A DNA stretch of 64,000 bases, taken from assembly GCA_001692895.1 (NCBI GenBank), contig KV748214.1:558001-622000 (forward strand). Reading direction: 5' to 3'. Shown piece after piece: positions 1 to 64,000 of the stretch; within the stretch, counting starts at the first letter, position 1; each line of letters starts with the position of its first letter. A model generated the notes under the pieces. It was not told the origin of the DNA and did not search any database. It saw only the letters and a program-made list of their open reading frames with translations. The DNA comes from Cenococcum geophilum 1.58. Lineage: Eukaryota > Ascomycota > Dothideomycetes > Gloniales > Gloniaceae. The position numbers and the translations under genes are program-made.

Positions 1-205
1 ATATTCAATTAAAAGCTATTTACTTCCTCTATCTTATTAAGAAACAATAAACGTTACCGACGGAATACCTACGCCTCTATCCGACAATTCGCAAAGCCCT
101 TTATCCAGCATCCCTCCTAGCTCTCTTCCGCCTTCTAATAGATATCCTAATGGGTATCTTAATAAACCCGATAGCAATATAAATTACCTTAACAATAAAC
201 TTAAT

Positions 206-418
206 TGTTAGGTAAAACCTGAGTATATAGTTATATAGCTGCGAGGTATAGGCGACCCGCAGGCGACTCGCCTGTGAGGCACGTACGCTGCACGTGCCTA
301 TGGAAACCCCTTACCTCGCACCTTAGACTCCTCCTTCTCCCTTAAGGATTCGTCTCTGTCTATATAATATACCCTATTGTTCTATTATTAAGCTCCCTAT
401 CTACATTCTTACCTTACA
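206..418 (+). repeat. Left LTR of the small LTR element
   Basis: 213-bp repeat matching 3095-3307. It starts TGTTAGG and ends TTACA, and is preceded by TTAAT. Confidence 0.88.
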
Positions 419-3094
419 TTTAAATCCTTACCAATCCCTTTGGGAGGATAGCTGGTTTAATTTTCCTATAATCCACGATGCCTCCGAAGATAAGATTAAC
501 CCCTATACTTAACGGCAATACGCCCGCAATACGACGGTAGAACGCCTTAGGATTTAGTACAGACGAAGTCTCTACACTAGTAATATCTGGGCCACCTTCT
601 AAATCTTAAGACAATTAGATATCTATGAACGCTAGAGACCAGTTTAACTTATATACCTAGGCTTAACAGAAGCTTAGTAAGGTTATTAGCGTCCTACCGA
701 ATATTACTGACCTAAAGGAGCTAGATGAGCTGGCTAAGAAAATAGCTAACTTATGGAGCATCATTGACTTAACGAAGCCCTCCCGTTGTTGTTGTCTCTT
801 AAGCGAAAAATACGAGTTATATAGCGAGCGTATACGCTAAACGAATCTTAACACCCTAGTTAAGAAGTTACCGCCCAATATTAGTGGCATTACTTAACAG
901 AAGTTTAACTGGTAGATCGCCGCAGTTAAGAACCAATTTAAGGTTAATAACGCTAACTATAACTGCGAGCGATATACGCGTTAGGCCATTAAAGGTCTTA
1001 TAAAAGTAAAGATAATTACTTAACTAGTGCATTGCCGGCTAGGCGCTAAAGATAAAGGTCCTTTACTATAGGATAAATTTAAGACTATAGTTTAAGACCA
1101 GATTAAGGACCCTATAGTAAGACGCTTTAATAATGCTACTGTGTACTATACGACTATAATAAAGGAGAACCAGAAGTTTAATACCTTTTTAGCCCGTATA
1201 TATAGCTTAGAGGACCTCTTATTATATACCCCCTTTATTAATCCTAATTAGCAGGTAAACTTTTAGTTCTTATATCTCCTAATCTACCTATAAGCAGAGC
1301 TCTTCTGCTAGAACTTTGCTGTATAGGTAAGAACTACTAAGGACCTTTTTACTAAAGTCTACCGTGTAAAGCAATTGCTTAATACTATAAAGCTTGCGGA
1401 AGATCGTATAGTTAATAGTAGATCCTTACGCTTAAAGCGTAGTTATAGCGTAAGCTTTATAGGGTTAGGTTTAGAAGACAGAACCTAAGGAAGGCGAGGC
1501 TTTCTTAAGTAAACTCCTAGGGAGACTACTTAATAGCCGGATGGCCCTAAGGACCCCCTAGACGCTGGCACTACGCCTATAACTTACTAGAGGAACGTAG
1601 GCAGTAACCGCAAAGAACACTAGCGGTAAGCCGTTATAAATAAGTTCTAGCCGTTAGGTAATAGGTAGCAGGTCCATTTATAACTAGGGTCCTTTAACTA
1701 GGGTCCTTTAACCTACTAGTGACCTACTAGTAGTAACCTATACTAACAACTATGTGTATATGTTATATAATAGGCCCGTCTATAACCGGGGTCCTTTAAC
1801 CAGGGTCTACGACCTACTAGTAACCTACTAGTAGTAACCTATACTAACGATATATATATTACTCTATAAAGACTTAGATAATATATACCCTAAATATATA
1901 CCTTATATAGGCGCATCGCGACCTAACATTAAATAGGAAGAAGACTTAGATACCGTATACCCTAAACGCATATTATACGCAGGTATATTATAACCTAATA
2001 TTAGAGAAAAGAAAGCTTAGATACCATATACCCCTAAGCGTATACCTTACGCAGGCGTATTGCGACCTAACGACCCTACAAGTCACTAGTTGATTTTATC
2101 CGTAGAGTAAAAGGGACGCCTTACGCTCTATGTATAATTAGCTAACTTAGGGGCGAGTCCCTATTGGTAATAGATACTACCTATAACCGGGGTCCTTTAA
2201 TTGGGGTCCTTTAACCCACTAGTAACCTGCTAATAGCGACCTATACTAATAACTTATATCTTAGAGGACAGATCTATCCGTAACTAGGGTCCTTTAACCG
2301 GGGTCTATAACCTACTGGTGACCTGCTAGTAGTAACCTGTACTGACGATTTATATATTAGACTTGGATACCGTATACCCCTAAACGTATATCGTGCGTAG
2401 GCGTATTGTAACCCAATATTAAATAGGCAGAAGACTTAGATACCGTATACCCCTAAACGCATACCTTACGCAGGCGCATCGCAACCCGATATAACTACGT
2501 ATATGCTACGCATGTGCTACGCAGATAACGTAAGGCTAAAGTATAAAGTCGGCGGTGGATTTAATGGGTATACTGCCCTACTACTATACGTCTAGCTATA
2601 TGCAAATAACCTATAACCTACCCACGAAGTATATACGGCGCTACGCTAGTATAGCGTAAGGCTAAAGCGGGGTCAGCAGCGGATTTAATAGGTATATAGC
2701 CTTACCGTTTATAAATCTAGCTGCATGCGAATAACCTATGACCTACCTATGAGGTATTAGCGACCTGCTTATATAAGTACGCATTTAGAATTTGGCAGAA
2801 TTTAGCAGAATTTGGTAGAACTTGGCGGAATCTTTATATGCTACGTAGGTATAGTATAAGGCCAAAGTATAGGGTTAGCGGTGGATTTAACGGGTATACT
2901 GCCTTACCACTATACGCCTGGCTATATACGAATAACCTATAACTTACCGGCGAAGTATATACCTATCTTTTCGTGCGTAAAATTAGGACACTCTTTCCCT
3001 TTTCAATTTTTCCTTATTAAGGTTTTTTATGGGGTTTTATTAAGGCCTNAGTANGTAAAGNATNGGGGACNACCCTTTTTAAAGGGGGGGGCAT

Positions 3095-3307
3095 TGTNAG
3101 GTNAAACCTNAGCATATAGTTATATAGCTGCGAGGTACAGGCGACCCGCAGGCGACTCGCCTGTGAGGCACGTACGCTGCACGTGCCTATGGAAACCCCT
3201 TACCTCACACCTCAGACTCCTCCTTCTCCCTTAAGGATTCGTCTCTGTCTATACAATATACCCTATTGTTCCATCATTAAGCTCCCTATCCACATCCTCA
3301 CCTCACA
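3095..3307 (+). repeat. Right LTR of the small LTR element
   Basis: 213-bp partner of 206-418. It ends CTCACA and is followed by TTAAT. Several undetermined bases lie near its start. Confidence 0.88.
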
Positions 3308-5202
3308 TTAATAGCAACGCTATTAAGGCCCTTTAGCCTTCCTCTAACGGACCTTCCTCTCCTACCCATAATTAATACAATATAAGTAATAGGGAACGGC
3401 AGTTTATACAATTTAAGCTATAACAGGTGGCTAATATACTACGCCGCGTTCAATAGAGCTTTTAAGGCTTTATACTTACTTAGGTTAGGTTAAAAGAAGG
3501 CTAAGAGGTTATAATTAAGCACCGCCTATATAGCAGTTAATAATAGCGACGGCTTAAACTAAGGCATACTATAAATGATCCGCGCATAGGGGACGTCTAC
3601 TCGCGTTATTCTCTAGTAGACTATTTTACTACAGAGCTCGATAATCTTATCCATTAGCCTTACTTTACTTAATTTAATCATACTACAGACCTAAAGACGC
3701 TTAACTTTAAGCTAGCCTTTAGGACTATCCAGGAGGTTGCCCCTATATAGCATACTATTCTTATAAGACTTATAAGCAATTAGCGCGCCCACCAACCTAG
3801 TTATAACGCTTCACTTTAGACTAATACGTTATCTAAGCAATTATTTACTATTACTAGCATAGTATATCATTCTTAGGCTAAAAAGCGATCTGCCTTCCTC
3901 TCTTTAATACTAAATATCTATCTAGTAGGCTCTAGTATAAAGCAGTAAGTAATTAAGACTCTATTAGGGCTTAGAATATATTATAGTTACTATTAGGCTA
4001 GTCGGTTAATAAACAAAATCACTAAGGCGGTAAAGGTATAGTATTTAGTTTCTCTAAACTCCTAGGCTAACCTACTAACTTCTTTAGAAATAACTCCAGC
4101 TTTAAGCGTCTAATAAGCAGATAGTAATTATCTATAACAACGTTAACTTTAAAGAGAGAAAAAGGGACGAGGTTACGGGCTATACGGATACTATGCGGTT
4201 AATAACAACGGCAGCTACTGTTCTTTACCCTAAGCTACCAACTTCGGGTCTATATTAGTCTATACACAATCTAATAATACCCCTTAGGCTTAAAAATATA
4301 TTGGCTGCCCCTAGTATATCTGGTAAAGACGGTAGGATTAGGTTAAGTATTACACAAAGCCTTATATTAGATATAATTAAGAGAATTTATACAGCTGGCG
4401 TTACTTCTATATTTAGAGATAGTAATTACTATCCTAAAATACTAAGTATATATTGTCTTAACGTAAACAAGACTAAGTTCTAGTAATTTAGGGCTATATT
4501 TAAGGATAAGGGTACTATTAAAGGTATATATAGCGTCTATAAAAGTATATTCCTAAATTAGCTTAGTTTATAGGCACTAGAAAACCCTACCAAAGCTAGG
4601 GCTATCTATAACAACTTCCGTAATCGGCTCTGGCTTATCTATAGAGACTAACTTACAGCACGCCATATTAGGGCTGTTAAAAACGAGCAAACCTAGGCAC
4701 GCCAACTATACGACCGACGGGATTAGCTTCTTAGTTTACCTACGTGGTTCCATATCTAGATAAACCTACTAAATACTATTATCTATACGCATTAGGCACC
4801 CACTCTTTTTAGAGAAAAGGCTTATCATTGCCTATAGGCTAATACTACCATATAGGGCCGCAGTTAGTGTAGTTAGGAGAATGCTAAATACCACCTAATA
4901 GAACCAATTATTGCGCAGGGCTTTACGGCACGCATAGTTACATTATTTTACGCGGCGATATAATATAGGGGTTACCTTATTACCTCTAGCAGAGACTTCT
5001 TTAAGCAAATAGACTACGTTACCAACGCTATTAGTTCCCTTACACCAGATCAATTTTTAAAACTTATAAAAGACGTCCGTCTAGCCGCATTTATATTAAA
5101 TGCGTAGAATGGTAATAGTTCTACTAAGCAACTATATAACGATATTAAATTCCAAACAATATATTATATGCTTTAAGAGGTCAAGCTATTTTTATCTATT
5201 CG

Positions 5203-5366
5203 GTATACTATTAAATATACAGATATAGGTATACTATTAAATATACAGATATAGGTATACTATTAAATATACAGATATAGGTATACTATTAAATATACAG
5301 ATATAGGTATACTATTAAATATACAGATATAGGTATACTATTAAATATACAGATATAGGTATACTA
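5203..5366. repeat. 26-bp tandem repeat, six units plus a partial
   Basis: Units start at 5203, 5229, 5255, 5281, 5307 and 5333, with a partial unit from 5359. Each begins GTATACTATTAAATATACAG. The copies are identical, although the surrounding DNA is heavily RIP-mutated, so the expansion is younger than the mutation. A 26-bp unit is not a multiple of three, so the array did not grow under coding constraint. Confidence 0.92.
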
Positions 5367-6398
5367 AGGCACTTTATTAACCCTCTTATTATCTACTTTT
5401 TTAAGCGCGTCCTAGCACAACTATAGCCGCGAGATATTATTCTATTGGTGGAATCTCTCCCCGGTAAACACGCCTAAGTTATAGTATACAATACTATCCT
5501 CTAGGCTTATAAACTGGCTTAGTAGGGCAACTACACACAAAGTAATTAACCTTAGGCTTAAGTATCTTAACAGTAGCTATAAGATTAAAATAAAGTGTTA
5601 TAAGAACTCAACCTATAATGCGGATATTACATTTAACCAAGTATATCTATTAAATACTTAGGTTAGAACTTTACGTAAAAAACTAGAGGCTATATTTAGC
5701 GAGCATATACCTAGGAGTTATACTACTGCTACAGCATTACCAGATATATTTTTACTTACTTATACTCTCTTTACTTTAGATTTAGCTAAACCGCGGAGTA
5801 CTAAGCAATTAGCTAGTATAAAGTTCTTTAATTCTTCCAATATCTTACAAAAAGGTATTAGGGTGCTAGCGGATAAGGTTAATTAGTTTAACTAATAGCA
5901 TATTTAACAATTAGATACAATTAAAGGGTCATATCCTTCTAAGACTATTAATAATACTAATAAATTTGCTAATATAGAAGACTATACTAACTAGGTTAGG
6001 AAGGGGTTAGATAAGGTTATTAATCCAATAATTAACCTTACAATAATTAACCTTATAACAATCGACCTTATTAACCTTATAGGAATTAAAACGACTAACT
6101 AATCTCTAAACTCCTATAAACTCCTACAAACTCCTGCAAACTCCTAGACAAATTAAATACCTGCATTTATTAATGCTCTAAGCCAGTATACTAGCAGCAA
6201 CTCCCTTAGGTTAAATTTACCTAATCCTTAAACTCCTATAAACTCCTATAAACTCCTAGATTATACGAACTTATATATAAACTTTTATATATACTTTTAC
6301 ACGAAATTTTATATAAGATAACAATAGAACCTGGCAACTATATTCAACTACTATCTACTTATACTACCTACTGGGTAACTCTAGGGCTTCCATAATAC

Positions 6399-6582
6399 CT
6401 TATAGTTAGGCCTATACTAAATAGTGCCGTCGTCTAAGATTACCCCTCGGATTAACATAGCCAGATTAAAGCTTGCCTACGAAGAATGCTTTACAGTTAG
6501 GCCCGCACTAAACAGTATCATTAACTAGGTTTTACCCCTTAGATTAATACAGCCAGATTAAAGCTTACCTATAAAGAACATA
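6399..6582. repeat. About 92-bp tandem duplication, two diverged copies
   Basis: The copies begin near 6400 and 6492. Both contain AGTTAGGC and, about 65 bp later, the shared block AGCCAGATTAAAGCTT. Differences are mainly transitions. Confidence 0.7.
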
Positions 6583-7099
6583 CTATAAAAGCCGCCACTT
6601 TAGCACACCGGAGTGCCAGAAAGCAACACCAACCTACCCCTCCCTCTACCTCCACCCCCCTCCGCCTTACGCTATAATGCCACTACTGCTAGGACCTAGT
6701 AGTGGACTACTAAATAGCTTATACGCCGCCAAAGACCTTAGCCTAGAAGGTGGGGGCAAGGGATCCTTAGGGTCCTTACGCCTACACTTTAAGAGGCTAT
6801 ACCCGCCGGAGCGGGCCGCTACTTAGTAGCGAGCGTAGGTATCCCTAGGCCTACTCACCTGCTATATACCCTTTTCAGAGTACACCCAACACTTATCGCC
6901 CGAGGCTTAGCAGGCAGTGCATCGCTTACCACCTACTAACTCCACCCCTAACTCCGTCTCCATTATCCGGCTAATATAGCCCTAATCTCTTTGCTTATTC
7001 GGCCCCATAACCACTAACCCCGCCACCAACTGCGACCACTATTTACCTTAGGCGGTGGGGGCGTATATAGCAGTTATCTTGCCGCGGGGAGCCCAAGCC

Positions 7100-7520
7100 T
7101 ACGGCAGGCGGATAGGGTCGGCGCGCTAGGTAAGGGCAAACCCGGTAGTAGTAAGGGTAGGTAGCAAGAGGGCGGGCAGTAGGGGGAGGGTCAGAGCAGG
7201 AGCCAGAGCCAGAGCCAGGGCTAGGGCCGGGGTTAGTAATAGTAATAGTGGTGGTGGTCTATAAATATATATAAGCTAAGTACATACTATATAGTTATTA
7301 ATACTTACGGCTCCTCTTCTAACTCCCTACCGCTAAACCATTTATCCTTATCCTTATCCTCATCCTTATCCTCGTTATTAGCGGCAGCGGCAGGCAACAG
7401 CAGCGGCGGCAGCACTAGCGGCGGCGGCGGCGGAGGAGGAGGTAGTAGTAGTAGTAGTACTACTACTACTATCGCTACTACTACTGCTGCTAAGGGGGGA
7501 GGGCGGTGGCAAGGGCAAGG
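7100..7520. repeat. Low-complexity purine-rich and trinucleotide-repeat tract
   Basis: Runs built from GGGCA, CAGAGC, GGC, GGA and TAG trinucleotides stand out in an otherwise AT-rich block. Short microsatellites such as TAGTAGTAGTAG and TACTACTACTAC adjoin each other near 7445-7475 and could fold as a hairpin. Confidence 0.75.
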
Positions 7521-7864
7521 GCGAGGGCGCCTATTAAATCCAGTTAGTTATATCTTATAGTTAATAGTTAGAGTTCTAATACTAACTACGTCTTAATACG
7601 AATTCTACTAGACCAAAGCTAGCAATAATAAAGGAGGGCTGTAGCCCGCAGTATTCTCTCCTTATTAAGAAGGACGTTAGGGGGATACGCACGCACCCAG
7701 AGAGCAGGAGAAGACATTTTAAAAGCTTTTTATTAATAAAAAAAAGCTTTAATAAGAGATGGTTGATAGATATAAGTACAAAGAAGATATTTTTATAAGG
7801 TTAAAGATATTATTAAACAAATTTTTAATTTTAATTTATATTTACTTTAATATTCTTAATTTTC

Positions 7865-8004
7865 TAAACTACTACAAACTCCTAGGCCAATTAAAAACAA
7901 CATACTATCTCCTATAAACTCCTATAACCTCCTACAAACTCCTAGGCTAATTAAAAACAACATACTATCTCCTACGAACTCCTGTAAACTCCTAGGCCAA
8001 TTAA
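7865..8004 (+). repeat. Decamer cluster, forward orientation, downstream of the helicase fossil
   Basis: Three imperfect units of roughly 55 bp, each built from AACTCCTA decamers and ending in CTCCTAGGCCAATTAAA or a close variant. The same word occurs in reverse complement at 23233-23246 on the other side of the helicase gene. Confidence 0.8.
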
Positions 8005-9469
8005 ATATATTTAATACAAAAGTTTTCATTACCCTTTAGAGTCGCATGCCTTATACGCCCTCTCTTTAAAACAGGTATAAAGGTTAGCATTTTATCTACA
8101 TTTAAATCTCTCTCTACTAACGGCAACTAACGTGTTAATGGGGTAGTAGGCTCTAAACTATTACGCCTTTACCTTTATCTTTTTTAACTAAAAGTAGCAC
8201 TTTTCTGCGTGTCTAATATATTAATAACTGGCTACTAAACATTTAACTAGCTATTATTAGGACTATGCCTAGCAACATTTACTCCTAAGATATGAGCTTA
8301 TTTAAGCTATCTTATAGCACGTTAAATACCTTCTAATACACCATTAGGTGGAACAGGTAAGGCTAGTAATAGCAATACTAGCGTACCAATAACTCTATTA
8401 ACCCATTCTTCTAGTTATAAGGTTAACAGCAGTATACTAACTCTCGCTATACCTAATAACGTATATTTATTAGCTCCAGCCATCTTAATTGCGCGTAGCT
8501 ATATAGCCCTTAACGCCTCTTATCTCGCAACCTATATGGCAAGAGTATCGTCCCTTTTACAAATAGTTACGGCGTAATTAGATGCACTAGTATAAGATTC
8601 CTAACTATGCTGGCCTTATAGCTCCTATTACTACTATTACTACTATTATTACTTTCTTGTATATCTTATAGCCTTTATCTCAGTATATAAATCATTAACC
8701 TCCTTAATAAAGTACTAAAGTTGCTCTACTAACAGTCGCCTAGCCTCTTCTCTATAAGGCCATATCTAAAGTAGAGGAGCTTTAGTATAGAGATAATTAA
8801 AGGTAAGCATATCCTAAAAGTCCGGCCCTAGTTTATATACGTATGCAAGCTGCTAACGGTATATTTTATTTATATACCTATCTGGTAGTATAGGGAAGCG
8901 CCTACCTACGCTATATAATGCTTCCGCCTGCGTAGTTATCTGTTTATTAATAAGAGTTAGGGCAAAATAAGGTCGCGAACCGCCTTTTAGCTAAGTAATT
9001 AGTAGTAGGATATCCGGAGCCTAGGTAAGAGTTAAAAGCAGTACCAAATTACAACAACTATAATATTAATCCGGCGGTACGCGAGTAACCTAAACTTATA
9101 GTAGTAACTTATCCTCGCCAAGGTAAGTTAAAAAGGCCTTCCGATAGTATATACCGTTAATTATTTCCATCTATATAGCTAACAGCCTAGCGTAACAAGA
9201 CATTTCTACCTTATTCTAAAATTTAGTTATTATAGCTTTATTAACAGGAGCAGAAGCCTAGCTTAAAGCTAATATCTAAGAGGAAACACTTTTTGTGTCA
9301 CTTACGTCGCTAAGTGTATAGCCGTTAGCTAGTTAACTACGTGCTATTACTTAATCAGCTAGTAGTTAATTCTAATATAGCCTACAAGTAGTCTTCTAAG
9401 GTGCGTCTAGTTATAACTATGGCTATTTAATTTCTGGTTTATTAACACCTTCCGTGTTAAAGGCCTAAT

Positions 9470-9696
9470 TGTTAGCGACTTAGTTAATCGAGACATAAGT
9501 ACGGCAAAATGGTCGCGCAAGCCTGTACAATTGGATTGTCTATAAACAAGAATCTAAAGCTAAAGAAAGGAAAGGAGAAGAAGGGGAGCGCCGCTCAAAG
9601 CTATATACGATCTTCGCGTCACGTGACCGCAATATACGGCAATCTGTGGCAACTTGCCGGTGCGTAGTTCTGCCAAGTTCTACTAGTGCCGTAACA
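9470..9696 (-). repeat. LTR of gypsy copy 1 (3' LTR)
   Basis: 227 bp, TGTTAGCGAC to GCCGTAACA. Contains CACGTGACC and TTCTGCCAAGTTCT. Confidence 0.9.
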
Positions 9697-12600
9697 TTAC
9701 CTCCCCCTCTAAAAAAGCCTGCCCTTAGGCTTTGCCGCTAAAAGTCTTAGTAAGAGAATCTGACTAATTAGACAACTTTAACCGCCGGTCGAAGTTCCTA
9801 GATATCTTAATACCTTACGTGACTAAGAAATTTCTAGGGTGTTTTTGTCCTTATATTCTTCTAGTAGCTTATTATCTTTATTATACCAGCATTCTATCCA
9901 CTTATTTAGGTACTTTAGTAGTTTAGGTTTGTTAGGGTAACGGCTATAAAACTCTTAAAGCTTATAGGGGCTACCTATAAAGTTCTATATAGGGTACTAA
10001 GTGGGGTCTGGGTTATATCCTTTCTAACTAACACAATACTTTAACGTTCCCTTTATAAGTTTATAGGCTAGTATTTCTTTAATTTCCCATTTATTATCGT
10101 CGTTAACTTAAATTAGCAGGGGAGGTTTATTCTTTTGTCCGGGTAGTAGGTTATTTATAGCTTTCTATAGCTTATTTAGTAAGAAGATAGGGTGGACTTT
10201 AATTAAGTTTAGGAGCTTAACCTTATATAAGTTGCCTACTTTATTAAGAATCTTATACGGTCCTGCTATTTTATAGTTCAGCTTACGGCTAAGCCGTTCT
10301 ATCTTCTAGTTCTTTATTATAACCTAGACTATATCGCCTATAGTAAAGTTAGGCTCNCGCCTATACTTATTNNCCTNCTNTTNTATTAATTTCTANGCCT
10401 TTTTTNGGTTNNTATNGGCTACTTTCTAGGCTTCTTCTAAGCGCTTAGCGTACTGCTAGGCTTCCTTATAAGATAGTTTTTCGCGTATAGTCTAGGGCCC
10501 TTCTAGTCTTTCCTAGTTAAAGCTTATATAGGGTAGGTAACCTATTTCTAGTTAAATAGGGGCAAATCCGGTAGAGTTGTGGGGTAGGGTCGCTTAGGCG
10601 TAGTCTATTAAGGGTAATAGTTTAGCCTAGTTATCCTAAAAGTAGTTAACGAAAGGCCGGAGTCTTTAGTCTAAGTATTAATTCACAATCTCCGTTTAAC
10701 CGTCTGTCTGGGGGTAATATGCCGTAAAAAGCTTTAGCTTAATGCCTAGAATCTGGGTAAACTTATTCTAAAAGGCTAATATAAACTGCGGCCCGCGGTT
10801 AGATATAATAGTGTCTAATAGTCCGTAAATTTAGTAGACGTAGTGGATATATAGTTGGGCTGCCTCTTTAGTATTAATATTTTTATAATAGGGAATTAAG
10901 AACGGGCGCTTACTAAAGCGGTTAACTAGGATTATAACTATATTATATCCGTCATGGTCTAGAGGTAGCTTATAAAAGTCTATAGAGATATATTGCTAGG
11001 GGCGGTCGGGTATTAGGAGGGGTTTTAATAGTCCTAGGGTTTTATCTCGTGGGATTATAGACCTACGGCAGTCGTTACAGTTCTATATATAGCGGTTAAT
11101 ATCCATAACTATTCTAGGCTAGTAGTAGCAGTTGCCAATAATCCTATGGGTCTTATTCTTTCCGGGGTAAGCCGTAGAGACCTAGATATATGCTTTAGTA
11201 ATAAGCCGAGTCCGTAAGTTCTATTCCTTTATTACTACTAGCCATTCCTAATGCTTAAGTAATCCATTTTTAAGGACTATAGGCTGGTAACGTTCTTTGC
11301 CTTTTTACGGTACTCCTATAGAGAAGGGGCCGTACGGTTTATCTATAGCAATTTATCAATTAAGTTAAGTCCTAAAGGGTTAATAGGATACATCTTAGCG
11401 CCTAAGGGGTCTGTACTTAGTTCTGCCTATATTTAGGGGTTAAGGTGCTTTAGTTATAGTAGCATCTAAGTCCGTAATAAGATCTTTATAGCCATATAGT
11501 TACCTAGGTCTTATTTACGCCTAGTAAGAGTATCCGCATGGTTCGTAGCGCCTAGTTTATATATAATTAAGAAGTTAAACTAAGATAGGACGTCCGCCTA
11601 GCGTGCCTATTAGGCTATAAGGGCCTTAGTTATTATAAAGTATTCTAGGGCCTTATAATCTAATACTACTTTAATAGGTTTAAGGGTCCCCTCTAGCTGT
11701 ATACACCAGTGCTAAAAGCTAGAGATAATAGCTAGCATTTCTTTATTATAGATATGGTAGTTTAGTTTAGTATCTATTATAGTCTTTAAATAGTATACAA
11801 TAGGGTGCCATTCTCCGTCCGGTTGCTTCTAGGAAAAAACACTAGCTATCGCGCCGTTTAAGGCATTAGTTTCTAGCATTAAGGGCTATTCTAGGTTAAA
11901 GTGGGCAAATAGGGGGGCTAATACTAGCCGTTTTTTAAGCTTATTAAAGGCCTATATATATATAGCGTTAAAGTAAAAGGGCTGGTCTTTTCTAGTAAGG
12001 CGGTTAAGAGGCTAGGTGATTCTACTATAGTTCTTAATAAAGCGTTAGTAGAAGTTATAGAAACCTAAAAATAATTGCACCTCCTTTACGGTCTAAGGGG
12101 GCGTCCACTAGTTAATTACAGTCGTTTTCTCTAGGTTGGCCTTAATTCCGTTTATACTAATAATAAAACCTAAGTACTTTATACGCTTAACACTAAATTC
12201 TAACTTCTTAATATTGGCCTGGAGGCTAGCTTCGCGGAGCTGTTATAGGACTTTATAGACGTACTCCTTATATTCCAGTTTATTCTCTAAATAGATTATA
12301 ATATTATCTAGATAGGCCGTATAGAAGTTATTAAGGTAGTTAAAGAGTACATTATTTATATACCGCTGGTACATAGCTAGTCCGTTAGTTAGTCTAAAAG
12401 GAAGTACCTTATATTTATACGTCCCGTAACAGATCCAGAATATAGTAAGATTCTTAAACCTAGGGTTTATCCTAATTCGGTAAAAGGCCTAGTGGATATT
12501 AAGCTTTATAAAAACCTTAGCTCTACTTATTTAGGTAAGAGTCTTATTAAGTAAGGGTAGCGGGTAGCGGTCCTTGCGGGTTATATTATTTAGCTTACAG

Positions 12601-15221
12601 TAGTTAATATAAAAGCGCAGTCCTCTATTTAGCTTTTTAATAAAGAAAATAGGTAAATTAAAAGGGGCTTAGCTAGGCTTAATAAAGCCCTTATTTAGGT
12701 TATTAATAAGGTACTACTTTATAGCCTATAATTCGGCAATAGACTATAGGTAGAGAGGGCTAAAGCTAAGGGTGCTTNCCTTATCTTGCTTAATCTTAAT
12801 CTTATAGTTATATAGTTAGTAGGGTGGAAGTATATTAGACGCTACCTTAGAGAATATATCCTTAAATTTCTGGTGTTAATTAGGCAGTTTTTACTCTACT
12901 AGTTCTTTATCCGTAAGCCCGCTTTCCTATCTACTAAGCTTACTTTCCTTTTCCTTAATTATTTAGTTAATTTTATATAAGCTAGTTATAAAAGTAATAG
13001 TATTAGGCTAAACTAGGTTCTAGTAGAATCCTATAGCGCTAATATAGCAGACATTAACTAGTAGGAGGTCTATAGGTTTCTTTAGCGTCCGTTAGGCCGT
13101 AGTTTGCGGTATAGGGTTTATAGTCTTCTTTAGCTTACGTTCCATTTTCCGTAAGTTATCCTTTCTATCTATTAGTTTAGTATGGCGTCTAATATCCCTA
13201 GCTTTCCTTTATAGCTTTATAGGGTTCTCTATAGGGAACTTAGCTAGGTCACTACTGACTTTCTAGGTCTTTAGTACGGGTGGCGTAATATAAATAGTCT
13301 GGGGGCGGCATAATATATAGATCCGTTGCGGGTTAAGCTATACGTCCTTCTTAAAGGCCTAGTCTTTGCGTATAGCATCGGCCTAGTAAATAGTATTAAT
13401 CTAGGGCCGTATAAGGTTTTCTATTATAATACTGATTTTTTTTATAAAGGAAGGGGTCGGGGGTAGAGTTTTAGGCTAGATAAGCCGTCTACTCCGTACT
13501 TCGAGCTATAAGCCTAAATAGGCTAGCCATTTTCTTTTTAAAATTATATCGTGGCTTCCTAAGTCCGTAATGAGAAAGGGGACATTATACTACCTTCGTC
13601 TGTTAATACGGAGGTAGATCTATAAAATAGTTATAATAGGTAGCCCTATCTATCCGTTATAACCGCAAATAGGGATTAGTTTGGGCAGTTCTTTAAAGGG
13701 TACATTTAAAAAGTCAGCCAGTTTTGCAGCGCACTTTATGTTAATTAAGGTAAAGGTATTTACTCCTAAGTTAGCTAAAGTAAAGGTTAAAACTTAATAT
13801 CTATTACAAAATAAAGTATAAGGGATAGTGCAGCTTCTTCTACTAACTAGCCGACCTAGATTAATATGTGACATATTAATCCCTTTTAACCCTAGAGAGG
13901 AGTCTTCCTCTAGGGTTTCTCTTTTTCCAGCTTTATACTATTTTCCTAAATTAACAGGACCTCATTTATCCTTACCTTTATTAGGCAGTTTCTTATAGGG
14001 TGGCCTATTTAACCGCACGAAAAGCAAGCTCCTTAATCGCTAAGGGCCTATATATAGGGGTCACTGTATATAGGCCGGGTATACACCGGGCCCGCAGTAG
14101 GGGTAGCTGCGCGGCTAGCTACTAGGTTGGCTGTAGGAGTTGCCAATTATGCCAGGGCACTACGGGCCGTACTTATAGTACTTATAGCCTAGTTTGCAAG
14201 GTTTCTAGTTTTTAGCTAATTAACGCGTGCCTTAATTTAATAGAGGCCTTAGTTAATAGCTAGGCAATAATCTATAAGTTCCTTTAACGTCTATACCGTA
14301 GTATAAGCTAGTAATACGGCCCGCTATAGGTCTAGGGTAAGCTTATTAAAGAGGTCTAGTAGTAGGTCTTTTTAGGGGATCTAGGCCTATCCGGCTAGGT
14401 ATAGAAAGCGGGTTTAAAAGGCTAAAAAGGTCTCTATTGTTTTTATATTTAGGCTTTTATAGCTAAGGCGGGCGTTTTATACTTTAAAAGGGTCCTTATA
14501 AATAGAAGATAAGTGTTTAATTATTTCTTCTTTAGAGATAAAGGGGTCTGCTAAGTCTTTAGTGTATCGCGGGCGTAAATGCGTCTAGGCGTCTCCGCCA
14601 GTACGGCCAAAGACGTAGGCTATTCTGGCTCGGGCGTTAGGAAAGTAGTCTATATTAACTTTAAGCTTATCCCGTAATTAGAGCTTCTAATTATTAAATA
14701 TAGGGTTAGTTCCGTCTATAAGTAGTAGAGGGTCCGCAACCTTTGCTAACCGCTTTAGTGCTATATAGGCCTTAGTAGATCTACTAAGGCGCTAGGATAG
14801 GGCCTAAAGGACTATAGTAAGTCTTTAATTGTTTAATAATAACTTATTATTAGATATAGGGGTATCTCTGGCTTTAAGCAGCTCTCGCAATTGTTTAATT
14901 TTGGTATTAGCAGCCGCAAGCTCCGCCTAGGGGGTTAAAACGTTAATTGTTTCTTTGTCTAAAGTATTTAAGGGTCCTACAGCTGCTTTACCTACTGCTA
15001 TGGTTTGTGGCATAGTGGTAGGGGTGTTAGGTAATTCCGGGTAATTTCTTTAGGGGTTCTGGTCTGTGCGTGTCTTATAGGTCCTTTCTTTAGGGTTCTG
15101 TTCTTTTCTTTTAGGTCCTGTCCTTATAGTCCTAGTAATGTCTTTAGGGTCCTGTTCTGTGTTCTTGTAGATATATTTAAGTTCCTTCTTAGGAAGAAAG
15201 AGTAGAGTGAGCTTTAGATAA

Positions 15222-15448
15222 TGTTAGCGACTTAGTCAATCAAGACATAAGTACGGCAAAATGGTCGCGCAAGCCTGTACGATTAGATTGTCTATAAACG
15301 AGAATCTAAAGCTAAAGAAAGGAAAGGAGAAGAAGGGGAGCGCCGCTCGAAGCTATATACGATCTTCGCGTCACGTGACCGCAATATGCGGCAATCTGTG
15401 GCAACTTGCCGGTGCGTAGTTCTGCCAAGTTCTGCCAGTGCCGTAATA
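15222..15448 (-). repeat. LTR of gypsy copy 1 (5' LTR)
   Basis: 227-bp partner of 9470-9696. Its terminal CA has become TA. Confidence 0.9.
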
Positions 15449-15774
15449 TAATACAGCAGAAATATATAACCTTTACTAGTTTAACCATAGCCCCATCTAC
15501 CGCGACTAAGACGCTACTAATGATTTATAAAACTCTTTGTAATTAGAAACTTTTAAAGCGCTACCTATTTAATATCCAGGACATTAATACCTATATTAAG
15601 AGAGGTTGTTACCACTATAATCCTTATAGACGATAAGGATTTCTTAAACTCTTTATATTAAGTAGTACGATTATACTCTTAAATATATACAGTATACACC
15701 TAGACTACATTAGTAACGTAATAGGCTTTACCATCAGCATTTATAGTATACTGTTTATTAGGTATAAAGGTTAA

Positions 15775-15945
15775 TATCAGTATAACTCTCTTTATCAACG
15801 TGCACGAATATCACTTATAGTGGTACGTATGCGGTGTTAAAGTTGGTAGTTAATTGTTGTCTAAAAGAAAGGGGTTACTCCAAGGTCAGACAGTTAGTCT
15901 CGCTTCGTAGTCCCGTAACTATATCACGTAATTAATATTCCAACA
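15775..15945 (-). repeat. LTR of the full copia copy (3' LTR)
   Basis: 171 bp, with the core ATAACTCTCTTTATCAACG. The same family occurs at 22005, 33551 and 36471. Confidence 0.9.
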
Positions 15946-16029
15946 CTAGAGCAACTCTAAAAAGAAGGCTAATCTACACTCCAAAGTTAAGTCTTTTAGA
16001 CTACTCGTAACGTATACGCAATAGCGACT

Positions 16030-16121
16030 TTCTGCCAAATTCTGCCATATTACCAAATTCTGCCAAATTCTGCTATAATACCGAATTCTGCCAAATTCTG
16101 CCGAACCTAACTTCTGCCAAC
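16030..16121. repeat. TTCTGCCAAA short-period array inside the copia element
   Basis: About seven iterations of an approximately 10-11-bp unit TTCTGCCAAA, some separated by ATACC-type spacers. The array lies just inside the 3' LTR. Confidence 0.85.
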
Positions 16122-16545
16122 TAATTAGGATTTTCCATCCCCGGGATAGAAAATTGCTATTAGCTCGCTTAGTACTAGCGCTAACGCTAAACTAAAGTCA
16201 AATCCGTTCGCTTAACCTACCCTATAGCCTATAATTCGACTTAATTCGTGTTAATAAGCTATAATAGTGCCGTATAGGGCTTACCCTTTATTATAGCATC
16301 CGCAGGGTTAGTATCTCTATTAATTCACTTAATTTTAGTAATCTGTCTTCGTTTATAAGCTTGGCGAAGGCATATTACATTAATTATTAAGCGTTTCTTT
16401 TACGTAGTTTTTAGTCGGATAAGACAGTTATATAAAGACTTTAAATTAGTATAGAGAATAAGTAGTAAGTTAACCTATAAGACCTTGTTTAGCGTAGATT
16501 TAATTACAGCGCCTATATTAAAACTATATACTATACCATATAACT

Positions 16546-16790
16546 TATAAGCTTTGCAGTGTAAAGAATTAAATGAACGACTTGATTGTAAATGCAGCTC
16601 TAAAGCCTCTATATATACACGAAGAAGGTGGAGGAAATAAGACATAAAAAGGTGATAGGCAACTGAAATGGGAACGGTGATCTGTAAGCAATATTGATCT
16701 GCGATCAATATATAGGGTGGCGTTGACGCAGTCTTGGAGCCTTCCAAGCGGTGATCTTGTGTCTCAGCACAGTGTCGGTAGTCGGTTACA
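16546..16790. mobile_element. Solo LTR nested in the copia element
   Basis: A 245-bp unit beginning TATAAGCTTTGCAGTG and ending GTAGTCGGTTACA, flanked by an exact 5-bp duplication TAACT (16541-16545 and 16791-16795). It shares both ends and much of the interior with 63574-63790. The other copy starts TGTAAGC, so the TA start here looks like a mutated TG. TG...CA ends, a 5-bp duplication and no interior coding region make a solo LTR the simplest reading. Its internal and full-length parent is not in this window. Confidence 0.75.
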
Positions 16791-19700
16791 TAACTTTAAG
16801 GCTAATACACTCCTAGTAACTCTTTTGCACTTAATTAAGGACTAATAAACAATATTTGCCTTATTTAAGGCGTTTGCTAGTATAAGTACGTAGCCAATTT
16901 GCGAAGATAAGTCCTTATTATTGGCGAAGGAAGCGTCTGTAAATACTAGGAGTTATAAGGTATTAACGTCTAGCTTAACAAACTTTAGGCCTTTATTTAC
17001 GTTCTTAATCTACCAGCTTAATTACTTATTAAAACTCTTTATATTATCTTTAACTAGGTTAATTACCTAGGTAGTAAAGGATAGGTTAAATAAGGCCTCT
17101 AGCTAACAGACTAAGGCAATATAGGCTCCTCTAGCGTGTTAAGCGATATACTAGTCCTTTAGCGTAAGTAGGCCACGCGTAACTCCTCTAGAGCTAGTGC
17201 TATCTACTAGTGTAGTATTAACCACACTAAGGTTCTTATACTGGCGTTTTTATGTTAGCGTAATACTCCTATCTTATATTAATTAAATAAGTCCTCCATT
17301 AAACTTAATTAGTATATTAGCGGTTAATTACTCTCGCTCCTTAGCTATAAATTTAGCCTTATATAGTTCGCTTTGTTTAGCCTCTATAAAGGTATTATCT
17401 GCGAGAAATAGTATATTATTAGTCTGTAGGCTAACGATTCTAAAAGGCTTATCGCTATAAAGCAAGTAAGGGTTGTATATAAACTGGTCCATTTACAGCT
17501 AATTAACATAGTGTAAATAGTAGGTCTTAAACTAGTAGTTTCTAGCTTTAGGTACTCTATAAAGTGGCTTTATAACCTTTAGAACGGAGTCCGTATTAAT
17601 TCCTAATTGTTTATTTAGCTTATATAGTGGTTATACGTAGAACTCGCGGTTTAGGTTCGTAGTAGACTGGACGTAGGCTTATAAGATGTCTTAGAGGTAG
17701 AGTTATATCTATGGTAGCATAGTAGCGATACAGAGAATCAGCCGCTGGCTAACCCGTTAAATTATTAGTAACTAAGTAAGAACTAGCTCTTTCTCCAAAT
17801 TATTATAGGCCTATATAATAAGTTATAATTTCTTAAAGGCTCTATCGGTTTCCTTATTCTTAATCTCGTTAATAAACCGTAAGTTAAAGAATCTAACCCC
17901 CTTTAGCATATTATATAGCTTAATAATCTTAAAGACGCCTTTTTTAAGTAGGCCTGTAACCTCCTTTTGTCGTAAAGCGCTAAATTAGGTGTTATTATCG
18001 TTCTATAAGTAGATAGCGATATTAGCAATATCTACAATATCACCCGTAAAGGCACCTATATCTATTATAGCGTCTATAGTAGCCGTGTCTGCGATAGCCG
18101 TAAGTAATAGGTATTTATGGGGGCAACCTCTGCCTCGCTTTGGCGATAGCTATAGTTCGGCTTTAGGTAACGATTAAGGTTTAGCTAGTAAAGGTACTAG
18201 TTTAGCTAATTTAACAGACTCTCGTGGTTTAACTAGGTCTTATAGGTCTAGTAAGTAAGGTTTTACAACTATAGAGCAGAAGGTTATAGGCCTATTTAGT
18301 AGCTTTACGGTATAGGTCTTACCGTTAACGGTAAGTAGCGTATATAGCCCATCCCAATAACCACTCTGGCCAGTATTGCCTTCTTTCTAAACTAAGACAG
18401 GCGAACTAGGTGGGAGGCCGTAAATGGCGTTAGTTCGTGGTCCGTTTTGCATATTAAGAGTATTAGCAATCTATCGTTTAGCTTATAGCTTCTAGATTTC
18501 TATTATTGCTTTCTTAATAGCCGCAGCTTGCTGTATAACTAAAGGTAATAGCGCGTCCGATTTAACTATTTAGGGGTAGACTCTAAAGACTAGGAGTATA
18601 GGGATTAGGCCTTCTAGGCTAGCCGTGTTATTAATAGCTTTAAAGGCCATTTATAGGGCTATCTCCTTACTAATTTTAGGGATTTTAGTTATAATGATTT
18701 AGTAGGCTCGTTGTAGCGGACCGTGGTAGCGCTCTACTATTCCAATAGAATTATGTAATTTAACTAAAACTAACTTTATAGTTACTCCCATGGTAGCAGC
18801 GTAGTGCTTAAACTCCTTGCTAATAAAGTTCTTTCTAGTGTCTATAGTAATTAGGTTTAGTGGTCTTAAGTAGCTATTAATCTAGCACATCCGTAGAATG
18901 TCCTAAGTGTGCTTAGCGCTAATATCTTATAGCCATCTGCCAGCTTAAAATCGAGTTGCTTTGTTAACTACGTGTAATAGGGGGGAGCCGCTAATATATA
19001 TAATGTTAACAATAATATTATAATTAAAATTAACGTCGTCTTATAGGGTGAAGCGAAATCTACCTAGAGATCTGCTATACTTCTAGTAATAGTAGCAGAG
19101 TTTGGTTAGCTCTTTAATAGCAGATCTATTAGTGTTATAGCCGTGGCCAGCCTTATTAAGAAGCTTTTATAGTCTATTAACTAANAGGTAACNAAATNNA
19201 CGGTATAGACGTCGTAGTTNNACGTTAGTTAAGTAGNAAGGGTTTATATTAAAAGACTTAACTAAATAGGACTATAAGGAGAAGCTCTATAAGAGAAATA
19301 GGTAGCTAAATCGTTTAACTACTAGCACCCTTTTAGTGCGAGTGATAATAACGTCCTTTAGGTTATCGTATTTAATATAAAGTCTATCCATATCTACTAA
19401 GCAAAGTAGAAAAGGGGTATCTGCTTTAACGATATGGAATTATACCTTACCTATAGGGCTGTTGACGTCTATAGTTCCGATAGACGTAAATGCTCCGATT
19501 CCGAATTGGACAGTTACTTAACCCTTAGTTAACATATTAAGACTTACGGACTTATCTACGGCCTATAGAGCTTGGAATTAGCTATAGCCAGCCGTAGACT
19601 TACGCGAAGCACCTATATTAATTATAATTCCCATAAAGACCGTTAAGGTGTATCGTAACGCTATAGTTGTAGCCGTACTATAGGTAAATAGGTTGGTCTC

Positions 19701-21589
19701 CGTATAAGGTTCTGTAGTAAACTCTATAGTAAGTTCTAAAGCCATAAGCAAGTATATATAAGCCTTATTGGCTAGCTCTACGCTTATAGAGATTGCTTTC
19801 TCTATGGTAAGTATTCTAAAGGTGGTAATATAGGCAGAACTATTATTAGGTTCTCCGGCATCGTTCCTAAAGTTATTAGCGTCTTTAGCGTCTTATATAT
19901 AGGCTTCAAAGTCTAAATTATCGTCTTTATCTTTTTCGCAAGCAGCGACGTATTGCTTAAAGTAGTTGTCAAAGTTACCCTTATTATGGCCCTTAATATT
20001 AGTAAAGCGTCTCTTATAATCGTCTCTAGACCGATTACGCTCCTCCTCTATATATTTCTATAAACAGCAGTCCTCCTTCTTACAGACGTAGCACTTAGCC
20101 TTTAGTCTGCCGTTAGTTCTATAGGGGCGATTGCTACTATAGCGGTTAGTGTTTCGGTCTTAATTCTGGTTATTTCAGTAGTAGCGTTAATCCGTAAAAA
20201 AAAAGCTTAGTAAGACGATCTTATTAAGGCCTATAGGGGGTATTCTTTTTCCCATGCAACAATAGAGGATTATAGTTTACTAATTAACTAAGAGAGGTCT
20301 TCTAAAGGGTTGGAGACAGCAATACGGCATACTAGTACTCCCTAGTAAGCAGTAACTAGCTTATTTATAAGAATGCGGTTTATATAGAGGTCTGGGTGTA
20401 GTTTATAACGTTACTTTAGCAGTTTATCTATAAGCAGTTGGAAGTTCTAATAGATTAACTTATTAGGGTTCTCGTCTATAACTTCTTAAAGGGTTATACT
20501 ATTCCACTCTATAAGGTTCTTGCGGTAGTATTCTAGCCCTTTAAAAAACTGTTATATATAGTTATAGGCTTCCGTAAAAGGTCTTAACTCAAGGTTACTA
20601 TTATAGTAGTAGTCCTGAGCAAGCCCTTTTAGCATGCTAGGGAATGCTACTGTGTAGCCTTCTGGTGGCAAGCCAGATCTCTTACAGATGTTGTAGAAGA
20701 TAGTTAACTTAAAGTTAAAGCTGTCACTAACTCCATTGTACTTTTGGTCGTCTATATAGATCTTTACAATTATAGCTACCTCTTTACTATATCCAGGCCC
20801 TTGCCTAGGTCCTTACTCTACACTAAGCATAACTAGTTCAGGTAGTGTATATATAGGTAGCTGTTGCGGCTACTATAGTTGCTGTAACTATAGCAATTAG
20901 TTAATAAGAGTGTGGATTTAGTTATAATTAGAGGATTAAGGACCGGGAGGGGTAGCAGAGATAGCAGGGGTAGTGATTAAAGTAGCTAGCGGTACAGCAA
21001 TCGGAGTAGCTGGTGGTGTAGCAATCGGAGTAGTTGGCGGTATAGCGGTTAGAATAGCTGGTAGAAGAGCTGGTGATACTTATATAGCTAGTAAGGGACT
21101 ATAGAAAGGTGTTAACGCCGGTAGAGCTATAGCAAGCTTATCTAAGGTTAAATTAAGTTGGTCTTATAGAGCTATAGTAATTATTGGCTTAATATCATTA
21201 AGGGCTAGACCAATCTCTTCGTCTATCTATTTGTGAAACTCTTCTTCTTAGAGGAGGTCGAATAGTGCTTCTAAGATTAAATATCTGTTATTGTGCTTTC
21301 CAACATATACTCCTCTCTTAAGTAGATAAATACGTAACTTTGCTTTTATATTAGTTCGCATACGTTTAAAATCCTCAGTAGTAAAGCCTTTAAATTCCTC
21401 CTTAAATACTATCTATAGTATATAGTCTATAAAGTTCTCCTATGTGTGTACGTAGACCTTTATTACTATATAGTCTCCTAGCTCATCTTTAAAAGCTATA
21501 GTAGCAGTAATTCTATTACTATGCTTTAATATCTTTTCTTACCACTCCATTATAGTGTAAAGCAGTGTGCGTTTAAGTAGAGGTTGTAA

Positions 21590-21690
21590 AGGTTTAAGGT
21601 TCGAGATTTAAGGTTTGAGGTTAAGGTTAAGGTTAAGGGTTGAGGTTAAGGTTAAGTTAAGGTTAAGGTCGAGGGTAGTGTGTACGTTCT
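21590..21690. repeat. GGTTAAGG-type hexamer array in the copia 5' region
   Basis: Iterated GGTTAA and GGTTTAAG words just upstream of gag (minus orientation). A longer array of the same kind is at 35925-36060 in the shortened copy. Confidence 0.8.
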
Positions 21691-22004
21691 CTACAGCCGT
21701 TAGGCCTATAAAGTATTCTTAGCAAGATTGCTATTCTCTTAGCGATCTGTTATATTAGCTGTAAAGCTAGTACAAATTCTCTTAAGCTTAAGGGAGGTCG
21801 TAATCTTCTCTAAATAAAGATATAATTCTCTAGGCGATCTAACGCGTTAGCAGTTAAGTTAATACGTGGTCTTAAGCTTTAAGGGTAATATAGCTTTCTC
21901 CTTTAATAAAACAAACAAGAACTAGGCAATCGTAACCTATTTCTAGTACTACTTCTTAAGCGCTAGCTATTGCGTATTTCCTAATCTATATATCTACTAA
22001 TCAG

Positions 22005-22175
22005 TATCGGTATAACTCTCTTTATTAACGTGCACGAATATCACTTGTAGTGGTACGTATGCGGTGTTGAAGTTAGTAGTTGATTGTTGTCTAGAAGAAA
22101 GGGGTTGCTCCAAGGTCAGACAGTTAGTCTCACTTCGTAGTCCCATGACTACGTCACGTAATTAATGTTCCGACA
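22005..22175 (-). repeat. LTR of the full copia copy (5' LTR)
   Basis: 171-bp partner of 15775-15945. It ends TTCCGACA and is followed by GTTAA. Confidence 0.9.
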
Positions 22176-23010
22176 GTTAAAGTCTTTATAAGGAGTACTC
22201 TTTAAAAGTATACCGCTGCTTCCTAAACAGACCAACGACTGTCTATAAAGACAATCGTCTTTGGTATTTGCTCTAAAACTGCGGTATCTAAATCTATACA
22301 CATATCTAATAGGAAGTATAGTACGTCCTATAAATCCACCTTACCTCTACCAAGCGGCAGTACGTAGATTAAGACATCGGGGCGATTTACAGAAGTCCTA
22401 ATAACCTCAGTCTGGTATATACAACTACTAATAGAGCAAAAACCGGCGTTCTAAAGAACTAGTTGCTCTACCTCCTTATTAAGTATAGCCGAACAACTAA
22501 ACCAAACTACATCCTAACAAAGAATTATCCGTAGCTCGCCTATTATAGTAAACGCTAGTTAAAACGTTTCCTATTACTTTACTAGATAACACTTATTAAT
22601 TATAATAAGTCTAATCCTAGCCTATAGTTCTGGGCTCTTTAACGCAGCCCGGAAAGACTTTAATAAGGCCTACTTAGGACTAAAAAGAACGTATATATAC
22701 ACACCATCCTTTACCTTTACAATTAAGGCCTTATCTATAATCCTATTCTTAGCAGTAATAAGATATAGATTAGAACCATTAAGCTTCCGGATATTATCTA
22801 ACTGCTTATCCCCAAGCTTACTTAATAGGACCAACTAGATAGTAATCTTGCCCATTAAGATTAAAAAAGTATAAAAAATAAGACTCTTTCCAAAACCGGT
22901 GCGTACAATAAGAAGTATATTACTAAAACCAAATATTAAACATCTTAAGGTGCGCACCTGCTCCGGATAAGGGGTCTAAGGGCGGCCTCCTAGGTTTATA
23001 TGCTGGAGTA

Positions 23011-23960
23011 TTTATTTAAGACATTTTTTTAAAACATTCGTCTATAAAGGAACATTTCCCTTATACTAAGCTTCCTAAATAATAGACGGCAATTCTTCTA
23101 GATCTATTTAATCAATTGCTGCAATACGACTTGGTTACAATATTAGGCGTAGATAAGCTTCTGCCCCACCTATCCCCGCCTTCCACCAGCCGCCCTTATA
23201 CCATTTCTTCCTACAATCGCGGTTAGGCGGCATTTAATTGGCCTAGGAGTTTATAGGAGTTCACAGGAGTTTATAGGAGTTTATAGGAGTTAGTAAGAAT
23301 ATAGCCTAGTAGTATTCTAGCCAGTAATAGGTGTATATAGTAGGGTAATATATCCTAGTGTCCCGCATATAAGCGTTCTGGTTAACCTAGGAGTTTGTAG
23401 GAGTTTATAGAAGTTTATAGAAGGTTATAGGAATCGACTTATAATAAAAAATAGACGTAATATGGTTATAGTGTGGATAATAGTAGGTAGAACGTCCGTA
23501 GGTGGTATAAAGATGCGTTTTAAAAACGCGTTTAAGGTTTTACGCGCTATATCTCGTGCCTCTAAATATATTATAATTAGTATTTATACGTATAGAATTA
23601 AAGGTTATTACCTAAAGATTAAAATGCATTAAATAAAGTGATAATAACTGTTAATAGGGCCTCTGTAGAGCCAGTTAAAGCTAAAATACACAATCTAAAA
23701 TATTTAGTTATTACTAAAGAGACTCCTATAAGCTCTTAGACGCTCTATAGAAGATTGCTAGTAATAAGGGGTACGTAGGGGGCTAAAACTAGTTTATGGT
23801 TCTAATTGGTCTAGGAGTTCGCAGAAGTTAGCGTGCGGCCTATATATTGCCCCAAGTCACCTAAAATCTTCTACAAAGCGTCGGATTTATAAGATAATAG
23901 TATTATACCTTCCTTTGTTAACACCTTAATTAATACTACTATATACGTTCTAAATATAGC
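23011..23960. other. Spacer between the divergent helicase and Helitron fossils, with inverted decamer clusters
   Basis: No gene was recognised. The reverse-complement decamer TAGGAGTTTA occurs in clusters at 23233-23296, 23384-23431 and a weaker one at 23804-23830. The first follows TTAATTGGCCTAGG, the exact inverse of the block at 7865-8004. The 5' parts of both flanking genes probably lie at the edges of this spacer. Confidence 0.7.
23233..23296 (-). repeat. Decamer cluster, reverse orientation
   Basis: TTAATTGGCCTAGG followed by five units of the type GAGTTTATAG. It is the inverted counterpart of 7865-8004. Confidence 0.85.
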
Positions 23961-24040
23961 AGATCCTACTGTAATTAAGTGCAGCAAGTGCTATATCTAT
24001 AAGCCCCGCCTTAACTTTGTTAAAGATGGCCCTTTAAAGA

Positions 24041-24267
24041 TGTTAGCGACTTAGTCAATCGAGGTATGAGCACGGTATGAGGGACGTGCAAGCCTGTATA
24101 ATTGGATTGTCTATAAACGAGAATCTAAAGCTAAAGAAAGGAAAGGAGAAGAAGGGGAGTGCCGCTTGAAGCTATATATGATCTTCGTGTTACGTGACCG
24201 CAATATGCGGCAATCTATAGCAACTTGCCGGTGCGTAGTTTTGCTAAGTTCTGCTAGTGCCGTAATA
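24041..24267 (-). repeat. LTR of gypsy copy 2 (3' LTR)
   Basis: 227 bp, preceded by AAAGA. Confidence 0.9.
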
Positions 24268-27200
24268 TTACCCCCCCCTCTAAAAAAGCCTACCCTTAGG
24301 CTTTGCCGCTAAAAGTCTTAGTAAAAGAATCTAACTAATTAGATAACTTTAACCGCCGGTTAAAGTTCCTAGATATCTTAATACCTTACATAACTAAGAA
24401 ATTTTTAGGGTGTTTTTATCCTTATATTCTTCTAGTAGCTTATTATTTTTATTATACTAGCATTCTATCTACTTATCTAGGTACTTTAGCGATCCGGGTT
24501 TATTAGGGTAACGGCTATAAAACTCCTAAAGCTTATAGGGGCTACCTATAAAGTTCTATATAGGGTACTAAGTGGGGTCTAGGTTATATCCTTTCTAACT
24601 AATATAATACTTTAACGTTCCCTTTACAAGTTTATAGGCTAGTATTTCTTTAATTTCCCATTTATTATTATCGTTAACTTAAATTAGTAGGGGAGGTTTA
24701 TTCTTTTATCCAGGCAGTAGGTTATTTATAGCTTTCCGTAGCTTATCCGGTAAGAAAATAGGGTGGACTTTAATTAAGTTTAGGAGCTTAACCTTATACG
24801 AGTTGCCTACTTTATTAAGAATCTTATACAGTCCTACCATCTTATAGTCTAGCTTACGGCTAGGCCGTTCTATCTTTTAGTTCTTTATTATAACTTAGAC
24901 TATATCGCCTATAGTAAAGTTAGGCTCGCGCCTATGCTTATTTGCCTACTATTTTATTAATTTTTAGGCCTTTTCTAGGTTTGTATAGGCTACTTTTTAG
25001 GCTTCTTCTAAGCGCTTAGCGTACTGCTAGGCTTCCTTATAAGATAGTTTTTTGTGTATAGTCTAGGGCCCTTTTAGTCTTTCCCAGTTAAAGCTTATAT
25101 AGGGTAGGTAACCTATTTCTAGTTAAATAGGGGCAAATCCGGTAGAGTTATAGGATAAGGTTGCTTAGACGTAGTCTATTAAGGGTAATAGTTCGGCCCA
25201 GTTATCCTAGAAGTAGTTAATAAAAGGCCAAAGTCTCTAGTCTAAGTATTAATTTATAATCTCTATTTAACCGTCTATCTAAGGGTAATATACCGTAAAA
25301 AGCTTTAGCTTAATGCCTAGGATCTAGGTAAACTTATTCTAAAAGGCTAATATAAACTGCGGCCTATAGTTAGATATAATAGTGTCTAGTAGTCCGTAAA
25401 TTTGGTAGACGTAGTAGATATATAGTTAGGCTGCCTTTTTAGCATCAATATTCTTATAATAGGGAATTAAAAACGGGCGCTTACCGAAGTAGTTAACTAG
25501 GATTATAACTATATTATATCCATCACGGTCTAAAGGTAGCTTATAAAAGCTATAGAGATATATTACTAAGGGCGGTTAGGTATTAAGAGGGGTTTTAATA
25601 GTCCTAGGGTCTTATTTTATGGGATTATAGACCTATAGTAGTCGTTGCAGTTCTATATATAGCGGTCGATATCCATAACTATTCTAGGCTAGTAGTAGCG
25701 GTTGCCAATAATCCTATAGGTCTTATTCTTTTTAGGGTAGGCTATAAAAACCTAGGTATATGCTTTAGCAATAAGCCAAGTCCGTAAGTTCTGTTCCTCT
25801 ACCACTACTAGCCGTTCTTAATACTTAAGTAATTTATTTTCGAGGAACTATAGGCTGGTAACGTTCTTTGCCTTTTTATAGTACTCCTATAGAGAAGGGG
25901 CCGTACGGTTTATTTATAGCAATTTGTTAATTAAGTTAAGTCCTAAAGGGTTAATAGGATATATCTCGGCGCCTAAGGGGTCTATACTTAGTTCTGCTTA
26001 TATCCGGGGGTTAAGGTACTCTAGTTATAGTAGCGTCTAGGTCTATAATAAGATCTTCGCAGCCGTATAGTTACCTAGGTCTTATTTACGCCTAGTAAGA
26101 GTATCCGCATAGTTTATAGCGCCTAGTCTATATATAATTAAGAAGTTAAACTAAGATAGGACATCTACCTAGCGTGCCTGCCGGGCTATAAGGGCCTTAG
26201 TTATTATAAAGTATTCTAGGGCCTTATAATTTAATACTACTTTAATAGGTTTAGGGGTCCCCTCTAGCTATATACACTAGTGCTAAAAGCTAGAGATAAT
26301 AGCCAGCATTTCTTTATTATAGATGTGGTAGTTTAGTTTAGCATCTATTATAGTCTTTAAATAGTATACAATAGGGTATTATTCTCCGTCCGGTTACTTC
26401 TGAGAAAAAATACTGGCTATTACGCCGTCTAAGGTATTAGTTTCTAGCATTAAGGGCCGTTCTAGGTTAAAGTAGGTAAGTAAAGGGGCTAATACTAGCC
26501 GTTTTTTAAGCTTATTAAAGGCCTATATATATATAGTATTAAAGTAAAAGGGCTGGTCTTTCCTAGTAAGGCGGTTAAGAGGCTAGGCGATCCTGCTATA
26601 GTTCTTAATAAAGTATTAGTAGAAGTTATAGAAACCTAAAAATAATTACACCCCCTTTATAGTCCGAGGGGGCGTCCACTAGTTAATTATAGTTGTTTTC
26701 TCTAGGTTGGCCTTAATTCCGTCCATACTAATAATAAAACTTAGGTACTTTATACGCTTAACACTAAATTCTAACTTTTTAATATCGGCCTAGAGGCCAG
26801 CTTTGCGGAGCTGTTATAGGACTTTATAGATATGCTCCTTGTATTTTAGTTTATTCTTTAAATAAATTATAATATTATCTAGATAGGCCGTATAGAAGTT
26901 ATTAAGGTAGTTAAAGAGTATATTGTTTATATACCGCTAGTATGTAGCTAGTCCGTTAGTTAGTCTAAAAGGAAGTACCTTATATTTATACGTCCCGTAA
27001 CGGGTTTAGAATATAGTAAGATCCTTAGACCTAGGGTTTATCCTAATTTAGTAAAAGGCCTAGCGGATATTAAGCTTTATAAAAACCTTAGCTTTACTTA
27101 TTTAGGTAAGAGTCTTATTAAGTAAGGGTAGCGGGTAGCGGTCCTTGCGGGTTATATTATTTAGCTTATAGTAGTTAATACAGAAGCGTAGTTCTCTATT

Positions 27201-29834
27201 TGGCTTTTTAACAAAGAGAATAGGTAAGTTAAAGGGGGCTTAGCTAGGCTTAATGAAGCCCTTATTTAGGTTATTAATAAGGTACTACTTTATAGCCTAT
27301 AATTCGGCAATAGACTATAGGTAGAGAGGGCTAAAGCTAAGGGTGCTTCCCTTATCTTACTTAATTTTAATCTTATAGTTATATGGTTGGTAGGGTAGAA
27401 GTATATTAAACGCTACCTTAAAGAATACGTCCTTAAATTTCCGGTATTAATTAGGCAGTTTTTACTTTACTAGTTTTTTATTTATAAGCCTACTTTTCTA
27501 TCTACTAAGCTTGCTTTCCTTTTCCTTAATTATTTAGTTAATTTTATATAGGCTAGTTATAAAGGTAACAGTATTAGGCTAAACTAGGTTCTAGTAGAAT
27601 CCTATAGCGCTAATACAGTAGATATTAACTGGTGGGAGGTCCGTGGGTTTCTTTGGCGTCCGTTAGGCCGTAGTTTATAGTATAGGGTTTATGGTCTTCC
27701 TTAGCTTACGTTCCATTTTCTATAAGTTATCCTTCCTATCTATTAGTTTAGTATGGCGTCTAATATCCCTGGCTTTCCTTTATAGCTTTATAGGGTTCTC
27801 TATAGGGAACTTAGCTAGGTTACTACCAACTTCCTAGGTCTTTAGTGCGGGTGGCGTAATATAAGTAGTTTGGGGGCGGCGTAGTATACAGATCTGTTGC
27901 AGGTTAAGCTATACGTCCTTCTTAAAGGCCTAGTCTTTGCGTATAGCATTGGCCTAGTAAATAGTATTAATCTAGGGCCGTATAAGGTTTTCTATTATAA
28001 TGCTAATTTCTTTTATAAAGGAAGGGGTTAGGGGTAGAGTTTTAGGCTAAATAAGCCGTCTACTCTATACTTTAAGCTGTAAGCCTAAATAGGCTAGCTA
28101 TTTTCTTCCTAAGATTATATTATGGCTTCCTAAGATTATATTATGGCTTCCTAAGATTATATTGTGGCTTCCTAAGTCCGTAATAAGAAAGGGGATATTA
28201 TATTACCTTCGTCTGTTAACGTAAAGGTAAATCCGCAAGATAGTTATAATAGGTGGCCCTATCCGTCCATTATAACCGCGAATAGGGATTAGTTTAGGTA
28301 GTTCTTTAAGGGGTGTATTTAAAAAGTTAGCCAGTTTTGTAGCGCACTTTATATTAATTAAGGTAAAGGCATTTGCTCCTAAGTTAGCTAAAGTAGAGGT
28401 TAAAACTTAATATCTATTGCGAAATAAAGTATAAGGGATAGTGTAGCTTTTTCTATTAACTAGCCGACCTAGATTAATATATAATATATTAATCCCTTTT
28501 AACCCTAGAGAGGAGTCTTTCTTTAAGGTTCCTCTTTTTTTAGCTCTATACTATCCTCCTAAATTAATAGGACCTCGTTTATCCTTACCTTTATTAGGTA
28601 GTTCCTTATAGGGTGGCCTATTTAACCGTATAAGAAGTAAGCTCCTTAATTGCTAAGGGCCTATATATAGGGGTCGCTATATATAGGCCGGGTGTATACT
28701 AGGCCCGTAGTAGGGGTAGCTATATAGCTAGCTGCCGGGTTAGCTATAGGAGTTGCTAATTATGCCAGGGCACTATAGGCCGTATTTATAGTACTTATGG
28801 CCTAGTTTATAAGGTTTCTAGTTTTTAGCTAATTAACGCGTGCCTTAATTTAATAAAGGCCTTAGTTAATAGCTAGGCAATAGTTTATAAGTTTCTTTAA
28901 TGTCTATGCTATAGTATAAGCTAGTAATACGGCCTGCTGTAGGTCTAGGGTAAGCTTATTAAAGAGGTCTAGCAGTAGGTCTTCCTAGGGGATCTGGGCC
29001 TATCCGGCTAGGTATAGAAAGCGGGTTTAGAAGGCCGAAAAGGTCTCCGTTATTTTTATATTTAGGCTTTTATAACTAAGGCGGGCGTTTTATACTTTAA
29101 AAGGGTCCTTATAAATAGAAGATAAGTATTTAATTATTTCTTTTTTAGAGATAAAGGGGTCTATTAAGTCTTTAGTGTATCGCGGGCGTAAATACATCTA
29201 GGCGTCTCCGCTAGTACAGCTAAAGACGTAGGCCATTCTAGCTTAGGCGTTAGGGAAGTAGTCTGTATTAACTTTAAGCTTATCCTGTAATTAGAGCTTC
29301 TAATTATTAAATATAGGGTTAGTTCTATCTGTAAGTAGTAGGGGGTCCATAACCTTTACTAACCGCTTCGGTACTATATAGGCCTTAGTAAATCCACTAA
29401 GGCGCTAGAATAGGGCCTAAAGGACTATAGTAAGTCTTTGGTTATTTAATAATAACTTATTATTAGATATAGGGGTATCTCTGGCTTTAAGCAGCTCTCG
29501 CAATTATTTAATTTTGGTATTAATAGCCGTAAGCTCCGCCTAGGGGGTTAAAATGTTAATTGTTTCTTTATCTAAAGTATTTAAGGGTCCTATAGCTACT
29601 TTACCTACAGCTGTAGTTCGTGGTATAGTGGTAGGGGTGTTAGGTAATTCTGGGTAATTTCTTTAGGGGTTTTGGTCTATGTGTATCTTATAGGTCCTTT
29701 CCTTAGGGTTCTATTTTTTTCTTTTGGGTCCTATCCTTGTGGTCCTAGTAATGTCCTTAGGGTCCTATTCTGTGTTCTTATAGATATATTTAAGTTCCTT
29801 CTTAGGAAGAAAGAGTAGAGTAAGCTTTAGATAA

Positions 29835-30061
29835 TATTAGCGACTTAGTTAATTAAGGCATAAGCATAGTATAAGGGACGTGCAAGCCTATACAATTGGA
29901 TTGTTTATAAACAAGAATCTAAAGCTAAAGAAAGGAAAGGAGAAGAAGGGGAGCGCCGCTCGAAGCTATATACGATCTTCACGTCACGTGACCGCAATAT
30001 GCGGCAATCTGTGGCAACTTGCCGGTGCGTAGTTCTGCCAAGTTCTGCCAGTGCCGTAACA
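29835..30061 (-). repeat. LTR of gypsy copy 2 (5' LTR)
   Basis: 227 bp, ending GCCGTAACA and followed by AAAGA. Confidence 0.9.
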
Positions 30062-33000
30062 AAAGAAGCTTTTAAAGCTGTGCCAGTTATATTGGTCAAA
30101 GGTGCGTCTTCCCTATATATTACTTCTACTTCTACTTACTTTTCTAGGTCTCTAAATATAATTTAAATAAGCGGAGAGCTCTTATAGAGTTAGGTTCTAC
30201 TACTAAGAATCGTCCTATAAGGCGCCAGCAAACTACTCCACCTAAAAACGATACTAAGAACGCCTTCCTGCCTCGCGGCCAGAATAGCTAAGATACCCTT
30301 AAAATAGCTTAACGGCGGAAGATAATTAGGGCAATACAATAGGAGCACTATATTCTTAATTGACGAGGTAAAGCTTACTTACCTACTTCTTCGCTATATA
30401 CTGTAGATAAAGCTCTATATAGTAGAAGAGGCACTCTAGATGGCCTAAATGCGTCCTTACCAAAACTAACTCCTATGCCTACTTTACCACCAATACCTAC
30501 TCTACCGCCAATACCTACTCTACCACTAATACCACCTTCCTTGCGGCAAGCTCCCTTACGGTAAGCTCCTTTATAGTAAGCTCCTTTACAGCAAGCTCTA
30601 GCTACGGCTATACCACTACCCATTTTAGCTATTAATTGGGAGCGAATTAAGAAGTTTAGGAGTATATTATAGGCTAAACGTATAGAGACGTGCAGTTATT
30701 ATAAGGAGCGGTAGTTCCAAATAGGCTTAGCTACGGAGGGTAACAATATAGGTGTATGTAAAGCCTATATTAAGGACGCCGATAGCCTTAAGTATCTAAC
30801 CCTTCCTCCCCTATTTAGTAATAGCAATGGGCTTAATCTAGGGCCTGTTCCTAGCTTCCTACCTATACTTACCGCGGTAGAGGAGCTTCTAATTACGCGC
30901 GTATACGTTTATTTATAAGTCGTACATATACGTGGCCACCAACATTGCTATACTGGCTACGTCTACTGCTTTGGCTAGAACATACTAAAGACCTAAAAGC
31001 AGCTACCACGGCTACCTACTAAACTTAATATACTGGTCGTAAGGCCTATAGCAGTAGAGGGTGGCGAATACCTAAGTCGGCGGTTTACTAAGCGGTATAC
31101 CGTAAGGTGCTCTACTATAGCATAGTGGCTTTACTTTCTAAAGGTTAATTATCTTAATTATCGCGACGTTGAAATATATAGCACCCGGCTTACCAGCTTA
31201 CCCAAAAATGGCTCTATATTAGATTAGCTACCTTATATTAATAAGTTAGAGTCTAATTCCAGTGGCCCGATAGCTTACCCTACTGCTCCTATATAACGTC
31301 CCGCCGTTAATCCTCTACCTACTAAGCTTGGCAGTAATATACCGGACAGTAAATTTAATAACGACGTACTAGATACTTTAGTTCCTAATCTAGTACCTAA
31401 CCTTAATAAATTAGAGCTTTTGGGTCGCGAGGTTTAATACTAATAAGACCTATAAGCGGGCCTAGAGGTTCCTACTGTATAATAGACACCTCTCTCTAAG
31501 CAATTAGCTAGTTTTATTATACGCGGCGCCTTTCCTACCCTATTTCCTTATGGTAAAGCCAATTTTAATATACCGCGAAGCCGTATAGTTACCCTAGCTA
31601 CATACGCTAAGCATATACTTAAGTATTAGGACGGCCGGTTTAGCCGCCACCCCTTATTTCGCTATTACGTATTTAATCGGATTATAAGAGAGCAAGCCCT
31701 TAACGCTACCCGTTTCCTTTACGGCCAATTAAATAAGAATAGCCTATCTTTAAATAAGCTTACTAATATTATAAATAGTAATGGGGGTGGCTAGTTACTA
31801 AATAAGATTATACGGTATATACGGAGCCTTAAGGGCACTAGACCTTACTAGAGGCAGAAGAGAAATAAGCTTACGGCTTATACTAAGAATATTAAGAGCG
31901 GGTCTCTATTCTTTATACTTAGCGCTACTAATCTACATTAGCATAATCTACACTCTTATATACCTCTATTTAACGAATATAAGGCTGCTAATAAGGCTTA
32001 GCGCTACTAAATTGCTTCTTAAAATCTTAATAACAATCCGCATATTGCTGCTTACTAGCTATATTACTGCTTTAATCTATTTAGAAAGCACCCTATTTAA
32101 TAGCATTAACTTTTAGTCCCAATATAAGTAGTAGGTACGAGGTAGCGGCTATATATATAGCTTCTTATAGAGTTTAACAGCCCTAAGGCCAGATCCGTCA
32201 GCTATTAAATTAAAGGCGGCTTTTGCTAAGTACTAGGCTACTTTTATATCCGTAATTAATCCCAATTAATCTAGGCCTCCCAATCTCTAATATCCTTCTG
32301 CTCTAAGCTATAAAGAACAGCTTAATACTAGTAAGCTTCTTACTACCTACCTTAATCAATTTTAACGGCACTATAATTACACCAAATTTTACTGCTTAAG
32401 ATTAAAGAAAGGCTCCACTAAAGTAAAAAAGTGCCGCTTCTATTTTCTACGGTCTCTCCGCAATAAGGCTGCTGTATTAAAGGATTAAAATCCATATTAC
32501 TAGACGTTCTGTCCACAGCATAATAATAAGCTTTTTAATGGTTACAATACAGCTATAATATTAGCGTGGATGGCGAATATTAATACGTCACCCACTATAA
32601 GTATATTAATAATAGTTAACTATATAGGCAAATATTACAGCAAGGAAGAGAAAAAGTTAACTTCCTACTAGGAGTTACTCTAATTAGTACAGCCGCACGC
32701 TAATAGCCTTTATGCCTTTAGTTTAGTTATAGTTAGGTTTATAAATAAGCTTATTACTAAACGCGATTAGTTAGTATAGGAGGTATACTATCTGCTTCTT
32801 AACATTCCCCTTTATAAAGGCTCTAGGAATATAGTAACTTTAGACTACCGCTAGAAGGATAATTAAAGCGCTACGTATAAGCTTAATAATAGGCAATTAA
32901 AAGGGTGCAGACTATCTAACTATAATAAATATAAACGCCGCCTAGATAGGGTAAAGGACGTTACTTTCCTCAATTTTCTACTCTATTTTAATTACTCTAC

Positions 33001-33550
33001 TTATAAGCGTCGGCTAAGAGCAAAGCCTTAAATTATATCGTACTTTCCGCGATATAACGGCGATTATTTCTATCCGTAGTATTCTAAGTTCTACTATATA
33101 AAGCTTATTCTTTATTACCCATAGAGGGAGTATAAGGAAGTAGCTACTTATACTAATAGATTTAGGGCCCCTAATTATATAGCTTCCTATTAGGCTTGCG
33201 TTAACTCTTATTAGCACCTACCTAACTACTTCTATAATTAGAAACTAGAGGAAGGTCGCGAAACTGCTAATAATATTAATGAGTTTAAGGGCGATTTTAC
33301 AGACAACTTAGAGCTATATTAGTCCTTTAAGGCCCTATATACCCGCGTTTAAAATATTAACAGAGTTAAACTTAAGAATCCTAACAGGCTTAGTAATAGG
33401 GAGCTTAATCGTAACTATAACTAGAGTACGCATTAGGGTACGTACCCGCAGCTTAATAAGAGGACTTATTAATAGGAAGTACGGCTATAGCCTCTACCGT
33501 AGAGCCGCCTATCCTAAACAGCAACTCCGTCCTCCTTATAACTAGGTTAG

Positions 33551-33721
33551 TGTCGGTATAACTCTCTTTATTAACGTGCACGAATATCACTTATAGTGGT
33601 ACGTATGCGGTGTTAAAGTTAGTAGTTAATTGTTTTTTCGAAGAAAGGGGTTGCTCCAAAGTCAGATAGTTAGTCTCGCTTTGTAGTCATATAACTACAT
33701 TACATAATTAACGTTCCGACA
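33551..33721 (-). repeat. LTR of the shortened copia copy (3' LTR)
   Basis: 171 bp, TGTCGGTATA to TTCCGACA, preceded by GTTAG. Confidence 0.9.
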
Positions 33722-35119
33722 CTAGAGCAACTCTAAAAAGAAGGCTAATTTATACTCTAAAGTTAAGTCTTTTAGACTACTTATAGCGTATACGTAATAG
33801 CTAGCTCTTCCGTCTATAATACGTAATAGCTCCACCTTTAATCCTAGAGCGCGTCGCCTGTCGGATTCTGCCATACCGTTAAACCGGCCAATTAGGATTT
33901 TCCATCCCCGGGATAGAAAATCGCTATTGGCTCGCCTGCTACTAGCGCCTTAGCGGCTAGCTCTATATAGTACGAGTCCGTACCTACTAAAGCCAAATCC
34001 GTTTATTTAACCCACCCTATAGCTTAATTCGTATTAATAAGCTATAATAGTGCCGTATAAGGCTTGCCCTTTATTATAGCATCTGCAGGGTTAGTATCTC
34101 CATCGATATCAATTATTAAGCGTTTTTCTTGCGTAGTTCCTAGTTGGACGAGACAGTTATATAAGGACCTTGAATTAGTGCAGAGAATTACAGACATTGC
34201 GAATATTGCGGATATTGCGAATCTTACGGATATCAGACATTGCGGATATTAGACACTGGTGTCTTAGCGGTATAAATAGGTAGGTGCGTGTAAGGTATTA
34301 CGGGGTAGTCCTATAATACTATCTTGGCTATATCCTAGAAGCTCTTAGGGCTACTAAAGGTAGCCTTCGGCTAGGCCTTAGCTACCCCTTATAAGCTCTT
34401 CAGGCTTACAGCTTCCTTCCTCCCCTATTAGTTCGTCTCTCTTTCTCCTATATAAGGGTATTATCTACTCCCTACTATACACCCAGGCAATACCTTATAG
34501 TTTATTTGTTTAACCTACGCTAATAGAGTTATAGGCTTTAACTAGAACCCCCTCTGTATTAACACCTATAGTACTTACGTACTGTTTAAATCCCTTATAG
34601 CTAAGGTTTTAACCATTTTAGTTACGGCTTCGGTTATTCCAGTTATAGTTCTGGCCTTAATCTTAACTATAGTAGCGGCAATCTATAAAGGTAGTATACG
34701 CCCCTTAACTAGGGTGTTCCTTCTCCTATACAATAATTAGAGACTGCAACTTATTAATTAACTAAGACGAGTCTTCTCTAGGGTTTGAGACGGTAATTCT
34801 ATAGGCGGAAACTCCCTAGCCAGCTCTTCTGTAGATATCTTTAAAAATAGACAATTTAAAATCGAAGCTTTTACTAACTCTACTATATTTCTGGCTATCT
34901 GTATATATCTTTGCCACTATAGCAGCTTCTTTATTATATAAGGTTATTCCTTCTACTCCTAGGTCTAATTACTACTATAGGGTAGATTACGGTAGGGTAG
35001 ACTACGGTAGGCTAGGCTGCTAAGGTGTTATAGGGGTAGGTATCTACGTTTTAGGCGGCATTATAGCTGTAGTTATAGGCTAGGCAGGAGGAGGACTAGG
35101 AGGGGTAGTAGGGGCAGCA

Positions 35120-35300
35120 GGGGCAGCGATTGGGGTAGCTAGCGGTGCAGCAATTAGAGTAGCTGGCGGTGTAGCGATCGGAGTAGCTAGCGGTGCAGCA
35201 ATCGGAGTAGCTGGCGGTGCAGCGATTGGGATAACTGGTGGTACAGCGATTGGGACAACTGGTGGTGCAGCAGTTGGAATAGCTGGTGGAATTAGCGGAG
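35120..35300. repeat. 24-bp minisatellite in the copia gag region
   Basis: About seven units of the form GCAGCAATCGGAGTAGCTGG plus CGGT. On the element's coding strand each unit reads as an 8-residue Pro/Ala-rich repeat (PPATPIAA type). The full copy has about three units near 20990-21060. Confidence 0.85.
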
Positions 35301-35924
35301 TAGCTAGTGGTGGGGTAAGAGCAGTTACTGGAGGAAAGATAGAGGCGGTTAGTGCGGCTTACTAATTCTATATAGAGGTAGGTTGCTAGGGCATAAATAT
35401 AATAGGTGTTTGCGTACCAGACCTAGGTGGTATTACAACTATAGCTATAGGCTAACCCAATAGACCGTCACGAGCGTAGTTTAACTTATCTTATAATGCT
35501 CTTAAAGCTAGTAGTTCTGCTAGCTCCTTAATAGTTACTACAATCTCCTTATCTATCTATTAATGCAGCTCTTCTTATTGTGTAACTTTAAATAGCAGCT
35601 TAGATATAGTAACTCTGCTATTACGTCTACCTACGTAAACACCTCTTTTAAGGAGATATCTTCGTAGCTTAGATCTAATGTCTGTGCGTATTTTCTTAAA
35701 GCTCTTTACTATAAACCCCTTAAACTGCTCTAGAAAGACGAGCCACAAGGTATTGTCCGTAAAGTCTTATATTAGGTATATCATTGTTTCTACAAACTCT
35801 ACCAGTTCGTCCTTCGTAGCCTTATCTGCATTAATTCCGTATCCGTATTTATTGGCCATTACAGCCTATTCTTCCTCCGTTGGTGCTATAGTTTTAGGCG
35901 TTATAGGTATAAAGGTAGGTATAA

Positions 35925-36065
35925 GGTTAAGGTCGAGGTTTAAGGTCAAGGTTAAGGTTTAAGGTTAAGGTCGAGGTTTAAGGTCGAGGTTAAGGTTTAA
36001 GGTCAAGGTTAAGGTTTAAGGTAAGGGTGTAAAGGTAAGGGTGTAAAGGTGAGGGTATAAGGGTG
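35925..36065. repeat. GGTTTAAGGTCAAGG-type short tandem array
   Basis: Iterations of AAGGTT, AAGGTC and AAGGTTT words followed by AAGGGTGTA units. The array lies in the leader of the shortened copia copy and has the same base unit as 21590-21690. Confidence 0.85.
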
Positions 36066-36470
36066 TGTGTGTGTCCCCTTAACAAATCTACAGTTTTTAA
36101 AGACTAAAGACTAAAGACGATTTTTTAGCAAAGATATGGTCCTCTAGGCGATCTAACGCGTTAACAGTTAAGTTAATACGTGGTTTTAAGCTTTAAGGGT
36201 CCTCTAGGCAATCTAACGCATTAGCAAGCTAATACATGGTCTCAAGCTTTAAGGGTAACGTAGCTCTCTCTAAGTAAAGATACGATTCTCTAGGCGATCT
36301 AACGCGTTAACAATTAAGCTAACGTGTAGTCTCGAGCTTTAAGGGTATCGTAGCTTTCTCCTTTAACTGAAATAGGGCGATAGCTCTGCGATCATTAAAC
36401 ACCGGGTGAGTGGTGCTATTTCTCGAGCTTTACTATTGCGTATTTCCTAATCTGTACGTCTACTAATTAG

Positions 36471-36641
36471 TGTCAGTATAACTCTCTTTATTAACGTGCA
36501 CGAATATCACTTGTAGTGGTACGTATGCGGTGTTAAAGTTAGTAGTTAATTGTTTTTTCAAAGAAAGGGGTTGCTCTAAAGTCAGATAGTCAGTCTCGCT
36601 TTGTAGTTATATAACTACGTCACGTGATTAACGTTCCGACA
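36471..36641 (-). repeat. LTR of the shortened copia copy (5' LTR)
   Basis: 171 bp, TGTCAGTATA to TTCCGACA, followed by GTTAG. Confidence 0.9.
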
Positions 36642-38340
36642 GTTAGCGTTATATCTATAATATCGTAGTTAATTACTATAGGCAGATCTAAGCGGGCCTT
36701 GGCCCCCCCCTATTACGGATTAATATTAATAGAGAGGTAGGAACCGGCAAATCACATCTTATTACTGTCCTCTCTACTACGCTTTATAATATAGCAAGGG
36801 CTAATAGTAAGCCGTCGCCATTAGCTCGAGCTGCCCCTACTAGGGTAGCTACCTTTAGTATTAACGGCAGAACTATATATAATCTATTAAGGTTACCGGT
36901 AAATCATCCGTTTAAGAAATTGCCTACTGCCAGTCTTATACCTCTACAACAAGCTTTTAAGGATATTCACTATCTTATCCTTAACGAGAAATCTATAATT
37001 AGGCAAGTACATCTAGCCTAGATTAATTACCGCCTCCGTTAGATTTACCCTACGCGTAATAACAACTACTTTAAAGGCTTAAACATCTTACTAGTAGGCA
37101 ATTTCCATTAGCTTCCCCCTATAGGTTAGGCGGCCTTATACAGCAATCTACCCGCTAGGCCGTTAGAGCTTACTAGCTATAAAAAGGGAGCCTATAAGGC
37201 AATTAACCGAACAGCTGTCCTAGATTAAGTTATATGGTAGGGCGGTAATAACGCTAAGAGCTCTGTATTTAGGACCGCCCTTATGGAGCTACGTAGTAAT
37301 TCTATAAGTAATTTAACCTAAAAGCTTCTTTTAACTAGGTATAAGCAGGGCCTATCCATTAATAAGGTTGCGGGCTTTAATAACACAATTTAGCTATATA
37401 GCATACGCGCTGCTATAAGTAAGTATAACGCTATTCGGCTTCGCGACCTTTTATAGCTAGTAGTGGCTATTAAGTTAGTTAACACTAGTATAGGTATACG
37501 GAAAGTTACTCCTAATTAGTGCGATACTATAGAGAATCTAGCCCTATATATTAGCGTAAAAGTAATACTAATATAGAATATCTGGGTTAAACTAGGCTTA
37601 GTAAACGGTACTACTAGTATAATTAAAGATATTATATAGAAGGGACACGCGGATATTAAAAAGGATCAGCCTTAGTCACTACTAATTATAATAGATAGGT
37701 ATAACGGACCTACCCTATTCACTCAGCAGGATAGTAAGAAAGTCATCCCTATATTTTCCATACTTCATAAGTAAGAGGGTATAAAAGGCTCTTATTTACG
37801 GCGTTAATTTCTAATTACTCTAGCTTTTACTCTTACCGTATATAAAAGCCAGGGCCTAACACTTAACTAGGTAGTTCTAGATATTAAGGAAAAGAATAAG
37901 ACAGCTAGGCTAACCTATATAGCAATCTTATAAGTTAAGAAGCTTTTAGGGCTTATATTCGAATGTAGGTTTAATATAGAACAATTTCAGTTATCTATAA
38001 GTAAGACTAAAGAGGTATAATAAGAAGATTTTGTACGAAGGCAGCAGTAACTACTTATAAACAACTTTTCCTAATTAGGAAATTATATACTAGCTTAGAG
38101 GTAAGCGGAGAATATAGCATTCGTCTTAGTTTTTTAACTTTTAAACAGCTTAACCACGAAATCCAATTTTCTAAATTTTAACCCCCCTATCCGTCCTACC
38201 TTCTTACCGCTTCTAGAGCTATTAAATATACATACAATGGTATATAGGGAGAATTGGCAGTATTACTAGATTAATATTACTGCTATCTGTAGCGTTAATT
38301 AATTTTTGGAATTTTTTAAAAAAATTTTAAAGGGCGGAAA

Positions 38341-39160
38341 TGTCGCTTATATAAGGAGTTATGTAACCTCCAAGAATATATACTACTTAGGACCGCATAT
38401 TAGCAGCTACAACTTCTCTATACTATAGTTAAGATTTTATATATACCGCACCTGGAGCTACTTAAAATAACTATTACTTATAGATCTACCGATTTATAAA
38501 TTAAAAATTAGACGTAGTTAGAGCTGTTAGTAGGGGTTATTAATCACGCTCCCTATAACAAAATCTAACTAATAAACAAACTAATAAATTAAATTAAAAG
38601 TTTGGAACGTCTAAATAAGGTTCTACTAAGACGCTAGTTAGACCCTAACCTAGACCCTTCCTAACCTATTAAATTCTAAAAATAACAACCTTTACTAAAT
38701 TAAAAATTATCCTTATCCTTAATAAGCCATCCGATTAGATTTAATAGTTCTTTATTATCTAAGATATAGCTAAAACTAATAAGGTATGGCAGTATATTAA
38801 CCTATCTAAGAAGAAAGATAATCTTCTAAAGCTAGAACTACCAAGTCGGCCTATACTAAGGGACATACTACCTATAGCTATATTAATAGCAAAGCTAGAC
38901 CTAAATTAGCTTACTGCCTATAACTAGCTCTACGCTAAATATAAGGACGATCTACGCGTATACTAAAAGCAAAAACAGGCTATAAACGATATTAATAACT
39001 ATATCGTTCGTACCATATCGGTAGCCTACCTTTCACTTATTAACAGCCTTAGTAGTCAGTTACATTAAATATTTAAGGCGTCTCTACTACTGCAGTAGCC
39101 ACTGCAGTAACAAAGACACCCCGTATTTTGGTAAGTAATTAAGCCCATCTTATACGAGAA
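38341..39160 (+). mobile_element. Copia-type LTR and gag fragment
   Basis: From about 38575 to 39110 a plus-strand coding trace resembles fungal copia gag, with a lysine-rich helix followed by a TISVAYLSLI-type stretch. The preceding segment from 38341 (TGTCGCTTATATAAGG...) could be its LTR, and a diverged relative of that segment occurs at about 40205-40360. No pol was seen. It is a broken fragment and its exact ends are not fixed. Confidence 0.45.
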
Positions 39161-39194
39161 TCTCGTGCTTATTAGTACTTACCAAATCACGTAC

Positions 39195-40193
39195 TTGCAG
39201 GGCCTCCTCCCGTCTATAAATACTCCCTTCTCTATACCTTCCTTTTTTCTTTTCTTCTTCCTTATAAGAGCTGGAGGTGCTCTAATACTTCTTAGTCTCT
39301 ACTAAGGGATTTATTGGTTGATATGGTAATATAGATAGCATTAGATAAGGAGACGGGCAAGAGAGAAGATAGGAAGGACGGAGGAGCCTCCAGTAGGTGT
39401 CAGTTGAGCAACGTTAATGGCTATATTATAGCTGCCTAATCTCCTATACTCGCAGGCCTCCTCCCGTCTATAAATACTCCCTCCTTTATACCTTCCTCTC
39501 TTCTTTTCTTTTTCCTTATAAGAGCTAGTGGTTCTCTAATACTCCTCTTTAGTCCCTATTAAGGGATCTATTGGTTAATATAGCGATATAGACAGCATCG
39601 GACGAGAAGACGGGTAAGAGAGAAGACAGGAAGAACGGAGGAGTCTCCAGTAGGTGTTAGCTGAGTAACGTTAACGTCTATATTATAGCTGCCTAATCTC
39701 CCATTCGCAGGCCTCCTCCCGTCTATAAATACTCCCTCTTCTATATCTTCCTCTCTTCTTCTTTCTTCTTCCTTATAAGAGCTAGAGGTGCTCTAATACC
39801 CCTCCCTAGTCCCTACTAAGGGATCTATTAGTCGACGTAGTGATATAAACAGCATCTAACGAGGAGATAGGTAAGAGAGGAGACAGGAAGGACGGAGGGG
39901 CGTTTAGTAGGTATTAGTTAAGTAACATTAATGTCTATATTATAGCTGCCTAATCTCCCGTTTGTAGGCCTTCTCCCGTCTATAAATACTCCCTCTTTTA
40001 TACCTTCCTCTCTTCTTCTTTCTTCTTCCTTATAAGAGCTAAAGGCGCTCTAATACTCCTCCCTAGTCTCTACTAGGGGATCTATTAGTTAATATAGCGA
40101 TATAGATAGTATCTAACGAGGAGATGGGTAAGAGAGGAGATAAGAAGGACGGAGGAACCTCCAGTAGGTGTTAGTCGAGCAACGTTAACGGCG
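39195..40193. repeat. Tandem array of four units of about 255 bp with TATA-like boxes
   Basis: Units begin (at GGCCTCCTCCCG or its equivalent) near 39201, 39455, 39710 and 39967. Each carries CGTCTATAAATACTCCC, then a 35-bp pyrimidine tract, then TTATAAGAGCTAG, and ends with AGTAACGTTAACG and CTGCCTAATCTC. Units differ mainly by transitions and keep register to within 3 bp. No coding potential was seen. Confidence 0.9.
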
Positions 40194-41089
40194 GTTTTTA
40201 TTACCCAAAAATTGCGTTATATAACGATATTTGGGAACGCAAATATATACCCCCATCCCATACTCACACCACTACTAAATATTCTAGATTTTGCACTTGG
40301 AGCTACTTATAATAGGTATTCCTAGGAGATCTGCCGGTTTAAAGCTCTATAATTAAACGTTATTAACATTTTATATAGGGGTCGTCAATTAAGCTCCCGG
40401 GATATAATTTTTAAAGTTTAATACCACACTAATATTACGACCTTCTTGCAGTAGCCGAGCCACCCCTAATCTCCTTCCTCTCCTCCTCCCTCCCATTACT
40501 TAGCGCCAAGCTATTACGTTGTTGCTAAGCTATCGTGTCGTCGTATATCCGAACTGGGTGGGTAATAATATAGTTACTTAATTATATCAGACGTCTCTAT
40601 ATATAGTTATATCTCTTCCTATACGCGTATTTAATCAAGTTAGGGTAGTAGACTTACTTTAATTCTAGCTATACAGCGATTTAGTTATTAGGCATTAAAA
40701 ATATTTAGTATATAAAGCTTTAAATTAGAATCATAATCTACTATATTAGATCCTACATAGAGGGCTCTATATTAAAGCTCTGCAGTCTAAATATATACTA
40801 GATTNGTGACNAATATAATCCTTAAGCCNAGCTTAAGTAGGGCGCCTNNNTNACTNTAGTAGATCCTTACCTAGNAGTNACNAAGGCGCCTTANTCTTAC
40901 TACNACTTNTAAATTAAGCAAAAGCTCTATATAGGGGGGTCCCAGGGGGTCTCCCCCTGGAAAACCTTATCTCTATATATATTAATTAAAGTCTATATAA
41001 TAAAGCTCTAAAATTAATTGGCTTATTACTTATAACCTCGGGTTAAAATTTTCGTTAGGGGGCTAACGATCCGCATGTTATAAAAAGCG
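40194..41089. other. AT-rich unclassified DNA at the edge of the repeat block
   Basis: No gene. It contains a segment related to 38341-38510, undetermined bases at 40805-40910, and an 8-bp stem hairpin at 40942-40960. Base composition changes to gene-like at about 41080-41090. Confidence 0.6.
40942..40960. other. Perfect hairpin, 8-bp stem and 3-base loop
   Basis: CCAGGGGG, TCT, CCCCCTGG. A GC-only-core palindrome in a strongly AT-rich segment and without C-to-T erosion. Confidence 0.8.
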
Positions 41090-42344
41090 TTAAAGACCTA
41101 GTGAGTAAACTACCAACTCTTCCATCGTATCATGGGTTCTAAATTTGACACAACCCGGGTCACCTTCCGCTAACACACTATTTGCAGAATATTCCACTCC
41201 ATTGATGTCCGATATAGCTGTTCCGGATATTGCCTTAGTCACCTTCACAACACTTATTATACCAAGTACTACAATACCTACCATTTCCATACACTACGCT
41301 GCGTCAACAACCAATACCACACTTCCAACGCCTGCTAGTTTACTGAACCCTGGTCCTCGAACGATTTCTGCCATCACAACATTCCCAGTGACCTAGTCAT
41401 ATCCCTCATTAGCCGGGTCACGTGAATGGAATTTCATTAACACCACTATCCTGATCAAGCCCACTCTTGATCCCGACTATAGCCTTAACATCAATGACTC
41501 TAGGACCGTGGGCGTAGTACCCACTAGCCTTTAATATGGTGAACTGACATTTTTTAACCAGGGCATAGGCGCGTGCGGACAGAGTATGGCCTCGAATGAC
41601 TTAGTGACTGCTATTCCGTGGCAGGTTTACGACCTACACAGAAGTTGGAGCGATAGCAATCAGGCCGTGTTCTGTAATCGAACAATTGCCGTGTGGAACG
41701 AGATTCAGTCAATGGATTTTATAGTGAAGGATAGATGTAGGTTATGAAATCGTTCTTGTACGAACATGGTTATGAAAAATGCTGAGGTTTCAAGGCCAGT
41801 GTTGTAGGTCGCAAAATATTGACATTCAACCTGATAATTTCCCTTGATTTGAAAACTGTGTTCCTGCACGGACCACCTACTCGAGGACCCTGACGTTGCA
41901 AGGGATAGCTTACTGACTGCGTTAATTGGATCGCTCGCTGTCCGCTAACTGTTACGCTATTAGCTAGCTATCCTAATTAGGCAAGTGGTATAGCCAGTAG
42001 AGCCTTTAATAGTGCTCTAACCCAGTTTTAGCGCGTGCTATATCTAACTAAGAGTTTACTAATTTATAATAATTCTAGCTTAAAGCTAAACTCTATAATT
42101 AATTTCCCTAGCTACTAAAGCTTTCCGCTTAGCTATGTAAGCAACATCACGAGCATATATTTTAATCTTAATCCGCGCACAGTATAAAAGCATGACTTTA
42201 ACTTTAATTTCAAGCTCTAAACTATAAAACGACTTTACTTTACGGCCAAATATTGTCTAAATACAATCAAGCATATCTTTCAACATTTCGCAGCTTTATC
42301 CAGTTATATTCGCATATTTCTATTATCATAAACTATTAAATATC
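41090..42344. other. Intergenic region upstream of the GST gene
   Basis: A Ser/Thr-rich open frame of 83 codons (41145-41396, plus) has no recognised similarity and is not called. The part from about 41930 to 42240 is AT-rich again and may be old repeat. A TATAAAAG box lies at 42183-42190. Confidence 0.55.
42183..42190 (+). promoter_or_regulatory. TATA-like box upstream of the GST gene
   Basis: TATAAAAG, 155 bp before the ATG at 42345. Position and sequence suit a core promoter, but this is inference. Confidence 0.35.
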
Positions 42345-43025
42345 ATGGCATCACAAACCCCCAAATTCCATCTCCACACATACTTTCGCTCTTCTTGTTC
42401 AGGCCGTCTTCGCATAGCTCTAGCTCTCAAGCAAATCCCCTATACAACAACCGTGACCAACCTTCTCAAAGACGAGCAACTAAGTTCCACCTACGCAGCC
42501 ATCAACCCCTCCGCGTCCGTCCCCGTCCTCACACGGCTAGACACCGACACATCATTCTCAATCGGCCAATCGATCGCCGCATTAGAGTACCTCGAAGAAG
42601 CGTTCCCAGGCGTGCATCCGTTGCTCCCAGCACCAGAGCGCGCACTCGAACGCGCGCAAGTGCGCACCTTGGTAAACATCGTCGCGTGCGACATCCAGCC
42701 TATCACGAACCGGCGCATCATCCTTGCCGTGCAACAGCTGGGCAAGGATCCCGCGGAGTGGTGTCGGCACTTCATAGAGCGCGGGTTCGCGGCGTACGAG
42801 GCGACGCTTGAGAAGACGGCAGGTCAGTTCTCGGTCGGCGACGAGATTACCTTGGCCGATGTGTGCTTGGTCCCTGCTGTGTGGGCTGTCGAGCGGTTTA
42901 GCGTTGATTTGGGGAAGTTTCCGAGGCTGAAAGGCGTGTTTGAGGAGATGAGCGGGACAGAGGCAGTGCGGAAGGCGCATTGGAGACGGCAGGAGGATAC
43001 GCCGGAGGAGTTTAAGGAGTCATGA
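42345..43025 (+). CDS. Zeta-class glutathione S-transferase (maleylacetoacetate or maleylpyruvate isomerase type)
   Basis: A single-exon protein of 226 residues, the usual size for the family. The N-terminal thioredoxin-like domain has the zeta-class signature SSCSGRLRIAL at residues 16-26, with the catalytic Ser-Ser-Cys, then NPSASVPVL near 54-62 and QSIAALEYLEE. The helical C-terminal domain has CDIQPITNRRI and ends with LADVCLVPAVWAVERF. These enzymes isomerise maleylacetoacetate (tyrosine breakdown) or maleylpyruvate (gentisate pathway) with glutathione, in the cytosol. No homogentisate dioxygenase or fumarylacetoacetase gene lies next to it. The monooxygenase 18 kb away could feed an aromatic pathway, but that is speculation. 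The frame is intact and the codon use is GC-rich, unlike the repeat block 1.2 kb upstream. Confidence 0.93.
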   Translation: MASQTPKFHLHTYFRSSCSGRLRIALALKQIPYTTTVTNLLKDEQLSSTYAAINPSASVPVLTRLDTDTSFSIGQSIAALEYLEEAFPGVHPLLPAPERALERAQVRTLVNIVACDIQPITNRRIILAVQQLGKDPAEWCRHFIERGFAAYEATLEKTAGQFSVGDEITLADVCLVPAVWAVERFSVDLGKFPRLKGVFEEMSGTEAVRKAHWRRQEDTPEEFKES

Positions 43026-43130
43026 GAGCTATGCGCTGAGTCCTACAGCCTTTAGTTTTGGGGATCTAGGTGTAACATTTGAGACAGTGTTGTAGCAACA
43101 AGATTGTGTGTCCGGATCTCGTTCCTCAAC

Positions 43131-43560
43131 CTAAGCCAAGATAAACTCCTCCTTTTTGACAGTACCATCCTCTTCATATTCCAGAGCCTCACCATCGATA
43201 AGTCCATGAACATAGCATTCTAACTTATGTTTCAATATAGCTCTTTTGCAGTTGAGGGAGCAGACTTACCGCCGATGAACTAATGTGAACCACCACCCTT
43301 TTCTCTTAAGTCATAGAGAAGCTGGCCTTCGAAGAACAGAAAAAAACTTACCACTAACTTGATCCACATCAGGTTCTAGAGAGATGTAATTCTTACTTGT
43401 ACGAAAAAGCCTGCGCAAATGGGCCACTAAATATAGCCTAGTTCTTGTTAAATACTACTTCCGCTCTGCTGACTGATCATCCACAAAATTAAAAACCAAT
43501 CGATTCAAGTCATTGTTATTACTAGCTCTATCCCTCGAAGCCATTTTCTCCGGCTGTCGA
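43131..43560 (-). pseudogene. C-terminal remnant of a HET-domain (heterokaryon incompatibility) protein
   Basis: On the minus strand the last exon (43219-43131) reads ECYVHGLIDGEALEYEEDG and ends EFILA before a TAG. CYVHG(I/L)(M/I)DGEA is the characteristic tail of HET-6-type proteins. A 50-nt intron (43269-43220, GTAAGT...TTAG) precedes it. Further upstream, RRLFRTSKNYISLEPDVDQV matches the usual pre-tail pattern (RR.F.T..G..GLGP...GD). The reading frame is broken by at least one in-frame stop and one shift, and the N-terminal HET domain itself is absent from the window's sequence here. HET proteins trigger cell death on fusion of unlike hyphae, and this copy cannot do so. Confidence 0.7.
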
Positions 43561-43689
43561 TTAAAAGGGTACATGCTTGGAAGGTTAACTCGTCATTGTG
43601 CTAGGAGGGCTCTAGTCACACAAGTACAAAAATCGCTCTTTCGTAAATATAACATATCAAAGGAAGCTGAGAGTTCTTCAGATTAAGCT

Positions 43690-44177
43690 TTGCTAGTAGA
43701 TCCACATGGCACCAATCCAGAGGAGGTATTCTTTGACCTGGAGACAGAGGTGGAAGAAAGCATAAGAATATTAGAGGTTTTTCATAATAGCGAAGGTTAC
43801 GCCATTTACGGTTATATGTTTACTGAATATCGGCGCTCCCTAAATGTAAGAAGTAGCCCAATATTGAGTTGGATCAATAAGACCAACCTAGGTAATCTGG
43901 AATAACAGTTCATTTCCACATTCAACGTCTGGCATTCCCGCGAATGTCCTCCCATGCAACGGTTCATATTCAAAGAAGGCCCCTGAGAAGCCCTTCCTTT
44001 GCCGGTTGCCGATCCCACCGACGTGCGAAAACGGGTTCCTCTAAGTATTTCGCCGAAACTCTAAGAGTTAGAGAAGGAGCTATATTTGATAGACAAGGCG
44101 CTATGGATGTGGCACTGGAGAAGACTCAAGGTAAGCGTCTGATGGGCCGGCTTGAAGTGCAGGTGTCGTGGAAGTGA
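43690..44177 (+). pseudogene. Gene debris, possibly an oxidoreductase C-terminus
   Basis: Two short open frames (43690-43905 and 43944-44177) have gene-like composition. The end of the second (GAMDVALEKTQGKRLMGRLE) loosely resembles the C-terminus of zinc-type or quinone oxidoreductases, where a helix precedes GKV.V.V. The first, rich in Glu, is not recognised and ends at a potential GTAAG donor. I would not assign a function. Confidence 0.25.
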
Positions 44178-44378
44178 GGAAGTGAATATGTCGAACGAAC
44201 TCGTATGTAGATTGATCTACGAAGAAAATGAGGCTATATATACGGGCACCTCTGATCTAACCCTAATATAGTAGTGATCGGCACCAGGTCGACAGAATAA
44301 GACAGTAACACCCCACCACAAACAAAATAAACTCACCTTCACATCTATAGCTTTCTAAAGCAGCAGTGCCAAATTGCC

Positions 44379-45484
44379 ATGGTAAAGCTCGCTAACATCC
44401 GCTCATCAAACGCAGCCTTCAAAGCTCGCAGCAGCGGTTTCGTGGCCGTTTTTTGTAGGTGGGACTAGCGGTATTGGGGAAGCAACTGTCAAAGCTCTCG
44501 CTGCACATGGCGAGAAATGTACGATTTATATCGTCGGGCGCAACAAGACTGCGGCTGAGGCTATTATAAACCTGTGTCAAGATTCAAGCCCGGAATCAAC
44601 GGTCATTTTTATTCAGAAAGACGTCTCGTTGCTGAAGAATGTGGACTCAGCGTGTGAGGAGATCAAAAGCCAGGAGCAGAGAGTGGATTTACTGTTCATG
44701 TCTCAGGGATACCTGACATTTGCCGGACGAAATGGTATGTCGATGGTGTCTCCGTCTTTAGATGCGTCCTTTCTCCCTGCGTAGTCATCGCAAGTTCTTA
44801 CTCACATCGCCTTATAATAAAGAAACTGTTGAAGGAATTGACACAGTTCTGTCACTGCGGTACTATTCTCGAATGCGCTTTGCAACTGGCCTCCTCCCAT
44901 TACTCTCCACATCTCCTTGCGCGCGCGTCATTTCAGTCTTCGCACCAGGCCGTGGAGAGCTGAGCCTGAAACTTGATGATATCGGGCTTAAAGAGAAATA
45001 TTCAGTTCTGAAGAGTATAAGCCACCCCACATTTGAGAACACCTTCTTCATGGAATGCCTTGCAGCGACAAACCCTAGCGTTAGCTTCCTGCATATTTGG
45101 CCTGGTCTTGTGCAAACGCAAGAAATGGAGAAAAGCGAATTCCCGGGATTTGTGAAATGGCTGATCAAATGGGTTTTGTTTCCGCTGATCAAACTGTTCT
45201 GCGTTCCGGTTGGTGAGACGGGTGAGAGGATGCTGTTTCATGCGACGTCGGAAGTATATCCAACTTTGGTTACGGTAGACAGGCGATCATCTTCCCCAGG
45301 AGACATCGAAATTGCCATTGGTTCGAATGGTGAGAGGGGAAGTGGTTGTTATTGTGTAAATTGGGATGGCGATATACTCCGTAACCACGCACGTCTTGAG
45401 AGGTATAGGAAGAAAGACGGAATTGAGAAGGTAGTAAAGCACACTATGGAGGTGTTTGGTGCCGCTACTGGAGGTGGGGGCTAA
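44379..45484 (+). pseudogene. Short-chain dehydrogenase/reductase with one frameshift
   Basis: Exon 1 is 44379-44734 and exon 2 is 44823-45484, with an 88-nt intron (GTATGT...AAAG) that restores the frame NETVEGID. The protein would be about 338 residues. It has a Rossmann nucleotide-binding motif VGGTSGIGEATVKALAAHG, then VDLLFMSQGYLTFAGRN, LSLRYYSRMRFATGLLPLL, ARVISVFAPGRG, and a C-terminal tail common to a fungal SDR family. The canonical YxxxK is not obvious, as in several members of this group. A run of six T at 44449-44454 puts the start out of frame with the dinucleotide-binding motif; removing one T would reconnect them. This is either a sequencing error in a homopolymer or an early disabling mutation, and the remainder of the frame is clean. 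Confidence 0.75.
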
Positions 45485-46004
45485 TGATACTTCTATGATT
45501 GTTTCCAGCGAATGTTTGAATGGTCTTTTCGCCGCTTTCTCGTTCGTCGGCGCTAATGAGCTATCTTGAACAGGATGCAATCCGAGTTTTATTTGGCCCT
45601 CCAGAAGTCTTAAATGTTACTAGTGGGATTTTAACATTAAAAAATTGCAGATCTAAAGGATGAACACTTACCTTATTTAATATCTTTGTACTTATTGGAC
45701 GTCACTTGCAGCGTTTTCTTCTTTTAGAAGAAAGATCATGTCTCGTGGAACGCCTTATATCATATATCAGCACTAGATCCTTCGCTGAGTTTCAAGTGCA
45801 ATGTTAGTTAGTCGCCACATGGTTGCCTTGCCTAGGATCGGTGTGAACGGTCTGAGAATACCGTAGTCTCGAAGTTACCAGAAATCGTCCTTAAAGCTGG
45901 TCTGCCATTATCTTGTCATTACTGCCATCTACTTTATCAAATCCTCAATGTCATCCTAAAAGTATCTTCGACTTTTGATCTCAGCCTTTGAACAATCGAG
46001 CATA
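45485..46004. other. Intergenic region between two SDR genes
   Basis: No gene seen. Moderately AT-rich, with scattered short frames only. Confidence 0.5.
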
Positions 46005-47056
46005 ATGATGAAGGCTACAGAAGTCGCCGCCCCGCAGGCCCACATGGGGATGTTTGTAAGCAAAACATATCATAGTAGCCCGTTTACCGAAATTGAAGGT
46101 CACTTTACCGAACCCTTTTGTGGTTGTGATTACTGGAGGTGGCCGCGGACTCATAGAAGCGTACACCGTAGCTTACGCTCAAGCAGGCGCGAGCGGGATT
46201 GTTCTTGCAGCTCGTTCACAGGATGAGCCCGATGGCGTTACACGCCGTGTACCTGGAATATCCCCGAAAACCAAGGTCTAGGTCGTGAAGTATGATGTAA
46301 CGCTAACATCAGATGTGGAGAATCTCGCAAAAGCTATTCGCGAGGATCATCAAGGCCGACTGGATGTCATTGTGAACGACGCAGCCTTTCTCGATGAGGC
46401 TGGATGGAAACTCATTACGAAAAGCAATCCTGAGGATTTTAGGAAAAAGTTTGACGATAATGTTTTCGGTGTGTATCTAGTCACACGAACTCTGATCTCA
46501 CTGCTCCTAGCTACCGAAGGTGGCGCAAGGGCTGTGATTGCCATTTCAAGCATGTCCTCGTATTTTTGCAAGCTATTCTATTAGCATGGGCATGGGCAAG
46601 CTTGCGATGAAAAGGTTCATCGAATTCCTTGATAATGAGTATAAAGATCAAGGTCTTGTGGCATATGCGCTGCATCCTGGAGGTGTTCCAACAAAGAATG
46701 AGCACGTCCCCAGAAAGTGCCGGCTGAGTTGCAAACTTGTATAACTTCCTCCAGAAATGGGTGCGTGATAAATATGCAAACTGGTGTATAGATCTCCAAC
46801 ATGAGGCAAGCATTCCAGCAGCCGTACTCGTGTGGCTTACAAAGACACGGAGAGGTGGCTGAGCGGGAGACTCATCGTTTCAAACTGGGATATAGCTGAA
46901 TTAGAGGCGCAGAAGGAGGAGATTGTTAGAGATGACAAATTCAAATTCCAGATGGTGGTATGGTGGTTCTCGAAACATACATGGTGTTTGTTATACGCGT
47001 GTAGTTTGGTTCAAGCAATCCTTTCAGGGGGAATTGCACTTAAATTACTCCATTGA
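46005..47056 (+). pseudogene. Second short-chain dehydrogenase, decayed
   Basis: The parts lie in three frames in the right order. An N-terminal piece (MGMFVSKTYHSSPFTEIEG, from 46044) is followed by the nucleotide-binding strand VVVITGGGRGLIEAYTVAYA (46100-46190). Next come DVIVNDAA with a clear NADP-fold middle (46280-46550), a G-M-G-K-LAMKRF segment after 46580, and VAYALHPGGVPT (46657-46690). The typical fungal SDR tail WLSGRLIVSNWD ends it (46850-46900). At least three shifts or stops separate them and the YxxxK catalytic segment is damaged. It sits 0.5 kb downstream of, and parallel to, the other SDR but is not a recent duplicate: the tails differ in type. Confidence 0.65.
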
Positions 47057-47578
47057 AGCGTACTGAAGGACAGCATAGGTAGTCAGATTTCTTTCCTTCA
47101 CTTACTGCCTAACTAGCTGTGGAGATATCCGTATAAGGAACCTACCGGCATTTTGCCTAACATTATGTATTGTTTCAGCCACTTACCTGCTTTTGCCATT
47201 GAAATCAATATGATAGGCAGAAGTAATGACGGTGACCCTATCCAAAGACATAAGGCTTAGGTAAGATATAAACGTGATTGAATAAGGAAATTAACGAGAA
47301 TGCTAGAGTCGGCGGGAGTTTTGTGCCAGGTGACCGTATCGGGCAGAGGAAACGGCAAAGGTTCGCAGGCAGGAAAGCTTCGTCTGACAGCCTGACCAAC
47401 AAAATCGCGGCGCTTTCCGCCCGCCTGGACTCCGCAGCAAGCGAAGGCGGCGCCATTTCGCCCCAGCCTCATTATCGCTATCACCACCGCAACCACCAGC
47501 TTCCAGCTTCAACGCTCACTTCCGCTAACACTCCACCTCAACCACCTCACTATTCTCTCAGAGTAGCACTCGCCTACG
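47057..47578. other. 5' region of the NPC2-like gene
   Basis: Nothing coding is supported, and overlapping short frames at 47238-47512 look accidental. CT-rich stretches immediately before 47579 fit a fungal promoter. Confidence 0.5.
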
Positions 47579-48309
47579 ATGAAGCTCACTTCGCTTCTTC
47601 TCCCGGTTGTTCTTACCATCACTGTCTCTGCCCGATCGTCATGGCTTAATGGAAATCAAGTCTCTGTGAAGGAGAACAGTGTGGAAGTGCCCGGCGAAAA
47701 CCCGCTTCTCTTTTGCTCAAATCCACCCACCGACATTCTGGAGATTGATTCCGTCGATTTATCACCTAATCCCCCGGAAGCGTAAGCTATTCCACTCCAT
47801 TTCTCTGTAAACCCTCCAGCCACACAGAAGCCGGATTGAGAAGTATCGTTGCTTCTGCGTCTACTGCTTCTGCTATGATTACCCACCGCATATATCCATC
47901 TTTGTTGTCATGTGCTAATTTGATACTCTCATACAGTGGTCAAACTCTCGATATCAAAGCAACGGGTGTGCTGAAGAAAACTGTCGAAAACGGCGCCAAG
48001 ATCCATTTGCAAGTCAAATACGGTCTCATCACGCTCATCAACCAGGAAACGGACCTATGTAATCAAGTCAAGAATGTAGATCTCGAGTGTCCACTCGAGA
48101 AGGGCCCGCTGGAGTTAACTAAGAGTGTGAACTTGCCCAGCCAGATCCCCTCAGTACGTCCAACATTATGTTTATCTCTAGAGTGGATGGGGAAGACAGA
48201 AAGGCTAATATCGCGTGTATAGGGGGAGTACCATGTTATGGCCGACGTTTTCACCAAGGATGGCGATAAGATCACTTGTCTCACTGCTGATGTTCACTTC
48301 GGCAAATAA
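47579..48309 (+). CDS. npc2: NPC2-like ML-domain phosphatidylglycerol/phosphatidylinositol transfer protein
   Basis: Three exons: 47579-47781, 47937-48153 and 48223-48309. The introns are 155 nt (GTAAGC...ACAG) and 69 nt (GTACGT...ATAG). The product is 168 residues, the normal size. The N-terminus MKLTSLLLPVVLTITVSA is a signal peptide. The ML domain follows, with VPGENPLLFC, ILEIDSVDLSPNPPEAG, LDIKATGVLK, LQVKYGLITLINQETDLC and ECPLEKG, ending GEYHVMADVFTKDGDKITCL. The cysteines expected for the disulfides are present. Proteins of this family bind sterols or phospholipids in the vacuole or secretory lumen. All splice junctions keep the frame and no lesion was seen. It converges on vma7. Confidence 0.92.
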
Positions 48310-48991
48310 AGAGATGGCGAGCTCATGTAGGGAGCTTACAATTGTTAGCATCGTTAAGGTATATGAGGATTAGGATATAGTAAGGCCTGTAAATTGAAGG
48401 AGAGAGTGAATTGCGAAGCTGTAGTACTGAGGACTTGAACTTCTAAGTTTGGATGATACGAGATAATGGCGAGATTGCCTTTTCATTATGTTGCATTTTT
48501 GAAGTTCCTTTGCTCTCGCTTGGGAATGGACTCCGATACCACTGTGTCTTTCAGTTCGGATTCTCTTCACACTTGTACTAGTGCGCATTCTAAAGAAACA
48601 AGGGTCTATTTCCAATGTCGTTATGTACGCGATTCGGTCTCTTCCGAATCATTATCGATGGAGCATATTAAAGATAAACGATCATTTTTACTCTTGGCTT
48701 TGGATATCTTGTTGATGCACCTTAAGGATGCTGTCTTACGACATAGCCTAAATCCTGATCCGTATACTTTACTGGCCGCAGCAGCCAGTCAATATATCCA
48801 CAATGTTTCTCTGATAATAACAGAGAAGGCCATTACAAGAGTATTCCACCACCCGGGCTCATATACTCCTACATTCAACACCCATACGACTACACAAACA
48901 TATGATTCATTTGGACGCAGTAAATGAATGTTCTTGGACATTATGGAGTTATTGATTGCTGAAAGACAAGCTGCAAGGAGAATAAGGTAAT
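48310..48991. other. Convergent intergenic region between npc2 and vma7
   Basis: An open frame of 153 codons (48466-48927, plus) spans much of it but shows no recognised motif and could be chance. It probably includes the 3' UTRs of both genes. Confidence 0.4.
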
Positions 48992-49583
48992 CTATTCTCC
49001 GAACAACCGCCTGACGCGCTTCAGTACACTGTCTTTCTCTGGGTCGTAAGGATGGTCTTTAGAAGGTATCTCGAGTAAAGAAGGAAAGGCAGCTGTGTAG
49101 GTGTCTACGCGGTGACGTATACGGTCTGCGATCTGGAAATCACGTTGTGTTAGCGGGGTTGTTTTACTGTTTCTATAGCAGAATAGAGAAGTTGATACGG
49201 AGAAAGAACAGAAGCAATCTGAAAGCATTGATAATGGCATATCTTACGTGTTGGTTTATAAGAAGAATGGCAATGTCTTTCCGCTCATTCGTAAAGCGGT
49301 CAAATGCAGCTTCAATGGCCGAGTTCTCGGTCTTAGCGTCGACAACGAGGAAGTTTTTCTGCGAGTCTGGGGGTTGCGTAACATGCTAAATCAATTTTTA
49401 GCTAAGACATGGAGTATGGAAGGGTTTAAGCTTACACCAACGCCTGCTAGAAGTAGACCTGTTACCGAGTCCTGAGATATAAGTTAGTATGGCTGGGAAG
49501 AGAGCTAGAAAGTGAGGCTCCACTTCATCCCCAATGACTGCAAGAAACTGCCTATCCTTGTATGCGGAAGTTGGAGCTGCCAT
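48992..49583 (-). CDS. vma7: V-type proton ATPase subunit F
   Basis: Four exons on the minus strand: 49583-49524, 49471-49436, 49385-49248 and 49132-48992. The introns are 52, 50 and 115 nt (GTGGAG..CAG, GTAAGC..TAG, GTAAGA..CAG). The product is 124 residues, as in other fungi. Landmarks are [80 protein letters not shown] and the terminal [11 protein letters not shown]. Subunit F is part of the central rotor stalk of the V1 sector, coupling ATP hydrolysis to proton pumping into the vacuole. The first donor GTGGAG is weaker than usual. A 280-bp spacer separates its start from the divergent nur1. Confidence 0.95.
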
Positions 49584-49863
49584 GCTTTCTGGTGGTGAAG
49601 CTGGTGTCGCAAAGAGGTCAAGCTATCGCGGGATGATACGCTGCGTATCCGGAACAACTATTAGCCGTTCTGAGACATTTCAAAGTACATTGTTTACAAA
49701 CGTCGTGATCACTCCATTTTCACTAACAGAAATGAAGTGAACGCTATTTCTTACGTTTTGTAGGTGCGTGTGATCATTTCATGGAGAACTTTTATATATC
49801 CACTTCTTGATTCTCTTCGACGTGTTTTCGCCTCCTGCAACCTCACCACCAAACACCGCTCTA
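49584..49863. promoter_or_regulatory. Shared divergent promoter of vma7 and nur1
   Basis: 280 bp between two opposite start codons. It must hold both 5' UTRs and promoters. No clear TATA box was seen. Confidence 0.5.
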
Positions 49864-51362
49864 ATGCCCCGCCTCATACGCCGTGCGCCGCTTTCTGAGC
49901 GTATCAAGGCGTATTTGAATCCGTGGGATTTTCTATTATGGGTCTCGGAGGAGCTTAATGGCAACGGCTGGGATGACTTTCAGAGAGCATGGGCTATACC
50001 GATCGGTGTAGGAGTGAACCTGGTATTCATCATTGCGAAAGCGAACACAGGAGTATCAAGAAGTTCCGGAGATGATGATGTTTTTGGAGACTATGGAAGC
50101 AGAAGAGGGAGTGGTTGGCTATTATGGCTTGTAGGTGTTCCTTTGCATTTGTTTCATTTCATGAATTTGGAAGTCTGCTAACAGCGACTCTTTCACCCTA
50201 AATTGCAAATGCTGACTCTTGCAACATTTAGTCGATGTTTATCGTCCACTCTCTTACATTAATTTCTCTCTCCAATGCTTTCTATACATTCTACCGTCGG
50301 CGTCATTACCGTTTATTCGAGCAATCCATCGATGCACCTCCTTCCACTCCTTCGGCCCACCGTGTCCGCGTCGATTCGTCACCCATATCATCTTCGCCTC
50401 TACGGCTTCTTTCTAGCATAATAGCATCAACAAATGCTGAATCTCGAGCTCACCCGGACGCTGCAAGGGATGTTTGGGAGCTGGCAGTGTGGGATCCAAG
50501 CCCGCTATGTCTTCAGTTGTTCTGCCTTTTCAGTCCAGGCCACGTCCTCGTATACTGGCTTTTCCTGCCCGTCACATCACTAGACCCACGGCCTAGTGTG
50601 ACGGTCGTAATTACAATGATTCTAGCAGCTTTGCTCTCTGTGCAGTTGAGCTTGCTTCAAGCGTCGTTTTCCCAACAGTCGAGGGATTCTGCTCGTATAC
50701 ACAAGGAGGTATTGCACGAATACGACACAAAATTCGTGCATCCGTCCCTACAAAAACCTGTTCGCAACGTCGGGACCCAGACGCCACCCTCAAATCGACG
50801 CGATTCTGGCGCAATCGCTACCGAAGTCGACACATATACTCCAACTACTATAATCAACCGCGGTTTTCGCACAAACCCTAATCCAAGCTATGCTCCGCAA
50901 TATGATCCTGACAATCTCCTTTCGAAACAGAATCTACACCTTCCACGATCTTCTATAACCCCGTCACTCGGAACTCCTGCAAACGGCTATTTTCCACCTG
51001 TATCCGCAGCTACATCTACAGTGGGTGACTCTTCTCCCATCCGTCCCTCGAGGACCCCGACAGCTATCCGTCAGCCTCAGTTCCGGCCTTCCGGAGTTGG
51101 GAGTGGAGACGGAGGCAGTTTGGGTGTTTATTCACATGCCGCCTCACCCCTGCGTAAAGCTGCATCAACGAATTTCCTTCGTGAGGATGGTAATGGAGAA
51201 AGAAGGCGAGAGGGCACTCCTTCCAAGAGAGAAGGAAGTCCTCTGAAACGTATGAGTACACCTGGTGGATTTGGGGAGGGTAGAGGATCAGCAGTAGCGC
51301 CTGAAATGTTCGCGCAGTACAGAGGACTTGGAATTGGGAGGAGAGAAAGTGGGAAGTTCTGA
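49864..51362 (+). CDS. nur1: Nur1/Mug154-type nuclear rim protein (DUF2418)
   Basis: Exons 49864-50130 and 50232-51362, with an intron of 101 nt (GTAGGT...TTAG) that joins in phase. The product is about 465 residues. The first ATG in the region giving the usual start is MPRLIRRAPLSERIKAYLNP. DFLLWVSEELNGNGWD leads to a hydrophobic segment, then a second membrane segment spans the splice (GSGWLLWL then SMFIVHSLTLISLSNAFYT). STPSAHRVRVDSSPISSSPL, ESRAHPDAARDVWELAVWDP, LFCLFSPGHVLVYW and a further membrane pair follow, then SFSQQ and KEVLHEYDTKFVHPSLQKP. The tail is Ser/Pro-rich and basic, likely unstructured. In yeasts Nur1 anchors silent chromatin and rDNA to the inner nuclear membrane. Intact. 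Confidence 0.9.
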
Positions 51363-52078
51363 GTGCGTGTTATAGGCCTCTTAGAGGAGGCGTTCTGGTC
51401 CTGGTGGATCGGCGGTATGGCATATTTGCGGAGTTCTTTGTGCATTGCTTCAGATGTGATTATAGATATTTATCTAGTTGAGGGAAACACGGCATGGGAC
51501 ACTGCGTCCTTGTATTAATACCTACTCTCTAAATTGCCCACCCATACACCTTTATATATCTTTGAAAGGATGAACCCCAATTCCTCAACTAGATATTTGC
51601 AGTTCCAAGATTCCCATGAATTAGGCCACTACTAGAAGTTCTTAAGTTTCATCTTACAGCTATGTGCACGACCAGCGTCACCCCCCTTAGGCAAAAGTGA
51701 TTTCGCCTGATTGCCACTAACTGTTCATAGCAATTGTAGCAAACGCCCATGCTTGGCTAAGAACTTCAAGCTGTTCGCGCCCCAGTTAAATATCGTGAGG
51801 TTCCACCTGTACGATATTACCAAATCCCATCGACTGGATCTCTGCAGAAACAGTATTGTTTTAGCGACGGCATGGGCGAAAAAGGGGGAGAAGAGGAAGT
51901 TCTGAATTACTTTCAATTCAATTCCCCCAGCCAATTAGAATAATTCCCTAGGGCAACCAAAATAGTACAGCTATTGGTGATTGGTGGCGATTAAGCGAGC
52001 CCGCGTACCGTAACGGAATTAAATGGGGAGATTTGCACGGGATGCCAGGGTTCACACTAGAGTCAAAATAAGCGTAAG
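51363..52078. other. Intergenic region downstream of nur1
   Basis: No gene supported. Short frames on both strands near 51711-51934 overlap each other and look accidental. Confidence 0.5.
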
Positions 52079-52303
52079 TCACGGGAATGTCTCAGGTTCA
52101 CATACCCGTGCCTTGCGCTTTCCACAGTTGGAGCAGGCTCCGACGACCCGCATGAGTGCTGCAGTTTTCCTTTGATCAGGAGTGAGCGTACGAGTTCGCC
52201 AACGTTGACCTAATACACTCGATCTTTTACTCCTTAAAATCCTTGGTCGATCTGCAATAGCGCTAAGACGAGCCCTGTTTCGGGCTTGCTCACCCTTAGT
52301 CAT
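52079..52303 (-). CDS. Small ORF with a C-x2-C zinc-cluster-like end
   Basis: From the first ATG (52303) 74 codons. The readable part RTLTPDQRKTAALMRVVGAC followed by SNCGKRKARVCEP resembles a short fungal module in which 'R..GAC..CR.RK.RC' ends a basic domain. Only the first half of a zinc-cluster is present and the ORF stops just after. It may be a remnant or an exon of a longer gene. A diverged echo of the sequence just upstream of it (near 52296-52330) occurs at about 54665-54712, hinting at a local duplication. Confidence 0.35.
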   Translation of the reverse strand: MTKGEQARNRARLSAIADRPRILRSKRSSVLGQRWRTRTLTPDQRKTAALMRVVGACSNCGKRKARVCEPETFP

Positions 52304-52686
52304 ATCCTCGGAGATTGTGTATTTTATACACAATACTGGCTCTGTCTCCTTGAATATCCCGACAGCGCCTGTTTCGTAAGTTCCGCTTAGAAGATTCTGG
52401 CGGATGGATATTTCAGGTGGGCTTTTGACTATTGTAGTGGACTCTTTGGCTGTTCCCGCTTGATTAGCATCCTAAGAACTTGCAGTTTATCCAAGTATTC
52501 TTTAAAAGCATTAAACTTAGAGAACAATCTTCGACCCCTCTCCGTAAATGGATCAAAAATAATTCGCCAACTTTGATTGACCAGAGATAGACGATATTTA
52601 ATGACTGTGCTTTCTCCAAAACTTATTCGAAATTGAGGAGTGTTAAGGGAGAAATTACTTATTTGATTGATGCCTCCAGGGGCTTG
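52304..52686. other. Intergenic, no feature recognised
   Basis: AT-rich, with no frame of note on either strand. Confidence 0.5.
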
Positions 52687-53838
52687 TCAAGGTTGAGGTG
52701 TGCCTATAGATCCAAAGGCACCCATGGCCTGGTTCGCGTTGAGGTTGTTGCTCGTAGAAACAACAAGCTGCCCTCGGTCTTGCACTCGTGAAGCTTCCGC
52801 TTGCTGCAAGGCAAGTTGAGCATAGTTAAAGTCCTGATTGCCATCCACAGTACCTTGACGTTGTGGCGAGGCAACGGGGGCCTCGTGCTGTCGCTTCCAG
52901 TAGTCGTTCAGATATCGCTCTCGGCTTGATCTCTGTGCCCCGAGGGCCTTGTTGAATTCAGCAGTCTGTGCTGCTTGATTGAGAATTTCCGACGAAATGC
53001 TTCGCTCTATCGATGAGGCTAGAGTTCGTTCATCTTTTAGGTTTTTGTGTAACTTGGTAGTGTAGGTATCTCCGTTTTGCGATTCGACCTGTGCGACCTT
53101 GGAAGCTGGGATGTCGGTCCTTATTGAATCTAACAGTGCTCGTGGACTTTGTGGTTTTACTTTATTTTTGATTAAGCTTGCTAAAGAATGCTTCTGGAAG
53201 TCGTCGTTCTTAGATCTTTTCCCATAATTGAGCAGTACTCTAGCATCTTTATACGAACGGTTACCCAAGACTTAAGCTAGGCCGGTAATGTCAATACGAC
53301 GATTCTTTCTCTTGTGCTTATCTCTTGCTAAGGCAAACCCAACGTCCACCTCTAAAGTTCTTTTGCGCTGCAACCGGCGCTGAGAAATGGATGGTAAAAC
53401 ATCTAAACGAGTACGAACTATTGCGGAAAAGCTAGATTCGGCTTTTTGTGCTTTTCGAACCGGATTAAATGACTCTAGGGCTGCATCGGCATCCTTTACA
53501 TTATATGCATTAGAAGAGCTTCTTCTGGGAAGGGGTTTCTGAGCAACATTTCGCGCTACGGCTAGGTACCACATGGTCAAGTAGTTTTGGTAGCCTCTAA
53601 ATCGGCTAGGTGGTCTTTGGTACCTGTCGAACCAAATTCCGCGGCCTTGAACACTTGTAGATCGTAAATACTCGTGAATGGAGCGGCGGTCACCGTATTG
53701 CGGGTATGGATTGTGAAACAAACACCTCCCTTGGGTGATATAGGGCGGTACTAAAGCGCATGAGATTGTTTGATAGCGGTGACGAGGTGAGTTGTGTTGG
53801 AATTGCGACACAGCCCCCGGGGACTGACTGCACATCAT
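52687..53838 (-). pseudogene. Unrecognised protein of about 383 residues with a single in-frame TAA
   Basis: Minus strand, ATG at 53838. A first block of 188 codons (ending RRIDITGLA) is followed by TAA at 53274-53272, and the same frame then stays open for another 194 codons to 52687. Composition on both sides is alike: basic, Gln/Ser-rich, with RRLQRKRTLEVDVGFALARD before and KNDDFQKHSLASLIKNKVKP after the stop. No intron of reasonable size removes the TAA. CAA to TAA is a CpA-to-TpA change, the context preferred by RIP, so one recent stop in a formerly intact gene is a reasonable reading. Two adjacent genes or read-through are alternatives. I do not recognise the family. Confidence 0.5.
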
Positions 53839-54178
53839 GTCGTGGTGTGCCCCTCGCTTAGGTACTGATAATTAGCAAGGTATTCTGGTACGATTCAGAA
53901 TAACTATTGAGACCTTTTAAGTATTTTTAACCCTTCATCGCTCTATCCAATTGCTGTAGAATGCTTGGGAGAAGGACAACATAGAATATAATCCTTGAAT
54001 GAAATATCAAAGGTTTTAAGGTCACTCGCATCATATATATCATTAATACTGGAACATATCCAAGATGTCAGGAATCCGTTTTAATCCGACCGTCGACGAA
54101 GAACTGGCCATATTGGAATCGAGTAATTAAATAGAATTATCCTAAATCTCTGACCCCCAGCCATAGTTGTCGTTTGAT
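53839..54178. other. Intergenic, no feature recognised
   Basis: AT-rich. The phrase CTGGCCATATTGGAATCGAG near 54102 recurs in altered form near 54813, another sign of an old local duplication. Confidence 0.4.
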
Positions 54179-54541
54179 TTACCATATATTTATTCTAAAG
54201 AACCGTGTTTCTCGCGGCTTTCTAGGAACTGTAGAAAGACGATCTAACTCAGGGTGTTCTTTCCGCTCGTGATTCAGCTTCGCGTCGTTCCTCCTAAACG
54301 TCTTTCCACATCCTTGCTTGGAACAAGGGTACTCTTGAGCAGAACTACTGGGAGCTCCATGTTTAGTTCTTATATGTCGAGACATGTTGCCTTTCCTGGA
54401 GCTCCCTGTAAACTCTCGGTTACAGCGGGGGTACGGGCACGGGCAGCGCTCACGGAAGGCTTGAGACGGGGATGCACCATTGCGTATTGCGGGAGGCTGC
54501 CGTGCATCCCGTGTTGGCGGAGAAGACGATGGAGTGCTCAC
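54179..54541 (-). CDS. C2H2 zinc-finger protein, partial or small
   Basis: An open frame of 120 codons on the minus strand with two zinc fingers. The first is CPYPRCNREFTGSSRKGN followed by MSRHIRTKHG; the second is CSKQGCGKTFRRNDAKLN followed by HERKEH. Both keep their two Cys and two His. A Ser/Pro-rich N-terminus precedes them and the protein ends soon after the second finger. The frame has no ATG before the first finger (it opens at a GTG), so the true start is probably in an upstream exon within 54545-55000, or the gene is truncated. The TF-like domain suggests DNA binding; the target is unknown. Confidence 0.65.
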   Translation of the reverse strand: MSTPSSSPPTRDARQPPAIRNGASPSQAFRERCPCPYPRCNREFTGSSRKGNMSRHIRTKHGAPSSSAQEYPCSKQGCGKTFRRNDAKLNHERKEHPELDRLSTVPRKPRETRFFRINIW

Positions 54542-55193
54542 AGTGAGATGCCTTGTAAGTATACTAAGTCATGAGCTATGCCAACTTTTACTTAGTAGGA
54601 ACCACTCACTGCTGGTTAGGTAGCATAAGAGGTCGATCTTGAACAGTGCAAAGGCGGGACTTCATGTAAATCCCCTCATCTTTTGTCATATCTTGCGAGA
54701 TCGTATATGTGATGCACAATTTGGAAGACTGGGGAGATTTTGTGTGCTCTAAACGCATCGAAACGAACTGAAGGCTTCGAATAATATCGTAATCGTTTTA
54801 AAACGCGTTATTTTTGGCCATACTGGAACTCCTAGTGGAAATCAGGCGAATCATATGTGAGCGAAATTAACTTTTGTCAAAGGGTGTGGATGGTCAAGGT
54901 GAAATCCGTCTAATGATCGATATATGTCAGGTGTTCTGGCCTAAGCCATCAAGGCCGCGCGGAACCGGGTGACTGACGTCCGATGCGAAGCTTACAACGC
55001 ATTCACACTCAACAACCCGACAGTTAGGAAAGCCAAATCGCCGCCTAATCGTATAGGATTTCCACTTCCATCAATGGATCTAACGGCATAGAGTTATTCG
55101 GGGGTATTCACACTAATAAGTTGCCAGGCCCAAGAGAATGCGGAGCTGCGCCACAAGAAACCCGCACCGGTTCAAGGCAGACTCGCCCAAACC
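54542..55193. other. Divergent intergenic region between the zinc-finger ORF and the RBR gene
   Basis: No complete gene seen. It may hold a 5' exon of the zinc-finger gene. An echo of the 52296-52330 region lies at about 54665-54712. Confidence 0.45.
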
Positions 55194-57218
55194 ATGACCT
55201 CCGTCTTCATGACAATCCCATGGCGGGCAAAAGAACGACCTCGGCGATCTATAACACCGGATGGTACTCCTTCAAGCAATCGAAGTCCAAATGAATCTCG
55301 ACAGAATTTAGAAACACTTGTCCCCGATCCTGAAGAACCCAACCTCCGAGATCTCAATGAGGATCTCAAAGCCCTGACGGATCTCTTCCCCGACATACAG
55401 GTGGAAGTCTTTCGAGAGATGCTCAGTTTTTTTGACGGGGAGAGTAGGCTACAAGTCATCACCGAAAGCCTTCTGAAACACGGTAACAAGTGGGTACGAG
55501 GACGATATAGGATGCCACAGGAGCGACGGCATCACGAAATGGAGCACACGTACAAATACAAGGCTGGAAGGAAGGATGACTCTCGAGGAGCTCCACTAGC
55601 TCTGGAGGACAGGTTCAGAACCGAAGTCTACAAGAATGCTGTCAAAACTGCGTTATATCAGGAGTTTAAGGGCCTTAGCCACTCGACCATCCGAGCAGTT
55701 CTAGCGGAATATAACTATTCCTACACACAGGCCAGACCCACGCTACTGGCTCTAGTATCAAAATCATGGAGGTTCTCCATCACTACCTTTCTAATGAGGC
55801 GAAAGCCTCCATCCCCGGAAAATCATCCGCTTGTCACATGGCGGACTCTGGACCATAAAACTGGGGCTCCTCCTATACCAATACTTGCTTGCACCAAGAG
55901 CGCAGAGCTTGACAAGGAGCTCTTTGACACGTTGATCCTACCTGTCCTCAACAAGCAAAAGGCTGACCAAACCAGCAAGGACCGAGAGCTCGCTATTGAA
56001 CTTAACGAAGCTCAGGCGGAGGAAGCTGGAGAGCTGTATGACTGCGAATGCTGCTTTACACCTAACACCATGGAACAAATTTCCACCTGCGACGAAGACG
56101 GCCACTACATCTGCTTCCGGTGCATCAGACACTCTATCAACGCTGCTCTCTACGGTCAAGGCTGGGCTCGCAACATCAACTCCGAGCGCTGCACACTCCG
56201 CTGCATTGCCCCCGTTACAGATGGCCTGACGGACTGTCGGGGCTGCATTTCGTCTGAATTCATCAAAAGAGCACTATCAGAAGACAAAGACGGCGAGGAC
56301 AGTTGGCGCCGACTTGAAGAGCGCGCCGCATCTGAAACGCTTCTCAAATGCCAGCTACCATTGATCAAATGCCCATTCTGCACATATGCCGAAATAGATG
56401 AAATCCGCCTTCCAAACGCACGACTAGCCTGGCGACTGAAGAACCGCCCTGTCATTGCCCTCTCCGCTTTCTCCATGCATCATATCCTGTATATGGAGAT
56501 GCTACGCGTGCTATTCCGTTTCCTAGTCCTTTTACTTTTCTTGTTTCTCACAATTAACTATCTCCTCCCCCATCCAATCCCAGTATTCGCACCATTCGAG
56601 GCCTCCATGGCCCGTCTTGCCCGAAAGCGACGCGGTCTGAAATTCATTTGCCAGTCTCCTCTCTGCGGAAGAAGTTCCTGTCTCTCGTGTAACACCGAAT
56701 GGCACGACATCCACATATGCCACGAGTCAGCGCGTACCGCTCTCCGCGTGGCCGTCGAGCGAGCCATGGCAGACGCTATTAAACGCACCTGTCCGGCCTG
56801 CAACCTCAGTTTCGTCAAATCCTCAGGCTGTAATAAGCTGACGTGCGTGTGCGGCTACCAAATGTGCTATGTGTGTCGCGTTGAGATCGGGAAAGAGAGT
56901 TATGCGCATTTCTGTCAGCATTTTAGACAAGATCCCGGGAATGCGTGCACGGAATGTGAGAAGTGCGATCTGTATCGGACAGAGAACGACGACGTGGTTA
57001 TTCGGCGGGCGGCGGAGAAAGCTGAGAGGGAATGGCGAGAAGAAGAGGGTTTGAGTATCGATGCCACAAATGGCGAAGTTAATGGGAACGGAGATAATAC
57101 TTCTAAGTTAGGGGTCCTAGCTGACAAGGTGAGTCTGGATATGGGCGGGCGCGGCATATGGGATAGGAAGACTTGGGAAAACTGGCTGGATTGGGTGCTA
57201 GATACCATTATTGCTTAG
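55194..57218 (+). CDS. RBR (RING-IBR-RING) E3 ubiquitin ligase with an N-terminal CUE-like segment
   Basis: A single-exon protein of 674 residues. Residues 55-98 (LTDLFPDIQVEVFREML...) look like a CUE domain, a ubiquitin-binding helix bundle, and 150-190 may be a second one. RING1 spans about 284-352 (CECC, CFRC, CRGC). A cysteine-poor IBR-like region starts near 376 (CPFC) and continues at 485-505 (ICQSPLCGRSSCLSCN). RING2 begins CPAC at 533-536 and has the expected catalytic cysteine in SSGCNKLTC at residue 546, then CGYQMCYVC. The enzyme would take ubiquitin from an E2 onto Cys546 and pass it to a target. Unusual: a strongly hydrophobic stretch at 436-458 (LRVLFRFLVLLLFLFLTINY) interrupts the IBR region, which could be a membrane anchor or an unspliced intron-like insertion. 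Intact frame. Confidence 0.9.
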   Translation: MTSVFMTIPWRAKERPRRSITPDGTPSSNRSPNESRQNLETLVPDPEEPNLRDLNEDLKALTDLFPDIQVEVFREMLSFFDGESRLQVITESLLKHGNKWVRGRYRMPQERRHHEMEHTYKYKAGRKDDSRGAPLALEDRFRTEVYKNAVKTALYQEFKGLSHSTIRAVLAEYNYSYTQARPTLLALVSKSWRFSITTFLMRRKPPSPENHPLVTWRTLDHKTGAPPIPILACTKSAELDKELFDTLILPVLNKQKADQTSKDRELAIELNEAQAEEAGELYDCECCFTPNTMEQISTCDEDGHYICFRCIRHSINAALYGQGWARNINSERCTLRCIAPVTDGLTDCRGCISSEFIKRALSEDKDGEDSWRRLEERAASETLLKCQLPLIKCPFCTYAEIDEIRLPNARLAWRLKNRPVIALSAFSMHHILYMEMLRVLFRFLVLLLFLFLTINYLLPHPIPVFAPFEASMARLARKRRGLKFICQSPLCGRSSCLSCNTEWHDIHICHESARTALRVAVERAMADAIKRTCPACNLSFVKSSGCNKLTCVCGYQMCYVCRVEIGKESYAHFCQHFRQDPGNACTECEKCDLYRTENDDVVIRRAAEKAEREWREEEGLSIDATNGEVNGNGDNTSKLGVLADKVSLDMGGRGIWDRKTWENWLDWVLDTIIA

Positions 57219-57748
57219 ACTGACTGCATAGTGGTGTGGAACGGGCGTTATGGATCGGCATCGTTATACCCTATATTTCTATTCAATCTTTCTACTCATG
57301 CAATAGGTTTTCTTAGGGCGAACATAAAAGGCAAAAGCATCGTAAAATCTCATGTAGGTTGAAAAAAGTGTAGTCAAAGAAAAACTCTGCATTTTCAAAA
57401 CACAAAGGGCATCAAGACACCCACTGATCGTATTCTTCTACTCCAGGCTGTTGCACGCATGATTGATTATTAGAGCCGTGACAGTCGTGATGTCATTGAA
57501 GGGTTCCCTGAGGCTTTATCGATTCAGCCACCTTCCACCGTGCACTGCTACACTACCTAGGTAGTTAATTGCTACCATGCTCAGCATATAGGGAAACGGG
57601 CTAGACCAGGTAACTACAAACACAGAGGTCCCAGATTTATGGTAACTTTGCCCTCTCTTCAAACGTTATCCTTAAAATCCAAAGGACTAACAAAGCATCT
57701 GCCGCCACCAAAATAGTACTCCAATCAAGACCTACACTTCATTTCAAA
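57219..57748. other. Intergenic, no feature recognised
   Basis: No supported gene between the RBR stop and the DUF1772 start. CTACCTAGGTAGTTAATTG near 57552 is a short palindrome-containing stretch. Confidence 0.5.
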
Positions 57749-58197
57749 ATGTCATATCCAATCTCACAAGCTGTCGCCGTGACTAGCATCACATTTTCCT
57801 TTATTCTCGTTGGTATAATTACTGCCATTTCTCCACATTCCAAAAACACTTCTAAGAGATATAAGAAACGCCATCACTTAGTCCCTTATGATAGTCCCAG
57901 CTTTGCTGTCGACTTCCCTCAACCTTCTTCGCCTAAGCATTTAGCTCGCACAAGGCTTCTTGGGCGGCAATGGCCTCACTGCTGGACCGTTGGAAACAGA
58001 TTCTTCCGCCCTATTAGCACTCTGGGGGCATTAGGATACAGGTTCGTGACCTGGGTAACCTACCGTGGAGACCCCATGCCAAAGGAGACTGGAGGCTGTA
58101 TGCGGTGGCCACAGCTATGCATGTTATCACGATTGTACACTCGGCTGTCAACATGCAGTCGATAAATAACCAGCACCGTTTTCATCCGCATCGATAG
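57749..58197 (+). pseudogene. DUF1772 (anthrone-oxygenase-like) membrane protein, frameshifted
   Basis: ATG at 57749 opens a frame with a membrane segment (ISQAVAVTSITFSFILVGII), PSSPKHLART, the family-typical WTVGNRFFRPISTLGALGYR and VTWVTYRGD. Just after position 58075 the family sequence continues in another frame as DWRLYAVATAMHVITIVHSA followed by VNMQ, a strong match to the conserved WR.YA...LH...I.HS..NMQ of DUF1772. The tail is lost soon after. DUF1772 includes small membrane proteins, some of which act as anthrone oxygenases in polyketide pathways. One shift near 58075 and a degraded tail suggest a recent pseudogene, though a missed small intron is possible. Confidence 0.6.
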
Positions 58198-58965
58198 CTC
58201 TGTCGACATGGCTAAGGGAAACTCTGGATAAACGAGGGTCTGATACTTGCTCAGTCCTTGCACGCTGTAAGTTTAAACATATGCTTCTATCCTATCTGGT
58301 CTAGATCCCCTTGCAGTGTTCGATGACGATTACACTTTTCGTTTCTGTCGAATTCACATGTGAGAGAATTAAGCCAAGTAGGGACCAGCGGATCCTCGAA
58401 CACAAGTTTTGATACTTGGACCTGATATACGTTCCACGGTAACATATCTTCTATTAATACCTTCCCACGAAATCTTATACTCAGATCTACGAAATCCATA
58501 TTTCACGGACCTATCCAAAATCTATTATTTATCCACTAAACAAAGTGTGGCTCACTAGTTTTAATGCCGTATCATATGCTAAGCCAAAGATCTGACAGTA
58601 AAACTATCGACTCACCATGAGCTCAATATACTGAATGCAAGCGTCAATCGTTCCCAGTCGTCCTATCTCCAGACCCCCTTGCTACCTGAGAGTCACGTGT
58701 GGATTGCGCGGGCTGAGATGATATTCAATGGTACACTACAGTAGCCACCAGGATATAGTAATATTCCCAATTGGTGAATAATGCGTGTCTGTACGAAGTT
58801 CATGCGGGCACTATCAAATCTCCATATACATACTTTCCAAACATTCACGAATTCTGTATATGCCTGAGTACTTTCAGAAGTCCGTCGTAAGTGAATTCAG
58901 GAGAAGTATTCGAACTTCCTTACCCCAATCTCAGTACCCCACATAACCTTCACGCCGCCCGCACA
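58198..58965. other. Intergenic between the DUF1772 remnant and the NmrA-like remnant
   Basis: The first 70 bases may be the lost tail of the DUF1772 gene. A 70-codon minus frame at 58287-58499 is not supported. Nothing else was seen. Confidence 0.45.
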
Positions 58966-59890
58966 ATGACAAAGTTCTCCCCATAACCGGAGCAACGGGC
59001 AAGCAAGGCGGCGCTGTAATCGACGCCCTCCTCACCCAGTCCTCCGACTTCACAATTCTTGCCGTAACTCGCGATACCAACTCAGCCAGTGCGCAGAAAC
59101 TCGCTGCCAAGTCCCCCATCATCAAGCTGATTCAACGCAACCTTGATGACATCCCCGCCATCTTTCTAGCCACCAGCAAGGTCACCCCGCCCCTATTTAG
59201 GGCGTCTTCTCCGTGCAAGTCCCTATAGGCCCCGGCGTGACCACCGACAGCGAGATCCAGCAGGGCAAAGCCCTCATCGACGAAAACGTCAAGCACAACG
59301 TCACGCACTCCGTCTACAGCGGCGTCGAGCGCAGCGGCGACGAAGCCAGCTGGAGCAACCCGACGCCCGTCGGCCACTTCCAGACAAAATAACACATCGA
59401 GCACCACCTGCGCGACCATGCCGGCAGCATGGGCTGGACTGTCCTCTATCCCGTCGGCTTCATGGACAACCTGGCCCCGGGGTTCCCGCACAAGGTGTTC
59501 CTGGCGACCCTGCGCGATACGCTCGGCGCGAAGAAGACGCAGCATATCACAACGGCCGACATTGACATCTTCGCCGCGCTCACGTTCACTCATCCAGAGC
59601 AGTGGGATCACCACACGCTCGGGTTGGCTGGCGGCGAGGTGGATTTCGACGACATCAGCGCCATGTCTCAGAGGACGACGGGCGCGCCCGCGGGCACGAC
59701 GTTTAACTTCCTCGACAGAGCGCTGCTGTGGGTCGTCGCGGAGATGCGGCCCATGATGGAGTGGTGGAAGACGGACGGATATCGGGTAGACATCCCGAAG
59801 CTGATGGCCATGTATCCACAGCTAATGGACTTTGAGACCTGGCTAATGAAAAAGGGCAATTTCACCACTACCGATAAACAAGGTACGTAA
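58966..59890 (+). pseudogene. NmrA-like NAD(P)-binding protein, decayed
   Basis: The ATG at 58966 is followed, one base out of frame, by PITGATGKQGGAVIDALL, the Rossmann motif of NmrA-type atypical SDRs. The expected order continues: ILAVTRDTNSASAQKLA, a shift near 59190, GVFSVQVPIGPGVTTDSEIQ, VKHNVTHSVYSGVERSGDEA and GHFQTK, an in-frame TAA at about 59390. An intact C-terminal half follows (SMGWTVLYPVGFMDNL to FTTTDKQGT). About two shifts and two stops. Both stops (TAG where TGG is usual, TAA where CAA is likely) fit a C-to-T change at CpA on one strand or the other. NmrA-like proteins sense the NADP redox state or reduce small molecules. Confidence 0.75.
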
Positions 59891-60730
59891 GTTGCTAGGG
59901 AGGCGAGTAAGTAGATAGGGGTTGGCTGTAGCTTCGGCATGTCGTGGGCTTACCGGTATACTATACTTCCTACATAACATGTAATATTCATCCAACCCCG
60001 CATTCTTAGAACTGTGTAAGTTTTGCCTTGCCCGGATCCTGTGAACCGTCCTCTTGGTAGCAAACCACCCCAAAGCCAAGCCTATGGGCCTCCGTATGGC
60101 TTACGCTATTCCCTGCACGACGCGCAGCTATCAAAGTGTCATCGAAGCTGACGTGTAACAGTCAGACAAGCCCAATCTCCAACCCCTAAACATCGCAATA
60201 AATTTTCCGGTGGAGATCCGACACAGGCTGCCAAGTTGGAGTGGTACCCCTGCTTTATGTTTAATTTAACGGCGGTTGGTATAACTCGATCACTCAACAC
60301 ATTGCTTATTCCCTACAGTGGCGAAAGGACGGTCCATCCCCGCAGGGCCGGAGGTTAATGCAGTCTATTAGGGGTCTGATCAAGGGCCTGCTGCTTCTGG
60401 TGAGCTGATGAGTCCTAAATTCCGCACGGTGAGACCCAAGAGGTTCTCAGCAGTACCCTAGGAGAAGTGTGAGCTGCTAAGGCCATGNGTCACACGGAAG
60501 CATGACGATGCGTCTATCCCAGGCGAGAGGAAATGATATTTTTAAGGAGCCATTGGGCTGATACAAGTGGGGTGTAGAGCACAACATTGGATGAGACATC
60601 AGGGAGCGAAGAGCCGCGCCATCCGCCAGATAACATTTCTTCAATCAATCACCCGATCCAATAAGAGCAATACCGATCGCTGGGACCAACCCAGCCCCCA
60701 GGCGTGACCGCTCCTGCTCCTCCAAGGCAC
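59891..60730. other. Intergenic between the NmrA remnant and the monooxygenase
   Basis: No gene seen. This is the region downstream of both convergent genes. One undetermined base at 60488. Confidence 0.5.
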
Positions 60731-62415
60731 TCACGACCAGTCTCCCGGGCCCAAGTCAATCGGCTTGCCCTGCCGCATATCATCCATGATCTGCTCAATG
60801 TTCCACGGCTCGTACTTGTAGCCCGGCGGATAGTTCGGTGGGATGCGGTCGTCGTCTTCGAATGGGATACTTTGCTTTAGTGACTCGACAGCCCTATCGT
60901 AGTTCTCGTATGCGTAGGCCTCCGGGTCGTGGCTCCAGACCCATTTGGGCAGCTTAGGGGCTGCGCGGCGGGGGTCGAACTTCACTTTTTCCCAGTCCGT
61001 GTCTTGGAGGAGCTCGGCGTTAGAGAAGCCCAGCTTTTGGGCGCAGGAGTTGCGGACGAAGCTGCAGTGCTGTGAGTATGACCGTTTTGGAGACCCAGGG
61101 GGGGCGGTGGACTTACCGGAACCCGACGTGCGTGCGCACTGATTGGGGGATGTTCTCCTTGCCTCCGATCTGCAAACACGAGGCAACGGATATGGCGTCT
61201 TCAATTGCTTGAGTTGCTCCATTGCCTGATGCAGGGAGGTAAGAATGAGCACTATCACCGATCTGAACGACACGGGCGCCTGGGGATGTCCAGGTTGGCT
61301 GGGGGTTTCTCCAGAGTAGCTCGAAGTTGATGATAGTCTTTGGAGGAGTACATTTGACCAGCTCGCGGAATATAGGAGCCCATTTGGCTTGACCGGGGAC
61401 TTGGTCCATGCCATCGAGCACTTCATCAACCTCGATGGTGTGGTTCCAGGACTCAGCTTCACTGCCCGTCACCTAAGCTCTTGTGAGCATTGCGCCCTGA
61501 AATTTGACGGTAATTTCAATTCCAAAATAGCAAACTTACATCATGATTTATGATCCATACCATCAAATCTTCTCGTGTCAGAGTGAGTGCGTATGTTGAA
61601 GGCCTTGAACAAAATTAGAAGTTGTTTCTGTGAGTATGAGGGAGAAAGCGAAACATACCCAAACCAAGTTCGAACAATAGGTTCGGTACCGTTGACCAGA
61701 TGGAAGAATTCCTTGACTTCCGGGTTCTTGTCAAGATGCTCAATGGGAAATGCAGCGCGCCATATAGCTCTGCCAGAAGACCTAGCTCTGACTTGCCCGC
61801 CTACAAGCTTCTGCGACTTTGAGCCAACTCCATCTGCAGCGATGACAACATCTGCCTCGTACCGCTTTCCATCGTCAGTGATAGCGCCGCCTTTGCCAGT
61901 CTTTTCGTCCTCGAAATAGTCAACCACACGGCGGTTATATTCTAACTTGATGCCGAGCTTCTCAACCTGGCGGACAAACACTTTGTAGACAAGAGGTCGC
62001 ATCTGAAAGGTACCAGGCGGAGTATCAGGATCCAGTCCTTGAGCTCGCAGTCGATCCGACATCTTTAAAGGCTTGATCATCATTTCACCAGTATGCTTGA
62101 ATGTCTCAAGCCAGGTATCGTGAAGAGAGATCGAGTCAAACTCTTTTGCGAGCTCCGGCCAGTGCTTGAAGAATCGGGTTGCGCTGAGGCCCATGAAGAA
62201 CATGTCTCCTATATGAATGATTAGGGGTCTATAATCTTGATTGAGTGTTACTAGCACTAACCCGCAGTGTTGGTGGTTGCATTTCTTTCAAGAATTTGCA
62301 CATTGTGACCTTTGCGAGTGCATTCGATAGCTGCTGTCAAACCAGCAAACCCTGTGCCTACAATAAGGACATCGATGCCAGTGGCTGGGTAGGATCCCAC
62401 TGGCCTTGACTCCAT
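60731..62415 (-). CDS. Class A FAD-dependent monooxygenase (salicylate hydroxylase/PHBH type)
   Basis: Five exons on the minus strand: 62415-62262, 62208-61659, 61603-61540, 61472-61117 and 61061-60731. The introns are 53, 55, 67 and 55 nt, all GT-AG, and every junction keeps phase. The product is 484 residues. The FAD-binding GxGxxG motif is LIVGTGFAGLTAAIECTRKG near residues 17-36. The DG motif is VVIAADGVGSKSQKLV, and the GD motif is VVQIGDSAHSYLPASGNGAT. The C-terminal part FVRNSCAQKLGFSNAELL and the WSHDPEAYAYENY stretch match fungal members. Such enzymes hydroxylate aromatic or polyketide substrates using NAD(P)H and O2. The substrate cannot be told. It is the only undamaged member of the DUF1772/NmrA/FMO group. 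The promoter carries repeated TTCCGGAA boxes. Confidence 0.9.
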
Positions 62416-62595
62416 GATGGAGTCAGAGCTCGTATTTGCACGAGGGATTGTAACAGTGGGTAGCGAGGCGGGCTTGCGAGAGACGGTGGTGCCCGGAGGA
62501 CCGTTCGAGAGACAGCGTTGATAGTATTCTTCGCAACTGCTTCCACGCGTGAATGCATTCTGGCCAAGAGAACTGTTCCGACTGCTGACACGATA

Positions 62596-62701
62596 TTCCG
62601 GAACATTTCTGCCTCATTCCGGAACGAGTTATCCTTGTTCCAGAATGAGTTGTGTATCGCTTTAACCGGCTTGATTCCAGATTAATTGCCTCATTCCGGA
62701 A
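62596..62701. promoter_or_regulatory. Cluster of TTCCGGAA palindromes upstream of the monooxygenase
   Basis: Perfect TTCCGGAA at 62596-62603, 62617-62624 and 62694-62701. TTCCAGAA at 62638-62645 differs by one transition, and a weaker TTCCAGAT lies at 62675-62682. The sites are 180-290 bp before the ATG at 62415. Everted CCG/CGG pairs are the classic type of site for fungal Zn2Cys6 activators, so a pathway-specific regulator site is plausible. Longer similarity (CTCATTCCGG) extends two of the copies. Confidence 0.55.
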
Positions 62702-63150
62702 AAGATCTTATATGTCTAAAGGGGTTCTAATATCTGTTATAGAGTATAAAAAGTTTTACTACGTACGCTAATAATGTATCTAAAGTCTCCTTATCCCTTG
62801 CATAGTTAAACCCGTCCAATAACTTTGTGGCCCGAGCTCGACCAATCAATTAACCGCATTCGTTAGCGGTCAGTCGTTCTGCTATACTCGAAATCAGGCA
62901 GTGGTGAGGACTCAGGGGGTGATTTTCTTGCAACCCCACACGGTAGTTTAGGATATTGGGTAGGTTAAACAAAATCTTCGTCCTTAGTTTCACGATTTCG
63001 AACCATTATAGTAGTTAATTCAATAATTAAAGTTTACAAAGGCGCGCGGCATTGGATTTAACCCATATTTAAGCGAGCCTCACCAAAGTAGAAATGCGCA
63101 TCACGAAAAATACCTTAAATCGCGATTCAACCCCACCAAAATCTAAGTAC
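62702..63150. other. AT-rich transition zone
   Basis: Return to RIP-like composition. No gene. The terminal part of the transposon that follows may begin within 63000-63150, but no clear terminal inverted repeat was seen. Confidence 0.4.
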
Positions 63151-64000
63151 TACCCGTGAAAATTATTTCTACCTTTATGTTCTATAATAAGGGTATTAAT
63201 GGCAGCCATTCTAGCGACGAGAGCTCTAATCTTTGCCTATGGGAGGTCATCCCACGCACCTCTCTACGCTCTATCCGTCCACCCTAGAGTATAAGGGGCA
63301 CCCCATTGCTAAGTTATTTGAATCCTTATAGGCATCTAAGCTCCCTTAATGGCGTTTATATCGGGGGAGTTGCCTATATACTTTAATAACGGGATACCTT
63401 CTTTCTTAAGGAGGCGTAAAGTCCACTTACTAGAGTGCGAGGGAGCGTTATCTTACTAAAAGACATAGCTAGGTTAATCATACTTAAATATATCTAAATT
63501 GTGCCGTTATAATATAATCTCTTTATAAAAAGGAATTAAGTACGGTACGATTACCTTGTATAAGTAGCGTATATGTAAGCTTTTGCAGTGTGGGAAATAA
63601 ATGAGCGACTTGATTGTAAGATGTAGCTCTAGAGCCTCTCTATATACACGAGGAAGGCACAGGTAATAAGATGAAAGGGGAGACTACTACGTAACTAAAA
63701 CAGCGTGATACGTAAGTGATACACAGGCGATACGTAGTCGATACGCAGGTGATACGCAGGTATTTTGGCATAGTACCGGTAGTCGGTTACAGTATATTGT
63801 CTACGCCTCCTCTAGAACGCCCATTCCTCCTCTACTAATAATTCTTCCAATATATCTCCTAAATGGCCCTTTTCAACGGAAATCTCTACCTTTTAGCTGT
63901 CCACTTAGCCTCCTTATCCTTCTCTTATTGTGCGAACTCTGCCCAACATTTAACTTCTAGCTCCTCCGTATTAAGTATCTTAATCGCATCTTCGTAGGTT
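63150..64000 (-). mobile_element. Tc1/mariner-type transposase fossil, cut by the window edge
   Basis: Minus strand. From 64000 down to 63796 a Lys/Glu-rich segment with ILNTEELEVKCWAEFAQ appears, then (after the solo LTR) YLYKVIVPYLIPFYKEI and the catalytic core DNAPSHSSKWTLRLLKKEG, followed by GNSPDINAIKGAWMPIR. The spacing of the D in DNAPSH and the D/E region after NSPDIN fits the DDE_3 superfamily. The third acidic residue position reads K instead of the usual E (INAIEGAW in relatives as I recall them), a G-to-A change. The gene is broken by several RIP-like stops. Its 5' part lies beyond the window. Confidence 0.75.
63574..63790. mobile_element. Solo LTR nested in the mariner fossil
   Basis: A 217-bp unit starting TGTAAGCTTTTGCAGTG and ending GTAGTCGGTTACA, with an exact 5-bp duplication GTATA (63569-63573 and 63791-63795). 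Same family as 16546-16790; it differs in the interior, where five spaced iterations of GATACG(C/T)A-like words occur near 63695-63760. TG...CA ends and the duplication support a solo LTR. Confidence 0.8.

Follow-up and report, generated by a model that had tools for sequence, protein, structure and literature searches.

In a 64,000-nucleotide (nt) stretch of DNA (hereafter referred to as the window), tandem arrays of a short decamer face each other in opposite orientation across a damaged gene of the RecQ helicase family. Tentatively, and at somewhat less than even confidence, we regard these arrays as part of a dead DNA-transposon-like unit, killed by repeat-induced point mutation (RIP), that carried the RecQ helicase together with a convergent DUF6589 gene for a presumed transposase. 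The arrays switch orientation at the helicase open reading frame (ORF) and DUF6589 lies alongside, an arrangement that fits the relic of a DNA transposon whose protein-binding sites were repeated.

The repeat unit is AAACTCCTAN, with a period of 10 bp; a preliminary description of the locus had given a decamer, which holds for the period, whereas the word AACTCCTA is the 8-nt core of that decamer. The window holds 27 copies of this core where 4.24 are expected; 0 of 100 shuffles attained 27. Seventeen of the 27 copies fall within the six places first described, with all 10 copies on the left lying on the plus strand and all 7 on the right on the minus strand, and the clusters of opposite orientation reported to bracket the helicase gene are therefore real and beyond chance. 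The remaining 10 copies, elsewhere in the window, are divided 5 to 5 between the strands. When at most one mismatch per unit is allowed, units spaced 10 or 20 bp apart form seven runs in the whole window, five on the plus strand within 6109–7994 and two on the minus strand within 23244–23415, and no further run of the unit is found elsewhere at this tolerance. Five runs of exact units were observed, as compared with none in 200 order-3 Markov copies of positions 1–40 kb.

The left group, on the plus strand, comprises array C (6108–6149; four decamers, terminating in CTAGACAAATTAAAT), array B (6229–6260; three decamers) and array A (7865–8004), in which the decamers are set within 60-bp superunits and CTAGGC(C/T)AATTAA occurs three times. 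The 1.6-kb spacer from B to A is richer in G+C in its middle, and its plus-strand domain scan yielded S1FA alone (E = 0.2). The right group, on the minus strand, comprises array A′ (23234–23291; five decamers, terminating in CTAGGCCAATTAA), array B′ (23388–23432; three clear decamers, counted as 4.5 by a tandem-repeat program, terminating in CTAGGTTAACC) and remnant C′ (23802–23830, terminating in CTAGACCAATTAG). The last had been listed as a cluster at 23804–23830; a good unit is indeed present there, but with one good and one worn decamer the remnant does not amount to an array.

The helicase-facing end of several arrays is CTAGGCCAATTAA or a variant of it. This word is exact at 7882 and 7992 on the plus strand and at 23234 on the minus strand, in agreement with the earlier observation that both sides share a longer inverted word, and it recurs with one mismatch at 7942 (plus). 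Across the innermost arrays, the longest exact inverted word is the 22-nt TAAACTCCTAGGCCAATTAAAT (7985–8006 and 23232–23253). The longest in positions 1–40 kb measures 27 nt, compared with 15–20 nt in 30 Markov copies, and is placed at 6231–6257 and 23265–23291 from the inverted 17-mer pairs listed; among the 40 listed of 59 such pairs, 34 join left with right arrays, 5 represent one TAG/CTA simple repeat and 1 is of another kind. With transitions cost-free, eight places in 1–40 kb score at least 14 to the 19-mer AAACTCCTAGGCCAATTAA (20 Markov copies average 0.1): 4056, 6138, 7876, 7936 and 7986 on the plus strand, and 23234, 23378 and 23802 on the minus strand. The match at 4056 is weaker and may be due to chance; it falls in the presumed 5′ portion of the DUF6589 gene.

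We compared the surroundings of the arrays for inverted similarity against 200 order-2 Markov pairs, using two gap costs for the broad flanks (5900–8000 versus 23230–24040, arrays masked), where 197 and 40 of the 200 nulls scored as high. There was likewise no inverted similarity in the flank just outside array A (76 and 34 of 200 nulls as high), between the C–B spacer and the two right spacers (169 and 188, and 36 and 37, of 200) or between the inner flanks 8005–8300 and 22930–23233 (77 and 94 of 200). Thus, the arrays and their end motif are the sole inverted feature found. The flanks had scored 49 against a maximum of 33 in 30 plain shuffles, a signal that disappeared against the order-2 Markov nulls. 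We dropped the idea that the TTAA of the motif is a Kolobok insertion site central in a palindromic array, given that no inverted repeat is common to the inner ends. The subterminal inverted repeats of the preliminary description stand as facing arrays, with no inverted similarity found beyond the arrays and the end motif. In the comparisons made here, neither outer ends, outer terminal repeats nor a target duplication of the unit came to light.

Three minus-strand pieces between the innermost arrays read as one RecQ-family gene. The 5′ piece (22176–23233, with an ATG at 23233–23231) contains helicase-motif text and matches TIGR00614 with an E value of 1.1e-6 at 27.7 bits, far below the curated cut-off of 219.8, as a damaged and partial copy; it also matches DEAD (E = 0.013), WRN chains (E = 0.0076–0.05) and RecQ5 chains (E = 0.11–0.97). 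The middle piece (15453–15769) reads RIIVVTTSLNIGINVLDI and RLSRGR, which resemble helicase motifs V and VI, and matches Helicase_C at an E value of 0.1, with eIF4A as its top Protein Data Bank chain (E = 0.23). The presumed 3′ piece (8001–9469), placed by the frame that the upstream pieces predict, has no match of its own in domain and family searches. By these similarities, the gene has a RecQ-type SF2 helicase core and belongs to the RecQ family. The stretches scanned, which represent part of the frames of the window, contain this one RecQ gene. In IMG/VR, four stretches fit a pattern for RecQ relatives, of which none was confirmed, and a single exact three-unit pattern of the array gave no match.

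The preliminary description had treated the interval between the arrays as a mobile or amplifying unit carrying the helicase. Self-comparison revealed that, of the 15.2 kb that separate the innermost arrays, 12.4 kb consists of two long terminal repeat (LTR) retrotransposons, both inserted in the RecQ gene, which rules out a single unit filling some 15 kb. RT1 copy 1 (9470–15448, minus strand) has LTRs of about 227 bp and a 4-bp target-site duplication (TSD), TAAT; its minus strand encodes reverse transcriptase, RNase H and integrase domains, and a domain scan of its plus frames found nothing. RT2 copy 1 (15775–22175, minus strand), which has LTRs of about 171 bp and the TSD GTTAA on both sides, was identified by its LTR pair, the duplication and gag-like text, from which its strand is deduced; it has no retroelement domain match on either strand. 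A Pfam scan of 15450–23300 gave no match on the plus strand and DUF5826 alone (E = 0.0037) on the minus strand. What survives of the mobile-unit claim is the RecQ homology, the inverted arrangement, the mobile-element DNA and a nearby possible transposase gene; the later LTR elements account for most of its apparent length, and common ends and a target duplication were not found.

With the retrotransposons set aside, frame arithmetic joins the three pieces. The 5′ piece runs 1,058 nt from the ATG at 23233 to 22176, and its frame, carried over RT2 at the 5-bp duplication and resumed at 15769, has codon starts divisible by 3, the same frame as that of the motif V/VI text. Across RT1, codon starts are 2 modulo 3 and the frame reaches the TAA at 8001–8003 inside a left CTAGGCCAATTAA, giving a gene of about 2.84 kb (1,058 + 317 + 1,469 = 2,844 nt). 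The start ATG adjoins, and the stop TAA falls within, copies of one inverted motif. As the open frame now reads, the arrays touch it on both sides, its true first and last codons being putative.

Stop codons and codon usage bear differently on the pieces. The expected frame of the 5′ piece contains 18 stops among 352 codons, against 38 and 31 in the other two frames; in the 3′ piece the counts are 48 versus 50 and 59 among 489 codons, and the expected frame is not singled out. A codon score trained on Helitron frames and applied to seven overlapping sub-pieces of the RecQ gene ranked the expected frame first among the minus frames in five of the seven and second in 22991–23233 and 8368–8734. 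Some plus-strand frame scored higher in all seven sub-pieces, so the codon score cannot tell the strand, and the strand rests on the RecQ homology. The assignment of 8001–9469 to the RecQ gene is presumed.

The locus lies in strongly altered DNA. Each of the 20 2-kb windows in positions 1–40,000 has a RIP composite index between 1.08 and 1.72; TA/AT is 1.63–2.03, (CA+TG)/(AC+GT) is 0.31–0.59, and TGA/TCA words number 2–23 per 2-kb window. This composition bears the marks of saturated RIP. It follows that the arrays and the helicase gene sit in dead repeat DNA of what is necessarily a RIP-competent fungus. Beyond 42 kb, the composite index falls to −0.63 to 0.16 and ordinary ORFs are present, including GST domains (42345–43025) and DUF2418 (50235–51362). 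RNA family and tRNA searches returned no matches. Domain scans took in part of the frames of the window; those outside their scope include the minus strand of 3310–6107 and 6262–7864, the majority of frames in RT1 copy 2, and the DNA between ORFs past 39 kb. To the right of the arrays lies a Helitron (DUF6570, Helitron_like_N and PIF1), interrupted by RT1 copy 2 (24041–30061, TSD AAAGA) and RT2 copy 2 (33551–36641, TSD GTTAG). The target duplication of RT1 thus measures 4 bp in copy 1 and 5 bp in copy 2.

To the left of the arrays, homology to DUF6589 extends over 4364–5697 on the plus strand, convergent with RecQ, in two frames (4364–5245, E = 7.4e-23, and, in a different frame, 5302–5697, E = 6.5e-6; Pfam, computed coordinates). 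An open-looking frame extends from near 3313 to near 6100, up to array C at 6108, and the homology stops 0.4 kb left of that array; it is RecQ alone that the arrays enclose, the RecQ–DUF6589 pair as a whole not being bracketed. A third LTR element, RT3 (206–3307; TSD TTAAT; no domain match), lies left of the homology and may have jumped into the 5′ portion of the DUF6589 gene; since a frame left of RT3 also looks open by eye, the gene may begin close to position 1 or to the left of it. In the damaged DUF6589 piece, no C/DxxH signature is visible by eye, and part of its text resembles a GDQLT-type word known from fungal repeat proteins. Predicted structures of the DUF6589 and RecQ pieces were too poor for use (mean pLDDT 39.9 and 42.1, respectively), and DUF6589 is not named in the literature searched. 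The DUF6589 protein is a possible transposase, and we infer that it and RecQ belonged to one element.

Were the preferred reading of a RecQ–DUF6589 transposon relic correct, the facing decamer arrays of the living element would have been clustered binding sites for a protein of the element, delimiting the helicase module at its edges in the manner of the subterminal repeats known from other DNA transposons; the RecQ helicase would have opened the DNA during transposition. The decamers as putative protein-binding sites have an analogue in CACTA (En/Spm) elements, marked by CACTA termini and 3-bp duplications, in which a short motif repeated near both ends is read by a transposon protein; the likeness would be one of working only. 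Our best reading likens the presumed working of the unit to that of KolobokH or AcademH, the latter reportedly defined in Kojima 2020, with membership of either family no more than putative.

KolobokH elements are fungal DNA transposons that carry a RecQ helicase and a transposase gene, and Kolobok-1_CCri of a rhodophyte has its RecQ gene on the complementary strand, according to excerpts of PMC9587614. The present locus likewise places RecQ beside a candidate transposase gene in a fungus, the two genes being convergent and putatively of one element. It differs in that the neighbour is DUF6589 by Pfam, with no Kolobok model compared, and in that the TTAA duplication and termini are not seen, the left end possibly lying outside the window. 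We know of no decamer arrays in KolobokH. AcademH elements combine DEAD/Helicase_C helicases with DNA transposons of animals and fungi, with Ascomycota among the low-copy hosts (excerpt of PMC10799480), and make target duplications of 9–10 bp (excerpt of PMC10045372); excerpts of PMC12210899 and PMC9970103 mention Academ or cite the AcademH paper. The shared feature is a DEAD and Helicase_C type helicase in a presumed DNA-transposon relic, whereas the 9–10-bp duplication is not seen here. RecQ-carrying fungal DNA transposons are thus in print, as far as these excerpts go, and the general kind has precedent. In the titles and abstract openings surveyed, we found no description of facing decamer arrays around a RecQ gene. 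We think it unlikely that the bounded RecQ ORF, alone or with a DUF6589 transposase, represents a mobile module from a hitherto undescribed type of element in which tandem decamers replace ordinary terminal inverted repeats.

The chief rival holds that the gene is a RIP-hit copy of a telomere-linked RecQ helicase (TLH) and that the arrays are flank minisatellites carried by recombination, with no transposase involved; we consider it doubtful, yet a serious contender. Excerpts of PMC4522978, PMC3017866, PMC5576322, PMC4994206 and PMC8381367 describe telomere-linked RecQ or subtelomeric helicase repeats, including X26 of Stagonospora nodorum and subtelomeric families in Mycosphaerella graminicola (Zymoseptoria), Colletotrichum higginsianum and, as helicase repeats, Fusarium poae, and indicate that short tandem repeats are frequent in subtelomeres. 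The present gene resembles them as a fungal RecQ or RecQ-like gene, those families being repeated and, in Stagonospora and Mycosphaerella, RIP-damaged or very low in GC. It departs from them in its facing decamer arrays, which these excerpts do not mention for those families and whose orientation about the ORF is unexpected for plain minisatellites. The helicase of Colletotrichum, moreover, accompanies DUF3505 in the excerpt describing it, and here the neighbour is DUF6589, with no DUF3505 match in the stretches scanned. Finally, the window, itself cut at 1 and 64000, has no match to two TTAGGG units (at most one mismatch), and it passes into ordinary DNA on a single side, from about 42 kb; a chromosome-end position is thus not established.

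It is improbable, in our estimate, that the RecQ ORF and its arrays moved as a cassette of their own, without a transposase, and landed beside an unrelated DUF6589 gene. The flip of array orientation at the RecQ gene agrees with such a cassette, as does the fact that the ORF, at about 2,840 nt once the LTR elements and duplicated bases are subtracted, nearly fills the space between the innermost arrays, but it is a single copy for which neither target duplication nor outer ends were found, and we know of no mechanism by which a helicase moves DNA alone. Similarly improbable is a coincidental facing order, in which the right arrays would be repeats of the RecQ promoter or 5′ leader and arrays C and B 3′ repeats of DUF6589. 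The motif contains CCAAT, the right arrays stand 5′ of RecQ on its own strand, and C and B are on the 3′ side of DUF6589 with respect to the strand of that gene; yet CCAAT would then stand mere bases from the ATG, and array A carries the same 22-nt word, inverted, at the presumed 3′ end of RecQ, which needs no promoter. That the right-hand repeats belong to the Helitron and not to RecQ is very improbable: the Helitron domains lie to the right and remnant C′ is near its presumed ORF start (probably 23.8–24.0 kb), but no repeat run occurs inside the Helitron or at its far side, and the left arrays would stay unexplained.

Several fungal genomes contain repeat-borne RecQ-like genes, which are classed either with subtelomeric genes or with the cargo of transposons. 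A structural feature marking the ends of a helicase unit would allow any assembly to be asked whether such genes moved as elements, and would connect DUF6589, a family as yet unexplained, to transposition.

Between two of the decamer arrays on the left of the RecQ gene (6229–6260 and 7865–8004), the stretch at 6580–7540 appears by eye to be of low complexity and higher G+C content, and a domain scan of the plus strand across 6262–7864 returned S1FA at an E value of 0.2 and nothing else. Farther left, a 26-bp unit is repeated 6.3 times with 100% identity at 5202–5366, between the two DUF6589 matches of a possible transposase gene, within DNA that is otherwise RIP-worn. The repeat may have expanded recently, or it may be an effect of the assembly. 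Scattered N residues occur within repeats at 3049–3110 and 19185–19237, and the assembly is therefore uncertain at these two positions.

Where the RIP-saturated block ends on the right, there is a tandem array of 3.9 copies of a 257-bp unit (39201–40190). A Helitron remnant with DUF6570, Helitron_like_N and PIF1 domains occupies approximately 23840–39200, its start being placed by eye, and is interrupted by second copies (24041–30061 and 33551–36641) of both LTR retrotransposon families that also split the RecQ gene.
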